A DNA stretch of 46,469 nucleotides from Cryobacterium sp. GTDB taxonomy: Bacteria > Actinomycetota > Actinomycetes > Actinomycetales > Microbacteriaceae. Position numbers and translations under genes: made by a program. The DNA is taken from positions 1 through 46,469 of the forward strand of contig JAHBSS010000009.1 of assembly GCA_019639015.1 (NCBI GenBank). The letters run 5' to 3'. Every line of letters begins with the position of its first letter. Within the stretch, counting starts at the first letter, position 1. This document shows, piece after piece, positions 1-46,469 of the stretch. Below the pieces are notes generated by a model. It ran no database searches. It was not told the origin of the DNA and saw nothing but the letters and a program-made list of their open reading frames with translations.

Positions 1-597
1 GAACATGAGTAGAAAATCGTTTGAATCAAACCAAGGCTCTGCGATGCGATCCAATAGGTCCTGATTGGTAATTTGTCCTTGCTCCGGGTGGCTAGCAAAT
101 GCTTCGGCATTTAGTTTCAACCACTCTTGATTATCGGTTCCCGGGATGAACGCTCGAATCGTGAAGTTGTCGTTTGGATGTGGTGCTTTTGGTGCTCGTG
201 CGGGGGCCCCTTGCAAGCTCGGGTCTTCAAGATCGGTGCCGAGCTTCAGTAGCGTTCGCACCGGGGCAAAGCCGAATCGTTTCGCAAGAACTCTCGCCGC
301 AGGATGGTCCCCGTGTGACCAAGTTGACTGAAGATTTGGATGCACCCTCAACACGCGCTCTACAAGTTGGCTTCCGAACCCTAAACTTCGTCGGGAGGGT
401 GCCACAGCTAACTCAAACTCTGAGCTCGCGATGATCGCGGCACCGGAGTCCGAATCAATTAGAGAGCGATCACCTCGTGCGAGTTCAACGAGGCTCTGAT
501 CTGAAAAAGGTGGTTGATGATCCGATTTCAAGCACTCTTGGATGAGACTGGCCAAGTGCTCAGGAATGGAACGCTTGGACACCACGATCAATCTCAT
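1..597 (-). CDS. mshD: Mycothiol synthase MshD, N-terminal 199 residues (runs off the window)
   Basis: MshD acetylates Cys-GlcN-Ins in the cytoplasm, the last step of mycothiol synthesis; the family has two GNAT domains and about 300 residues. I translated the reverse strand, which stays open from 597 to base 1. The best family match is the stretch [12 protein letters not shown] followed by [15 protein letters not shown], typical of the start of the second GNAT domain. The first domain carries [13 protein letters not shown] and the segment [17 protein letters not shown], as expected for acetyl-CoA binding. The start is uncertain: ATG at 597 follows GAAGAGG too closely, while in-frame GTG codons at 585 and 582 are better spaced. 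Either start lies inside the end of glnR, an overlap of 23-38 nt that implies coupling. The glnR-mshD order matches Rv0818-Rv0819 as I recall it. The 3' third is outside the window. Confidence 0.88.
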
Positions 598-1249
598 CCT
601 CTTCATAGACATTCAGTCGATAGCCAACGTTTCGTACGGTGCCGATCACGGATTCCAGGTCACCGAGCTTTGCGCGCAGTCTGCGCACGTGCACGTCAAC
701 TGTTCTCGTGCCACCGAAATAGTCGTAACCCCAAACTTCTGTCAACAGTTGTTCTCGCGTGAATACTCTGCTCGGATGGGCGACCAAGAACCGCAATAAT
801 TCGAACTCTTTGAAAGTCAAGTCGAGTGTTCTGCCCTTCACTTTTGCAGAGTAGTTTGCTTCGTCGATCACGATGCCACTCGCGCTGACTCGTTCGACCC
901 CGGTCTCTTTGCGGGAAAGATTCAGCCGGAGTCTGGCATCCAATTCTGCCGGGCTCGCTGTTGAAATGATGAGGTCATCAATTTCCCAATCCGCTGAAAC
1001 CGCGACCAAGGCGGCCTCCTTCACAACTAGAAATAGCGGAACACCAATTCCGGTGGTTCGGAGGATGCGGCAAAGTGACTTAGCTGCTGAAAGATCTGAT
1101 CGGGCGTCAACAAAAATCACATCGGATTCAGGCGCATTTACAAGCCTTGCCGGCTCGGCAGGAATCACTTTCACTTGATGTCTCAAGAATTCGAGCGCGG
1201 GTAACACTTCTAGCTCTTTTGCAGAGCTGAGTATTAGCAATCGCGCCAA
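560..1249 (-). CDS. glnR: GlnR, orphan OmpR-type response regulator of nitrogen metabolism
   Basis: GlnR controls nitrogen assimilation genes in actinobacteria and has no partner kinase. The N-terminal receiver-like domain (to about residue 115) keeps one aspartate in FVDARSDL but lacks the usual acidic pocket near its start, as GlnR proteins do. The C-terminal winged helix (about 130-220) has [33 protein letters not shown] and GTVRNVGYR, all characteristic of GlnR. I chose TTG at 1249 because GGAGGT ends 4 nt before it; the GTG at 1255 overlaps that ribosome binding site. It overlaps mshD downstream. Family assignment rests on recalled similarity to Rv0818. Confidence 0.86.
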
Positions 1250-1324
1250 GAGCACCTCCGGCTATTTGCAAGCGGCAACTAGGCTCATATTCTACGCGGA
1301 CAGATTTTGAGGCAGGATTTAGCC

Positions 1325-1615
1325 ATGTCAATTGAAAGCCAACGTTGGGAGTTGAAGTTCGGCTCCGTGATTCCGGTTTGGGTTTACAGTGTCGTAGTTG
1401 CCTTGCTTATTTGGCTGGTCTCACCGGCATCCGAATTTCTTACCTGGATTTCTTTAGGTTTGGCTGGCGCGTTTCTGCTCACGTTTTGTATTCAGCTTTC
1501 TCTGCAGATTAAGAGTGGTTTCGTTCAACGTTCGATGGCCTCGGTTGGCGGATCGCTTCTGGTGTTTATTGTTGCCTCGGGGGCACACTGTTTGGTTCGA
1601 CTATTCGGTGGTTAG
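1325..1615 (+). CDS. Small integral membrane protein, function unknown
   Basis: A 96-residue hydrophobic protein. After a short polar start (MSIESQRWELKFGS) there are about three membrane segments: VWVYSVVVALLIWLV, WISLGLAGAFLLTF and ASVGGSLLVFIVASGAHCLV. I do not recognise a named family. An in-frame start 18 nt upstream exists, but ATG at 1325 starts the natural polar leader. It is divergent from glnR and followed closely by another tiny membrane protein and ygfZ, so the three may share a transcript. Confidence 0.65.
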   Translation: MSIESQRWELKFGSVIPVWVYSVVVALLIWLVSPASEFLTWISLGLAGAFLLTFCIQLSLQIKSGFVQRSMASVGGSLLVFIVASGAHCLVRLFGG

Positions 1616-1624
1616 GATTGAATC

Positions 1625-1735
1625 ATGATCCTTGGTCTTGAACTGTTCTTCGTTGGATTACTTGTTTTGGCTTCACTTGGGATCGCGTATGTAGCGGTAG
1701 TGACGATCTACAACTTGTTTCGCGGGCAAAGCTGA
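1625..1735 (+). CDS. 36-residue single-pass membrane peptide
   Basis: Begins 9 nt after the previous stop and ends 8 nt before the GTG of ygfZ. The product is almost wholly hydrophobic (FFVGLLVLASLGIAYVAVVTIY) with a short basic tail NLFRGQS, so one transmembrane helix with a cytoplasmic tail is likely. Tight spacing between two same-strand genes and intact reading support a real gene, but no family is recognised and the ribosome binding site is weak. Confidence 0.45.
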   Translation: MILGLELFFVGLLVLASLGIAYVAVVTIYNLFRGQS

Positions 1736-1743
1736 ACGGTTCA

Positions 1744-2850
1744 GTGCAACTTGAAGTGAACTCGCAGTTCCTAGATTTACCCGGTGCGGTCGAAGCAACA
1801 GGGCCGGATGCCGGTGTCGCCGCGCATTACGGGAACCCGCTTGCCGAACAACGCTCCCTCAAAGCCGGCAAATCCGTAGTTGATCTCACCAATAACCCCG
1901 TAATTGAGGTATCTGGTGTGGACCGACTTTCGTGGCTTGAGTCGATGACGTCGCAAAGGCTCACAACTTTGAAACCGGGTCAGAGCGCAGAAGCGTTGCT
2001 CTTGGGTCCCACCGGTCGAATCGATCATGTGTTGAAGTTGATTGAAGATGGATCGTCAATTTGGATCCTGCTTGAAAATTCAGAGCTTGAGCCCGTGTTC
2101 TCGTGGCTCAACTCGATGCGATTCATGCTTCGGGTCGAAGTCGTTGACCGAACCGACTCTTTTGCGACTATTGGTTGGTTCGAGGTTGCGGGCGTCGACC
2201 CCGGTCTGCAAGTTGCCTCACCACACGGTGTTGAGTTGACTTGGCGGGACCCTTGGAACGAAGTACAGACTGGTGGCTATCAATACTCCGAGGCTGATGC
2301 CGAGCAATATCGCCAGTGGACTTGGCGCGAATCTCTGGTGGAACGATCACTGCTTTCGCACCTCGACCACCGCGAGTTCTCTGGGACCCTTGCTGCTGAG
2401 GCTCTTAGGATTGCGGCTTGGCGACCGCGGTTCGCGACCGAAGTGGATGAGAAGTCGATCCCTCACGAACTTGACTGGTTGCGTTCGGCCGTTCACTTGA
2501 CGAAGGGTTGTTACCGCGGTCAAGAAACGGTGGCTAAGGTGCACAACCTTGGGCACCCGCCAAGAAGGCTCGTGTTGCTGCAACTTGATGGTTCAGAGAA
2601 CTTGATGCCAACCCTCGGAGCTGAGGTAATGCTTGACGATAAAGTTGTCGGTTCGGTCACGAGCGTTGCAAACCATTTCGAGCTCGGGCCGATTGCCCTG
2701 GCGGTCGTGAAGCGCAACACCGCCCCTGACGTACCGTTGCGTGTTTCGGTCGAAGGTGCCTGGATTCCTGCAACCCAGGAGATCATTGTGCCGGTGGGTG
2801 CTGGTGCCACGGCCCCTGCACCGAGATTGCCGCGACTGGGTGCTCGCTAG
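1744..2850 (+). CDS. ygfZ: YgfZ/GcvT-like folate-binding protein
   Basis: YgfZ-family proteins bind tetrahydrofolate and support repair or maturation of Fe-S enzymes. The 368-residue product carries the family signature KGCYRGQE at residues 254-261, with the conserved Cys256. The N-terminal half has the GcvT-type fold (VVDLTNNPVIEVSGVDRLSWL) and the C-terminal barrel contains GSVTSVANHFELGPIALAVVK. The start is GTG at 1744. It ends 9 nt before gpmA. The last 25 residues are Ala/Pro-rich and probably flexible. The family is certain; the in vivo target is inferred from other bacteria. Confidence 0.88.
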   Translation: MQLEVNSQFLDLPGAVEATGPDAGVAAHYGNPLAEQRSLKAGKSVVDLTNNPVIEVSGVDRLSWLESMTSQRLTTLKPGQSAEALLLGPTGRIDHVLKLIEDGSSIWILLENSELEPVFSWLNSMRFMLRVEVVDRTDSFATIGWFEVAGVDPGLQVASPHGVELTWRDPWNEVQTGGYQYSEADAEQYRQWTWRESLVERSLLSHLDHREFSGTLAAEALRIAAWRPRFATEVDEKSIPHELDWLRSAVHLTKGCYRGQETVAKVHNLGHPPRRLVLLQLDGSENLMPTLGAEVMLDDKVVGSVTSVANHFELGPIALAVVKRNTAPDVPLRVSVEGAWIPATQEIIVPVGAGATAPAPRLPRLGAR

Positions 2851-2859
2851 GCTGAGATC

Positions 2860-3603
2860 ATGGCTTACAACCTCATCCTGCTTCGTCACGGTCAAAGCGA
2901 CTGGAACGAAAAGAACCTGTTCACCGGTTGGGTGGATGTGCCGCTCACCGAATTGGGTCGCAAAGAGGCGAGACGTGCTGGTGAGCTAATTGCTGAGAGC
3001 GGCATGCTGCCGGACATTGTGTTCACGAGTTTGCTAAAGCGCGCCATTCACACAGCAAACGATGCGCTTGCGGTGGCGGATCGTGACTGGATTCCCGTGG
3101 AGCGCAGTTGGCGGTTGAACGAACGACACTATGGGGCGCTGCAAGGCAAAGACAAAGCGCAAACTCTTGCCGAGTTTGGCGAAGAACAATTCATGACCTG
3201 GCGCAGGTCGTTCGATGTGCCGCCACCACCGATTGTCGACGACAGCGAATTTTCTCAAGCTCATGATCCACGCTATGCGGACTTGGGCGCCGACCTGCCA
3301 AGAACCGAGTGCCTAAAGGATGTCATCACGCGGATGCTGCCCTATTGGGACTCCGCCGTCACTCCTGCACTAGCGAATGGTAAGACGGTGCTCGTTACTG
3401 CTCACGGTAATTCGCTTCGCGCGATCGTGAAGCACCTGGACGGAATTTCGGATGACGCGATCGCCGAACTGAACATCCCAACTGGCATCCCGCTCGTCTA
3501 CGAACTCGGGCGAGACTTCATGCCGCTCGCGCCTTCTCGGTACCTAGACCCCGAGGCCGCTGCCGCCGGCGCCGCCGCCGTAGCAGCGCAAGGCAAAAAG
3601 TAA
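2860..3603 (+). CDS. gpmA: 2,3-bisphosphoglycerate-dependent phosphoglycerate mutase
   Basis: Interconverts 3- and 2-phosphoglycerate in glycolysis. The 247-residue length is typical. [18 protein letters not shown] contains the phosphohistidine (His10) with its arginine; [13 protein letters not shown] and [15 protein letters not shown] supply the remaining active-site Arg, Glu and His. The C-terminal tail is Ala-rich ([16 protein letters not shown]), as is common for this enzyme. Probably transcribed with ygfZ, 9 nt upstream. It faces phoU across a spacer containing a 15-bp inverted repeat. Confidence 0.95.
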
Positions 3604-3625
3604 CACCCCAACCACATCCCTTCTT

Positions 3626-3722
3626 GTTCGTAATTCAGGCTGATTGGGACTTCCGGCCATACGTATGCCCTGGTTTCGTGCCCTCGCCGATGCTCGGTCT
3701 CGGTTTTGCCTGAATTACGAAC
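3626..3722. repeat. 15-bp perfect inverted repeat bracketing a 67-nt spacer
   Basis: GTTCGTAATTCAGGC at 3626-3640 is repeated in inverted form at 3708-3722. Between them lies a separate 10-bp palindrome, CATACGTATG, at 3658-3667. The element fills almost the whole gap between convergent gpmA and phoU. It has no T tract, so it is not a classical terminator; it could be a small mobile repeat or a structured bidirectional 3' end. Confidence 0.7.
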
Positions 3723-3727
3723 GGGGG

Positions 3728-4387
3728 TTAGTGGCCGATGTAGCCGACTTGCCAATCGCCGGTGGCGAGGTATTGCACTTTCTTCGCGATTGAGACGGCG
3801 TGGTCTGCGAAACGCTCGTGGTAGCGGGAGGCGAGCGTCGCATCCACCGTGTCTTCGGCGCCACCCTTCCAGGAATCGCCAAGTACTTTGTCGAACACGC
3901 TCTGGTGCAGCTCGTCCATCTTGTCGTCGTCGATACGGATTTGCTCGGCTACTTTGACGTCCTCCGTTCTTAGCAAGATCGTCAAGTTTCGCGCGACCTC
4001 GATGTCGAGTTTGCCCATTTCGCCGAAAATCGTGCGGAGTTGCTTTGGGATGACTTTTTCGGGGAACCGGTACCTGGTCAGTTGGGCGATGTGCTCACTC
4101 ATGTCACCCATCCGCTCAAGGGATGCAGAAATCCTCAATGCGCTCACAACGATTCTCAAGTCGCGAGCCACTGGCTGCTGACGGGCGAGGATGTTTATCG
4201 CGAGTTCATCCAAGCTCACGGTTAGCTCGTCAATTTTTGTGTCGTCGGTTATCACTTGCTCGGCGAGTTTGACATCCGACTCGGCGAAAGCGCGAGTCGC
4301 GTTGGATATCGACGCTTCGACAAGAGTCGAAATTTCTACGAGACGATCTTGAACTTCTCGCAGTTCTTGCTGAAACAATTCGCGCAT
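3728..4387 (-). CDS. phoU: Phosphate-signalling protein PhoU
   Basis: Cytoplasmic regulator that links the Pst phosphate transporter to the SenX3-type sensor and keeps the Pho response off when phosphate is plentiful. The 219-residue product from ATG 4387 (MRELFQQELREVQDRLVEIS) has the two-fold repeated three-helix PhoU domains, with the metal-binding pattern seen as SASLERMGDMSEHIAQL and its counterpart SRYHERFADHAVSIAKKV. A longer in-frame opening upstream runs into senX3 and is not credible. The gene is divergent from senX3-regX3. No pst genes are in the window. Confidence 0.92.
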   Translation of the reverse strand: MRELFQQELREVQDRLVEISTLVEASISNATRAFAESDVKLAEQVITDDTKIDELTVSLDELAINILARQQPVARDLRIVVSALRISASLERMGDMSEHIAQLTRYRFPEKVIPKQLRTIFGEMGKLDIEVARNLTILLRTEDVKVAEQIRIDDDKMDELHQSVFDKVLGDSWKGGAEDTVDATLASRYHERFADHAVSIAKKVQYLATGDWQVGYIGH

Positions 4388-4445
4388 TTTGCTTGCCCCT
4401 TTGATGCATCTAAAGTCAAGTCTGCCTTGTCGAGGTAAACAGCAG

Positions 4446-4463
4446 GTGACGCCTTGCTGAACG
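4446..4463. promoter_or_regulatory. Possible RegX3 (Pho-box-like) direct repeat
   Basis: In the 109-bp gap between phoU and senX3, GTGACGCC at 4446 and CTGAACGC at 4457 are spaced 11 nt apart. This resembles the 11-nt periodic half-sites bound by actinobacterial Pho regulators. Only two degenerate units are visible, so this is tentative. Confidence 0.25.
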
Positions 4464-4496
4464 CGTTTGCGTTGCGGAGAAACTAACCTTGACGTT

Positions 4497-5690
4497 ATGG
4501 ACCCGGTCTGGCTCATCCTCGGTGCCGTGACCCTGGGTGTTTTGGTGGGGGCAGGGACGGTGATCCTTCTGGTGCTTGCGCGCTCGAAAGGTGAGCGGGC
4601 CGTTTCAGTGATAACGCCAGTGGTCCCGGATGGTGTGTCAGAAGTTCTTGATGTTCTCGAATCCGCGGCAATAGTTGTCGATCCTTCGAACAACGTGCTG
4701 AAGACTAGTCAGGCTGCCGTCGCATTTGGGTTAGTGCGCGGGAGTTACCTTGAAGCTCCCGAACTGGTCGCACTCGTGGACGACGCGCGCAACTCAGGAG
4801 AAACTGTAACCCGCGAACTAGTGTTGCCTCGCAAGTTTGGCGAGGCGAATCAAGTGTTCACGGTTCGCGCCTCGCGCCTTGGCACTAGGTACACGCTCAT
4901 CCTCGCGGAAGATCGAACAGAAAGTCATCGACTGGATGCCGTGCGACGCGACTTTGTCGCCAACATTTCCCATGAACTAAAAACTCCAATCGGTGCAGTA
5001 AGTCTTCTAGCTGAAGCACTTCAGGCTGCGGCGAAAGATCCCGAGCAAGTGAAAAAGTTCGCGAAGCGACTTACCAAGGAATCCGAGAGGCTAGCGCAAA
5101 TCACTCAAGAGATCATCGAATTGTCGCGACTGCAAGCGGAGGACGCTCTAAGTGAACCGAAACTGGTCGAAATTGATCAAGTAATCGCATCCGCTGTTGA
5201 CTTGAATCGAGTCGCGGCAGAATCACGCCGCGTCACAATCTCAAGCGGCGGCGAAGGTCGTCTCAAAGTTTACGGAGACGAAGAACTCTTGATCGTGGCC
5301 GTTCAGAACTTGATCTCGAACGCAATCAGCTACTCAGCTAAGGATTCCCGAGTCGGGGTCGGTGTGAGTAGTGCGGACGGTTGGCTCGAGATTGCCGTAA
5401 CAGATCAGGGAATCGGGCTGGATGCGAGCGAAACGGATCGCGTGTTCGAACGCTTCTATCGGGTTGACCCCGCAAGGTCCAGGTATACCGGCGGCACCGG
5501 ACTCGGACTAAGCATTGTCAAGCACGTTGTTCAAAACCACGGAGGCACGATCGCGGTGTGGTCGAAACCGGGCTTCGGTTCGACGTTCACAATTCGGCTA
5601 CCGCTCGCTACCGAATTTGGTGGGGCTAGCGCAGAGCAAGCGCACTCAAAGCGGGCGACATCCGAATCCGAGCTAGAGGCAAATCAGTGA
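4497..5690 (+). CDS. senX3: SenX3-type sensor histidine kinase
   Basis: Membrane sensor kinase of the phosphate-limitation response. From ATG 4497 (MDPVWLILGAVTL) there are 397 residues: one N-terminal membrane helix (about 4-27), a PAS-like region (about 45-145), the HisKA box FVANISHELKTP with phosphoacceptor His159, and a HATPase domain with NLISNAISYS, DQGIGLD and GGTGLGLSIVKHVV. A start 30 nt upstream would add polar residues before the helix and is less likely. The stop overlaps the GTG of regX3 by 4 nt, so the two are translationally coupled. The phoU neighbour supports the phosphate role. Confidence 0.9.
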   Translation: MDPVWLILGAVTLGVLVGAGTVILLVLARSKGERAVSVITPVVPDGVSEVLDVLESAAIVVDPSNNVLKTSQAAVAFGLVRGSYLEAPELVALVDDARNSGETVTRELVLPRKFGEANQVFTVRASRLGTRYTLILAEDRTESHRLDAVRRDFVANISHELKTPIGAVSLLAEALQAAAKDPEQVKKFAKRLTKESERLAQITQEIIELSRLQAEDALSEPKLVEIDQVIASAVDLNRVAAESRRVTISSGGEGRLKVYGDEELLIVAVQNLISNAISYSAKDSRVGVGVSSADGWLEIAVTDQGIGLDASETDRVFERFYRVDPARSRYTGGTGLGLSIVKHVVQNHGGTIAVWSKPGFGSTFTIRLPLATEFGGASAEQAHSKRATSESELEANQ

Positions 5691-6367
5691 CAAAAATCCT
5701 TGTCGTCGAGGATGAACCCGCTATTAGCGAACCCTTGGCTTACCTTCTTGAGCGCGAAGGCTACCAGGCAAGCGTTTCCAAGAACGGCCCGGATGCTGTC
5801 AAGACTTTCAATGCAGGCGGGTTCGATCTCGTGCTACTTGACCTAATGATTCCCGGTTTTTCAGGTTTGGAAGTGTGCAAGCAAATTCGCGCCCAGTCGG
5901 ATGTGCCGATAATCATGCTCACCGCCAAGGATACCGAGGTTGACATTGTCGTCGGGCTTGAGTTGGGTGCCGACGATTACGTGACGAAGCCTTACAAGTC
6001 CAAGGAGTTGCTAGCCAGAATCCGCGCGGTGATGCGAAGAAGGTTAGAGCCAAGCGAGACAGAAGACGTGACCTTGACGGCATCCGGAGTGCTCATGGAT
6101 TTAGACCAGCACAAGGTTTGGGTTCGCGGTCAAGAGGTTCGATTGCCGCTTAAAGAGTTCGAGTTGCTTGAAGTTTTGCTGCGCAACGCAGGGAAGGTTC
6201 TAACTAGAGGGCAACTTATCGACTTGGTTTGGGGCGGCGACTTTCTCGGGGATGACAAGACCCTCGACGTTCACGTCAAGCGCCTCAGGGGACGCATTGA
6301 AGCCGATTCGTCAAACCCCACGTCACTGACTACAGTTCGAGGGCTCGGCTACCGTTTTGAACTCTAA
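5687..6367 (+). CDS. regX3: RegX3-type response regulator
   Basis: OmpR-family activator of phosphate-starvation genes, the partner of SenX3. The receiver domain (1-115) has the acidic pair VVEDEP, the phosphoacceptor Asp52 in LVLLDLMIPG, and the lysine in VTKPYKSKELL. The winged helix has LPLKEFELLEVLLRN, VWGGDFLGDDKTLDVHVKRLR and TTVRGLGYRFE. It starts with GTG inside the senX3 stop and ends 13 nt before the convergent lipoprotein gene. Confidence 0.92.
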   Translation: MTKILVVEDEPAISEPLAYLLEREGYQASVSKNGPDAVKTFNAGGFDLVLLDLMIPGFSGLEVCKQIRAQSDVPIIMLTAKDTEVDIVVGLELGADDYVTKPYKSKELLARIRAVMRRRLEPSETEDVTLTASGVLMDLDQHKVWVRGQEVRLPLKEFELLEVLLRNAGKVLTRGQLIDLVWGGDFLGDDKTLDVHVKRLRGRIEADSSNPTSLTTVRGLGYRFEL

Positions 6368-6380
6368 GCGACTAGCCGAT

Positions 6381-6857
6381 TCAGCCCTTTGGAACTAGTG
6401 ATGCATATTCGCTCGATGAACCGTCAAGCACCGGCAACGCGAGTTGCTTTCCAGTTTCGCCTTCCGGTTGAACGAACACGTTGAACAAAGTTCCAGCCTT
6501 GGCGTCGACACCGGTCAGAAGAATTTGAGCTTGATCCGTGCCGCCGAAGCTCTTTACCGCGTTGCCGTTGATGTAGAACGTGTTGTCAACCTTCGCGCCG
6601 GTCGAGTTCAAGTATTGAAGGTGAACATTAGTTCCGTACTTGTTTGGGTTTACAACGTTAATCAGCAGGCTCGCGGTAGTGCCGTCAGCGGTCAGCAATA
6701 GGGCATTGCGCACTTCGAGTCCGTCAATATTTGCGCCGATTCCGTCGCTTGGGTCGTAGTGGTCCATCGTAACTTGCGGGGTGATGAACGTGCACCCGGC
6801 AGTTGCACCAAGAACAAGTGCGGCAACGACGGCACTGGCTACGAGACGACCTCTCAC
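6381..6857 (-). CDS. Secreted lipoprotein, function unknown
   Basis: 158 residues from GTG 6857, which sits 5 nt after a clear GGAGG. The N-terminus is a lipoprotein signal: basic VRGRLV, a hydrophobic stretch and the lipobox ATAGC, so the mature protein is anchored at Cys22 or near it on the outer face of the membrane. The rest looks like a beta-rich domain (VRNALLLTADGTTASLLINVVN) that could bind a partner or metal. It lies between regX3 and carD in an arrangement I associate with Microbacteriaceae. No named family is recognised. Confidence 0.75.
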   Translation of the reverse strand: MRGRLVASAVVAALVLGATAGCTFITPQVTMDHYDPSDGIGANIDGLEVRNALLLTADGTTASLLINVVNPNKYGTNVHLQYLNSTGAKVDNTFYINGNAVKSFGGTDQAQILLTGVDAKAGTLFNVFVQPEGETGKQLALPVLDGSSSEYASLVPKG

Positions 6858-7009
6858 GGTATCCTCCGAACGGTAGACACAAGTTTCAGGGATCTTTCCC
6901 GAAGAACCCAATGTGAGTTTAGCCTAGCGCCAAGCGCGAGACGGTAGACCCCCTGACCGTGAAACGGGGCCTTGTGGTAAACTAATTGCCGCGGAATGGA
7001 GCCAAATCA

Positions 7010-7492
7010 ATGCTTTTCGAGGTCGGCGAAACAGTCGTCTATCCCCATCACGGGGCAGCAACCATCACTGAGGTTAAGAAACGAACGATCCGAGGTGAAG
7101 AAAAGGTTTACCTGAAACTCAACGTCACTCAGGGTGATCTCACAATCGAGGTGCCTGCCGACAACGTTGATCTTGTCGGAGTTCGTGACGTAATTGGTAA
7201 AGAAGGACTCGACCGGGTGTTCGAAGTACTCCGTACACCTTTTGTTGAGGAACCAACCAACTGGTCTCGCCGTTACAAGGCGAACCTGGAGAAGCTCGCT
7301 TCTGGTGACGTCATCAAGGTTTCCGAGGTTGTGCGTGATTTGTGGCGCAGGGATCAGGATCGTGGCTTGTCTGCTGGAGAAAAGCGGATGCTTGCCAAGG
7401 CTCGCCAGATTTTGATTTCAGAACTCGCTTTGGCTGAGAAGACGGATGAGGCTCGCGCTTCCGACGTGCTCGACGAGGTACTTGCTTCCTAA
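7010..7492 (+). CDS. carD: CarD, RNA polymerase-binding transcription factor
   Basis: Essential actinobacterial regulator that binds the RNA polymerase beta subunit and stabilises open complexes, especially at rRNA promoters. The 160 residues match family length. The N-terminal Tudor-like RNA polymerase interaction domain is [19 protein letters not shown]; the C-terminal helical DNA-binding domain contains [13 protein letters not shown], the conserved tryptophan in [15 protein letters not shown], and [16 protein letters not shown] 7010 has GGAG 8 nt upstream and gives the standard N-terminus. In many actinobacteria carD is followed by ispD and ispF; here an MBL-fold gene on the other strand follows instead. 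Confidence 0.95.
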
Positions 7493-7520
7493 TTTGCGGC
7501 AATTTCTTTTCGTAACGCAA

Positions 7521-8495
7521 CTAGGTCAGGCTTCGCAACCTGTCGACGTGTAGTTCCGTTTGCGAGAGAGCTGAAAGCAAAGCGAGCCCGGAGAGGTTTT
7601 GCCAGCCATCCGTCCAGCTGAGTTTTTCGGCAATTTTCCATACCGACGTCTCGCCCAATTGATTTGATACTTCTCTAGCGCGCTCAAGGTGGTGTGAGCG
7701 AACTTGATTGGTGCGCTCCGAAATGCCTTTGAATCTGTAGCCGTGACCGGGGAGAGCCTCGAACTCGTCGAATTCCAGCATCCGATCCAGAGATTGAAGA
7801 TAGTCCTCGATTGGATTGTTATCACTACTACCGCCGAGTCCGATTCCGGAAAACTGGTTCGGCAACAAATGATCACCAGTGAACAAGTATCCTCGCTTAG
7901 CATCGACCAATCCGAGGTGGCCCGTTGTGTGGCCAGGTAGATGTAGCGCGCTTATTCCTAGGCTCTTGATCGGCAAATTCTCGCCGTCTTCAAGTAGCAA
8001 ATCAGCGTCGATGCCGCGCCAATTACTGCGACGCTCAAAAGCACTAAGAAGATCTTGAACTTTCGAATCCGGTACTCCCCAGTTCTTGAATCTTTCAAGC
8101 ACTAGCTGTTTTGGTTGCGGCGCAGAAAGTTCCTTGAGGGCGCGCTGTTCCGCTGGATGAACTGCTACTAGCGCGTTCGTTTCGTCTCGAACTCGCTGCG
8201 CCATGCCGAGGTGATCCGGATGCAAGTGGGTTACGGTAACTGAGCGAATCTGGTTTGGGCGTCCGCCAATAGTTTCAAGACTCGAAACAAGCCTTTGCCA
8301 GTTTTGATCAGAGTCCCATCCCGGATCGATTATGTGGATGTCGTTGCCAACTTGAAGCAAATAGCAAAGCGTTGCGTGCGGCTTCACTCCGGGAAACTCG
8401 ACGCCAAGACTGTAAAGACCGTCAGTAATTCGTTCGAGCGGGGGGACTGCGTCTCGTTCAGCCGCTTCAAACTGACTCTGACTGGTGACCTGCAT
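7521..8495 (-). CDS. MBL-fold metallo-hydrolase
   Basis: A 324-residue metallo-beta-lactamase-fold enzyme, probably cytoplasmic because no signal is seen. The dinuclear metal motif is complete: THLHPDHLG (His90, His92, Asp94, His95), LPGHTTGH, FTGDHLL and ALPGHGYRF. This set is shared with glyoxalase II and LACTB2-like thioesterases and nucleases; the natural substrate cannot be told. A helical C-terminal segment (about 250-320) resembles the winged helix added in LACTB2-like proteins. ATG 8495 is the likely start; a longer opening reaches into cysS. It is divergent from cysS and convergent with carD. Confidence 0.85.
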   Translation of the reverse strand: MQVTSQSQFEAAERDAVPPLERITDGLYSLGVEFPGVKPHATLCYLLQVGNDIHIIDPGWDSDQNWQRLVSSLETIGGRPNQIRSVTVTHLHPDHLGMAQRVRDETNALVAVHPAEQRALKELSAPQPKQLVLERFKNWGVPDSKVQDLLSAFERRSNWRGIDADLLLEDGENLPIKSLGISALHLPGHTTGHLGLVDAKRGYLFTGDHLLPNQFSGIGLGGSSDNNPIEDYLQSLDRMLEFDEFEALPGHGYRFKGISERTNQVRSHHLERAREVSNQLGETSVWKIAEKLSWTDGWQNLSGLALLSALSQTELHVDRLRSLT

Positions 8496-8554
8496 TACTC
8501 GATGGTAGTTGGCTAAAGCAAAGCTCAATAAGCCAAGACAAGTAGGCTTTGGCT

Positions 8555-9949
8555 GTGGCTTTAAGGCTTTACGATTCGCGGGTTCAAGCGGTAGTTGATT
8601 TTCAACCATTAGTTGATGGTGAAGTAGGCATCTACGTTTGTGGACCGACCGTGCAGTCTTCGCCTCACATCGGCCATCTTCGTTCTGCGCTTGTTTACGA
8701 CTTGTGGCGGCGTTGGTTTAGTTATCGCGGTTTCAAAGTCACGTTCATTAGAAACGTCACCGATATTGACGACAAGATTCTCGCGAATGCCACAGGGACC
8801 GAGACGTGGTGGGCTTTGGCTTACCGTTTTGAGCTCGAATTCACGGCTGGCTATTCGGCGTTAGGAATACTGCCGCCGACTTATGAACCTCGCGCAACCG
8901 CGAGCATTAGCCAAATGATCGAATTGATTCAAAGTTTGATTGACAAGGGCCATGCTTACCCGGCTGGCGACGGCTCGGGCGATGTTTACTTTGATGCGAA
9001 GTCGTGGCCGGGCTACGGTGAGCTCACTAGGCAAGCGCTCGATGACATGGAACCGGCTGCGGATGCTGATCCGAGAGGCAAGAAGGATGCGCGAGATTTC
9101 GCGCTTTGGAAAGGGCACAAAGCGAGCGAGCCAGATTCAGCTAGCTGGCATTCCCCTTGGGGTGCGGGTCGCCCGGGTTGGCACATTGAGTGCTCGGCGA
9201 TGTCTAGTCGTTATCTTGGAACGAGTTTTGACATTCACGGCGGCGGGCTAGACTTGCGATTCCCTCACCACGAAAACGAGCTAGCCCAATCTGCGGCGGC
9301 TGGACACGCATTTGCAAAGTATTGGGTGCACAACGGGCTTGTAAATGTTGCAGGGCAGAAAATGTCCAAGTCGCTTGGCAACTCGGTGTTTGCATCCGAG
9401 CTTTCCAAGGCCGCCAAGCCCGCCGTAATCCGTTATTACTTGGGTTCGGCGCACTACCGCACAACGATCGACTACCACGATGGTGCATTGAACGAAGCCA
9501 CCGCAGCGTTCTCACGAATCGAAGGGTTTGTAGCGCGAGCGAAAAAGAAACTTGAGGAAATTGGCGCGCATTCTGGTGCAGAAACCGTTCCAGACGAATT
9601 CGCCGTTGCAATGGATGATGACTTAGCGGCGCCACAAGCGCTCGCGGTTCTTCACGAACGGGTTCGTCAGGGGAATTCTTGCCTAGACGCAGGGGACCTG
9701 AAGGGCACAGCTTCTGCACTCGGTCAGGTGTTGGCAATGACTGAGGTCCTCGGTCTTCAAGTTGAATCCGACGAGAGTGGAGCAAGTTCTGCAGCCTTGG
9801 CCGAATTGGTCGAATCTCGAATCAACGCGAGAGAGCAAGCCAGAAGCACCAAGGATTTTGTTGAGGCCGACAGAATCAGAAGTGAATTAGCCAGCGCTGG
9901 CATCCAGCTAGAAGACACCGCGACCGGCACCGATTGGAGTTTGAGTTGA
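8555..9949 (+). CDS. cysS: Cysteinyl-tRNA synthetase
   Basis: Class Ia synthetase charging tRNA-Cys. It carries the HIGH motif (SPHIGHLRS, about residues 38-41), the KMSKS motif ([10 protein letters not shown]), and the zinc site [15 protein letters not shown] and HHENE. About 464 residues, the normal size. GTG 8555 fits an AGTAGG ribosome site at 8 nt better than the TTG at 8549. The stop overlaps the TTG of rlmB by 4 nt. MshC, the mycothiol ligase paralogue, is excluded by the intact KMSKS region and C-terminal anticodon-binding domain ([18 protein letters not shown]). Confidence 0.94.
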
Positions 9950-10920
9950 AAACACCGGGGGAGCGACGGGGCAGACCGGGGGCGATTCGAAAGAAAAGTA
10001 AAGGACCCCAAGTGGGTTCCGGTGGTCAGGGCAGACAAGCTTTGGAGGGCAAAGGGCCGACACCCAAAGCGGAAGACCGGCCGCATCATCCCGCGGCTAA
10101 GCGAAAGGCCCGAGCAGAAAAAGCCAAGGGAAATCAACGGCCCGGTGCTGGAATTGACCGGCGCCCTCGACCGAAGTCGAAAGATGAAAGTGAGATAGTT
10201 ACCGGTCGGAATTCGGTCTTGGAAGCGCTTCGAGCGAAGATTCCTGCCGTTACGTTGTACATCGCATCCAAGATCGAGTATGACGATCGGGTAAAAGAAA
10301 TCCTGGGTCTAGCCACGAAACGGTCGTTGCCTGTGCTTGAAGTCATGCGACCGGAACTTGATCGGATGGTCGGCCACGATGCTGTACACCAGGGTGTCGC
10401 ACTCAAAGTCCCGCCCTATGAGTACGCGCATCCTCTTGAATTATTTGAATCGGTCAAGGGTGCGACAAAATTGTTCGTCGCTTTGGACGGGATAACCGAT
10501 CCGAGAAATCTTGGAGCGATAATCCGCTCAGTCGCCGCGTTTGGTGGTCAAGGGGTCATTGTTCCACAGCGTCGTTCCGCTGGGATGACAGCGGCCGCTT
10601 GGAAAACTTCCGCTGGTGCGGCATCCAGGGTTCCCGTCGCCATGGCCGGAAATCTCACTCAAACTTTGAAGGCGCTAAAGCAACGCGGGGCGCACGTTAT
10701 TGGACTCGACGGTGCCGGGCCCGTTTCACTGCCAAAGTCGAATTTCGCAAACGGCCCTTTGATCGTTGTTGTGGGTAGTGAAGGTAAGGGCCTATCGCGG
10801 CTTGTTGCCGAAACTTGCGACTCGATAGTTTCTATTCCGATTAGCGCTTCGACGGAATCTTTGAACGCGGGAATCGCGGTCAGCGTCGCTCTCTATGCAA
10901 TTTCGACGAACCGCAACTAG
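9946..10920 (+). CDS. rlmB: 23S rRNA 2'-O-ribose methyltransferase, RlmB/TrmH (SpoU) family
   Basis: Methylates a guanosine ribose in 23S rRNA (G2251 in E. coli), using SAM bound by a C-terminal trefoil knot. The knot motifs are present: [27 protein letters not shown] and [20 protein letters not shown]. The N-terminal 75 residues are a basic, Gly/Lys-rich tail typical of actinobacterial members, followed by the substrate-binding domain ([11 protein letters not shown]). TTG 9946, overlapping the cysS stop as TTGA, has GGAG 6 nt upstream. cysS-rlmB is a conserved actinobacterial pair. Confidence 0.9.
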
Positions 10921-10939
10921 TTAGGTTAGCCTTACCTAT
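10921..10939. promoter_or_regulatory. IdeR/DtxR iron box
   Basis: TTAGGTTAGCCTTACCTAT matches the 19-bp DtxR/IdeR consensus at 17 positions. It lies directly after the rlmB stop and 17 bp before the start of the siderophore-interacting protein gene, so iron-loaded IdeR should repress that gene. An ideR gene is in this window at 32071. Confidence 0.88.
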
Positions 10940-10956
10940 GTGAAAGGCGTAATACG

Positions 10957-11757
10957 GTGACCAATATCACCATTACTCACTCGGATTCCGGGTTGCTTCA
11001 TGCTCAAGTTCTAAAGAAAGAACAAATTAGCCCAAACTTTGTTCGAGTCACACTCGGCGGTGCTGACTTGACTCGCTTTCAATTTGTCGGTGCCGATCAA
11101 TGGTTCCGATTAGTCATTCCTGTGCACGAAGGCGATCGACTCGACTTAATGCCGCAACGATTCGGAGTAGCAGGCTTCTTGCGTTATCTATCGCTCCCAA
11201 AAGGCGTGCGACCCGTGGTTCGAAACTACACAGTTCGGTCTTACCGGCCGTCTCCGGCAGAAATTGATATTGATTTCGTTGTGCACGGTAGCGAAGGTAT
11301 TGCAGCGCCGTGGGCCTCGCGCGTCGAGTCCGATTTCGAGGTTGCACTAATCGATCAAGGATGCGGATGGCATCCGAAACTTGCTGATTGGTACTTGCTG
11401 ACGGGGGACGAAAGTAGTTTGCCTGCTTTGGCCGGGATCATCCGAGATCTCCCAGACGAAAGTGCCGGGCACGCATTCATCGAACTGTTTGACAAACGGG
11501 ACCGTCAGGAACTGAATGCACCAAAGGGGTTTCAGGTTCACTGGTTGGAGCGCTCTGCCACTCAAGCGCCGGGTTCCAAATTGTTGCCGACCCTTGAGCG
11601 CTTTGCATTCCCGTCGGGAACTCCCTACGCGTTTTCGGTCGGGGAATCCGCATTGGCAACTGGCGTAAGGCGACACCTGGTAGCCCAACGAGGTGTGCCA
11701 AAGGCGCAAATTACATTTAGCGGATATTGGAAGCTAGGAAAATCGGCCTGGACTTAG
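10957..11757 (+). CDS. Siderophore-interacting protein (FAD-dependent ferric-siderophore reductase)
   Basis: Cytoplasmic flavoprotein that reduces ferric siderophores to release iron. The FAD-binding beta barrel ends in the hallmark RNYTVRSYR; the C-terminal NAD(P)H domain has YLLTGDESSLPALAGI and the family ending ITFSGYWKLGKSAWT. 266 residues is normal. GTG 10957 is the start. The iron box directly upstream supports iron regulation. No siderophore transporter is nearby. Its stop overlaps the stop of the convergent PLP-enzyme gene (11754-11757). Confidence 0.92.
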   Translation: MTNITITHSDSGLLHAQVLKKEQISPNFVRVTLGGADLTRFQFVGADQWFRLVIPVHEGDRLDLMPQRFGVAGFLRYLSLPKGVRPVVRNYTVRSYRPSPAEIDIDFVVHGSEGIAAPWASRVESDFEVALIDQGCGWHPKLADWYLLTGDESSLPALAGIIRDLPDESAGHAFIELFDKRDRQELNAPKGFQVHWLERSATQAPGSKLLPTLERFAFPSGTPYAFSVGESALATGVRRHLVAQRGVPKAQITFSGYWKLGKSAWT

Positions 11758-12923
11758 AGAGCCTGAATTATGTCGGCGTAAATATCGTCGACGTGCTCAA
11801 GTCCGATTGAAAGTCTCACAACTCCCTCTCCCGGTTTAGCTTCAGCTGCTACTGGACGGTGAGTCAAAGACGCAGGATGCTGAGCCAAAGTGTCTACTCC
11901 ACCGAGCGAAACCGCGTGGCTGATCAAGTGAAGCGACTCGACAAACTTGGCAGCCGCCTTATAGCCACCCTTCAAGTCGATCGAAAGCATTGAACCAGGG
12001 CCCTCCATTTGACGCCCGACAAGACCGAGCGGATCGCATTCAGGTAGTCCCGGGAACAGCACTCGGTTCAAGGCTGAGTTGCCGACGAGCCGCTCGGCAA
12101 TTTCTTGCGCTGTCGCTTGCTGAGCGCGAACGCGCAAAGGCATTGTGCGCAGTCCACGATGCAACAGATAAGCGGCAAATGGGTGTAGCAATCCACCTGT
12201 GAGCGCACGAATGTGTCGGATTCGGTGCACCCATTCGTCGTTTGCGCAAATTACACCGCCCATGACATCTCCGTGCCCGCCGATGTATTTCGTCGCGCTG
12301 TGCAACACCAAGGTAGCGCCGAGTTCTATCGGCCGCTGCAAAACCGGTGTCGCAAAAGTGTTGTCGACAATCACAGGCACAGTTCCGGAAGCCTTCACGG
12401 CCGCGGCAATATCAACGAGTTCGAGAGTCGGGTTGGCGGGGGTTTCAATGACCACGAGTCCCGTGTCGGGGGTTATCGCTGCCGGGATCTCATCGACTGC
12501 GTGCACCCAAGACACTTTTGTACCGAGCAACCCGTTGTCGAGCACGTGGTCGGTGCCACCGTAGAGTGGGCGCAACCCAACTACGTGTGTTTTTCCTTCA
12601 TTCACCATCGCGATGATGGTTGCCGCCAAAGCGGCCATTCCGCTCGCAAACGCGACGGCCGCATCCGAGCCCTCGAGTCCCGCGATGCTGTCTTCGAAGC
12701 GTGCAACTCCTGGTTGCCAAAGTCGCTGATACACGGCGGACTGGCCGGGCAGAATCGAACCGCCAGAAGCCATTTGATCGTAAGACTCACCACCGATTGC
12801 AATGCTTGGTAGCGGGTTTGTTGTCGAAAGGTCAATCGGAGGTACGTGTGAACCGGCCTGTTCGAGGCCCTCCATTCCTCCGTGAACGGCGCGAGTTTCC
12901 ATGTGTTGCTTCGATGCATCCAT
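11754..12923 (-). CDS. Trans-sulfuration family PLP enzyme (cystathionine gamma-synthase/lyase type)
   Basis: PLP-dependent enzyme of the Cys/Met metabolism family, cytoplasmic. The PLP lysine is in HSATKYIGGHGDVMGG; VIETPANPTLELVD and IVDNTFATPVLQRP are family blocks, and PLYGGTDHVLD has Gly where canonical methionine gamma-lyases have Cys. That argues for a cystathionine gamma-synthase, gamma-lyase or O-acylhomoserine role, which cannot be resolved here. ATG 12923 is used; ATG 12902 is also possible. The gene is divergent from an Lrp/AsnC regulator whose palindrome lies between them, so it is the likely target of that regulator. Confidence 0.85.
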   Translation of the reverse strand: MDASKQHMETRAVHGGMEGLEQAGSHVPPIDLSTTNPLPSIAIGGESYDQMASGGSILPGQSAVYQRLWQPGVARFEDSIAGLEGSDAAVAFASGMAALAATIIAMVNEGKTHVVGLRPLYGGTDHVLDNGLLGTKVSWVHAVDEIPAAITPDTGLVVIETPANPTLELVDIAAAVKASGTVPVIVDNTFATPVLQRPIELGATLVLHSATKYIGGHGDVMGGVICANDEWVHRIRHIRALTGGLLHPFAAYLLHRGLRTMPLRVRAQQATAQEIAERLVGNSALNRVLFPGLPECDPLGLVGRQMEGPGSMLSIDLKGGYKAAAKFVESLHLISHAVSLGGVDTLAQHPASLTHRPVAAEAKPGEGVVRLSIGLEHVDDIYADIIQAL

Positions 12924-12996
12924 GCTCTGACTCAAGCAGGATCACCGGTTTCACGCAAGTACATCGAAGGATCAACAGGTATCGCTCGAATTTCTT

Positions 12997-13017
12997 GAAG
13001 AATCTGCGAGAATCTTC
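12997..13017. promoter_or_regulatory. Imperfect 21-bp palindrome, probable Lrp-type operator over the -10 box
   Basis: The dyad has the form GAAGA-N-TCT-N3-AGA-N-TCTTC centred at 13007. It overlaps a -10-like GAATCT at 13010-13015 placed 6 nt before the ATG of the regulator, so binding would repress the regulator itself and could control the divergent PLP enzyme. Confidence 0.45.
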
Positions 13018-13021
13018 AGCT

Positions 13022-13480
13022 ATGGATGAACTGGATCGAAGAATCCTCCGTGTGCTCTCAACTAATTCGCGTACCTCCGGAGCCGCACTGGCCACAGCGA
13101 CAGGTACAGCGGAGTCGACGGTTTCACTTCGGCTCAAGCGACTGCAACAAGACAAGGTGATTCTCTCAACTCGAATTGACCTTGATCTAATGGCTATCGG
13201 CATGACAGTTCAGGCGTTGATTTCGGTGCGACTAGTTTCGATAGTGAGAGAGGATGTCGAAAACTTCAGGCGCGAGGCTCCGAACTGGCCGGGTGTCTTG
13301 GCTCTGTTCCACATGGCGGGCGCGGATGATTTCTTGCTACATGTCGCCGCGAGAAATTCGATCGAGCTTAGGGACTTTGTTTTGGAGCACCTTGCTTCTC
13401 ATCCCGCTGTGGCAAACACCGAAACGAACCTAATTTTTGAACATGTCGTTGGCAGTGGATTAGAGGAGATTCTTCGCTAG
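13022..13480 (+). CDS. Lrp/AsnC-family transcriptional regulator
   Basis: 152 residues. N-terminal winged helix (MDELDRRILRVLSTNSRTSGAALATATGTAESTV split over residues 1-34, then SLRLKRLQQDKVI), followed by an alpha-beta effector domain (VQALISVRLVSI, GVLALFHMAGADDFLLHVAA) that in this family binds an amino acid and oligomerises. The divergent trans-sulfuration enzyme suggests a sulfur amino acid ligand; this is inference. ATG 13022 has no ribosome site but a -10-like box 6 nt upstream, suggesting a leaderless transcript. Its stop overlaps the stop of the convergent DUF4032 gene as CTAG. Confidence 0.9.
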   Translation: MDELDRRILRVLSTNSRTSGAALATATGTAESTVSLRLKRLQQDKVILSTRIDLDLMAIGMTVQALISVRLVSIVREDVENFRREAPNWPGVLALFHMAGADDFLLHVAARNSIELRDFVLEHLASHPAVANTETNLIFEHVVGSGLEEILR

Positions 13481-14751
13481 ATTCGATCGCGCCAGTCGGA
13501 CTCTTCGATTATTCCGATCGGTGCGGTGAACGCTTCGGTTGGCGGATTTAGCATTGTTGCTTCATCTCTTCGGTGCCGGAGCACTTGTTCAATGTAGGAG
13601 GTCACCGCTTCAGCCAAAGGCACGTCGCGACTTTCGTTTTGCGAAAGGAACCATCGATGCTCGAGCATCTGGTGAAACACTTCTGCGGGTTCGAGTTTGC
13701 CTCGAAGTTCCCGTGGGATTGCTCCGACAACCGGCTCAAACACCGTTGAAAGCCATTCGTGAGCGACCGCTTCTTCATCCCGACCCGGATACTTTCTCGC
13801 GGCAAAAGCATCCAAGTCATTTAGCAGGCGTCGCGCTTGATTCTCTTCAGTATCCAAGCCCGTCAGCCGAAGTAGCCGCCGCTGATGGTGACCGGCGTCT
13901 ACCACTTTCGGTTGGATTCTCACTTGATTGCCTTCAGCATCCGAACCTATGGACAGCTCTTCGATATCGAATCCCAAAAGGTTCAACCGCTCGACACGTT
14001 CTGCGATTCTCCAACGCTCGGCGGAGTCGAACGATTCAGAACCGGTGAGTTCCTGCCAAAGAGTGCGGTAAGCATCCAAAATCCGAGTGCTGACATCGAC
14101 GGGGTCGATGCTCTCGTCCAGGCGGCCGCCTGCGGCAAGATCAAGTAGCTCGCCAGCGATATTCACTCTCGCAATTTCAAGGTCGTGTTCCCGCTGTCCC
14201 TGAGATAGCGGAGGTTGCAATCTGCCGGTTTCCGCATCAACGAGATAGGCAGCGAACGCACCAGCGTCTCGACGGAACAAGGTGTTTGAGAGTGAAACGT
14301 CTCCCCAAAAAAAGCCGACGATGTGAAGCCGCACCAAAAGGACAGCAAGTGCGTCAACTAGTCGAGTCGCCGTATCGGGCCTGAGCGTCTGGGAATAAAG
14401 CGCGCGATACGGAAGCGAAAACTTCAAGTGTCTTGTAACAAGCACCGCCTCGAGTGGCTGACCTTGAGCATCACGCCGTTCGCTAATTACTGCAACCGGT
14501 TCAACGCAAGGCACATCGAGTCGCTGCAGGGTACGCAACAGTTCGTATTCGCGCTCGGCAAGTTCAGGAGAGGTTTCCTTCAAGGCAACGACATAACCGC
14601 TCAGTTGTACAAACCTGACAATGTGGCGTGAGATGCCTTTCGGTAACGCCGCGATCGTATGGTCTGGCCAAGATTCGAGAGGAAGCTCCCACGGCAAATC
14701 CAGCAGTGCTGGATCAAAACCTGTGGCGGTGATGTTCAGCGCGCTGCCCAC
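13477..14751 (-). CDS. DUF4032 protein with a kinase-like N-terminal domain
   Basis: 424 residues. The N-terminal 200 residues resemble a lipopolysaccharide-kinase/RIO-like fold: VVALKETSPELAEREYELL gives the lysine and glutamate, LHIVGFFWGDVSLSNTLF the catalytic-loop aspartate and asparagine, and YLVDAETG the metal-binding aspartate. The C-terminal DUF4032 region contains HQRRLLRLTGLDTEENQARR (residues about 285-304). Whether it phosphorylates anything is unknown. GTG 14751 starts 27 nt after the ABC ATPase stop on the same strand, so the two are probably co-transcribed. Confidence 0.85.
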   Translation of the reverse strand: MGSALNITATGFDPALLDLPWELPLESWPDHTIAALPKGISRHIVRFVQLSGYVVALKETSPELAEREYELLRTLQRLDVPCVEPVAVISERRDAQGQPLEAVLVTRHLKFSLPYRALYSQTLRPDTATRLVDALAVLLVRLHIVGFFWGDVSLSNTLFRRDAGAFAAYLVDAETGRLQPPLSQGQREHDLEIARVNIAGELLDLAAGGRLDESIDPVDVSTRILDAYRTLWQELTGSESFDSAERWRIAERVERLNLLGFDIEELSIGSDAEGNQVRIQPKVVDAGHHQRRLLRLTGLDTEENQARRLLNDLDAFAARKYPGRDEEAVAHEWLSTVFEPVVGAIPRELRGKLEPAEVFHQMLEHRWFLSQNESRDVPLAEAVTSYIEQVLRHRRDEATMLNPPTEAFTAPIGIIEESDWRDRI

Positions 14752-14778
14752 CGTGGGACCTTCCCCGAGAAAGTGACC

Positions 14779-15882
14779 TTAATCCCCTACTTCGACGGCA
14801 GTCTTGCTTAGTCGCTCGCCTGAATCCGTGTCAAAAACGTGGATGTGTTCAGGTTTCGGAGAAATCACAACCTTGTCCTTAGCTTTCGGATGGTTACGAC
14901 CATCAACCCTGGCCACAATTTCAATCTTCTGGCCCTCAACCGTTGCCGTACCGTACAAGTAGCCGTCAGCTCCAAGCTCTTCGACAATGTCAACGACGGC
15001 TTCGATTCCCTTGCCGCTTGACGAGACAATAATGTCTTCTGGGCGGATGCCGATTGTTACGGTCTTGCCCTTAGCGGCGCTTAGAGTCTCGCGGTCGAGT
15101 TTCGCGGTTTCGGAACCAAACGCAACGCCACCTTCAACCAGCTTCGAGGCAAATAGGTTCATTGCGGGGGAGCCGATAAATCCAGCAACGAAAATATTCT
15201 TGGGGTTCGCGTAGAGTTCACGCGGTGTACCCACTTGCTGGAGCAGCCCATCCTTCAACACTGCGATTCGGTCACCCATGGTGAGAGCTTCGATTTGGTC
15301 GTGAGTCACGTACACGGTTGTGACACCGAGCCGGCGAGTTAGCGAGGCAATTTGAGTTCTCGTCTGGACGCGTAGTTTTGCATCAAGGTTGGAAAGAGGT
15401 TCGTCCATTAGGAACACTTGCGGGCTACGCACAATTGCTCGACCCATAGCGACACGCTGACGTTGACCACCGGAAAGCGCCTTAGGTTTGCGGCCGAGAT
15501 ATTCCTCAAGGTCAAGAAGTTTGGCTGCTTCAAGCACGCGGGCAGCGCGTTCCTCTTTGCTCACTCCCGCGATCTTGAGCGCAAACCCCATGTTCTCCGC
15601 TACGGTCATGTGAGGGTACAACGCGTAGTTCTGAAACACCATCGCGATGTCTCGATCTTTCGGCGGAACATCGGTGACGTCCCGATCGCCGATGAGAATG
15701 CGACCTTCGTCGATTTCTTCGAGTCCTGCGAGCATCCGCAATGAAGTGGACTTGCCGCAACCGGAAGGCCCGACCAAAACGAGGAACTCGCCGTCTTCTA
15801 CAGTGAGGTTCAGCTTGTCGACCGCCGGTCGAGACTGACCGGAATAGATTCGAGTCGCGTTGTCAAAAGTGACAGTTGCCAT
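14779..15882 (-). CDS. ugpC: UgpC/MsiK-type ABC transporter ATPase for sugars
   Basis: Cytoplasmic ATPase that energises carbohydrate ABC importers. Walker A GPSGCGKST (38-46), Q-loop VFQNYALYPHMTV, signature KALSGGQRQRV, Walker B VFLMDEPLSNLDA and switch YVTHDQIEAL are intact. The C-terminal TOBE-type regulatory domain (IGIRPEDI, HIHVFDTDSGERL) is full length at 367 residues. No permease or binding-protein genes flank it, as for MsiK, which serves several importers. ATG 15882 has GGAG 9 nt upstream. The pairing with DUF4032 is notable. Confidence 0.9.
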   Translation of the reverse strand: MATVTFDNATRIYSGQSRPAVDKLNLTVEDGEFLVLVGPSGCGKSTSLRMLAGLEEIDEGRILIGDRDVTDVPPKDRDIAMVFQNYALYPHMTVAENMGFALKIAGVSKEERAARVLEAAKLLDLEEYLGRKPKALSGGQRQRVAMGRAIVRSPQVFLMDEPLSNLDAKLRVQTRTQIASLTRRLGVTTVYVTHDQIEALTMGDRIAVLKDGLLQQVGTPRELYANPKNIFVAGFIGSPAMNLFASKLVEGGVAFGSETAKLDRETLSAAKGKTVTIGIRPEDIIVSSSGKGIEAVVDIVEELGADGYLYGTATVEGQKIEIVARVDGRNHPKAKDKVVISPKPEHIHVFDTDSGERLSKTAVEVGD

Positions 15883-15900
15883 GGGTGTACATCTCCTTCA

Positions 15901-15918
15901 CCGGCAGGTACGTGCCGG
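15901..15918. other. Hairpin in the ugpC leader
   Basis: CCGGCA and TGCCGG arms flank GGTACG, 19 nt before the ugpC start codon and just upstream of its ribosome site on the minus strand. It may be a leader hairpin or an operator. The rest of the 236-nt ugpC-dsbA gap shows no recognised site. Confidence 0.35.
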
Positions 15919-16118
15919 ACGATCCGTAGTGAATGGATTAGCACTCCATTTTCTGGAGCACCTGCGCCATTATGGCACCAATTGCGCAGCGCATGGAAAC
16001 CGGAGCAGCCAAACACTCGATATTCTGGTTCAGGTGCTTTTCTGCGGATTCACAGACTCAGCGGATTAGCATCGAGAATTGGTGAAAACGCCCCTACCGC
16101 CCTTGAATGAGGTTCGAT

Positions 16119-17063
16119 GTGAGCACAAGTAATTCCCGCCCAAGCAAGAATGACAGGCGCGACGCTGCACGAGAGAAAGCGCGCCAACTGCGCGAAGAGC
16201 AACGGAAAAAGGAGAAGCGAAACAAACTCCTGGTTCAAGGGGGGCTCATCGTTGCGCTGCTCGCGGTTGTCGCCGTTGTCGCATTTGTCATTACGAGTTC
16301 GATAAAGCCACCAGCGGCGGGCCCACTAAACATGCTCAGCGACGGTGTCAAGATCGGGCAGGGTTTCAAGGCCGAGCGCACCGGCTCGCTCCTTCCGGAC
16401 AAGGAACCAATCCCTTCGGCTTCAAATGCAAGCTCGGATGTATTGGACATTCGCGTTTATGTTGACTACTTGTGCCCAATTTGTGGTGGTTTTGAAGCAG
16501 CAAATGCGGATCAGATTCAAAAACTTGTCAGCGATGGGGCGGCGACCCTTGAAATTCACCCAATCGCGATACTTGACCGTTTGTCCCAAGGAACCAAGTA
16601 TTCGACTCGATCGGCGAACGCTGCCGCTTGTGTCGCCAACTTCTCGCCAGACAACTTCTTTGACTTCAGTGCCTTGTTATTCAAGAACCAGCCAGCTGAA
16701 AACACTCCCGGCCTTGATGACGAAACAATTATCGGGTTCGCAAAACAAGCTGGTGTCGACAAGTTGAAAGACATCACTTCGTGCATCAATAGCGGCACTT
16801 TTGACAGCTGGGTTGAAGGCGCCACGGATCGATTCATCAACAAAGCGATACCGGGTGTTGTGACACAGCCAGCGCAAAAGGGCACGCCAACCATCTATGT
16901 GAACGGGCAACTTTACCCGTACACGCTAAACCAGCAAACCGGCGCGTTCGACCCTGACGAGTTCTCGACGTTCCTTGTGCAGGTGCTTGGATCGAACTTC
17001 TCGAACCAATCAACACCGAGCCCAAGCCCGAGTGGGAGCCCAAGCCCGTCCGCGACTCCTTAG
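16119..17063 (+). CDS. Membrane-anchored DsbA-like thiol oxidoreductase
   Basis: 314 residues from GTG 16119, which follows GAGG by 6 nt. The N-terminal 40 residues are very basic and helical (AREKARQLREEQRKKEKRN), followed by one membrane helix (LIVALLAVVAVVAFVI), so the catalytic domain faces outward. The thioredoxin-like domain has VDYLCPICGG with the redox pair Cys119/Cys122 and the cis-Pro loop GTPTIYVNG. The tail is a Ser/Pro linker (PSPSPSGSPSPS). It probably makes or repairs disulfides in secreted proteins; msrB lies 280 nt further on, convergent. Confidence 0.88.
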   Translation: MSTSNSRPSKNDRRDAAREKARQLREEQRKKEKRNKLLVQGGLIVALLAVVAVVAFVITSSIKPPAAGPLNMLSDGVKIGQGFKAERTGSLLPDKEPIPSASNASSDVLDIRVYVDYLCPICGGFEAANADQIQKLVSDGAATLEIHPIAILDRLSQGTKYSTRSANAAACVANFSPDNFFDFSALLFKNQPAENTPGLDDETIIGFAKQAGVDKLKDITSCINSGTFDSWVEGATDRFINKAIPGVVTQPAQKGTPTIYVNGQLYPYTLNQQTGAFDPDEFSTFLVQVLGSNFSNQSTPSPSPSGSPSPSATP

Positions 17064-17068
17064 TCGGC

Positions 17069-17232
17069 AACTGCGCTACTGACGGGCTCCAAAATAAAGC
17101 CAAGTCGTTGGCGCTGTGTTTATAACTGCGCTACTGACGGGCTCCAAAATAAAGCCAAATCATTGGCGCTGTGTTTATAACTGCGCTACTGACGGGCTCC
17201 ACAAAAAAGCCAAACTCTTGGCTTTTTTGTGG
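17069..17232. repeat. Three 55-bp tandem units, each carrying a GCCAA/TTGGC hairpin
   Basis: Units begin AACTGCGCTACTGACGGGCT at 17069, 17124 and 17179, an exact period of 55. The first two are nearly identical; the third diverges after its first 24 bases. Each holds a hairpin with stem GCCAA/TTGGC and a different four-base loop (GTCG, ATCA, ACTC). The third is extended into a 15-bp terminator ending at the CCA of tRNA-Thr. The array fills the gap between the dsbA-like gene and tRNA-Thr. Confidence 0.85.
17199..17232. terminator. Bidirectional rho-independent terminator
   Basis: Perfect 15-bp arms CCACAAAAAAGCCAA (17199-17213) and TTGGCTTTTTTGTGG (17218-17232) with loop ACTC. The A/T runs give a U-tract on either strand, so it can stop both the tRNA-Thr transcript and read-through from the dsbA-like gene. 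The outer three bases form the encoded CCA of the tRNA. Confidence 0.88.
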
Positions 17233-17306
17233 AGCCCCCTGTCGGATTCGAACCGACGACCCCCGCTTTACAAGAGCGGTGCTCTGGCCAACTGAGCTAA
17301 GGAGGC
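17230..17306 (-). tRNA. tRNA-Thr(UGU) with encoded CCA
   Basis: The minus strand folds as a complete cloverleaf: acceptor GCCTCCT/AGGGGGC, D stem GCTC/GAGC, anticodon stem CCGCT/AGCGG with loop CTTGTAA (anticodon TGU, reading ACA), T stem GTCGG/CCGAC with TTCGAAT. The discriminator is U and CCA is encoded at 17230-17232. It sits 40 nt after msrB on the same strand. Confidence 0.95.
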
Positions 17307-17311
17307 GTTGA

Positions 17312-17335
17312 CTCAACCAATGCTAAATGGTTGAG
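17312..17335. terminator. Hairpin between msrB and tRNA-Thr
   Basis: Arms CTCAACCA (17312-17319) and TGGTTGAG (17328-17335) with an 8-nt loop. There is no U-tract on the msrB strand, so it may be a processing or weak termination structure. Confidence 0.45.
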
Positions 17336-17346
17336 ACGGTGCCGAG

Positions 17347-17748
17347 TTACGCTTTCGGCTGGAAACTAAGAGAAACAGAGTTCATGCAGTATCGATCTCC
17401 AGTTGGCGTTTGCGGAGCATCATCAAAAACGTGACCCAAGTGTGAACCGCAATTAGCGCAACGAACCTCGACCCGTTGCATTCCGAGAGTCGAATCTTTC
17501 AACAGAACCACGGCATCCTCTTGAGACGGGATGTAGAAGCTCGGCCAACCGCAGTGCGAGTCAAACTTCGCATCACTACGAAACAACTCGGCTCCGCATC
17601 CCTTGCAGCTATAAACACCCTCTCGACGTTCGTCGAGGAGCTCTCCAGTCCAAGGGCGCTCTGTACCAGCTTGCCTTAGTACCGCAAACTCTTCGGGGCT
17701 CAGCTTCGCCCGCCATTGGTCTTCGGTAAGGTTCTTTGCGGCTTCCAT
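17347..17748 (-). CDS. msrB: Peptide-methionine (R)-S-oxide reductase
   Basis: Repairs methionine-R-sulfoxide in proteins. 133 residues from ATG 17748 with AAAGGA 7 nt upstream. The structural zinc site is formed by CKGCG and CANCG; the catalytic cysteine is in [11 protein letters not shown], and [11 protein letters not shown] and [13 protein letters not shown] are family blocks. No msrA is fused or adjacent. Cytoplasmic. Confidence 0.94.
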
Positions 17749-17916
17749 GTTCAAGTCCTTTCAAACTGTTTTCAAGATAGTTCAACTATGAACAATGTTG
17801 AGTTGTTCCATGGCCGGGGTGGATTGTTCTAAAAAACAGGTTGAATTGACGGATGCGAATCCGCAAGGCTAGTTGGGTTCACAATTGACGAAATAGTTGC
17901 GTGAAGGTGGTCGAAC

Positions 17917-18867
17917 TTGGAACGAGGCACTGCGGATTGGTATCGACAATTCGCGGAAGAATGCAAAGACCAAAGTGCGATCTTCGAGGACTGGGCCCTG
18001 GGCATTGCCGAAGATCCCCAGATTATTAGCCTCATCGATTCGCTTCCGTTTCAGAAGCGCCAACCCAATTTGATCTTTGCTGTTTCGAGACTGCTCGGTG
18101 CGCCAGTTTCGGAGTTCGCAGAGTTTCGAACGTGGCTAGTAAGCAATTGGCAACAAGTTTCAGCCGAGGCTGCCACTCGCTCCACCCAGACAAATGAGCC
18201 AAGAAGATGTGCGGCGCTAATTGCCGCGCTTGGCTTGATTGAAGAACCAATTTCGCTCATCGAGATAGGTGCAAGTGCTGGGCTTTGCATGCAACCAGAT
18301 CGATATAGCTATCAATTTGGTGAAGCGAGACTTGACCCGGTGAGCGGTCCATCCCGGCTGTTGATCGAGAGCGCTTCAAGTTCAAGTGTCCCGATTCCAA
18401 GTGCAATGCCAAACATCGCTTGGCGTGCAGGGGTTGACCTCAATCCGTTGAATGTTCTAAACGACACGGATGTCAAATGGCTTGAAACTCTGGTTTGGCC
18501 GGAGCAAAGAGACAGGCTTGAGCGCGTGCGGCTTGCGATCGAGATCGCACGATTAGACCCTCCCAGAATCATCAAAGCCGACGCCCTGCTTGGGTTGAAG
18601 CAATTGCTCGAGTTAGCGCCATCCGAGTCTCGAATTGTCGTTTCTACACCGGCCGTACTCGTCTATCTTCCCTATCTCAAACGGATGGAACTCGTCGAAG
18701 AGATTGTCTCTCGAGACATCGATTGGATATCTCTCGACGCTTTGAGGGTCCTTCCAGAGGTTGATGCGAAACTTCAAGATCCGAAACCGTTCCAGTTCAC
18801 TCTCTCAATGAATTCGAACCCTCTCGCCAACGTCGGTGCACACGGTCAATTTATCGAATGGATTTAG
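17917..18867 (+). CDS. DUF2332 family protein
   Basis: 316 residues; actinobacterial DUF2332 proteins have no settled function. The central LIEIGASAGLCMQPDRYSY looks like a Rossmann-fold cofactor loop as in SAM methyltransferases, and VVSTPAVLVYLPYLKR and ISLDALRVLP are family blocks; a methyltransferase role is only inference. The start is TTG 17917 with AAGGTGG upstream. It is divergent from msrB and 59 nt before the DUF3263 gene. Confidence 0.8.
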   Translation: MERGTADWYRQFAEECKDQSAIFEDWALGIAEDPQIISLIDSLPFQKRQPNLIFAVSRLLGAPVSEFAEFRTWLVSNWQQVSAEAATRSTQTNEPRRCAALIAALGLIEEPISLIEIGASAGLCMQPDRYSYQFGEARLDPVSGPSRLLIESASSSSVPIPSAMPNIAWRAGVDLNPLNVLNDTDVKWLETLVWPEQRDRLERVRLAIEIARLDPPRIIKADALLGLKQLLELAPSESRIVVSTPAVLVYLPYLKRMELVEEIVSRDIDWISLDALRVLPEVDAKLQDPKPFQFTLSMNSNPLANVGAHGQFIEWI

Positions 18868-18926
18868 TCGGCTCGCCTAAACGGCGGTGTGACCGGTTGC
18901 AAATATTGTTTATTGCAGGAGGAAAC

Positions 18927-19220
18927 GTGATTTCGGTTGATTCGTCGCCTGTGAACCCTGTCGAAGATTCTCTCGGCGAATTCGAATTGCGTGTCCTCGA
19001 ATTTGAACGTAGGAATCCGCAAACCGGTGGAACTAAAGCGGATGCAGTAAGAACTCAGCTTGGAATTTCAGCCGCACGCTACTATCAGGTACTGAATCTT
19101 GTTATCGATTCCCCCGCTGCACTTGCGTATGATCCGATGTTGATTCGAAGATTACTTCGGATTCGCGAGAGCAGAATGAAAGCAAGGTTCGCAATTCGCA
19201 CAAAAGTTTCGGCAAACTAG
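18927..19220 (+). CDS. DUF3263 protein, small helix-turn-helix-like
   Basis: 97 residues from GTG 18927, with AGGAGG 4 nt upstream. The region LGEFELRVLEFERRNPQTGG, then KADAVRTQLGISAARYYQVL, is the DUF3263 domain and looks like a sigma-70 region 4 or HTH fold with a basic C-terminus (RIRESRMKARFAIR). Probably DNA-binding; no target is known to me. It is followed by the LytR_C gene and groL, a conserved actinobacterial order. Confidence 0.82.
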   Translation: MISVDSSPVNPVEDSLGEFELRVLEFERRNPQTGGTKADAVRTQLGISAARYYQVLNLVIDSPAALAYDPMLIRRLLRIRESRMKARFAIRTKVSAN

Positions 19221-19244
19221 TGCCGACAACCGGATGAGAGATCG

Positions 19245-19817
19245 ATGCCTTCTTACCCCCGAGATCGATTTGATGAAGTTCCAACCGACCTGTTAAGAGT
19301 CGGGTCTCACAGAGCGCCCAAGAAAAGAGGGCGTGGTTGGATTGCGTTCGGTTGGGCGACACTAGCGACAGTGATACTGACTCTCGGTGGTCTCGTTGGA
19401 CTCGCGGCGATCAACAGCAGCATCAACTTTGACTTGCCGTTCTTTAGAGGCGAACCGATCGACACTCCTTCGCCAACCCAGACTCCGACTGCTGAACCGA
19501 CAATCGCGCCGGATGTGCCGATTTCGGTCTTGAACGGGACCCCGACCACGGGATTGGCGAATCAAGTAGGCGATCTTCTCGTTGAGAAAGGTTGGGGTGG
19601 CGCAGCGATCGGCGTAGGAAGTCGTGCGAATTCATCCTCGACAGATATCGACAAGACGATCGTGTATTACTCAGATCCCTCCTATGAGGGAGCAGCTCGG
19701 GGCCTAGTCCTTGCACTTGGATTTGGCGAGATACAGCTTTCAACAGATTTCACTGGTGCCCCGCTCACGGTTGTAATTGGAGCGGACTACACGCCCGCTC
19801 CTCCAGCTACACCGTAA
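19245..19817 (+). CDS. LytR_C-domain membrane protein
   Basis: 190 residues. A basic cytoplasmic N-terminus (SHRAPKKRGRG), one membrane helix (about 33-57), a Thr/Pro linker (DTPSPTQTPTAEPT) and an extracytoplasmic LytR_C domain (ISVLNGTPTTGLANQVGDLL to VVIGADYTP). LytR_C domains accompany enzymes attaching glycopolymers to the cell wall; here there is no LCP catalytic domain, so it may be an accessory factor. It starts 24 nt after the DUF3263 gene. Confidence 0.82.
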   Translation: MPSYPRDRFDEVPTDLLRVGSHRAPKKRGRGWIAFGWATLATVILTLGGLVGLAAINSSINFDLPFFRGEPIDTPSPTQTPTAEPTIAPDVPISVLNGTPTTGLANQVGDLLVEKGWGGAAIGVGSRANSSSTDIDKTIVYYSDPSYEGAARGLVLALGFGEIQLSTDFTGAPLTVVIGADYTPAPPATP

Positions 19818-19828
19818 GGAGAGTTGTC

Positions 19829-19850
19829 GCATCCGAATGCTTTCGGATGC
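19829..19850. terminator. Hairpin after the LytR_C gene
   Basis: GCATCCGA (19829-19836) and TCGGATGC (19843-19850) with a 6-nt loop, 11 nt after the LytR_C stop and just before the CIRCE elements. No T tract, so a weak terminator at most. Confidence 0.4.
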
Positions 19851-19857
19851 CTGGCTT

Positions 19858-21587
<1,730 letters not shown>

Positions 21588-21605
21588 ACCAAGATCCACA
21601 AACAT

Positions 21606-21643
21606 CAAGGGCGGCTCCGATTGGGGCCGCCCTTGAACTTTTT
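21606..21643 (+). terminator. Rho-independent terminator of groL
   Basis: Ten-base arms CAAGGGCGGC (21606-21615) and GCCGCCCTTG (21626-21635), loop TCCGATTGGG, then AAC and a run of five T. It lies 18 nt after the groL stop. Confidence 0.93.
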
Positions 21644-21650
21644 GGGGGAC

Positions 21651-21941
21651 TTATACGGAAAACATGCGAGCGTTGGCTATCTCGACTTCCGAGTAGTAAC
21701 GTCCCGCTTGCCCGAGTGCCTGACCGATTGAAGCCAAAGACTGTTCAACCTTTGCCTGAGTGGTCGTCCAGTCTAAGAGCACCGATTGGAACGCAGTTGC
21801 GGCGGGGCCAGTCCACGAGGACTGTAGGTCGGTAAGTTGGCTTTTCAATTGGTTTGCCTCGGCTTGAATCCTCGACATGGTGCTTTGAATGTTTCCGTGT
21901 GCACCAAGTACGGCTTCACTATCAACTTGAAATCTGGTCAA
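21651..21941 (-). CDS. WXG100 (ESAT-6-like) family protein
   Basis: 96 residues from TTG 21941, with AGAAAGG 9 nt upstream; size is typical for WXG100 proteins. The WXG turn is SSWTGPAATAF (Trp43-Gly45), flanked by two amphipathic helices, and the C-terminus has YYSEVE, matching the YxxxD/E export signal. Such proteins are secreted as helical-hairpin dimers by type VII systems. No ESX genes are in the window. It lies 94 nt after the sensor kinase gene on the same strand and may share its transcript. Confidence 0.85.
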   Translation of the reverse strand: MTRFQVDSEAVLGAHGNIQSTMSRIQAEANQLKSQLTDLQSSWTGPAATAFQSVLLDWTTTQAKVEQSLASIGQALGQAGRYYSEVEIANARMFSV

Positions 21942-22035
21942 AGTCTGCAACCTTTCTCGTGAGATATTCAGAAACCTAAGTTCGCGAGCGAGCACTCGGA
22001 AGCGCCGTAACAAGGTTGGGGAAAGCGAATGCTAT

Positions 22036-23670
22036 TTAGGAGTTGTTTAGGAGTAGCGGAAGAGCAATCCGGAACGTTGCCCCGCCTCCCGGAGTTTCGA
22101 GAACTTCAATCGATCCTTTGTGTGCAGCGATGATGCCGGAAACGATCGCTAGTCCAAGTCCCGTGCCTCCCGTTTGCCGAGTGCGTGAGTTGTCCGCCCG
22201 CCAGAATCGTTGGAAAATCTTGTCGCGAATTTGTGGTGGGATGCCGTCGCCGTGATCGACAACATCTAGCATCCCTAGTCCTTTTGCCGGATTTACGTGA
22301 ACGACAAGTTCTAGAGGGCTAGCCGCTGGGCTAAACCGCATCGCGTTTCCGAGCAAATTTGTGATCACTTGGCGAATCTTGTTTTCCTCTGCGAGCACAA
22401 TTGCTGGCACTTCGAGTTCCGGCTCGATGGTTTTTCCAGTGTCTGCAACTTTCGGCATCGCTTTTTCGCGACGAGAGCGAAGTCGTGAAAGCGTCGCACC
22501 AGCAAACGCGATCGGGCCGGTTGTGGTTGGAACCGGTTTACCGTTACCGCCCCCGCGACGTTTAGAAGTCGCCGGTTCGGGGGCTTGCGGTGGCGGTACC
22601 GAGTCGGGTGCGGCGACGATTACCTCGACGGCGCGGTCAGGGGCGGATGCCATTGCATCAAGCGCAGCATCCCTCGCAAGTGGCACAAGGTCAACCGGTG
22701 CCAATTGCAGGGGTTTAGCCTCATCAAGTCTTGCAAGCACAAGCAAGTCCTGAACCAATTCCCCCATGCGCACCGCTTCCTTCTCGATGCGGTCCATAGC
22801 TTGGGCGACGTCTTCACCAGTCTGCAGGGCACCCATTCGGTAAAGCTCGGCGTAGCCTCTAACCGTCACAAGCGGGGTGCGAAGTTCGTGGCTTGCATCG
22901 CCGACGAACTGACGCATTTGATCGATAGTTTTAGCGCGGTCGGCAAATGCGCGGTCAATTCGGTTCAACATGGTGTTCAAACTTCGATTGAGCCGGCCAA
23001 CTTCGGTATTTGGGGTAGCGCCAGGCAATCTCTGACTGAAGTCTCCGCTAGCAATTGCTGCCGCTGTAGCCTCAACCTCACGAAGCGGAGCAAACGTTGC
23101 GGTAACGAGTAGCCGAGTCAAGGCACCGCCAAGAATTACAACCGTCAGTCCGAACCCCAAGAACACGGCAGTGTATTGCGAAATCGTTGCGTTTATATCA
23201 GTGAGGCCAAGTCCAACCGAAAGAGTGACAATTGCGCCGGTTGCGTCATCCTGATACGGAGCGGACACCACGCGCCACTGCTTAGTTCGATCCGAGTTCC
23301 AGAGAGTTAGCGGTACTCCACCTTGAGCCTTCACGAGATCTAGACTCATTCCGTCGACAACAGGCTGAGTTGAATCGTCTGGCCGGTTGCTGCAAAGCAG
23401 GTTTCCAGAAATCGAAATGATTGCAACGAAATACTGGCTTGGGCCGGAAGCCCGATCACAAGTGTCTTGGATGCCGAGATCGAGAGCGCGAAGATCGATA
23501 GCGGTTGCGGAGACCTTTCGGTCGACTTCGTTTACGAGATAGTTGCGTAAAACCGTCATCGTTCCGACGCCGGCAACCAACAACCCAACGGTTAACAGCA
23601 AGACCGTCACCGCTGTCGTCTTCGTTCGAAGCGAAACGCGGTTCCACCACTGTGATAGCTGATCGTGCAT
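22036..23670 (-). CDS. Sensor histidine kinase with extracytoplasmic domain (TcrY/TrcS-like)
   Basis: 544 residues. Two membrane helices (about 19-41 and 168-190) enclose an extracytoplasmic sensor of about 125 residues with two cysteines (Cys71, Cys93). HAMP (about 190-243), HisKA with His261 in DASHELRTPLV, and HATPase with NLLGNAMRFSP, DHGDGIP and GGTGLGLAIVSGII follow. An insert of about 65 residues rich in Pro, Arg and Gly (about 356-420) separates the dimerisation and ATPase parts, which is unusual. The signal is unknown. It follows its response regulator by 47 nt. Confidence 0.88.
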   Translation of the reverse strand: MHDQLSQWWNRVSLRTKTTAVTVLLLTVGLLVAGVGTMTVLRNYLVNEVDRKVSATAIDLRALDLGIQDTCDRASGPSQYFVAIISISGNLLCSNRPDDSTQPVVDGMSLDLVKAQGGVPLTLWNSDRTKQWRVVSAPYQDDATGAIVTLSVGLGLTDINATISQYTAVFLGFGLTVVILGGALTRLLVTATFAPLREVEATAAAIASGDFSQRLPGATPNTEVGRLNRSLNTMLNRIDRAFADRAKTIDQMRQFVGDASHELRTPLVTVRGYAELYRMGALQTGEDVAQAMDRIEKEAVRMGELVQDLLVLARLDEAKPLQLAPVDLVPLARDAALDAMASAPDRAVEVIVAAPDSVPPPQAPEPATSKRRGGGNGKPVPTTTGPIAFAGATLSRLRSRREKAMPKVADTGKTIEPELEVPAIVLAEENKIRQVITNLLGNAMRFSPAASPLELVVHVNPAKGLGMLDVVDHGDGIPPQIRDKIFQRFWRADNSRTRQTGGTGLGLAIVSGIIAAHKGSIEVLETPGGGATFRIALPLLLNNS

Positions 23671-23717
23671 CAGTTCACAAGGCTAACGGGATTGTCTGAA
23701 AATCGAACCCGAGCAGT

Positions 23718-24410
23718 CTAAACCTTTGCTGATTTCAGCATGTAGCCAAAGCCGCGCTTGGTCTGAATTACCGGCTCGTCAGAGAACTGATCAAGCTTGC
23801 GCCGTAAGTAGGAGATGTATGACTCGACGATTCCGGCATCCCCGTTGAAGTCGTATTCCCAAACGTGGTCAAGAATTTGGGCCTTGCTGAGCACTCGATT
23901 TGGATTCAACATCAAGTACCGAAGTAGCTTGAACTCGGTTGGGCTTAGTTCGATTGAGGTTTCACCGATCGTGACTTCGTGCGTGTCTTGATCCATCGTG
24001 AGGTCACCGGTTCGGATGATTGCGTCCTCTTCGCCCTGCATTGTCCGGCGCAGGATCGCCTTGATTCTGGCAACAATCTCGTCGAGGCTGAACGGCTTTG
24101 TTACATAGTCGTCCCCACCAACGGTTAGTCCGGTGATTTTGTCCTCGGTGTCATCCTTGGCTGTCAAGAACAAAATCGGTGCTGTATAACCGCTTGCTCT
24201 CAATCGCTTTGTCACTCCAAAGCCATTCATGTCGGGGAGCATGACGTCAAGGATGATGAGGTCAGGTTCTTCTTCAAGTACCGCAGAAATGGTTTGAGCT
24301 CCATTGCCTACGGCTCGCACCGCAAAGCCAGCGAATCGCAGACTCGTGGTTAGCAGGTCTCTGATGTTTGGTTCGTCATCTACGATGAGGATCTTTGGCC
24401 CATTACTCAT
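23718..24410 (-). CDS. OmpR-family response regulator (TrcR/TcrX-like)
   Basis: 230 residues from ATG 24410. Receiver: ILIVDDEPN, phosphoacceptor Asp55 in LIILDVMLPD, VTKPFSLDEI. Winged helix: LSPTEFKLLRYLMLN, SKAQILDHVWEYDFNGD and VESYISYLRRKLD, the wording of the TrcR/TcrX group. There is no ribosome site; GATACT at 24423-24418 lies 7 nt upstream of ATG, consistent with a leaderless message. It forms an operon with the kinase and perhaps the WXG100 gene. Confidence 0.9.
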   Translation of the reverse strand: MSNGPKILIVDDEPNIRDLLTTSLRFAGFAVRAVGNGAQTISAVLEEEPDLIILDVMLPDMNGFGVTKRLRASGYTAPILFLTAKDDTEDKITGLTVGGDDYVTKPFSLDEIVARIKAILRRTMQGEEDAIIRTGDLTMDQDTHEVTIGETSIELSPTEFKLLRYLMLNPNRVLSKAQILDHVWEYDFNGDAGIVESYISYLRRKLDQFSDEPVIQTKRGFGYMLKSAKV

Positions 24411-24504
24411 GCTCAAAGTATCTGCGTGTTCGCTGTGTGTTACCTGAGTGAGAGTTGATTCTTTGTAGCGAACAATCTGAGTTCAGTGGGTGCAAACTTG
24501 AATC

Positions 24505-24672
24505 ATGGAATCTGTCGACCGCGAACGCGAGGATGAAGTCCAAAGCGAGTTTTCATCCCAAGGTGAGTCAGTTTGTTGGCTCGGACAGGTTTGTCCAGAA
24601 TGCGGAGCTTTGATCGAGGCGCAACTGCCTGGCAAGTGTTGGCGGTGCGGAGAACTAGTCGCCCCGAGTTGA
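24505..24672 (+). CDS. 55-residue zinc-ribbon protein
   Basis: An acidic N-terminus (MESVDREREDEVQ) is followed by two CxxC knuckles, CPECG and CWRCG, separated by 13 residues, with another Cys at CWLGQV. This is a rubredoxin/zinc-ribbon arrangement and would bind one zinc. The gene is intact, in a divergent position to the response regulator. It converges with the SufR-like gene and the two coding ends overlap by 18 nt. Function unknown; a partner to a nucleic acid or protein complex is likely. Confidence 0.7.
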   Translation: MESVDREREDEVQSEFSSQGESVCWLGQVCPECGALIEAQLPGKCWRCGELVAPS

Positions 24673-25323
24673 TGAGATCTCTGCGCAACATCCACCAGCC
24701 GGGGAGATGAATCGCACTCGCTTTGGGTCTTCGCCCACTCCGGTCGCAACACCTTCGAGAAAAGCGCAGTTTGCGTGGCAGATGATTTCGGCGTGACTTT
24801 GGGCAAGCTGGTGGAACGGGCAGTTTGTAAGAGTGATTGTGCCGTTGGCGTCGTTTCGGGGCTCATAGCCGCAAGCTTCCAGAGCGGTTTCGATCTTGCC
24901 TGATTGCTCGCCGATTTTTCGACCGGTCTCAACAGCAACCTTGGTGAGCGCCTCTCGCACCGGCTTTCCGGAGCGATCCGATTCCTCAACGGCGGCAGCC
25001 AAAAGGTCTCCAGCTAGCTCATACCGGCGAGCGGGGAACGAAATCGAAATTTCCCGCGCCGCTCGCCGATAGAGCTTAGATGGACGCCCTGCCCCCGGAC
25101 CGCTTCGCCCGCTCAAGCGACGGAACTCGGTCTCAAGCATCCCTTCTTCTTCGAGTCGGTCGAGGTGAAACGCGGCGGTGCTGCGAGGTACCCCGACGGC
25201 CTTCGCAGCATCCTCCCTACTCACCGCGTTTTCACTTCGACAAACGAAATCGAACAGTGCACGCCGTTGTGGGTCGCTGATTGCAGCGACGGCGGCGACT
25301 TGTTCACTTCTCGACTCACTCAC
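24655..25323 (-). CDS. SufR-like winged-helix regulator with a C-terminal cysteine cluster
   Basis: 222 residues from GTG 25323. The N-terminal winged helix (ISDPQRRALFDFV, VPRSTAAFHLDRLEEEGML) precedes GRPSKLYRR and a sensory domain. C-terminal cysteines at about 168, 182, 186, 212 and 213 (TNCPFH, IICHANCAF, GGCCAEI) resemble the [4Fe-4S] site of SufR, the repressor of Fe-S assembly genes; no suf genes are here. The start is supported by TATGAT at 25335-25330, 6 nt upstream, and absence of a ribosome site. It is divergent from the folE operon and likely controls it in response to Fe-S or redox state. Confidence 0.78.
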   Translation of the reverse strand: MSESRSEQVAAVAAISDPQRRALFDFVCRSENAVSREDAAKAVGVPRSTAAFHLDRLEEEGMLETEFRRLSGRSGPGAGRPSKLYRRAAREISISFPARRYELAGDLLAAAVEESDRSGKPVREALTKVAVETGRKIGEQSGKIETALEACGYEPRNDANGTITLTNCPFHQLAQSHAEIICHANCAFLEGVATGVGEDPKRVRFISPAGGCCAEISSTRGD

Positions 25324-25329
25324 AAACAC

Positions 25330-25390
25330 ATCATAACTCTAAAATAGTCAATCTTGACAAAAGAAATTATTTGGAACTACTGTTAATGCG
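25330..25390. promoter_or_regulatory. Overlapping divergent leaderless promoters with a GTCAA-TC-TTGAC dyad
   Basis: For folE: TTGACA (25354-25359), 18-nt spacer, TACTGT (25378-25383), then 6 nt to GTG 25390. For the regulator: TATGAT (25335-25330), then 6 nt to GTG 25323. The dyad GTCAA-TC-TTGAC at 25347-25358 overlaps the folE -35 box and lies between the two promoters, a good operator position. Confidence 0.6.
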
Positions 25391-26052
25391 TGACTAGTAA
25401 AGACGCAGAAGCAACGAACCGTGCTGAACGAGAACGCGCCGCAGAAAAGTCGGCTTCCGTTTCACCACTTCACGCAGTTGAGGTTTCGGATAGCGGGATT
25501 CAAGTAAAGCGGGCTGAAGCGGCAGTCTCAGAATTACTTGCAGCTTTAGGTCGTGATGTTTCAGATCCAAACCTGCAAGAAACGCCGAGGCGTGTAGTTG
25601 CTAGCTTTGTCGAGCAGTTAACTCCGCGCGAATTTTCCATGACCACGTTTGCAAACGATGACGGTTACGACGAGTTGGTTTTAGTTCGAGACATCCCATT
25701 TCATTCACTTTGCGAACACCACTTGCTTCCATTCCGAGGAGTTGCCCACGTTGGCTACTTGCCGGGGGATCGAATCGTCGGGATTTCAAAGCTTGCCCGG
25801 ACCGTCGAACTGTTTTCTCGGGATCTACAAGTGCAGGAACGGCTAACGAAGCAAATCGCGGATTACTTAGAAGACAAGTTGCAACCGCGCGGGGTAGGTG
25901 TGGTTCTTGAGGCGGAGCACATGTGTATGACACTTCGGGGAGCGCAAGCCGCTGGCTCAATAACTACCACTTCGACTTTCAAGGGTGCGCTAACGAAAGA
26001 CAGCGCTTTGCGCCGTCGATTCTTACCCGCATTGGGCGATTTGACCGCATAG
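25390..26052 (+). CDS. folE: GTP cyclohydrolase I
   Basis: Converts GTP to 7,8-dihydroneopterin triphosphate, the first step of folate and pterin synthesis. The zinc ligands are Cys108 and His111 in HSLCEHHLLPF and Cys179 in EHMCMTLRG; GISKLARTVELFSRDLQVQERL is the standard central block. Residues 1-35 form a polar extension. 220 residues. GTG 25390 lies at the expected transcription start, so the message is probably leaderless. It is the first gene of a four-gene operon lacking folB and folK. Confidence 0.92.
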   Translation: MTSKDAEATNRAERERAAEKSASVSPLHAVEVSDSGIQVKRAEAAVSELLAALGRDVSDPNLQETPRRVVASFVEQLTPREFSMTTFANDDGYDELVLVRDIPFHSLCEHHLLPFRGVAHVGYLPGDRIVGISKLARTVELFSRDLQVQERLTKQIADYLEDKLQPRGVGVVLEAEHMCMTLRGAQAAGSITTTSTFKGALTKDSALRRRFLPALGDLTA

Positions 26053-26092
26053 CTGAGCAACAACCGGCTCACAAGTTTGGAATGGAAGAGAT

Positions 26093-27322
26093 ATGTCTGA
26101 AAAGAAGCAGTTCATTATTGTCGGCGGCGGCCTAGCCGGTGTATCGGCCGCGGAAGAATTACGCAAGCAAGGATTTGACGGCGGCATCAAAATCGTCGGA
26201 AAAGAAAACCACGCACCATATATTCGTCCGCCACTTTCAAAGGGCTATTTGAACGGAAGCGATGGATTGGATGCCGTTTACGTTCACCCCGAAACTTGGT
26301 ACGGGGAAAACTCGATAGAACTCATGACTGGCACCAAGGTGTTTGGCGTAAATGCGCAAGACAAAGAAATTACGATTTCAGGCGGTCGGCCATTGAGTTA
26401 CGACAAGCTTCTACTTGCAACCGGGTCCTCGCCAAGATTGCTGACGATTGACGGTGCCGAACTTGGCGGCGTCTACTATTTGCGCACACTTGAGGATTCG
26501 CAGAAGTTGCGCGGTGAGCTCGCAGAAGGCGGTCGAAACCTTGTGCTAATTGGTTCTGGTTGGATTGGAATGGAAGTCGGTGCCACAGCGAGAACGCTTG
26601 GCAGCGAGGTCACAATTCTAGAACGCGACCCAATCCCTCTGGCAAACGCAATCGGGGACGAAATGGGCACGCTGTTCGCGGATTATCACCGCGAAAAAGG
26701 AGTCAAGCTTCGCACTTCAGTCATGGTTGAGCGCATTCTCGGCAACCACGGCAAGGTTACGGGAGTAGAGCTAGCAGGAGGAGAGGTAGTTCCGGCGGAC
26801 ATGGTGCTGATCGGTGTTGGAGCGGTGCCAAACGTTGCGCTCGCAGACGACGCTGGGATCATCACCGAAAACGGCATAGTCACGGACCAGGCAATGCAAA
26901 CTAGCGACCCGGATATTTTTGCCGCAGGTGACGTTGCAAATGCGTTCCATCCGCTGGCGAACATGCGACTGCGTAGTGAACACTGGGCGAACGCACTCAA
27001 CGAAGGACCGGCCGCTGCGCGCGGAATGCTTGGTCAAAATGAGAGTTTCGAAGACATCCCTTATTTCTATACGGATCAGTTCGACCTTGGAATGGAGTAT
27101 TCCGGTTACGGGCCGATGACTCGCGGGGCTGAAATCGTGTACCGGGGCGACAAGGCCGCTCGAGAGTTCGTTGCTTTCTGGATCAAGGATGAGCGAGTCG
27201 TCGCCGGCATGAACGTGAACGTTTGGGATGTCAACGAGCAAGTTCAGCGGCTAATCAAGTCGCAGAAAGTTGTTGACTTGTCAAAGCTCACTGACGCAAC
27301 CGTGCCGCTAGAGGAGATCTAG
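26093..27322 (+). CDS. FAD-dependent NAD(P)H:ferredoxin reductase-like oxidoreductase
   Basis: 409 residues of the BphA4/ThcD ferredoxin reductase family (related to AIF). FAD fold: FIIVGGGLAGVSAAEELR at the N-terminus; NAD(P)H fold: LVLIGSGWIGMEVGATAR; second FAD contact: IFAAGDVANAFHP. The C-terminal domain (YFYTDQFDLGMEYSGYG) is complete. Such enzymes pass electrons from NAD(P)H to a ferredoxin. It lies between folE and folP, 40 nt after the first and directly abutting the second, suggesting that the pathway has a reductive or Fe-S-dependent step. Confidence 0.87.
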   Translation: MSEKKQFIIVGGGLAGVSAAEELRKQGFDGGIKIVGKENHAPYIRPPLSKGYLNGSDGLDAVYVHPETWYGENSIELMTGTKVFGVNAQDKEITISGGRPLSYDKLLLATGSSPRLLTIDGAELGGVYYLRTLEDSQKLRGELAEGGRNLVLIGSGWIGMEVGATARTLGSEVTILERDPIPLANAIGDEMGTLFADYHREKGVKLRTSVMVERILGNHGKVTGVELAGGEVVPADMVLIGVGAVPNVALADDAGIITENGIVTDQAMQTSDPDIFAAGDVANAFHPLANMRLRSEHWANALNEGPAAARGMLGQNESFEDIPYFYTDQFDLGMEYSGYGPMTRGAEIVYRGDKAAREFVAFWIKDERVVAGMNVNVWDVNEQVQRLIKSQKVVDLSKLTDATVPLEEI

Positions 27323-28183
27323 TTGCAGCGAAGAATCGGTACCAGAACCTTCGACTTTGCTCGAGAAGTCGCAGTCATGGCGGTAATCAACCGGACACCG
27401 GATTCATTTTTCGACAAAGGCGCAACATTTGCGCTGGACAAAGCCGTTCAAGCAGCACTGAAGGCCGCCCAAGATGGCGCCGACTGGGTTGACATTGGCG
27501 GAGTACCATTTGGTCGCGGACCGGTGGTCACTGAGCAAGAAGAACTGGATCGCGTGGTTCCTGTCGTTGCGGCGATCGCAGCGGAATCCGATGTTGTGAT
27601 TTCGGTCGACACGTTTAACGCGAACGTTGCCGAAGCTGCGATCGCGGCTGGAGCGAGCGTGATCAACGACACTAGCGGGCTATTTGATCCGCAAATGGCT
27701 TCCAAAGTTGCCAAGACCGAAGCGACTTTGGTGCTCACTCACAGCATGTCACCGCCCCGGGCTGAACCACCAAAACCCGAGTACACGGATGTTGTAAGAG
27801 AAGTTATCCAGTTCTTGCGGGATCGAATCACGCGAGCGCACGCGGCAGGGATACCAGATGATCGCATAATTGTTGATCCGGGTCACGACCTAAACAAGAA
27901 CACCTTCCATTCGTTGGAACTCACGAGACGACTTGGCGAAGTTGTTGCTCTCGGGTACCCAACATTGGCTGCGGTTTCAAATAAAGACTTCATCGGCGAG
28001 ACCATCGACCGCAAGCAGGGTGAGCGCTTGGAGGGTTCCCTCGCGGCGGCGGTGTTTTGCATCTTGGAAGGTGCGCGGATCGTGAGAATGCACGATGTGC
28101 CGGCAACGGTCGCAGCAGTTCACATGGTCGAGGCAATCTACGGTTGGCGCAAACCCGCCTGGACGATTCACAATATGGGATGA
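27323..28183 (+). CDS. folP2: FolP2-type dihydropteroate synthase paralogue
   Basis: 286 residues, TIM-barrel DHPS family. MAVINRTPDSFFDKG replaces the usual GILNVTPDSFSDGG. The loop that holds the Thr-Arg pair for p-aminobenzoate in true DHPS (DIGGESTRPG) is DIGGVPFGRGP here. VDPGHDLNKNTFH and AVSNKDFIGETI also follow mycobacterial FolP2 (Rv1207) rather than FolP1, as I recall them. FolP2 has been reported not to act as a DHPS. The pterin pocket looks kept (ISVDTFNANVAEAAI, VINDTSG), so a pterin substrate with a different partner is plausible. TTG 27323 abuts the reductase stop and has GAGGAG upstream. Confidence 0.82.
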   Translation: MQRRIGTRTFDFAREVAVMAVINRTPDSFFDKGATFALDKAVQAALKAAQDGADWVDIGGVPFGRGPVVTEQEELDRVVPVVAAIAAESDVVISVDTFNANVAEAAIAAGASVINDTSGLFDPQMASKVAKTEATLVLTHSMSPPRAEPPKPEYTDVVREVIQFLRDRITRAHAAGIPDDRIIVDPGHDLNKNTFHSLELTRRLGEVVALGYPTLAAVSNKDFIGETIDRKQGERLEGSLAAAVFCILEGARIVRMHDVPATVAAVHMVEAIYGWRKPAWTIHNMG

Positions 28184-28914
28184 GCAGCGAACTTCGACAG
28201 GTTTGGCCGGTATTCTCAGAGCCTCTAAGCGATGAGCAAATTGTCTCGGCTTTGGTGGTGTCATCACCGAACCTGCGAGTGAATTTCGTGTCAAGCCTCA
28301 ATGGTGCAACTACTCATGAGGGTCGTTCCGGAGGACTTTCGGGCGATGCCGATAAGCGACATTTTGAACTTCTTCGGCGAGTTTGCGACGTAGTACTCGT
28401 AGGCGCAGGAACGGTGCGCGATGAAGGCTACAGTGCGATGAGAGTCAGTGAGGAATCAACTCACTGGCGAATTTCGAACGGGCTGGCACCTCATCCGGTG
28501 TTCGCGATTGTCAGTCGCAGTCTGCAACTGGATCCAAGATCACCTATCTTCGCCGACGCGCCAACTAGACCAATAATTGTCACAACCGAGGTGGCTCCAC
28601 CGGATCGAATCGCAACGTTGTCAGAAGTTGCCGATGTGTTGATAGCGGGAACCCGCACTCTCGACTGTTCCAAGATGCGTACCGAACTGCACGCGCGGAA
28701 ACTTAACAACATCCTGTGCGAAGGCGGCCCCAGTTTGTTCGGTGCGATGTTGCAAGCCGAAGTTGTTGATGAACTGTTCCTAACAGTTTCTTCGGTGCTC
28801 GAAGGCGGTCGCGAGTTCAGGTTGGTTGGCGGACTGCTTTCTGAACCGGTAAAACTTCGGCTCGCTTCGGTGTTGGTCGCGCAAGAGGGACTGTTACTCA
28901 GGTATCAGCGTTGA
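28180..28914 (+). CDS. RibD C-domain reductase, Rv2671-like (DHFR-like fold)
   Basis: 244 residues from ATG 28180, overlapping the folP2 stop as ATGA. NFVSSLNGATTHEGRSGG and VLVGAGTVRDEGYSAM are the substrate and NADPH sites of the family, and LNNILCEGGPSLFGAMLQ is the C-terminal block. The related Rv2671 of M. tuberculosis has been reported to have dihydrofolate reductase activity; RibD itself reduces a pyrimidine in riboflavin synthesis. Position after folE and folP2 favours a pterin reductase. No deaminase domain is fused. Confidence 0.82.
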   Translation: MSSELRQVWPVFSEPLSDEQIVSALVVSSPNLRVNFVSSLNGATTHEGRSGGLSGDADKRHFELLRRVCDVVLVGAGTVRDEGYSAMRVSEESTHWRISNGLAPHPVFAIVSRSLQLDPRSPIFADAPTRPIIVTTEVAPPDRIATLSEVADVLIAGTRTLDCSKMRTELHARKLNNILCEGGPSLFGAMLQAEVVDELFLTVSSVLEGGREFRLVGGLLSEPVKLRLASVLVAQEGLLLRYQR

Positions 28915-28923
28915 ACTACTAGC

Positions 28924-28957
28924 GCTGAGGTGTCAACGCCGAGGTGTCAACGCCGAG
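28924..28957. repeat. 14-bp tandem repeat
   Basis: GCTGAGGTGTCAAC (28924-28937) is repeated as GCCGAGGTGTCAAC (28938-28951) and begins again as GCCGAG. The array spans the gap after the reductase gene and the end of the convergent membrane-protein gene. Confidence 0.75.
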
Positions 28958-29237
28958 CGGACTTTGCCGCTTTCGATCGCCGAACCGAGTTAGTTACCAG
29001 GAGCAACACAAGTAGCAAGAAAGCGACGGGTAGTCCCCAATATTGCAGCGTGAACACGGCTGGCCAAATACCGCGATTGAAGTCACCGCTTTTTGCTACA
29101 CCGGTCGCGGTTGCGATAATTACTGAGAAGAAGCAAATAATCGTGACCGCCACAATTGCCAAAATTGAAACGGAAAGAATCTTCTCCAACCGGGTTGCTT
29201 TGGGAGTATCTGGCTCGATCGCGGGTGTTTTGCTCAC
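28947..29237 (-). CDS. Two-helix membrane protein, function unknown
   Basis: 96 residues from GTG 29237 (MSKTPAIEPDTPKATRLEK). Two membrane helices: ILSVSILAIVAVTIICFFSVIIA split over about 22-44 and LPVAFLLLVLLLVTNSV near the end, with a basic tail RRSKAAKSARR. TATTCT lies 7 nt upstream of GTG with no ribosome site, so it looks leaderless. It is divergent from the cold-shock gene. No family is recognised. Confidence 0.65.
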   Translation of the reverse strand: MSKTPAIEPDTPKATRLEKILSVSILAIVAVTIICFFSVIIATATGVAKSGDFNRGIWPAVFTLQYWGLPVAFLLLVLLLVTNSVRRSKAAKSARR

Positions 29238-29322
29238 GAACTCTAGAATACGCGGAGCAATTTGCCCGTAGGCTTGGGGTTGCAAGTTTCGCTATCCAAA
29301 GAAGCCAAGAAAGAAGGGTGAC

Positions 29323-29700
29323 ATGCCTACCGGCAAGGTCAAGTTTTACGACGAGGAGAAGGGCTTTGGTTTCATCCACTCGGATGATGGCCAAGAAGTC
29401 TTCCTGCACGCCTCCGCCGTGCCTGCCGGCGTCACAATCAAGAGCGGAATGAAGCTGGAGTTCGGAATTGCAGACGGCAAGAAGGGTGCTCAAGCTCTTT
29501 CCGTCCGGGTGATCGAGACGCCAAGCCTCGCCAAACTAACGCGTAAACCAGCGGATGACATGGCCATCATTGTTGAGGATTTGGTGAAGCTGCTAGATGG
29601 AATCGGTTCGAACTTGAAGCGTGGACGTTACCCAGAATCTAGCCATTCTCGAAAGATCGCGGCAATGCTGCGGAAGGTCGCTGACGAGCTGGATGTCTGA
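29323..29700 (+). CDS. Cold-shock domain protein with C-terminal helical extension
   Basis: 125 residues. Residues 1-65 form the cold-shock OB fold with both RNA-binding motifs, KGFGFIH and EVFLHAS. The C-terminal 55 residues (IIVEDLVKLLDGIGSNLKRG and SRKIAAMLRKVADELDV) are helical and typical of the longer actinobacterial CspB-like proteins. It binds single-stranded nucleic acids in the cytoplasm. The stop overlaps the start of the DUF3027 gene by 8 nt. Confidence 0.9.
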   Translation: MPTGKVKFYDEEKGFGFIHSDDGQEVFLHASAVPAGVTIKSGMKLEFGIADGKKGAQALSVRVIETPSLAKLTRKPADDMAIIVEDLVKLLDGIGSNLKRGRYPESSHSRKIAAMLRKVADELDV

Positions 29701-30328
29701 GCGGTTGATTCCATCCAACTCGGATTTGGAGATTGCTAGGGATGCTCTTCTAGAAATCACAAACGCCGCTGATATTGGTGGACCAATTGACGCGACTTCC
29801 GATGTCGAAGGTGTCGTAACCATCTACTTCGAGTGCTTGCTTGCCGGTTACCCTGGCTGGCGCTGGACGGTAAATGTGGTGCATCTTGACGGAGAATCCT
29901 CGGTACTTGAGGCCACTTTGACCCCTGGAGAGGGTGCGCTACTCTCACCAGATTGGGTGCCGTGGTCTGATCGTCTCGCCGAATATGAAGCGGCTCAAGC
30001 GTTACTGATCGAGGATGACGACGAGACCGACGACACCGACGATGACGACTCGGACGATGACGACTCTGACGATGACGACTCCGCGGATGAGGATAGCGAC
30101 GATTCGGATGCAGACGACGCGTTTGACGGGATTGACATCGACGATCTGAACGATTCCGAGGATTCAAGTCAGGGTCGGAACGTTACCGAATCAGTATTGC
30201 CGCTTGTGAGTGAAAACAAGTCCGATGAATCCGAGAGCGAGACCGACGACACAAGTCCAAAGCCACCACTGAAGGTGCGATTCAAGAAGTGGCGAAAGGA
30301 AAAGAAGAAGGCAGACAAGGGCAAGTAG
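29693..30328 (+). CDS. DUF3027 protein with an acidic Asp/Ser repeat tail
   Basis: 211 residues from ATG 29693, which lies within the end of the cold-shock gene. The folded part (about 1-105: LEIARDALLEITNAADIGGP, YPGWRWTVNVVHLDG, LSPDWVPWSDRLAEYEA) is the actinobacterial DUF3027 domain. Residues about 107-155 are nearly all Asp, Ser and Glu, encoded by a 15-bp repeat, followed by a short basic end (KVRFKKWRKEKKK). The last 138 bp overlap the 3' end of the DUF2530 gene on the other strand. The order DUF2530, DUF3027, serC matches Rv0882-Rv0883c-Rv0884c as I recall it. Confidence 0.85.
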   Translation: MSERLIPSNSDLEIARDALLEITNAADIGGPIDATSDVEGVVTIYFECLLAGYPGWRWTVNVVHLDGESSVLEATLTPGEGALLSPDWVPWSDRLAEYEAAQALLIEDDDETDDTDDDDSDDDDSDDDDSADEDSDDSDADDAFDGIDIDDLNDSEDSSQGRNVTESVLPLVSENKSDESESETDDTSPKPPLKVRFKKWRKEKKKADKGK

Positions 30329-30424
30329 CCACAGAACCAAACCGACAAGCATTGCCTTGCGGTCATCCGTCTTTACCGGTTCCGGATCTGGGCGGCGTTC
30401 CGAGTCTTTGAGCCACAATCTCAC
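30191..30424 (-). CDS. DUF2530 membrane protein, antisense-overlapping the DUF3027 gene
   Basis: 77 residues. DPEPVKTDDRKAMLVGLVLW and WWLWTCVVGLALGFIGLVF are the two conserved blocks of DUF2530, each a membrane helix. Starts are possible at GTG 30430 and 30424; TATTCT at 30436-30431 sits 6 nt before 30424 and no ribosome site is seen, favouring a leaderless start there. The final 46 codons, including the conserved second helix, lie opposite the DUF3027 coding end. Confidence 0.78.
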   Translation of the reverse strand: MRLWLKDSERRPDPEPVKTDDRKAMLVGLVLWLLALVCLLLFLSPLLESHLQWWLWTCVVGLALGFIGLVFTHKRQY

Positions 30425-30553
30425 AACCACAGAATACTTGGCTCTAGGTGTGGTGTTCTCGCAATTTCTTATGTAATGTACTCGCAAGGCAGTCCCCCGT
30501 AATTCCTGCCGCTAACTAGAAGTTGGATCAGCGCAATTGTTTAGGAGGACGCC

Positions 30554-30829
30554 ATGGTAAGCAAACACGATATCTTGCTCGTGATTATTTCGGTATTGAC
30601 GACCGGTGCGGTTTGCACGGGGGTGAACGTAATGATCCCAGGTCCAGCAGGTCCAGCGGGCCCGGCAGGTCCCGTTGGAATTCAAGGAGAGCCGGGTCCG
30701 GCAGGTCCTGCTGGACCAGCAGGTCCGGAAGGCCCTCAAGGGCCAGCAGGTCCGGAAGGCCCAAGGGGTCCCGCAGGTCCACAAGGCCCTCAGGGTCCAG
30801 CTGGACCGCCTTACAGCGAAACGAAGTAG
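30554..30829 (+). CDS. Small collagen-like protein with N-terminal membrane anchor
   Basis: 91 residues from ATG 30554, with AGGAGG 6-7 nt upstream. The N-terminus ([21 protein letters not shown]) is a signal anchor; Cys21 is not in a standard lipobox. Residues 30-86 are 19 uninterrupted Gly-X-Y triplets, mostly GPA, GPE and GPQ, which should form a collagen triple helix outside the membrane, ending PPYSETK. It lies between DUF2530 and serC, a place where other actinobacteria have no such gene as far as I recall. A structural or adhesive surface role is inference. Confidence 0.82.
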
Positions 30830-30842
30830 TGCTTCTAACTGC

Positions 30843-31958
<1,116 letters not shown>

Positions 31959-32003
31959 CTAGAGGCGGGTGGGTGTGCCGATTTCTTAGTGACTCTTGGG
32001 AGG

Positions 32004-32022
32004 TACGGTTAGGCTTGCCTGA
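32004..32022. promoter_or_regulatory. Degenerate IdeR box upstream of ideR
   Basis: TACGGTTAGGCTTGCCTGA matches the 19-bp iron-box consensus at about 15 positions. It lies 48 bp before the ideR start in the serC-ideR gap, compatible with iron-dependent autoregulation. Confidence 0.5.
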
Positions 32023-32070
32023 GAAGTCTTGACTCGCAGTTCACTAGTCATCAATCGAAGGGAGGCTCGG

Positions 32071-32778
32071 ATGGCGGATCTGATCGACACCACCGAGATG
32101 TACCTTAGAACGATTTATGAACTTGAGGAAGAAAACATCATTCCGTTGCGCGCGAGGATCTCGGAGCGCCTCGGACATTCCGGACCCACTGTTTCGCAAA
32201 CGGTTGGCCGGATGGAACGCGACGGACTAGTAGTAGTTGAGGATGACCGACATCTACGTTTGACTGACGCCGGTCGCGAGCGAGCCGTGAATGTAATGCG
32301 CAAGCACCGACTCGCTGAGCGATTACTTTCGGATGTCATTGGACTCGACTGGGTACTCGTACACGATGAAGCATGCCGCTGGGAGCATGTAATGAGTGAG
32401 CAAGTCGAGCGGCGACTTTTTGAGTTGCTTGAGCATCCGACTCACTCGCCATACGGGAACCCGATTCCGGGCCTAGGCGACTTGGGAGATCGGACGGCAC
32501 CCAGCGCTTTTACCGACGGAGTTGTCAATCTTGTGAAGCTTGTTAGAGGAGCGGTCGGTCCGTTGGAGGCAGTCGTTCGCAGGCTCGGTGAACCGGTGCA
32601 ATACGAGCCGGATTTGCTTGAGCAACTACACGATGCTGGGCTAGTTCCAGGAGCGAAAGCGCGTTTCTGGTCAGCCGGCGATTATGTTGTCGGAGTCGCA
32701 GATTCTGGCCTCGAACTCGAACTCCCGACCGAAGTTGCCCAACACATTTACGTTGGCACGTCCCAATTCAGAGACTAA
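32071..32778 (+). CDS. ideR: Iron-dependent repressor IdeR/DtxR
   Basis: Fe(II)-activated repressor of iron uptake. 235 residues from ATG 32071, with GGGAGG upstream. N-terminal HTH: DTTEMYLRTIYELEEENI, GPTVSQTVGRMERDGLV. The metal site is EACRWEHVMS with the Cys, Glu and His of DtxR; the dimerisation domain contains HPTHSPYGNPIPGL. The C-terminal SH3-like domain (about 160-230) is complete. Its boxes at 10921 and 32004 make it the likely regulator of the siderophore reductase and of itself. Confidence 0.94.
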   Translation: MADLIDTTEMYLRTIYELEEENIIPLRARISERLGHSGPTVSQTVGRMERDGLVVVEDDRHLRLTDAGRERAVNVMRKHRLAERLLSDVIGLDWVLVHDEACRWEHVMSEQVERRLFELLEHPTHSPYGNPIPGLGDLGDRTAPSAFTDGVVNLVKLVRGAVGPLEAVVRRLGEPVQYEPDLLEQLHDAGLVPGAKARFWSAGDYVVGVADSGLELELPTEVAQHIYVGTSQFRD

Positions 32779-32866
32779 AAAGTTATGGTGCGCCTCCAGC
32801 GAGAGTGCAGGCCACGGGGTTAGCCTGAATTGTTCTTGCAGTTCAGTTTGAGCTTGGGAGTGTCGA

Positions 32867-32965
32867 ATGACCAAAGGTCGCACCGTCCAAACCGTGGATG
32901 AGCGCGCGCTTTTGTTCGTTCGGCTGAGCAGCGGGTACGCCTGTCGGGTTGCCCGCGTGAACTGA
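32867..32965 (+). CDS. 32-residue ORF ending at a terminator
   Basis: ATG 32867 has GGGAG 6 nt upstream. The product starts MTKGRTVQTVDERALLFVRL and ends CRVARVN; it is basic with no evident domain. The stop codon overlaps the first base of a strong rho-independent hairpin, so the ORF is the only coding content of a short transcript. It may be a small protein or a leader peptide ahead of the HNH gene, which begins 107 nt later. No family is recognised. Confidence 0.45.
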   Translation: MTKGRTVQTVDERALLFVRLSSGYACRVARVN

Positions 32966-32995
32966 GCACTGTCGCAATTCGGCAGTGCTTTTTTT
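32965..32995 (+). terminator. Strong rho-independent terminator
   Basis: Arms AGCACTG (32965-32971) and CAGTGCT (32983-32989) with an 11-nt loop, followed by a run of seven T through 32995. It lies between the 32-residue ORF and the HNH gene. Confidence 0.88.
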
Positions 32996-33072
32996 CGCTC
33001 ACCAAACCACCTGAATCGCGAGAGCACCGAATTCCTGGAAGCCGTCCAGGACCCTTCGAAAGGACTTGCAAA

Positions 33073-33573
33073 ATGCGTACTTTGGTTCTCAACGCAGGCT
33101 TCGAGCCGCTAGCCGTCGTGTCCTTCAAACGCGCGATGGTACTCGTGTTGAATGCGAAAGCGACCGTTGTCGCCGCCGACTACGAACATCCGGTTCACAC
33201 CACGATTGGTGACTTGGATCGCCCGACCGTGATTTTGCTTACAAGGTATGTGCGAATCCCGACCGGCCGAGCCGTGCCCGTGACGAGGCGCGGAGTGCTT
33301 CGCCGTGACGGACACCGTTGCGGGTACTGCGGCAAGGCGGCCACGACTATCGACCACGTGCTCCCGCGCTCGCGAGGCGGCAAAGACACTTGGGAGAACC
33401 TCGTCGCCTGCTGCCTGCGCTGCAACAACGAAAAAAGCGACCGCACGCCCAGCGAAATGCGCTGGCACCTCCGCGTGCGCCCGCAAGCCCCCCACGGCAC
33501 CTCCTGGCTAGTCCGCGGCATCGAGCGCCCCCAGCCCGATTGGGACGAGTATTTGGCGCCGGTTGCGGCTTAA
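33073..33573 (+). CDS. HNH endonuclease domain protein
   Basis: 166 residues; a widely conserved actinobacterial HNH protein. The zinc knuckles are CGYC (Cys83, Cys86) and CLRC (Cys114, Cys117); the catalytic core is TTIDHVLPRSRGGKDTWENL with His95 and Asn109. The N-terminal 70 residues (MRTLVLNAGFEPLAVVSFKR) are the usual partner region. Its cellular role is unknown; it need not be part of the nearby defence island. GC content rises sharply in the last 200 bp. Confidence 0.88.
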   Translation: MRTLVLNAGFEPLAVVSFKRAMVLVLNAKATVVAADYEHPVHTTIGDLDRPTVILLTRYVRIPTGRAVPVTRRGVLRRDGHRCGYCGKAATTIDHVLPRSRGGKDTWENLVACCLRCNNEKSDRTPSEMRWHLRVRPQAPHGTSWLVRGIERPQPDWDEYLAPVAA

Positions 33574-33857
33574 GCGCCGTATTCGAGAATTTATCGCCAG
33601 GCGAGAGCGGGCGAAGATAGTTGGCATCTTCAATACCATCGAGTGGGATGATTCTTTCGACGTCAAAGCCGATCGGGCTAGCCGAGATCATAAGCACGAA
33701 TCTGTGAATTGACGTTGCACTTTGTCGAGACGGACGTTCGGTTGCTCACTCTCTGGGTATACCTGCTAGGCCAGATAGTTCGCATCTTGAAGATTCGTGG
33801 CACTGTACCTTCTTCATAGACGGCGTCGACCGTCTGTCGACTAAACTCGTTCTGCCG
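33574..33857. other. Gene-free stretch with a near-duplicate 19-mer
   Basis: No convincing gene is seen. AGATAGTTGGCATCTTCAA at 33615-33633 recurs with two changes as AGATAGTTCGCATCTTGAA at 33773-33791. The first copy also forms a small hairpin (GAAGAT/ATCTTC). Reading frames across this stretch are short and look unlike their neighbours. Confidence 0.5.
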
Positions 33858-33929
33858 GCCTCTGTAGCTCAATGGAAGAGCAGTTCCGTCCTAAGGAAAC
33901 GGTTGGGAGTTCGAGTCTCTCCAGGGGCA
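33858..33929 (+). tRNA. tRNA-Arg(CCU)
   Basis: Cloverleaf: acceptor GCCTCTG/CAGGGGC, D stem GCTC/GAGC, anticodon stem GTTCC/GGAAA with loop GTCCTAA (anticodon CCT, reading AGG), T stem GGGAG/CTCTC with loop TTCGAGT, discriminator A. CCA is not encoded. The anticodon stem has a G-A mismatch at its base (27-43). It stands at the left border of the restriction island, a common integration position. Confidence 0.92.
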
Positions 33930-33952
33930 CTTTTGTGGTGAGTCGGGACATA

Positions 33953-34026
33953 GGCGACAGATGAGTCGAGTCATGCGCGTCATTTTGGTTCGTTGTTTGG
34001 GTCGATTTGTGCTGGGTTCTGTCGCC
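33953..34026. repeat. 9-bp inverted repeat between tRNA-Arg and hsdM
   Basis: GGCGACAGA (33953-33961) and TCTGTCGCC (34018-34026) are perfect inverted copies 56 nt apart. No transposase gene lies between or beside them. They may be remains of an insertion-sequence end or a structured leader. The rest of the 213-nt gap before hsdM shows no gene. Confidence 0.4.
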
Positions 34027-34142
34027 CCGCGAACTCTAATTTCTGAGGTTTGCGCGGTTTTGTCGACGATCGCTACTAGATTGGTGGAACCATAATCGAA
34101 GGCTTTCAAATGATTTTTGCGTCAGTCGAGGAGCTTTGAGGG

Positions 34143-35714
34143 ATGCCACCAACTACTAAAGAGGCACAACGCGCCGAGCTTCACAAGACGATCTGGCGCA
34201 TCGCGAATGACCTGCGTGGAAGCGTCGACGGCTGGGACTTCAAGAGCTACGTGCTCGGCATGCTCTTCTACCGTTTCTTTTCGGAGAGCCTTGCGGCATA
34301 TCTCAACAAAGCCGAGCGTGAGTTTACCGGCGATGACTTCGACTACGCCGCGATTTCTGATAGGCAAGCAGAGAGAGGTCGCAAGGATGCGGTCAACGAG
34401 AAAGGCTATTTCATTCTCCCAAGCGAGCTCTTCGTCAATGTCCGCAAGCGTGCAGCGCTGGACGAGAACCTCAACGAGACTCTGGAGCGAGTGTTTAAGA
34501 ACATCGAGGGTTCCGCGAAAGGCGCCGCCAGCGAAAGCAACCTGAGTGGCCTCTTTAAAGATCTCGACGTGAACAGCGATAAGCTCGGTAAGTCGGTGTC
34601 AAAGCGCAACGAGAAGCTGGTCAAGCTCCTGGACGCCATTGGAGATTTGCCGCTCGGTAACTTCGAGGACAACCGCATCGACTTGTTCGGTGATGCCTAC
34701 GAATACCTCATGCAGATGTATGCTTCCGAAGCCGGTAAGTCCGGTGGCGAGTTCTTTACACCGCAAGAAGTTAGCGAACTTCTGGCTCGCATAACGGTCG
34801 TCGGCAAGACTGCGGTGAACAAGGTTTACGACCCCGCGGTTGGCTCCGGCTCGCTGCTGCTTAAGTTCGCGAAGGTGCTCGGACACGAGAATGTCCGTCA
34901 GGGTTTCTTCGGTCAGGAGATCAACCCAACCACCTACAACCTGGCTCGCGGCAACATGTTCTTGCACGACGTGAGCTATACCAACTTTAATATCGCTCTC
35001 GGGGACACCCTTACCGACCCAGCGCATTGGGATTACGAGCCGTTCGAGGCGATCGTTTCCAATCCGCCCTATTCGATCAAGTGGGACGGTGACGCTAATC
35101 CGTTGCTGATCAACGACCCGCGCTTCGCACCCGCAGGGATCCTCGCGCCGAAGTCCAAGGCCGATCTCGCCTTCACGATGCACATTCTGAGTTGGCTCGC
35201 GGTGAACGGCACGGCCGCGATCGTCGAGTTCCCGGGTGTCATGTATCGAGGGGGCGCGGAGCAGAAGATTCGCAAGTACCTCATCGACAACAACTACGTC
35301 GATGCCGTCATCCAACTGCCACCGGATATGTTCTTCGGCACCACGATCGCCACTTGCGTCCTCGTGCTCAAGAAGTCGAAGAAGTCGAACGACATCCTGT
35401 TCATCGATGCTTCCGCCGAATTCGTCCGCATCGGAAACAAGAACAAGCTCACACCGGAAAATCAGCAGCGCATCCTCGACACGTTCGTCGCCCGTAAGGA
35501 TGCGGACCACTTCGCCAAGGTCGTCCCGAACGACGAGATCGCCGAGCGCGAATACTTGATCTCGGTCTCGTCCTACGTCGAGGCCGAGGACACGCGCGAG
35601 GCCGTGGACATCACCGAGCTCAATGTCGAAATCGCTCGCATCGTTGCAAGGCAATCCGAACTACGGGTCGCAATCGACGCCATCGTCGCGGATCTTGAGG
35701 AGGACACCAAATGA
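34143..35714 (+). CDS. hsdM: Type I restriction-modification methyltransferase subunit HsdM
   Basis: N6-adenine methyltransferase subunit; with HsdS it protects host DNA, and with HsdR it forms the restriction complex. 523 residues, as in the type IC group. The N-terminal HsdM domain (HKTIWRIANDLRGSVDGWDF, YVLGMLFYRFFSESL) precedes the SAM site YDPAVGSGSLLLKFA and the catalytic NPPYS at 307-311. A coiled C-terminal tail contacts HsdS. GAGGAG lies upstream of ATG. The stop overlaps the mrr start as ATGA. Confidence 0.95.
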   Translation: MPPTTKEAQRAELHKTIWRIANDLRGSVDGWDFKSYVLGMLFYRFFSESLAAYLNKAEREFTGDDFDYAAISDRQAERGRKDAVNEKGYFILPSELFVNVRKRAALDENLNETLERVFKNIEGSAKGAASESNLSGLFKDLDVNSDKLGKSVSKRNEKLVKLLDAIGDLPLGNFEDNRIDLFGDAYEYLMQMYASEAGKSGGEFFTPQEVSELLARITVVGKTAVNKVYDPAVGSGSLLLKFAKVLGHENVRQGFFGQEINPTTYNLARGNMFLHDVSYTNFNIALGDTLTDPAHWDYEPFEAIVSNPPYSIKWDGDANPLLINDPRFAPAGILAPKSKADLAFTMHILSWLAVNGTAAIVEFPGVMYRGGAEQKIRKYLIDNNYVDAVIQLPPDMFFGTTIATCVLVLKKSKKSNDILFIDASAEFVRIGNKNKLTPENQQRILDTFVARKDADHFAKVVPNDEIAEREYLISVSSYVEAEDTREAVDITELNVEIARIVARQSELRVAIDAIVADLEEDTK

Positions 35715-36640
35715 CCGTTCCAATTCCCAACTGGGAAGGTTTCATGATCCCGACGCTCAAGGTGCTTAGTGACGGTGTCGTGCGGCACTGGCGAGAGTTT
35801 CAACCACTCGTTGCAGATGAGGTCGGGCTCACCGACGAGCAGCGCAAGGAACTGCTACCGTCGGGCTCGCAGTTGACGTACCAGAATCGCATTGGTTGGG
35901 GAGCTTCTTTCTTGACGAATGTCGGTGCTTTAGACCGCCCGAAGCGGGGGCACTACGCGATTACGGATGCGGGTCGGCAGTTGTTGGCGAAGTACCCGCA
36001 TGGCGTGAAGGAACGTGATGTGCGCGCCTTAGGCGAAGATCCAAACTCGCCAATTCGCGTCTATCAGAAGTCAGAACGGTCCCGTTCAGAAGGCTCGAAT
36101 ACTGATCTTGAGACTGCGGAGGAGTCATTGACTCCGATCGAGCAGGTACAGCGTGGCATCGCTCGCATTCACAAGGAAGTCGGCGTCGAATTACTTGAAC
36201 GATTGCAGGGTAAGGACCCGGGCTTCTTTGAGCAGGCTGTCGTCGAGTTGCTGCTCGCGATGGGCTACGGTGGTGTGACAGGGGGTGGCAAACCCACGCC
36301 GCTAAGCAATGACGGTGGAATCGATGGCGTTATTGACCAAGACGTCCTTGGTCTCAGTCGCGTCTACGTTCAGGCGAAGCGCTATGCCGATGATAATTCG
36401 GTGGGACGCCCCGATGTTCAGGCGTTCGTCGGCGCCCTGGCAGGCAAGGCAGATAGCGGCGTATTCATAACGACGAGCCGCTTCTCGCCAGCGGCACGCG
36501 AGTACGTCAATCTGGTGCCGACACGCATTATTCTGATCGACGGTCAACAACTTACCTATCTGATGATTCGTTATGGCGTGGGTGTCCAGGTGCAAGAGAC
36601 ATTCAAAGCCGTCGAGATCGATGAAGACTTTTTCGCATGA
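35711..36640 (+). CDS. mrr: Mrr-family restriction endonuclease embedded in the hsd operon
   Basis: 309 residues. The N-terminal Mrr winged-helix domain (about 8-95: WEGFMIPTLKVLSDG, YQNRIGWGASFL, YAITDAGRQLL) is joined by a linker to the Mrr catalytic domain (about 168-290), with FFEQAVVELLLAMGYGG, Asp205 in NDGGIDGVID and the QAK triad (Gln221, Lys223) in VYVQAKRY. Mrr enzymes cut foreign methylated DNA (type IV restriction). Start and stop both overlap neighbours as ATGA, so it is translated together with HsdM and HsdS. Confidence 0.9.
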   Translation: MTVPIPNWEGFMIPTLKVLSDGVVRHWREFQPLVADEVGLTDEQRKELLPSGSQLTYQNRIGWGASFLTNVGALDRPKRGHYAITDAGRQLLAKYPHGVKERDVRALGEDPNSPIRVYQKSERSRSEGSNTDLETAEESLTPIEQVQRGIARIHKEVGVELLERLQGKDPGFFEQAVVELLLAMGYGGVTGGGKPTPLSNDGGIDGVIDQDVLGLSRVYVQAKRYADDNSVGRPDVQAFVGALAGKADSGVFITTSRFSPAAREYVNLVPTRIILIDGQQLTYLMIRYGVGVQVQETFKAVEIDEDFFA

Positions 36641-37890
36641 GCCGGGTCGATGAGTTGATTACTGAGTTGTGTCCAGAGGGTGTGCCGTATCGCAGCGTAA
36701 CGGGTCTCGCGGATTACATTCGCGGCGTCACTTATAACAAAAATGATGAGCAGGCCGATGGGCCGATCGGCGTATTCCGTGCAAATAACATCTCACTTGC
36801 GTCGAATACCCTGAATTTTGACGACTTAAAGCGAGTCTCGAGCAACGTGCGAGTGCGAGAGAACCAGCGCCTACGTGAAGGTGACATTCTGATCTGCGCC
36901 GGTAGCGGCAGCAAGGCACACATTGGCAAAGTCGCCTACATTTACGAGGATCTGAGTGAGACATTCGGCGGCTTTATGGGCGTAATTCGCACGCGAGGCG
37001 AAGTCCAGCCTCGTTACTTATTCCACATACTGACCGGTGGTGAGTTCCTGAAGTACCTCGGTGGCGCACTCTCCACCACAACGATCAATAACTTGAACAT
37101 CGGCGTATTGAACGGCTTTCGAATACCGGTGCCGCCGCTTGAGGTGCAGCGCGAGATTGTGAGAATCTTGGATCACTTCACCGAGCTGGAAGCGGAGCTG
37201 GAAGCGGAGCTGGAAGCGGAGCTGGAAGCGCGGCGCCTTCAGTATGCCTTTTATCGGGACCAGCTCCTGACCTTCCCTGAAGCGGGGGGGGTCCGGAGGG
37301 TTCCGATGGGTGATTTCGCCACTCTCGTCCGCGGGAACGGAATGCCGAAAACGGATTTCACTGACGAAGGTGTTCCGGCTATCCATTACGGCCAGATCTA
37401 TACCTATTACGGCGCATTTGCGACCATCAGTAAGTCGTTCGTATCAGCCTCGACTGCTTCAAAGCTCGCGAAAGTCGATCCAGGTGACATCGTGATCACC
37501 AACACGAGCGAGAACCTCGATGACGTCTGTAAGGCAGTCGCATGGCTCGGTAGCGAGCCCGCGGTTACTGGTGGACACGCGACTGTAATCAAGCACGGTG
37601 AGAATCCGAAGTTTCTTGCCTACTACTTTCAGACATCCGAGTTCGGCACTGCGAAGCGGATGCACGCTACAGGAACGAAGGTCATCGACGTTTCGGCCAA
37701 GGGACTTGCAAAGATTGAGATTCCGCTGCCTCCGCGCGAGGAGCAGGATCGGATCGTTGCCATCCTTGACAAGTTCGACGCCCTCGTGAATGACCTCTCG
37801 ATCGGCCTCCCCGCCGAACTCAACGCGCGCCGCAAGCAATACGAGTACTACCGCGACAAGCTCCTCACGTTCGAGGAGGCTGCTGCATGA
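36637..37890 (+). CDS. hsdS: Type I restriction-modification specificity subunit HsdS
   Basis: 417 residues with two target-recognition domains (about 1-165 and 220-380), each followed by a helical spacer. VPPLEVQREIVRILDHFTEL ends the first and LPPREEQDRIVAILDKFDAL the second, showing the internal two-fold symmetry. The central spacer contains four ELEA repeats, encoded by four identical 12-bp units, before RRLQYAFYRDQLLTF, which mirrors RRKQYEYYRDKLLTF at the end. The bipartite target cannot be read from sequence. Confidence 0.94.
   Translation: MSRVDELITELCPEGVPYRSVTGLADYIRGVTYNKNDEQADGPIGVFRANNISLASNTLNFDDLKRVSSNVRVRENQRLREGDILICAGSGSKAHIGKVAYIYEDLSETFGGFMGVIRTRGEVQPRYLFHILTGGEFLKYLGGALSTTTINNLNIGVLNGFRIPVPPLEVQREIVRILDHFTELEAELEAELEAELEARRLQYAFYRDQLLTFPEAGGVRRVPMGDFATLVRGNGMPKTDFTDEGVPAIHYGQIYTYYGAFATISKSFVSASTASKLAKVDPGDIVITNTSENLDDVCKAVAWLGSEPAVTGGHATVIKHGENPKFLAYYFQTSEFGTAKRMHATGTKVIDVSAKGLAKIEIPLPPREEQDRIVAILDKFDALVNDLSIGLPAELNARRKQYEYYRDKLLTFEEAAA
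37183..37230 (+). repeat. Four perfect 12-bp repeats in the hsdS spacer
   Basis: GAGCTGGAAGCG occurs four times head to tail, encoding (ELEA)4 between the two recognition domains. In EcoR124-type systems the number of TAEL repeats at this place sets the length of the non-specific gap in the DNA target. Confidence 0.95.
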
Positions 37891-40800
37891 GTGGAGTCAT
37901 CAAGTATGATCCGATTGCTGTCTCATCCGAGTCGACGGTTGTAGCCGAGTACGTTCCGGACGCGCAGACAGCGAGTGCCTATCAATCTGAGGCTGCGCTT
38001 GAGAATGAGTTCATCAAGCTTCTCCAGTCGCAGGCTTATGAGTATCTGCCGATCACATCCGAGGCGCAACTCATCGCAAACCTGCGTACTCAGCTGGAGG
38101 CGCTCAACGGCATCACGTTCTCCGACAAAGAGTGGGAGAGCTTTTTCGCGTCGCGGATCGCTGGAAAGAACGATGGTATCCCCGAGAAGACCAAGCGCAT
38201 CCAGGACGACTATGTGCAGCTGCTGACTCGCGAGGACGGGTCAACGAAGAACATCCGGCTGATTGACAAGCAGAACATCCACAACAACCGTCTGCAGGTC
38301 ATCAACCAGTATCAGATCGGCCAGGCCGATCCTGCCGATGAACACAGTGGCGGCGCCGCTCGCAGCAATCGCTATGACGTGACCGTGCTCGTGAACGGGC
38401 TGCCGATGGTGCACATCGAGTTGAAGCGTCGCGGCGTGGCGATCCGTGAGGCGTTCAACCAGATCGATCGTTACTTGCGGGATTCGTTCTGGGCGGGGTC
38501 CGGCCTTTTTGACTATGTGCAGTTGTTTGTGATCAGCAATGGTACGCACACGAAGTATTACTCGAATACGACTCGGCGCCAGCACCTCGACGAGGGTAGT
38601 AGCGCGAAGGGTGCGAAGAAGACGAGCAACTCGTACGAGTTCACGTCTTGGTGGGCGGATGCGCAGAACAAGCAGATCGCCGACCTGACTTCGTTCGCCA
38701 AGACCTTCTTCGCCAAGCACACACTGTTGGCGATCCTCACGCGCTACTGCGTACTCACCGTTGACGAGATGCTGCTGGTGATGCGGCCGTATCAGATCGT
38801 TGCAACCGAGCGGATTTTGCAGAAGATCGAGATTTCGACGAACCTCAAGAAGCTCGGCACGATCGAGGCGGGGGGTTATGTCTGGCACACCACCGGCTCC
38901 GGCAAGACGCTGACCTCGTTCAAGACAGCGCAGTTGGCCAGTCGTTTGCCGGGCGTGGATAAAGTGCTCTTCGTTGTCGACCGGAAAGACCTCGACTACC
39001 AGACCATGCGAGAGTATGACCGTTTCGAGAAAGGCGCCGCGAACTCGAACACTTCGACCGCAGTGTTGAAGAGGCAACTCGAAGACCCCCAGGCGCGGAT
39101 CATCATCACGACGATTCAGAAGCTGTCAATTTTCATCGCGTCGCCCGCGAACAAAGGGCACGCGATCTTCGGCGGCCACGTCGTGCTCATCTTCGACGAG
39201 TGTCACCGGTCACAGTTCGGTGACATGCACACCGAGATCACGCGAGCATTCAAGCGGTACAACCTGTTCGGTTTCACCGGCACCCCGATCTTCACCGCGA
39301 ACATGAGCAGTGGCGGCAACCCGCAGTTGAAGACCACCGAGCAGGCGTTTGGTGAAAAGTTGCACACCTACACGATTGTCGATGCCATAACCGATAAGAA
39401 CGTCCTGCCGTTCCGCATCGATTACGTGAATACGATAAAGCTGCCCGAGGAACTCACCGACAAGCAAGTGTCGGCGATCAACACCGAAGAGGCGCTGCTG
39501 GCACCGGAACGCCTCAAGCAGGTCGTTGAGTACATCCTGGAGCACTTCGACCAGAAGACCAAGCGAGCCAGCGGCTATGTCCACCAGCTCGTCGATAATG
39601 TCAGCGACGTCGCCGGTGGTCGCAACAAGGTTGAGGCGAAACGGTCACCCACACATGTGAAGGGCTTCAACGCGATCTTCGCGACCGCGTCCATCGAAGC
39701 CGCGAAACGGTACTACAACCAGTTCTCGATCCAGCATCAAGAGCTCCCTCCGGATCGTCGACTTAAGATCGGGCTGATCTACTCCTACAGCGCGAACGAA
39801 CCCGTCGAGGATGGCGCGTTGGATGAAGAAGGCTTCGACACAGGGATGCTGGATAAATCAACCCGCGACTTTCTCGAAGATGCGATCCAGGACTACAACG
39901 ATCACTTCGGCACGAGTTACGACACCTCGAGCGACAAGTTTCAGAACTATTACAAAGACTTTTCGCTTCGGCTCAAGAACCGCGAGTTGGATTTGGCGAT
40001 CGTCGTCAACATGTTCCTGACCGGTTTCGATGCCACGACCCTGAACACACTGTTCGTCGACAAGAACCTGCGCGCGCACGGTCTCATTCAGGCGTTCTCG
40101 CGCACCAACCGCATCCTGAACTCGGTGAAGACGTACGGCAACATCGTCAGCTTCCGCAACCTTGAGGATGCTACCAACGACGCTCTCGCGCTGTTCGGCA
40201 ACAAGGACGCCAAGGGTATCGCGCTGTTGAAACCGTACGCAGACTACTACGCCGAGTACTCCGAGAATGTTGCCCAGTTACTTGACAACTATCCGCTTGG
40301 TCAGTCGATCGTGGGCGAGCAAGCACAGAAGGACTTCATCGCACTTTTCGGTCACATCCTGCGACTGGAGAACATCCTGACCTCGTTCGACGACTTTGCG
40401 GGCCACGAGCTACTCACCGAACGGCAAGGCCAGGACTACCGCAGCGTCTACCTTGACCTCTATGCCGATTTTCGGGCGACCAAAGACACCGAGAAGGAAC
40501 CCATCAGCGAGGATGTCGTCTTCGAGATCGAACTGATCAAACAGGTCGAGATCAACGTCGACTACATCCTCATGCTCGTGCAAAAGTACCGCGAGGCTCG
40601 CGGCGACGGCGACGACAAGGAGATCCGCGCCGAAATCAACCGCGCAGTGGATGCCAGCCCCTCCCTGCGCAACAAGAAAGACCTCATCATCGCCTTCGTC
40701 GACTCAGTATCCGCAACCGGCGAAATCGACGACGATTGGAATCGCTTCATCACCGCCAAACGCGAAGCCGAACTCGACCAAATCATCAACGACGAAAACC

Positions 40801-41012
40801 TCCGCCCGGATGCCGCCCGCGCCTACATCGAGACCGCCTTCCGCGACGGCGGAATCCGCACCACCGGCACCGCCATCACCAAGGTTCTACCCCCCACCTC
40901 CCGCTTCACCCCCGACGGCGGACATAGCGAGAAAAAGCAGCGCGTCCTCGACAAGCTCGCCGAGTTCTTCGAGAGGTTTTTTGGGTTGAGTGCGGGCGGA
41001 GGAGACCAGTAG
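37887..41012 (+). CDS. hsdR: Type I restriction endonuclease subunit HsdR
   Basis: 1041-residue translocase-nuclease. The N-terminal PD-(D/E)xK nuclease has Asp164 in NRYDVTVLVNGLP and Glu178/Lys180 in VHIELKRRG. The SF2 motor has Walker A HTTGSGKTLTS (about 337-341), VLIFDECHRSQFG (DEAD-like), GFTGTPIF and VNMFLTGFDATTLNTLFVDK. The helical C-terminus binds the methylase. The start overlaps hsdS as ATGA. The last 400 bp are markedly richer in C-ending codons than the rest. Confidence 0.95.
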   Translation: MSGVIKYDPIAVSSESTVVAEYVPDAQTASAYQSEAALENEFIKLLQSQAYEYLPITSEAQLIANLRTQLEALNGITFSDKEWESFFASRIAGKNDGIPEKTKRIQDDYVQLLTREDGSTKNIRLIDKQNIHNNRLQVINQYQIGQADPADEHSGGAARSNRYDVTVLVNGLPMVHIELKRRGVAIREAFNQIDRYLRDSFWAGSGLFDYVQLFVISNGTHTKYYSNTTRRQHLDEGSSAKGAKKTSNSYEFTSWWADAQNKQIADLTSFAKTFFAKHTLLAILTRYCVLTVDEMLLVMRPYQIVATERILQKIEISTNLKKLGTIEAGGYVWHTTGSGKTLTSFKTAQLASRLPGVDKVLFVVDRKDLDYQTMREYDRFEKGAANSNTSTAVLKRQLEDPQARIIITTIQKLSIFIASPANKGHAIFGGHVVLIFDECHRSQFGDMHTEITRAFKRYNLFGFTGTPIFTANMSSGGNPQLKTTEQAFGEKLHTYTIVDAITDKNVLPFRIDYVNTIKLPEELTDKQVSAINTEEALLAPERLKQVVEYILEHFDQKTKRASGYVHQLVDNVSDVAGGRNKVEAKRSPTHVKGFNAIFATASIEAAKRYYNQFSIQHQELPPDRRLKIGLIYSYSANEPVEDGALDEEGFDTGMLDKSTRDFLEDAIQDYNDHFGTSYDTSSDKFQNYYKDFSLRLKNRELDLAIVVNMFLTGFDATTLNTLFVDKNLRAHGLIQAFSRTNRILNSVKTYGNIVSFRNLEDATNDALALFGNKDAKGIALLKPYADYYAEYSENVAQLLDNYPLGQSIVGEQAQKDFIALFGHILRLENILTSFDDFAGHELLTERQGQDYRSVYLDLYADFRATKDTEKEPISEDVVFEIELIKQVEINVDYILMLVQKYREARGDGDDKEIRAEINRAVDASPSLRNKKDLIIAFVDSVSATGEIDDDWNRFITAKREAELDQIINDENLRPDAARAYIETAFRDGGIRTTGTAITKVLPPTSRFTPDGGHSEKKQRVLDKLAEFFERFFGLSAGGGDQ

Positions 41013-41014
41013 TA

Positions 41015-43378
41015 ATGCTGCGGAGGTTCGAGTGGATCAGGGACGGTGGAATCTTCGCTGACTACCGCTGGGACTCGACGTTGCCGGACCTTGCGAGGAT
41101 CAACGTCGTCTACGGCCCAAATGGATCGGGTAAGACGTCACTTGCTCGGGTACTGGATGGGACGCGGAATGAAACCGACGGTTTTCATCGCCTCTCCGTT
41201 CAGGTGGAAGACGCCGGAACTCGTCGAGGCACAAACGGCCGCGATGACGTTCACTTTGATCGCCTTCATGTGTTCAGCGAGCAATATGTAGGCCGGAGCC
41301 ACCGCTTCGCCGGGGGTAGTCCGAACATTGACGCCGTCTTGACACTAGGGGAGCGGACTGCTGAGGCTGAGGCCAAGATCGAGTCACTTCGAGCCGAACT
41401 GGTCACGAAGACGTCGGAGTTCAATACGGCCCAAGCAAGCGTGACAGCCGCAGAGCGCGCCACTACAGCGGCGCTGGAGCGAGTTTCGGCAGCAGTTGTC
41501 GGTGATCTTTCTAGGGTGGACGGCTACCGTAACCGCAGTAGCTATAACTCCGGGGCGGTGGGCAAGAAATACGAAGGTGACCGCAGCGCGTGGAAGACTC
41601 TCCCTGATGATGAGCTCGCGTCCAAGAAACAGTTCGTCGCGAGCGACAACCGCGAAGAGGTTGACCGCAACTCGTTCTCGCTCGCACCAGATACCGACTT
41701 GCAGGAGCGTGCCACTGCACTTCTTGCCACAACGCCGGTGACCATCGTGCTCGACACTCTGAAGGCTCATCCCGAAGCATCTTCTTGGGTACAAGAGGGG
41801 CAGGAACTTCACACAAACGTTGTGGTTTGCCTCTTTTGTGGCCAATCTATCCCTGAGGGTCGGCTTCACGATATTGAGCAGCACTTCTCCGATGAGGTTG
41901 CTCGCCTTCAGCGTGAGCTTCGCGCCCTCGACACTGAATTGGAAGCGCGTGATTCCGATGCAGACGCGCTGGTGCGCCGGCTCCCGACTCGCGTTTTGCT
42001 TTTCGACGACCTGCGCAGCACCTTCGAGACCGCGACTACAACCCTCAACGATCAGGTGATCGCCCTCAAGGAATGGATAGTGGAACTCCGAGAGCGAGCC
42101 CGCACGAAGGCTTCTAACGTGCTGGCTACGGTCGATGCGATTGTGACCAGCATGCCGGTAGTCGACGGCGCGGCGCTCGAAGCCGTCTGCAGGGCGCACA
42201 ATGACCGCGTCGCACAGCATGCTCAACTACTTGCTGCGACTGCCAAGGAAATCGAGGGGCATCATCTCAAGGCCGAAGAGCCAGAGATCGATCGGCAAGC
42301 CGCTGCTCGAGTGGCTGCGGAGGGTCAACGAGGCGCTGCTCAGACGCGGATTGATGCAATCAATGACGAGATCGCGACGCTGGAGAACGTCGAGGGTGAC
42401 CCGATCCCGTCCGCTGACGTTTTGACTCGCGAGGTTGCCCGATTGCTCGGCCGGAGTGAGCTATCGTTCCGGGCCCGAGAAGGCCACTATGTCGTGACGC
42501 GAGATGGTGAACCTGCCGTTGGTCTCAGCGTTGGCGAGCGTTCAGCGATCACACTGGTCCACTTCCTTGAAACAGTCGCTCGGAGCGACGCCTCCGCAGG
42601 GAAGCCCATTGTTGTAATTGACGACCCGGTCTCCAGCCTCGACAGCAATATGTTCATGGGGATCTCCACCTATATCTGGACAGAGGCCGTCGCCAAAGAA
42701 CACGTCGACCAACTAATCCTGCTGACGCACAACTTCGACCTCTTCCGTCAATGGGATGTACAGGTCGAAAGTATGCACAAGAACCGTGGGTTGAAACGGT
42801 CGCACCCAGCTGAGTTCTATGAATTGAGATCGCACCATGTCACATCACATGGGCGCACGCGACGGCGGCCAGTGATCGTGCGCTGGCCTGAGACGACCGC
42901 AGTCCGCAAGAAGATTCGGTCTACCTACCACCACGCCTTCATCGAGGTGGCGGACGCCAAGAAGCGCCTAACTGCCAACGACTCGTTGGAGTACCGGCTC
43001 GACGCCCAACTGCTGTTTCCGAACGTGATTCGACGCATCCTCGAGTCGTTCCTAGCATTCAAGCGACCCGAGTGGGTGGGTGACTTCACTGACGCCATGC
43101 GCAGATCCGGTGAGCTCCTCATCGACCAGGGTTATGAGGGCGATGCAGATGCGCTTCGTCAGAAGCTCACTCGCTACTCGCATGCCTACTCACACACCCA
43201 GACGCCAGAGACAGACGAGATCGTGAACCCTGATGAGATCAGCGGGGCGATCAGCTCGGTTTTTATGTTTATGAACCAGATCGACGGTGATCACTTCAAG
43301 GGCCTTTGTGCGGTTGCGGGAATCGACCCGGCGGCTCTCCTCCCCGAAGCTCCAACACTTGGAGACGAGGTCGCGTAG
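41015..43378 (+). CDS. RloC/PrrC-like AAA ATPase, putative anticodon nuclease
   Basis: 787 residues of the AAA_13 group. Walker A GPNGSGKT (34-41), signature LSVGERSA (from 504), Walker B IVVIDDPVSSLD (Asp536, Asp537) and the switch LLTHNFDLF make an ABC-type head split by coiled coils. A CxxC zinc hook (Cys272, Cys275 in VCLFCGQ) sits mid-coil as in RloC. The C-terminal domain has an R-X6-H motif in RYSHAYSH, compatible with a HEPN-type RNase. RloC and PrrC cut tRNA when DNA restriction is inhibited. It starts 2 nt after hsdR. The 226 nt after it holds no gene that I can see. RNase activity is inferred. Confidence 0.82.
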   Translation: MLRRFEWIRDGGIFADYRWDSTLPDLARINVVYGPNGSGKTSLARVLDGTRNETDGFHRLSVQVEDAGTRRGTNGRDDVHFDRLHVFSEQYVGRSHRFAGGSPNIDAVLTLGERTAEAEAKIESLRAELVTKTSEFNTAQASVTAAERATTAALERVSAAVVGDLSRVDGYRNRSSYNSGAVGKKYEGDRSAWKTLPDDELASKKQFVASDNREEVDRNSFSLAPDTDLQERATALLATTPVTIVLDTLKAHPEASSWVQEGQELHTNVVVCLFCGQSIPEGRLHDIEQHFSDEVARLQRELRALDTELEARDSDADALVRRLPTRVLLFDDLRSTFETATTTLNDQVIALKEWIVELRERARTKASNVLATVDAIVTSMPVVDGAALEAVCRAHNDRVAQHAQLLAATAKEIEGHHLKAEEPEIDRQAAARVAAEGQRGAAQTRIDAINDEIATLENVEGDPIPSADVLTREVARLLGRSELSFRAREGHYVVTRDGEPAVGLSVGERSAITLVHFLETVARSDASAGKPIVVIDDPVSSLDSNMFMGISTYIWTEAVAKEHVDQLILLTHNFDLFRQWDVQVESMHKNRGLKRSHPAEFYELRSHHVTSHGRTRRRPVIVRWPETTAVRKKIRSTYHHAFIEVADAKKRLTANDSLEYRLDAQLLFPNVIRRILESFLAFKRPEWVGDFTDAMRRSGELLIDQGYEGDADALRQKLTRYSHAYSHTQTPETDEIVNPDEISGAISSVFMFMNQIDGDHFKGLCAVAGIDPAALLPEAPTLGDEVA

Positions 43379-43604
43379 CTGAGGTGCCTTACACTTCTTG
43401 GACGGCCGGATCTTTGAGGCCCCAGACCGTAGAGCCCCGCGGGTCCCCGCGAGGCTTGTTCGTCACCAGAGCCGCACTTCATCTGCTCGAGTGATACTGG
43501 TGTGCGCAACGCAGCACCGCGTATTTTGGTTGAGATAAATCGCTTCGAAGTAGTCGAACTGGATGCGATTTTGGTTGGTTCTACCTGCTGTCCTGAAACA
43601 CCGC

Positions 43605-44165
43605 CTAGGCATTGCCGCGCCGTTGACGGGCACGCTCAGCAATCTTCCTCGCGCCGCTACCGTTCATGCGCCACCGAGCGAGTTTGATGCTGACTTCGTA
43701 TTCCCTGGCTACTCGCTCGTCGGTCCAGTCGTCGAAGGCATGTTTTCGGGCGTTCTCGGTTGGAATCAGTAGCTCACCCGCAAGATAATCGGCTTCTTGT
43801 TCTTGATCACCGCCGATCCCGCACTTGCGTTCGCTCACTGCGAGAGTCTCCTCAAAGTCGTGATCCAGCGCGTGGTGGGCAATTTCGTGCGCCATGGTCG
43901 CGCGGCGTCTGGTGAGCGCGTGTGCGTCATTGTCGAGGATCACGAACCCCGTACCATTCGGGATGAGCGCTCCCGACAGTTGGCTCCCAACCTGCCGATA
44001 GAAGTGGTCTCGGGCGACTCCATCGAGTGAACCCAAGGTGACTACGGGGAGGCCATACTCTCGGAAGTAGGCGTATGGGTCGAAAGGGCCCAGGGCACAC
44101 GTTTGGAACTCGCTCCTGATTTCGAGAGCGAGTCGCTTAGCAAATGCCTTGAACCCGTAACGCAT
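43605..44165 (-). CDS. ImmA/IrrE-type metallopeptidase
   Basis: 186 residues. The zinc protease motif is MAHEIAHHALDH (His93, Glu94, His97) with the third ligand in QEQEADYLAGELLIP. Such proteases cleave a partner repressor to switch genes on under DNA damage or conjugation, or act in toxin-antitoxin-like pairs. It begins 3 nt after the XRE gene on the same strand, so they form a unit. Convergent with the RloC-like gene. Confidence 0.9.
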   Translation of the reverse strand: MRYGFKAFAKRLALEIRSEFQTCALGPFDPYAYFREYGLPVVTLGSLDGVARDHFYRQVGSQLSGALIPNGTGFVILDNDAHALTRRRATMAHEIAHHALDHDFEETLAVSERKCGIGGDQEQEADYLAGELLIPTENARKHAFDDWTDERVAREYEVSIKLARWRMNGSGARKIAERARQRRGNA

Positions 44166-44168
44166 GTC

Positions 44169-44528
44169 CTATCCGTGTGCGCGTGCTCGTTCAAGGGTTG
44201 CAGCGATAATCTGCTCAAGATATTTGACATCAGTTTCATCTAGATCCTTCTGCGCACGGAGAAGTGGCGCCAGTTGAACTAGGAAATCCGGTTGGGCGTT
44301 CGGTGTCGTATCGCCACTGAAGAACTGCTCGGCAGGTATACCGAGCCATTTTACGATCGTCGCGAATCCATCGGCATCGGGCTTCTGCCCGTTGCCTATT
44401 CGAGAGAGCAGGGAAGGGCTTACACCGATCTCCTGGGCAAGGGAGCGCCATGATGGGTTGCCGCGCTCTTGGCGGGCTGCGCTCAAGGCTGCGTAGAGAA
44501 GAGCTGGGTCAACGGTCGCTTTGGTCAT
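44169..44528 (-). CDS. XRE-family repressor partnered with ImmA/IrrE protease
   Basis: 119 residues. The HTH is SLAQEIGVSPSLLSRIGNGQ, followed by FATIVKWLGIPAEQFF and a helical C-terminus (LLRAQKDLDETDVKYLEQII) that may dimerise or be the protease target. ATG 44528 has no clear ribosome site. It is divergent from two small genes, and repeated TTCGACGC sites lie between, so it probably represses both directions. Confidence 0.88.
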   Translation of the reverse strand: MTKATVDPALLYAALSAARQERGNPSWRSLAQEIGVSPSLLSRIGNGQKPDADGFATIVKWLGIPAEQFFSGDTTPNAQPDFLVQLAPLLRAQKDLDETDVKYLEQIIAATLERARAHG

Positions 44529-44545
44529 GACACGATTATTTCAGA

Positions 44546-44572
44546 TTCGACGCGCCTTTCCGGTTTCGACGC
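44546..44572. promoter_or_regulatory. Candidate XRE operators, two TTCGACGC repeats
   Basis: TTCGACGC occurs at 44546-44553 and 44565-44572, 19 bp apart, roughly two helical turns. A related inverted half-site, GTCGAA, is at 44600. They lie in the divergent XRE/small-gene promoter region. Confidence 0.4.
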
Positions 44573-44624
44573 AATTATGTTTTAGAATTGATACACTAAG
44601 TCGAATTTGCAAAGGAGGTGAATT

Positions 44625-44750
44625 ATGACTACTGGGAAACGTGGACGCAGCGCGGTCACTGGGCGTTTCGTCAAGCAATCCACGGTGACGCGCCATCCAA
44701 AGACGACGATCAACCAGACAACGAAGTCGTCGGGCAAGAAGAGCAAGTAA
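44625..44750 (+). CDS. 41-residue basic protein of the defence island
   Basis: Starts MTTGKRGRSAVTGRFVKQST and is rich in Lys, Arg and Thr throughout (RHPKTTINQTTKSSGKKSK at the end). AAAGGAGGTGA, an almost complete anti-Shine-Dalgarno match, lies 6 nt before ATG. Similar short GRFV-type proteins occur in many bacteria near mobile genes; function is unknown to me. It may bind nucleic acid. Divergent from the XRE repressor. Confidence 0.7.
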   Translation: MTTGKRGRSAVTGRFVKQSTVTRHPKTTINQTTKSSGKKSK

Positions 44751-44810
44751 CACGAGGCAGCCCGCGGAGCGCGGTATATGTACTGATGTGGAATCTTAAG
44801 GAGGTGAAGT

Positions 44811-44981
44811 ATGGAGAGTTATAGCGAGATATTGCTACAGGCGATATTGCAAGGGCTGGCGAATGCGTCGAACATGTTTGTCGCGATGATTGCTCAGAAC
44901 CCTTGGCCGGTTATTGGGTTCGCGGCGCTTGCGGCGCTTAGCACGATGACAGTTCGGCAACGGCGCCATCGAGCTAGGTAG
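44811..44981 (+). CDS. 56-residue single-helix membrane protein
   Basis: Starts MESYSEILLQAILQGLANAS, then one hydrophobic segment (PWPVIGFAALAALSTM) and a basic end (RQRRHRAR). AAGGAGGTGA again lies 6 nt before ATG. The amphipathic start, membrane helix and basic tail resemble small membrane toxins or holin-like proteins, but this is only shape. It is 60 nt after the previous small gene and probably in the same transcript. Confidence 0.65.
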   Translation: MESYSEILLQAILQGLANASNMFVAMIAQNPWPVIGFAALAALSTMTVRQRRHRAR

Positions 44982-45037
44982 ACATGGTGCTGCCCTGCAG
45001 GACTCGCTGCCCGAAACGTAAGTTGAGGGTTTGTTGT

Positions 45038-45067
45038 GGGGCGGCGGCTTGAACGCACCGCCGCCCC
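45038..45067 (+). terminator. GC-rich 10-bp hairpin after the two small genes
   Basis: GGGGCGGCGG (45038-45047) and CCGCCGCCCC (45058-45067) with a 10-nt loop; no T tract. A likely transcript end for the small-gene pair. Further on, GGTTCC-A-GGAACC at 45130-45142 is a small palindrome; nothing else is seen before 45196. Confidence 0.6.
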
Positions 45068-45195
45068 CGAGTCTGTCAAGTTGTTTGCGTAAGGGCGTAT
45101 TGTCTCGGTTTGGGGGTGACGGTAGCTACGGTTCCAGGAACCAACTAGCCAAAATTAGTCCAACTCTTGTCGTGCGCCCCGCGTAGCATGCACCC

Positions 45196-46176
45196 ATGAC
45201 CTTGAAGCCAGAACTACTTGACTGGCTACTCGACACCGACCCGGCCTTGCGTTGGCAAGTGGAGCGGGATCTCGCCGGGGCGCCATCCGAGATTTGGCGG
45301 GCAACGCGCGCGAAGGTCGCTACCGAAGGTTACGGCAAACAGTTGCTTTCAAAGCAAGACCTTGACGGGCAGTGGGCAGGTGGTGCGTTCTTTCCGGAGG
45401 ATTTCGACTTTGAGGGGCCGGAGGCTGCGGATGATGCTGGCCAGCCCTGGACGGCCACAACTTGGTCGCTCAACGCGCTTCGCGAGTGGGGGCTCGATGC
45501 TTCGGTGCTTGCCGGGACCGCAGAGAAGCTAGCGCGAAACAGTCGTTGGGAGTACGAGGACCTTCCCTACTGGCAGGGCGAGGTTGACTGTTGCATCAAC
45601 GGGTACACGCTCGCGAATGGGGCGTGGCTCGGAGTCGACGTTTCAGTGATCGCCGAATGGTTCGTTGAGCATCAGCAACCGGAAGGCGGCTGGAATTGCG
45701 AGTGGGTCAACGGCTCGGTTCGATCGTCGTTTCATTCGACCCTGAATTCGCTCAAAGGCATCCTCTATTTCGAAGAGGCAACCGGCGGCAATGCCGAGCT
45801 CACGAAAGCCCGGCATGCCGGAGAGGAGTTTCTGCTCAAACGCCACCTCATGCGAAAACTCACAACTGGCGAGTTCCCCGGCTACTGGGTCGACAAGTTC
45901 GTGTACCCGTTCCGCTGGTTCTACAGCGCCCTAAACGCCGTCGACTATTTCCGCTCCGCGACCCTGCACGACCAGACACAACCCGACCCCAGAATCTCGG
46001 ATGCGGTAGAAACCATCCGCTCCGCCCGCGAGCCAGACGGCACTTGGCTTCAACAACGCCGCCACCCCGGCCGAGTCTGGTTCGAGGTGGATGTCCCTCC
46101 CGGCGAACCCTCACCGTGGTTGACGTTCTACGCGTTGCGCGCGCTTGACTGGTGGGATTCGGCGCAAGCAAAGTGA
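45196..46176 (+). CDS. Squalene-cyclase/prenyltransferase-fold (alpha-alpha barrel) protein
   Basis: 326 residues with repeated barrel motifs of this superfamily: LLSKQDLDGQWAGG, EHQQPEGGWNCEW, TIRSAREPDGTWLQQ and the matching outer helices. The DCCINGYTLANGAWLG and GYWVDKFVYPFRWFYSALNA segments are typical of a conserved actinobacterial hypothetical group. The DxDD motif of true squalene-hopene cyclases is not evident, so cyclase activity is doubtful. ATG 45196 follows a gene-poor gap. The last 300 bp are very C-rich. Confidence 0.75.
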   Translation: MTLKPELLDWLLDTDPALRWQVERDLAGAPSEIWRATRAKVATEGYGKQLLSKQDLDGQWAGGAFFPEDFDFEGPEAADDAGQPWTATTWSLNALREWGLDASVLAGTAEKLARNSRWEYEDLPYWQGEVDCCINGYTLANGAWLGVDVSVIAEWFVEHQQPEGGWNCEWVNGSVRSSFHSTLNSLKGILYFEEATGGNAELTKARHAGEEFLLKRHLMRKLTTGEFPGYWVDKFVYPFRWFYSALNAVDYFRSATLHDQTQPDPRISDAVETIRSAREPDGTWLQQRRHPGRVWFEVDVPPGEPSPWLTFYALRALDWWDSAQAK

Positions 46177-46247
46177 GGCTTCGATATCCACAGACTGCCC
46201 GGGGAACCTATTTGCAGCAGAAAGCGTTGAAACCATTTAACGGAAGG

Positions 46248-46469
46248 CTAAAAAGTTGCCGCAAACCTCTCTTGCAGGTCCCCGAGCCGTTCGACGGGTT
46301 CGTTCGCGAACACGAGTCGTAGGTAGTTTTTGCCGGAAGGTCCCCAGCCGGTCATCGGCGTGGAGGCTATGCGGCCGCGTTCGAAAAGACGCGCTGAAGC
46401 TTCAGCGGGGGTAAGTCCCATCTTGGTCGTGTCTATTAGGAACGACCAGCCACCGTCAGGGCGCACGAC
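46248..46469 (-). CDS. C-terminal part of a class I/II PLP aminotransferase (cut by window edge)
   Basis: The reverse strand is open from the window end to a stop at 46248, giving 73 residues. RPDGGWSFLIDTTKMGLTPA, then SARLFERGRIASTPMTGWG and NYLRLVFANEPVERLGDL are the small-domain end of aminotransferases (substrate arginine in YLRLVFAN). The PLP lysine and the rest lie outside the window, so substrate and start are unknown. A GTG in this piece is internal, not the start. Confidence 0.8.
   Translation of the reverse strand, partial: VVRPDGGWSFLIDTTKMGLTPAEASARLFERGRIASTPMTGWGPSGKNYLRLVFANEPVERLGDLQERFAATF

What the first reader, a model, noticed from the sequence alone, without database searches (positions are those of the whole stretch)
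24655..28914. Pterin module: SufR-like Fe-S regulator facing folE - ferredoxin reductase - folP2 - Rv2671-like reductase
Four same-strand genes with a 40-nt gap, a direct abutment and an ATGA overlap combine GTP cyclohydrolase I, an FAD ferredoxin reductase, a FolP2-type DHPS paralogue and a DHFR-fold reductase, without folB or folK. A regulator with a C-terminal Cys cluster is divergent. Seen: gene order, motifs, coupling. Known: FolP2 is reported inactive as DHPS, and the Rv2671 relative reduces dihydrofolate. Inference: the operon makes or recycles a non-standard pterin, or is a redox-controlled backup folate route.
Basis: partly seen in the sequence, partly recalled or inferred. Interest (0 to 1): 0.72.

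Follow-up and report, generated by a model that had tools for sequence, protein, structure and literature searches.

The report
Likely second pterin pathway beside folate
This actinobacterium carries a regulated five-gene set that probably makes a folate-like molecule by a side route, using an enzyme whose usual partner-binding site has been rebuilt; relatives of two poorly understood enzymes of the tuberculosis bacterium sit here side by side.

Summary
In detail: a divergent Cys-rich regulator faces folE, an FAD reductase, folP2 and an Rv2671-type reductase. The genome keeps folP1-folB-folK behind ftsH, but that operon lacks folE; the module's folE is the only one found. folA was not found in 8 of 8 genomes of the genus. 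The set looks like two units: FolP2-reductase is the core (adjacent in 61 of 80 named loci), regulator-folE-FNR a separable cassette. A tree suggests folE came beside folP2 twice. FolP2 and the reductase also co-occur where unlinked (29 of 32 genomes with FolP2, 1 of 28 without), but in a wider 393-genome set collapsed to families the association is not significant. FolP2 keeps the pterin pocket and loses much of the pABA pocket: Thr62 is Phe and the pABA-carboxylate position is Asp in 80 of 80, against Thr and Arg/Lys in 29 of 29 FolP1 rows. A promoter block recurs in 14 of 17 regulator/folE gaps examined. Best reading: FolP2 joins a pterin to something other than free pABA and the reductase reduces the product; substrate, product and signal are inferred. 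A plain backup folate operon is disfavoured; folA presence is unrelated to FolP2.

The parts
24655..25329 (-). divergent ArsR/HTH_20-type regulator, 224 aa, C-terminal CPFH-x10-C-x29-CC cluster
   Evidence: ORF; PF12840 33.5 bits (cut-off 27); C170, C184, C214, C215 invariant in 17 rows; no TIGR02702 SufR match listed
25338..25365 (.). conserved operator/promoter block TCTAAAA-N9-TTGACAAAAGAA between the divergent genes (TTGACA at 25354-25359)
   Evidence: block found in 14 of 17 regulator/folE gaps examined; exact form in 13 of 162 loci held, 9 distinct places; single hit in the window with 0.31 expected by chance at one mismatch
25378..25383 (+). possible -10 box (TACTGT), 18 nt after TTGACA; the folE GTG would then be leaderless or nearly so
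   Evidence: read; NOT found by the consensus scan (0 promoters found, 2.0 expected in shuffles)
25390..26052 (+). folE, GTP cyclohydrolase I, 220 aa, module-type paralogue; only folE found in the genome
26093..27322 (+). FAD ferredoxin reductase, BphA4/putidaredoxin-reductase type, 409 aa
   Evidence: Pyr_redox_2 + Reductase_C; best PDB 3lxd E 1e-74
27323..28183 (+). folP2, DHPS-fold paralogue, 286 aa (TTG start): pterin pocket kept, pABA pocket altered
   Evidence: AF2 model mean pLDDT 94.0
28180..28914 (+). RibD_C reductase of the Rv2671 type, 244 aa, ATGA overlap with folP2

Best explanation
A two-part pterin module. Part A (regulator, FolE, FAD reductase) supplies 7,8-dihydroneopterin triphosphate under control of a cysteine-cluster regulator. 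Part B (FolP2, Rv2671-type reductase) uses the dihydropterin: FolP2 binds 6-hydroxymethyl-dihydropterin pyrophosphate (made from FolE's product by the FolB and FolK of the ordinary folate operon) in an intact pterin pocket and transfers it to an acceptor that is not free pABA; the RibD_C enzyme then reduces the dihydropterin product to the tetrahydro form with NADPH. In this lineage the module's FolE would also feed ordinary folate, because the folate operon's own folE is gone. Shown here: gene order, conservation, two groupings of the folE-folP2 link in a tree, sole folE, altered pABA pocket, co-occurrence of FolP2 and reductase, recurring promoter block. Inferred: acceptor, product, the regulator's signal, and the role of the FAD reductase.
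For: FolP2-reductase adjacent on one strand in 61 of 80 named loci; full five-gene set in 11 of 80. The pair has different conserved neighbours in Microbacteriaceae and Micrococcaceae loci. Co-occurrence: 29 of 32 FolP2 genomes against 1 of 28 others have the reductase at 80 bits or more, seven with the genes on other contigs or far apart; in 393 genomes of the class 266/26/31/70. FolE tree: a module-type clade (100/99) and, within canonical FolE, a second folP2-side clade of Curtobacterium, Frigoribacterium, Glaciihabitans and G011 (98/90). One folE match only in G000, G007 and G011, each beside folP2, and no folE match in their ftsH-folP1 gaps. Pocket: N22, N115, D185, K221, R255 and H257 kept in 80 of 80 named FolP2; Thr62 to Phe 80/80, Phe190 to Leu 80/80, Arg63 to A/S/G/K 80/80, position after K221 Asp 80/80; 29 FolP1 rows have Thr, Phe and Arg 29/29 and Arg/Lys 29/29. 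Promoter block in 14 of 17 gaps.
Against: No substrate or product was tested. 19 of 80 FolP2 loci lack the reductase directly downstream, and 57 of 393 genomes break the FolP2/reductase pairing; collapsed to families the association is not significant (31/2/8/2, p 0.23). Only 20 of 80 loci carry folE upstream and 23 of 80 FNR directly upstream, so FolE and FNR are not needed for the core. Not all of the pABA site is lost: the loop-1 Phe is kept 80/80, K221 80/80, and Pro64 in 65 of 80, though it is Arg in the window. The curated DHPS model scores FolP2 well over its cut-off. Asp96 is Glu in 4 of 80. No aromatic amino acid hydroxylase, a known tetrahydropterin user, in 60 genomes. No ferredoxin seen in the locus.
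Confidence: 0.45

Rival explanations
1. Backup or main folate route: FolP2 is a working DHPS and the RibD_C enzyme is the dihydrofolate reductase, so the set is simply a relocated folate operon.
For: The only folE found in the genome lies here; folA (PF00186) not found in 8 of 8 genomes of the genus; Rv2671 is reported as a DHFR with much reduced activity (PMC4879365 and PMC12855090, passages); DHPS model 260.1 bits; loop-1 Phe and K221 of the pABA site kept.
Against: FolP1-FolB-FolK present; all 32 FolP2 genomes show a second folP match; position that meets the pABA carboxylate is Asp in 80 of 80 FolP2; folA unrelated to FolP2 (p 0.61) and to the reductase (16/10 without folA, 14/20 with, p 0.19); 10 of 26 folA-less genomes lack a reductase hit of 80 bits or more, so another DHFR solution is likely; a second Rv2671-type paralogue at C67 could be the DHFR instead; M. 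leprae folP2 does not complement an E. coli folP mutant (PMC1971073, passage).
Confidence: 0.2
2. Folate repair: FolP2 joins the pterin to p-aminobenzoyl-glutamate, the folate breakdown product with a neutral amide where pABA has a carboxylate, giving dihydrofolate directly; the reductase finishes it. FolE is induced when Fe-S or redox stress destroys folate.
For: Asp at the pABA-carboxylate position fits an amide better than a carboxylate (contact of the Ser after the Lys with pABA carboxylate in Sul2, PMC10328974, passage); Rv2671 has DHFR activity; regulator Cys spacing close to SufR Rv1460.
Against: No direct evidence for the substrate; the stress link rests on the regulator's architecture only.
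Confidence: 0.17
3. FolP2 is a non-catalytic pterin-binding protein (sensor, carrier or partner of the reductase).
For: Loss of the Thr that meets the pABA amine and pyrophosphate (Thr51 role from PMC6057106, passage) and of the neighbouring Arg.
Against: Loop-1 residues, K221, R255 and H257 are invariant in the 80, more than binding alone would seem to need.
Confidence: 0.1
4. No joint function: conserved synteny by descent.
For: Microbacteriaceae loci share flanks (kinase, helicase-like, cold-shock and aminotransferase genes); co-occurrence is not significant by family.
Against: Same FolP2-reductase pair with other flanks in Micrococcaceae; folE beside folP2 in two clades; cassette A found apart from B in G035.
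Confidence: 0.05

Closest known systems
Mycobacterial FolP2 (Rv1207, name recalled; PDB 2vp8)
   Same: Best solved relative by sequence (E 7.1e-62); same SNKD motif with Asp at the pABA-carboxylate position
   Different: Loop 2 is GGVPFGRG here, GGVKAGPG in 2vp8; window type is split at 100 SH-aLRT from three rows with the 2vp8-like loop; linked here to folE and an Rv2671-type gene, while PMC1971073 (passage) reports folP2 of high-GC Gram-positives near cell-wall genes
Rv2671 (DHFR functional analogue; PDB 4xrb and others)
   Same: Best solved relative of the reductase (E 8.8e-37); antifolate-contact residues N32, D55 and E181 have matching residues (by eye), but the same letters also line up in a riboflavin-type reductase (6p8c), so they do not discriminate
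   Different: Here overlapping folP2 in an operon with folE; activity unknown
Actinobacterial ftsH-folE-folP-folB-folK order
   Same: Supplies FolP1, FolB and FolK here; same-genus G005 has ftsH-folE-folP1
   Different: In G000 and G007 folE is gone from it; window FolE is 41-56% identical to the ftsH-linked FolE rows and in a separate clade
SufR / Rv1460 Fe-S repressor
   Same: HTH plus C-terminal Cys cluster: C170-x13-C184-x29-C214-C215 here; ligands C203, C216, C244 in Rv1460 (PMC6034842, passages)
   Different: No TIGR02702 match listed; faces folE; Fe-S binding unknown
BphA4/putidaredoxin-reductase family
   Same: Full-length match, 3lxd E 1e-74
   Different: No oxygenase or ferredoxin seen beside it; below the cut-offs of the HcaD and AndAa models

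Membership tests
GTP cyclohydrolase I (FolE) | Equivalog model TIGR00063 over cut-off | tested here: met
   189.6 v 181.6 bits
GTP cyclohydrolase I (FolE) | Metal-ligand Cys/His/Cys (roles recalled) | tested here: met
   Cys, His, Cys in 16 of 16 module-type rows
Dihydropteroate synthase (functional FolP1) | TIGR01496 over cut-off and DHPS fold | tested here: met
   260.1 v 162.6; AF2 model TM 0.91/0.95 to 3tyz
Dihydropteroate synthase (functional FolP1) | Pterin pocket residues | tested here: met
   N115, D185, K221, R255 80/80; D96 76/80
Dihydropteroate synthase (functional FolP1) | pABA pocket: Thr62, Arg63, Phe190, Ser or a positive residue after K221 | tested here: not met
   0 of 80 at each of these four; 29 of 29 FolP1 rows have Thr, Arg, Phe and Arg/Lys. 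Loop-1 Phe is kept 80/80 and Pro64 65/80
Dihydropteroate synthase (functional FolP1) | Makes dihydropteroate from pABA | not testable with these tools
   -
FolP2 (2vp8 type) | Closest solved relative 2vp8; SNKD motif | tested here: met
   SNKD in 80 of 80
FolP2 (2vp8 type) | Loop 2 GGVKAGPG | tested here: not met
   GGxxF in 80 of 80; split from L030-L032 at 100 SH-aLRT
Rv2671-type reductase (PRK14059) | Curated model NF010663 over cut-off | tested here: inconclusive
   181.8 v 184 bits
Riboflavin reductase (RibD/RED) | TIGR00227/TIGR01508 over cut-off; deaminase domain | tested here: not met
   82.8 v 150.15 and 81.1 v 186.45; no deaminase domain
Riboflavin reductase (RibD/RED) | Lys after the DG motif (role recalled) | tested here: not met
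   Ala, Gly or Ser in 21 of 21 rows of A3
SufR | Model TIGR02702 | tested here: not met
   not among matches at E up to 10
SufR | C-terminal Cys cluster with SufR-like spacing | tested here: met
   against PMC6034842
SufR | Binds Fe-S; controls suf genes | not testable with these tools
   faces folE here
BphA4-type ferredoxin reductase | Pyr_redox_2 plus Reductase_C | tested here: met
BphA4-type ferredoxin reductase | Neighbouring ferredoxin or oxygenase | tested here: not met
   none among the genes of about 22-32 kb that were family-scanned

The most novel reading that the evidence does not exclude
Actinomycetes run a second pterin-conjugate pathway parallel to folate: FolP2 attaches the folate precursor to an unknown non-pABA acceptor and the Rv2671-type enzyme reduces the product to a tetrahydro cofactor. 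The two orphan enzymes known from tuberculosis drug work would be consecutive steps of this pathway, and the window's lineage has put it, with its own GTP cyclohydrolase, under a cysteine-cluster regulator.
Probability: 0.33. Interest if true: 0.85.

Novelty: new variant of a known kind. Interest (0 to 1): 0.62.

Why it matters
FolP2 (a DHPS look-alike that in M. leprae does not complement folP) and Rv2671 (a weak stand-in for dihydrofolate reductase) are usually discussed one at a time. An operon link in at least two families, co-occurrence where the genes are unlinked, and a charge change at the pABA-carboxylate position give a concrete, testable proposal for a shared job. If right, a large bacterial class has an unrecognised folate-like cofactor or a dedicated folate repair route, which would bear on how antifolates act in these bacteria.

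Tried and rejected
Considered and dropped. (1) 'Simple folate operon': another folP, folB and folK exist. (2) 'Replaces folA': no relation between folA and FolP2 or the reductase in 60 genomes. (3) Feeds an aromatic amino acid hydroxylase: PF00351 in 0 of 60 genomes. (4) Riboflavin enzyme: riboflavin models well below cut-off. (5) Further pathway genes in the flanks: the conserved flanking families looked like housekeeping genes by eye; only the window's own kinase, response regulator, cold-shock and aminotransferase genes among them were family-scanned. (6) A fold search of the regulator listed mainly winged-helix regulators, best ones of the ArsR kind; nothing spoke for its Cys domain (model pTM 0.53). 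(7) The consensus promoter scan found none in 24400-29000; the promoter claim rests on recurrence. (8) Literature: searched an open-access library; no held paper contains both Rv1207 and Rv2671 or two of FolP2, Rv2671, pyrimidine reductase and 'second dihydropteroate synthase'. Subscription papers are mostly not in it. Papers were seen as passages only.

Limits: the tables were typed by hand from printed outputs, and the FolP2-positive set of the 60 was my own assignment from scores. Thresholds were chosen after seeing the scores. p-values ignore relatedness. The named loci are the best 80 of at least 593 matches, so they lean towards close relatives. L066 and L075 look like the same genomes as G002 and G016 (contig lengths, positions), and the 29 FolP1 rows hold one genome (G005) twice. 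The FolP2 and FNR trees are quick trees without bootstrap. The window genome is 87.9% complete, so absences there are firmer for G007, a one-contig assembly at 96%. The promoter count leaves out G023, whose regulator lies at the other end of the cluster.
Full report
What is there. The window (55% G+C) lies in a 1.88 Mb, 94-contig genome; named relatives of its FolP2 put it in or near Microbacteriaceae. Families: ArsR/HTH_20-type regulator, GTP cyclohydrolase I, BphA4-type FAD reductase, DHPS fold, RibD_C reductase.

The rest of the folate pathway. The genome has a second folP behind ftsH with folB and folK. Same-genus G005 has ftsH-folE-folP1 there, and most ftsH-linked FolE rows of relatives also have folP1 on the same short locus. 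In the window's genome the ftsH to folP1 gap is 41 nt, in G007 at most about 135 nt, both without folE. The window's folE is the only match in its genome and G007 also has one, while G001-G006 have two or three. So module FolE probably supplies folate too in this lineage. folA was found in 0 of 8 genomes of the genus. But folA is unrelated to FolP2 in 60 genomes (17/15/17/11, p 0.61) and to the reductase (p 0.19), and a second Rv2671-type gene at C67 is another DHFR candidate, so 'this reductase replaces folA' is not established.

Conservation. Of 80 named loci (the best 80 of at least 593), 61 have the reductase directly downstream of folP2: Microbacteriaceae 39 of 40 (L142 ends 163 nt after folP2), Micrococcaceae 18 of 18, and 0 of 15 in Micromonosporaceae, Streptosporangiaceae and Thermomonosporaceae; 11 of 80 have all five genes, 20 have folE upstream and 23 FNR directly upstream. 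In L089, L111 and L144 the reductase lies near folP2 on the other strand. Conserved flanks differ between Microbacteriaceae and Micrococcaceae loci. In G005 other genes, one of them 3-hydroxyacyl-CoA dehydrogenase-like, sit between the module genes.

Two sub-units. Module-type FolE forms a clade apart from canonical FolE (100/99; it also holds a FolE of G054 without folP2 on its short locus). Within canonical FolE a second clade beside FolP2 holds Curtobacterium, Frigoribacterium, Glaciihabitans and G011 (98/90); G011 has one folE match, and its 670-nt ftsH-folP1 gap gives none. Arthrobacter and Specibacter loci with the full set have Micrococcaceae FolP2 (96 SH-aLRT) but FolE nested among Microbacteriaceae next to a Salinibacterium row (100/95), which suggests that the regulator-folE-FNR cassette was added to a resident folP2-reductase pair. 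Their FNR groups instead with G023 of the window's family (95, with one long branch), so the donor is not settled. In G035 a regulator-folE-FNR cassette lies 0.5 Mb from FNR-folP2-reductase. Each of the 12 loci of the 80 with a regulator match of 60 bits or more also has folE.

Co-occurrence. In 60 genomes the reductase (80 bits or more) is in 29 of 32 with FolP2 and 1 of 28 without; in seven of the 29 the genes are on other contigs or far apart. One of the three exceptions, G048, has a partial reductase match beside folP2. In 393 class members, at E 1e-70 for FolP2 and 1e-30 for the reductase, the table is 266/26/31/70, in the order 23/3/1/17; by genus 84/10/12/17, by family 31/2/8/2 (p 0.23). 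Much of the signal is therefore shared by descent, and 57 genomes break the rule.

The pocket. FolP2 was compared with 29 FolP1 rows of relatives. Pterin residues N115, D185, K221 and R255 are the same in both (D96 is Glu in 4 of 80 named FolP2). The pABA side differs: Thr62 to Phe (80/80; Ala in the three 2vp8-like rows), Arg63 to Ala/Ser/Gly/Lys (80/80; one of 25 further relatives keeps Arg), Phe190 to Leu (80/80; Phe in the three 2vp8-like rows), and the position after K221 is Asp (80/80; 24 of 25 relatives, one Asn; 3/3) against Arg/Lys (29/29). Kept are the loop-1 Phe (80/80) and Pro64 (65/80, Arg in the window). In S. aureus DHPS Phe17, Pro53, Phe172 and Lys203 form the pABA pocket and Thr51 meets the pABA amine (PMC6057106, passages); in Sul2 the residue after the Lys, Ser214, meets the pABA carboxylate (PMC10328974, passage). 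Matching these to window positions is mine, by motif. Mtb FolP2 (2vp8) shares SNKD. An Asp there should repel a carboxylate, so free pABA is an unlikely acceptor. This is inference from sequence.

Regulation. In 14 of 17 regulator/folE gaps examined a block TCTAAAA-N9-10-TTGACAAAAGAA recurs, some with single-base variants; the exact form occurs in 13 of 162 held loci, which are 9 distinct places. The three exceptions are the Arthrobacter and Specibacter loci. TTGACA reads as folE's -35 with a weak -10 at 17-18 nt; the left side holds a possible -10 for the regulator (by eye). The regulator's four Cys are invariant in 17 rows, with spacing close to that of C203, C216 and C244 of Rv1460, which are needed for its function and proposed as Fe-S ligands (PMC6034842, passages), but the SufR model is not among its matches.

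Mechanism. I commit to: FolE makes dihydroneopterin triphosphate; FolB and FolK of the folate operon give hydroxymethyl-dihydropterin pyrophosphate; FolP2 transfers it to a non-pABA acceptor; the Rv2671-type enzyme reduces the product. p-Aminobenzoyl-glutamate is the most concrete candidate acceptor (folate repair), an unknown amine the bolder one. The FAD reductase's role is open; cores without it exist, so it is an accessory.

Novelty. Each protein family is known. The joint module, the two folE groupings, the pocket contrast and the FolP2/Rv2671 tie were not seen in my literature searches, which cover open-access papers only. PMC1971073 (passage) already suggested that folP2 serves another pathway.

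Noticed in passing
window 34143-43378: Type I restriction system: HsdM, an Mrr-type nuclease gene between hsdM and hsdS, HsdS, HsdR, then an AAA_13 ATPase; an IrrE-type M78 peptidase gene lies beyond on the other strand.
   Followed up: no
window 30554-30829: 91-aa ORF with a collagen triple-helix repeat match (PF01391).
   Followed up: no
L161:3852-4556 (G000:C67): Second Rv2671/PRK14059-type reductase in the genome, with no pterin genes seen beside it; the genome's two RibD_C matches are both of this kind, so the usual riboflavin reductase was not found.
   Followed up: partly
L074 and L080, between regulator and folE: A small membrane-protein-like ORF (DoxX-like by eye) sits between the regulator and folE in two loci; my one attempt to scan it failed on coordinates.
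   Followed up: no
L129, L140, L080 folE upstream regions: Inverted repeat of the form TCTAAA...TTTAGA just before folE (by eye), perhaps the regulator's operator in loci that lack the common block.
   Followed up: no
L075 / G016, G013 and G023: folE (G016) and folP2 (G013) are split into overlapping pieces and folE of G023 has one TGA inside; real decay or assembly error.
   Followed up: no
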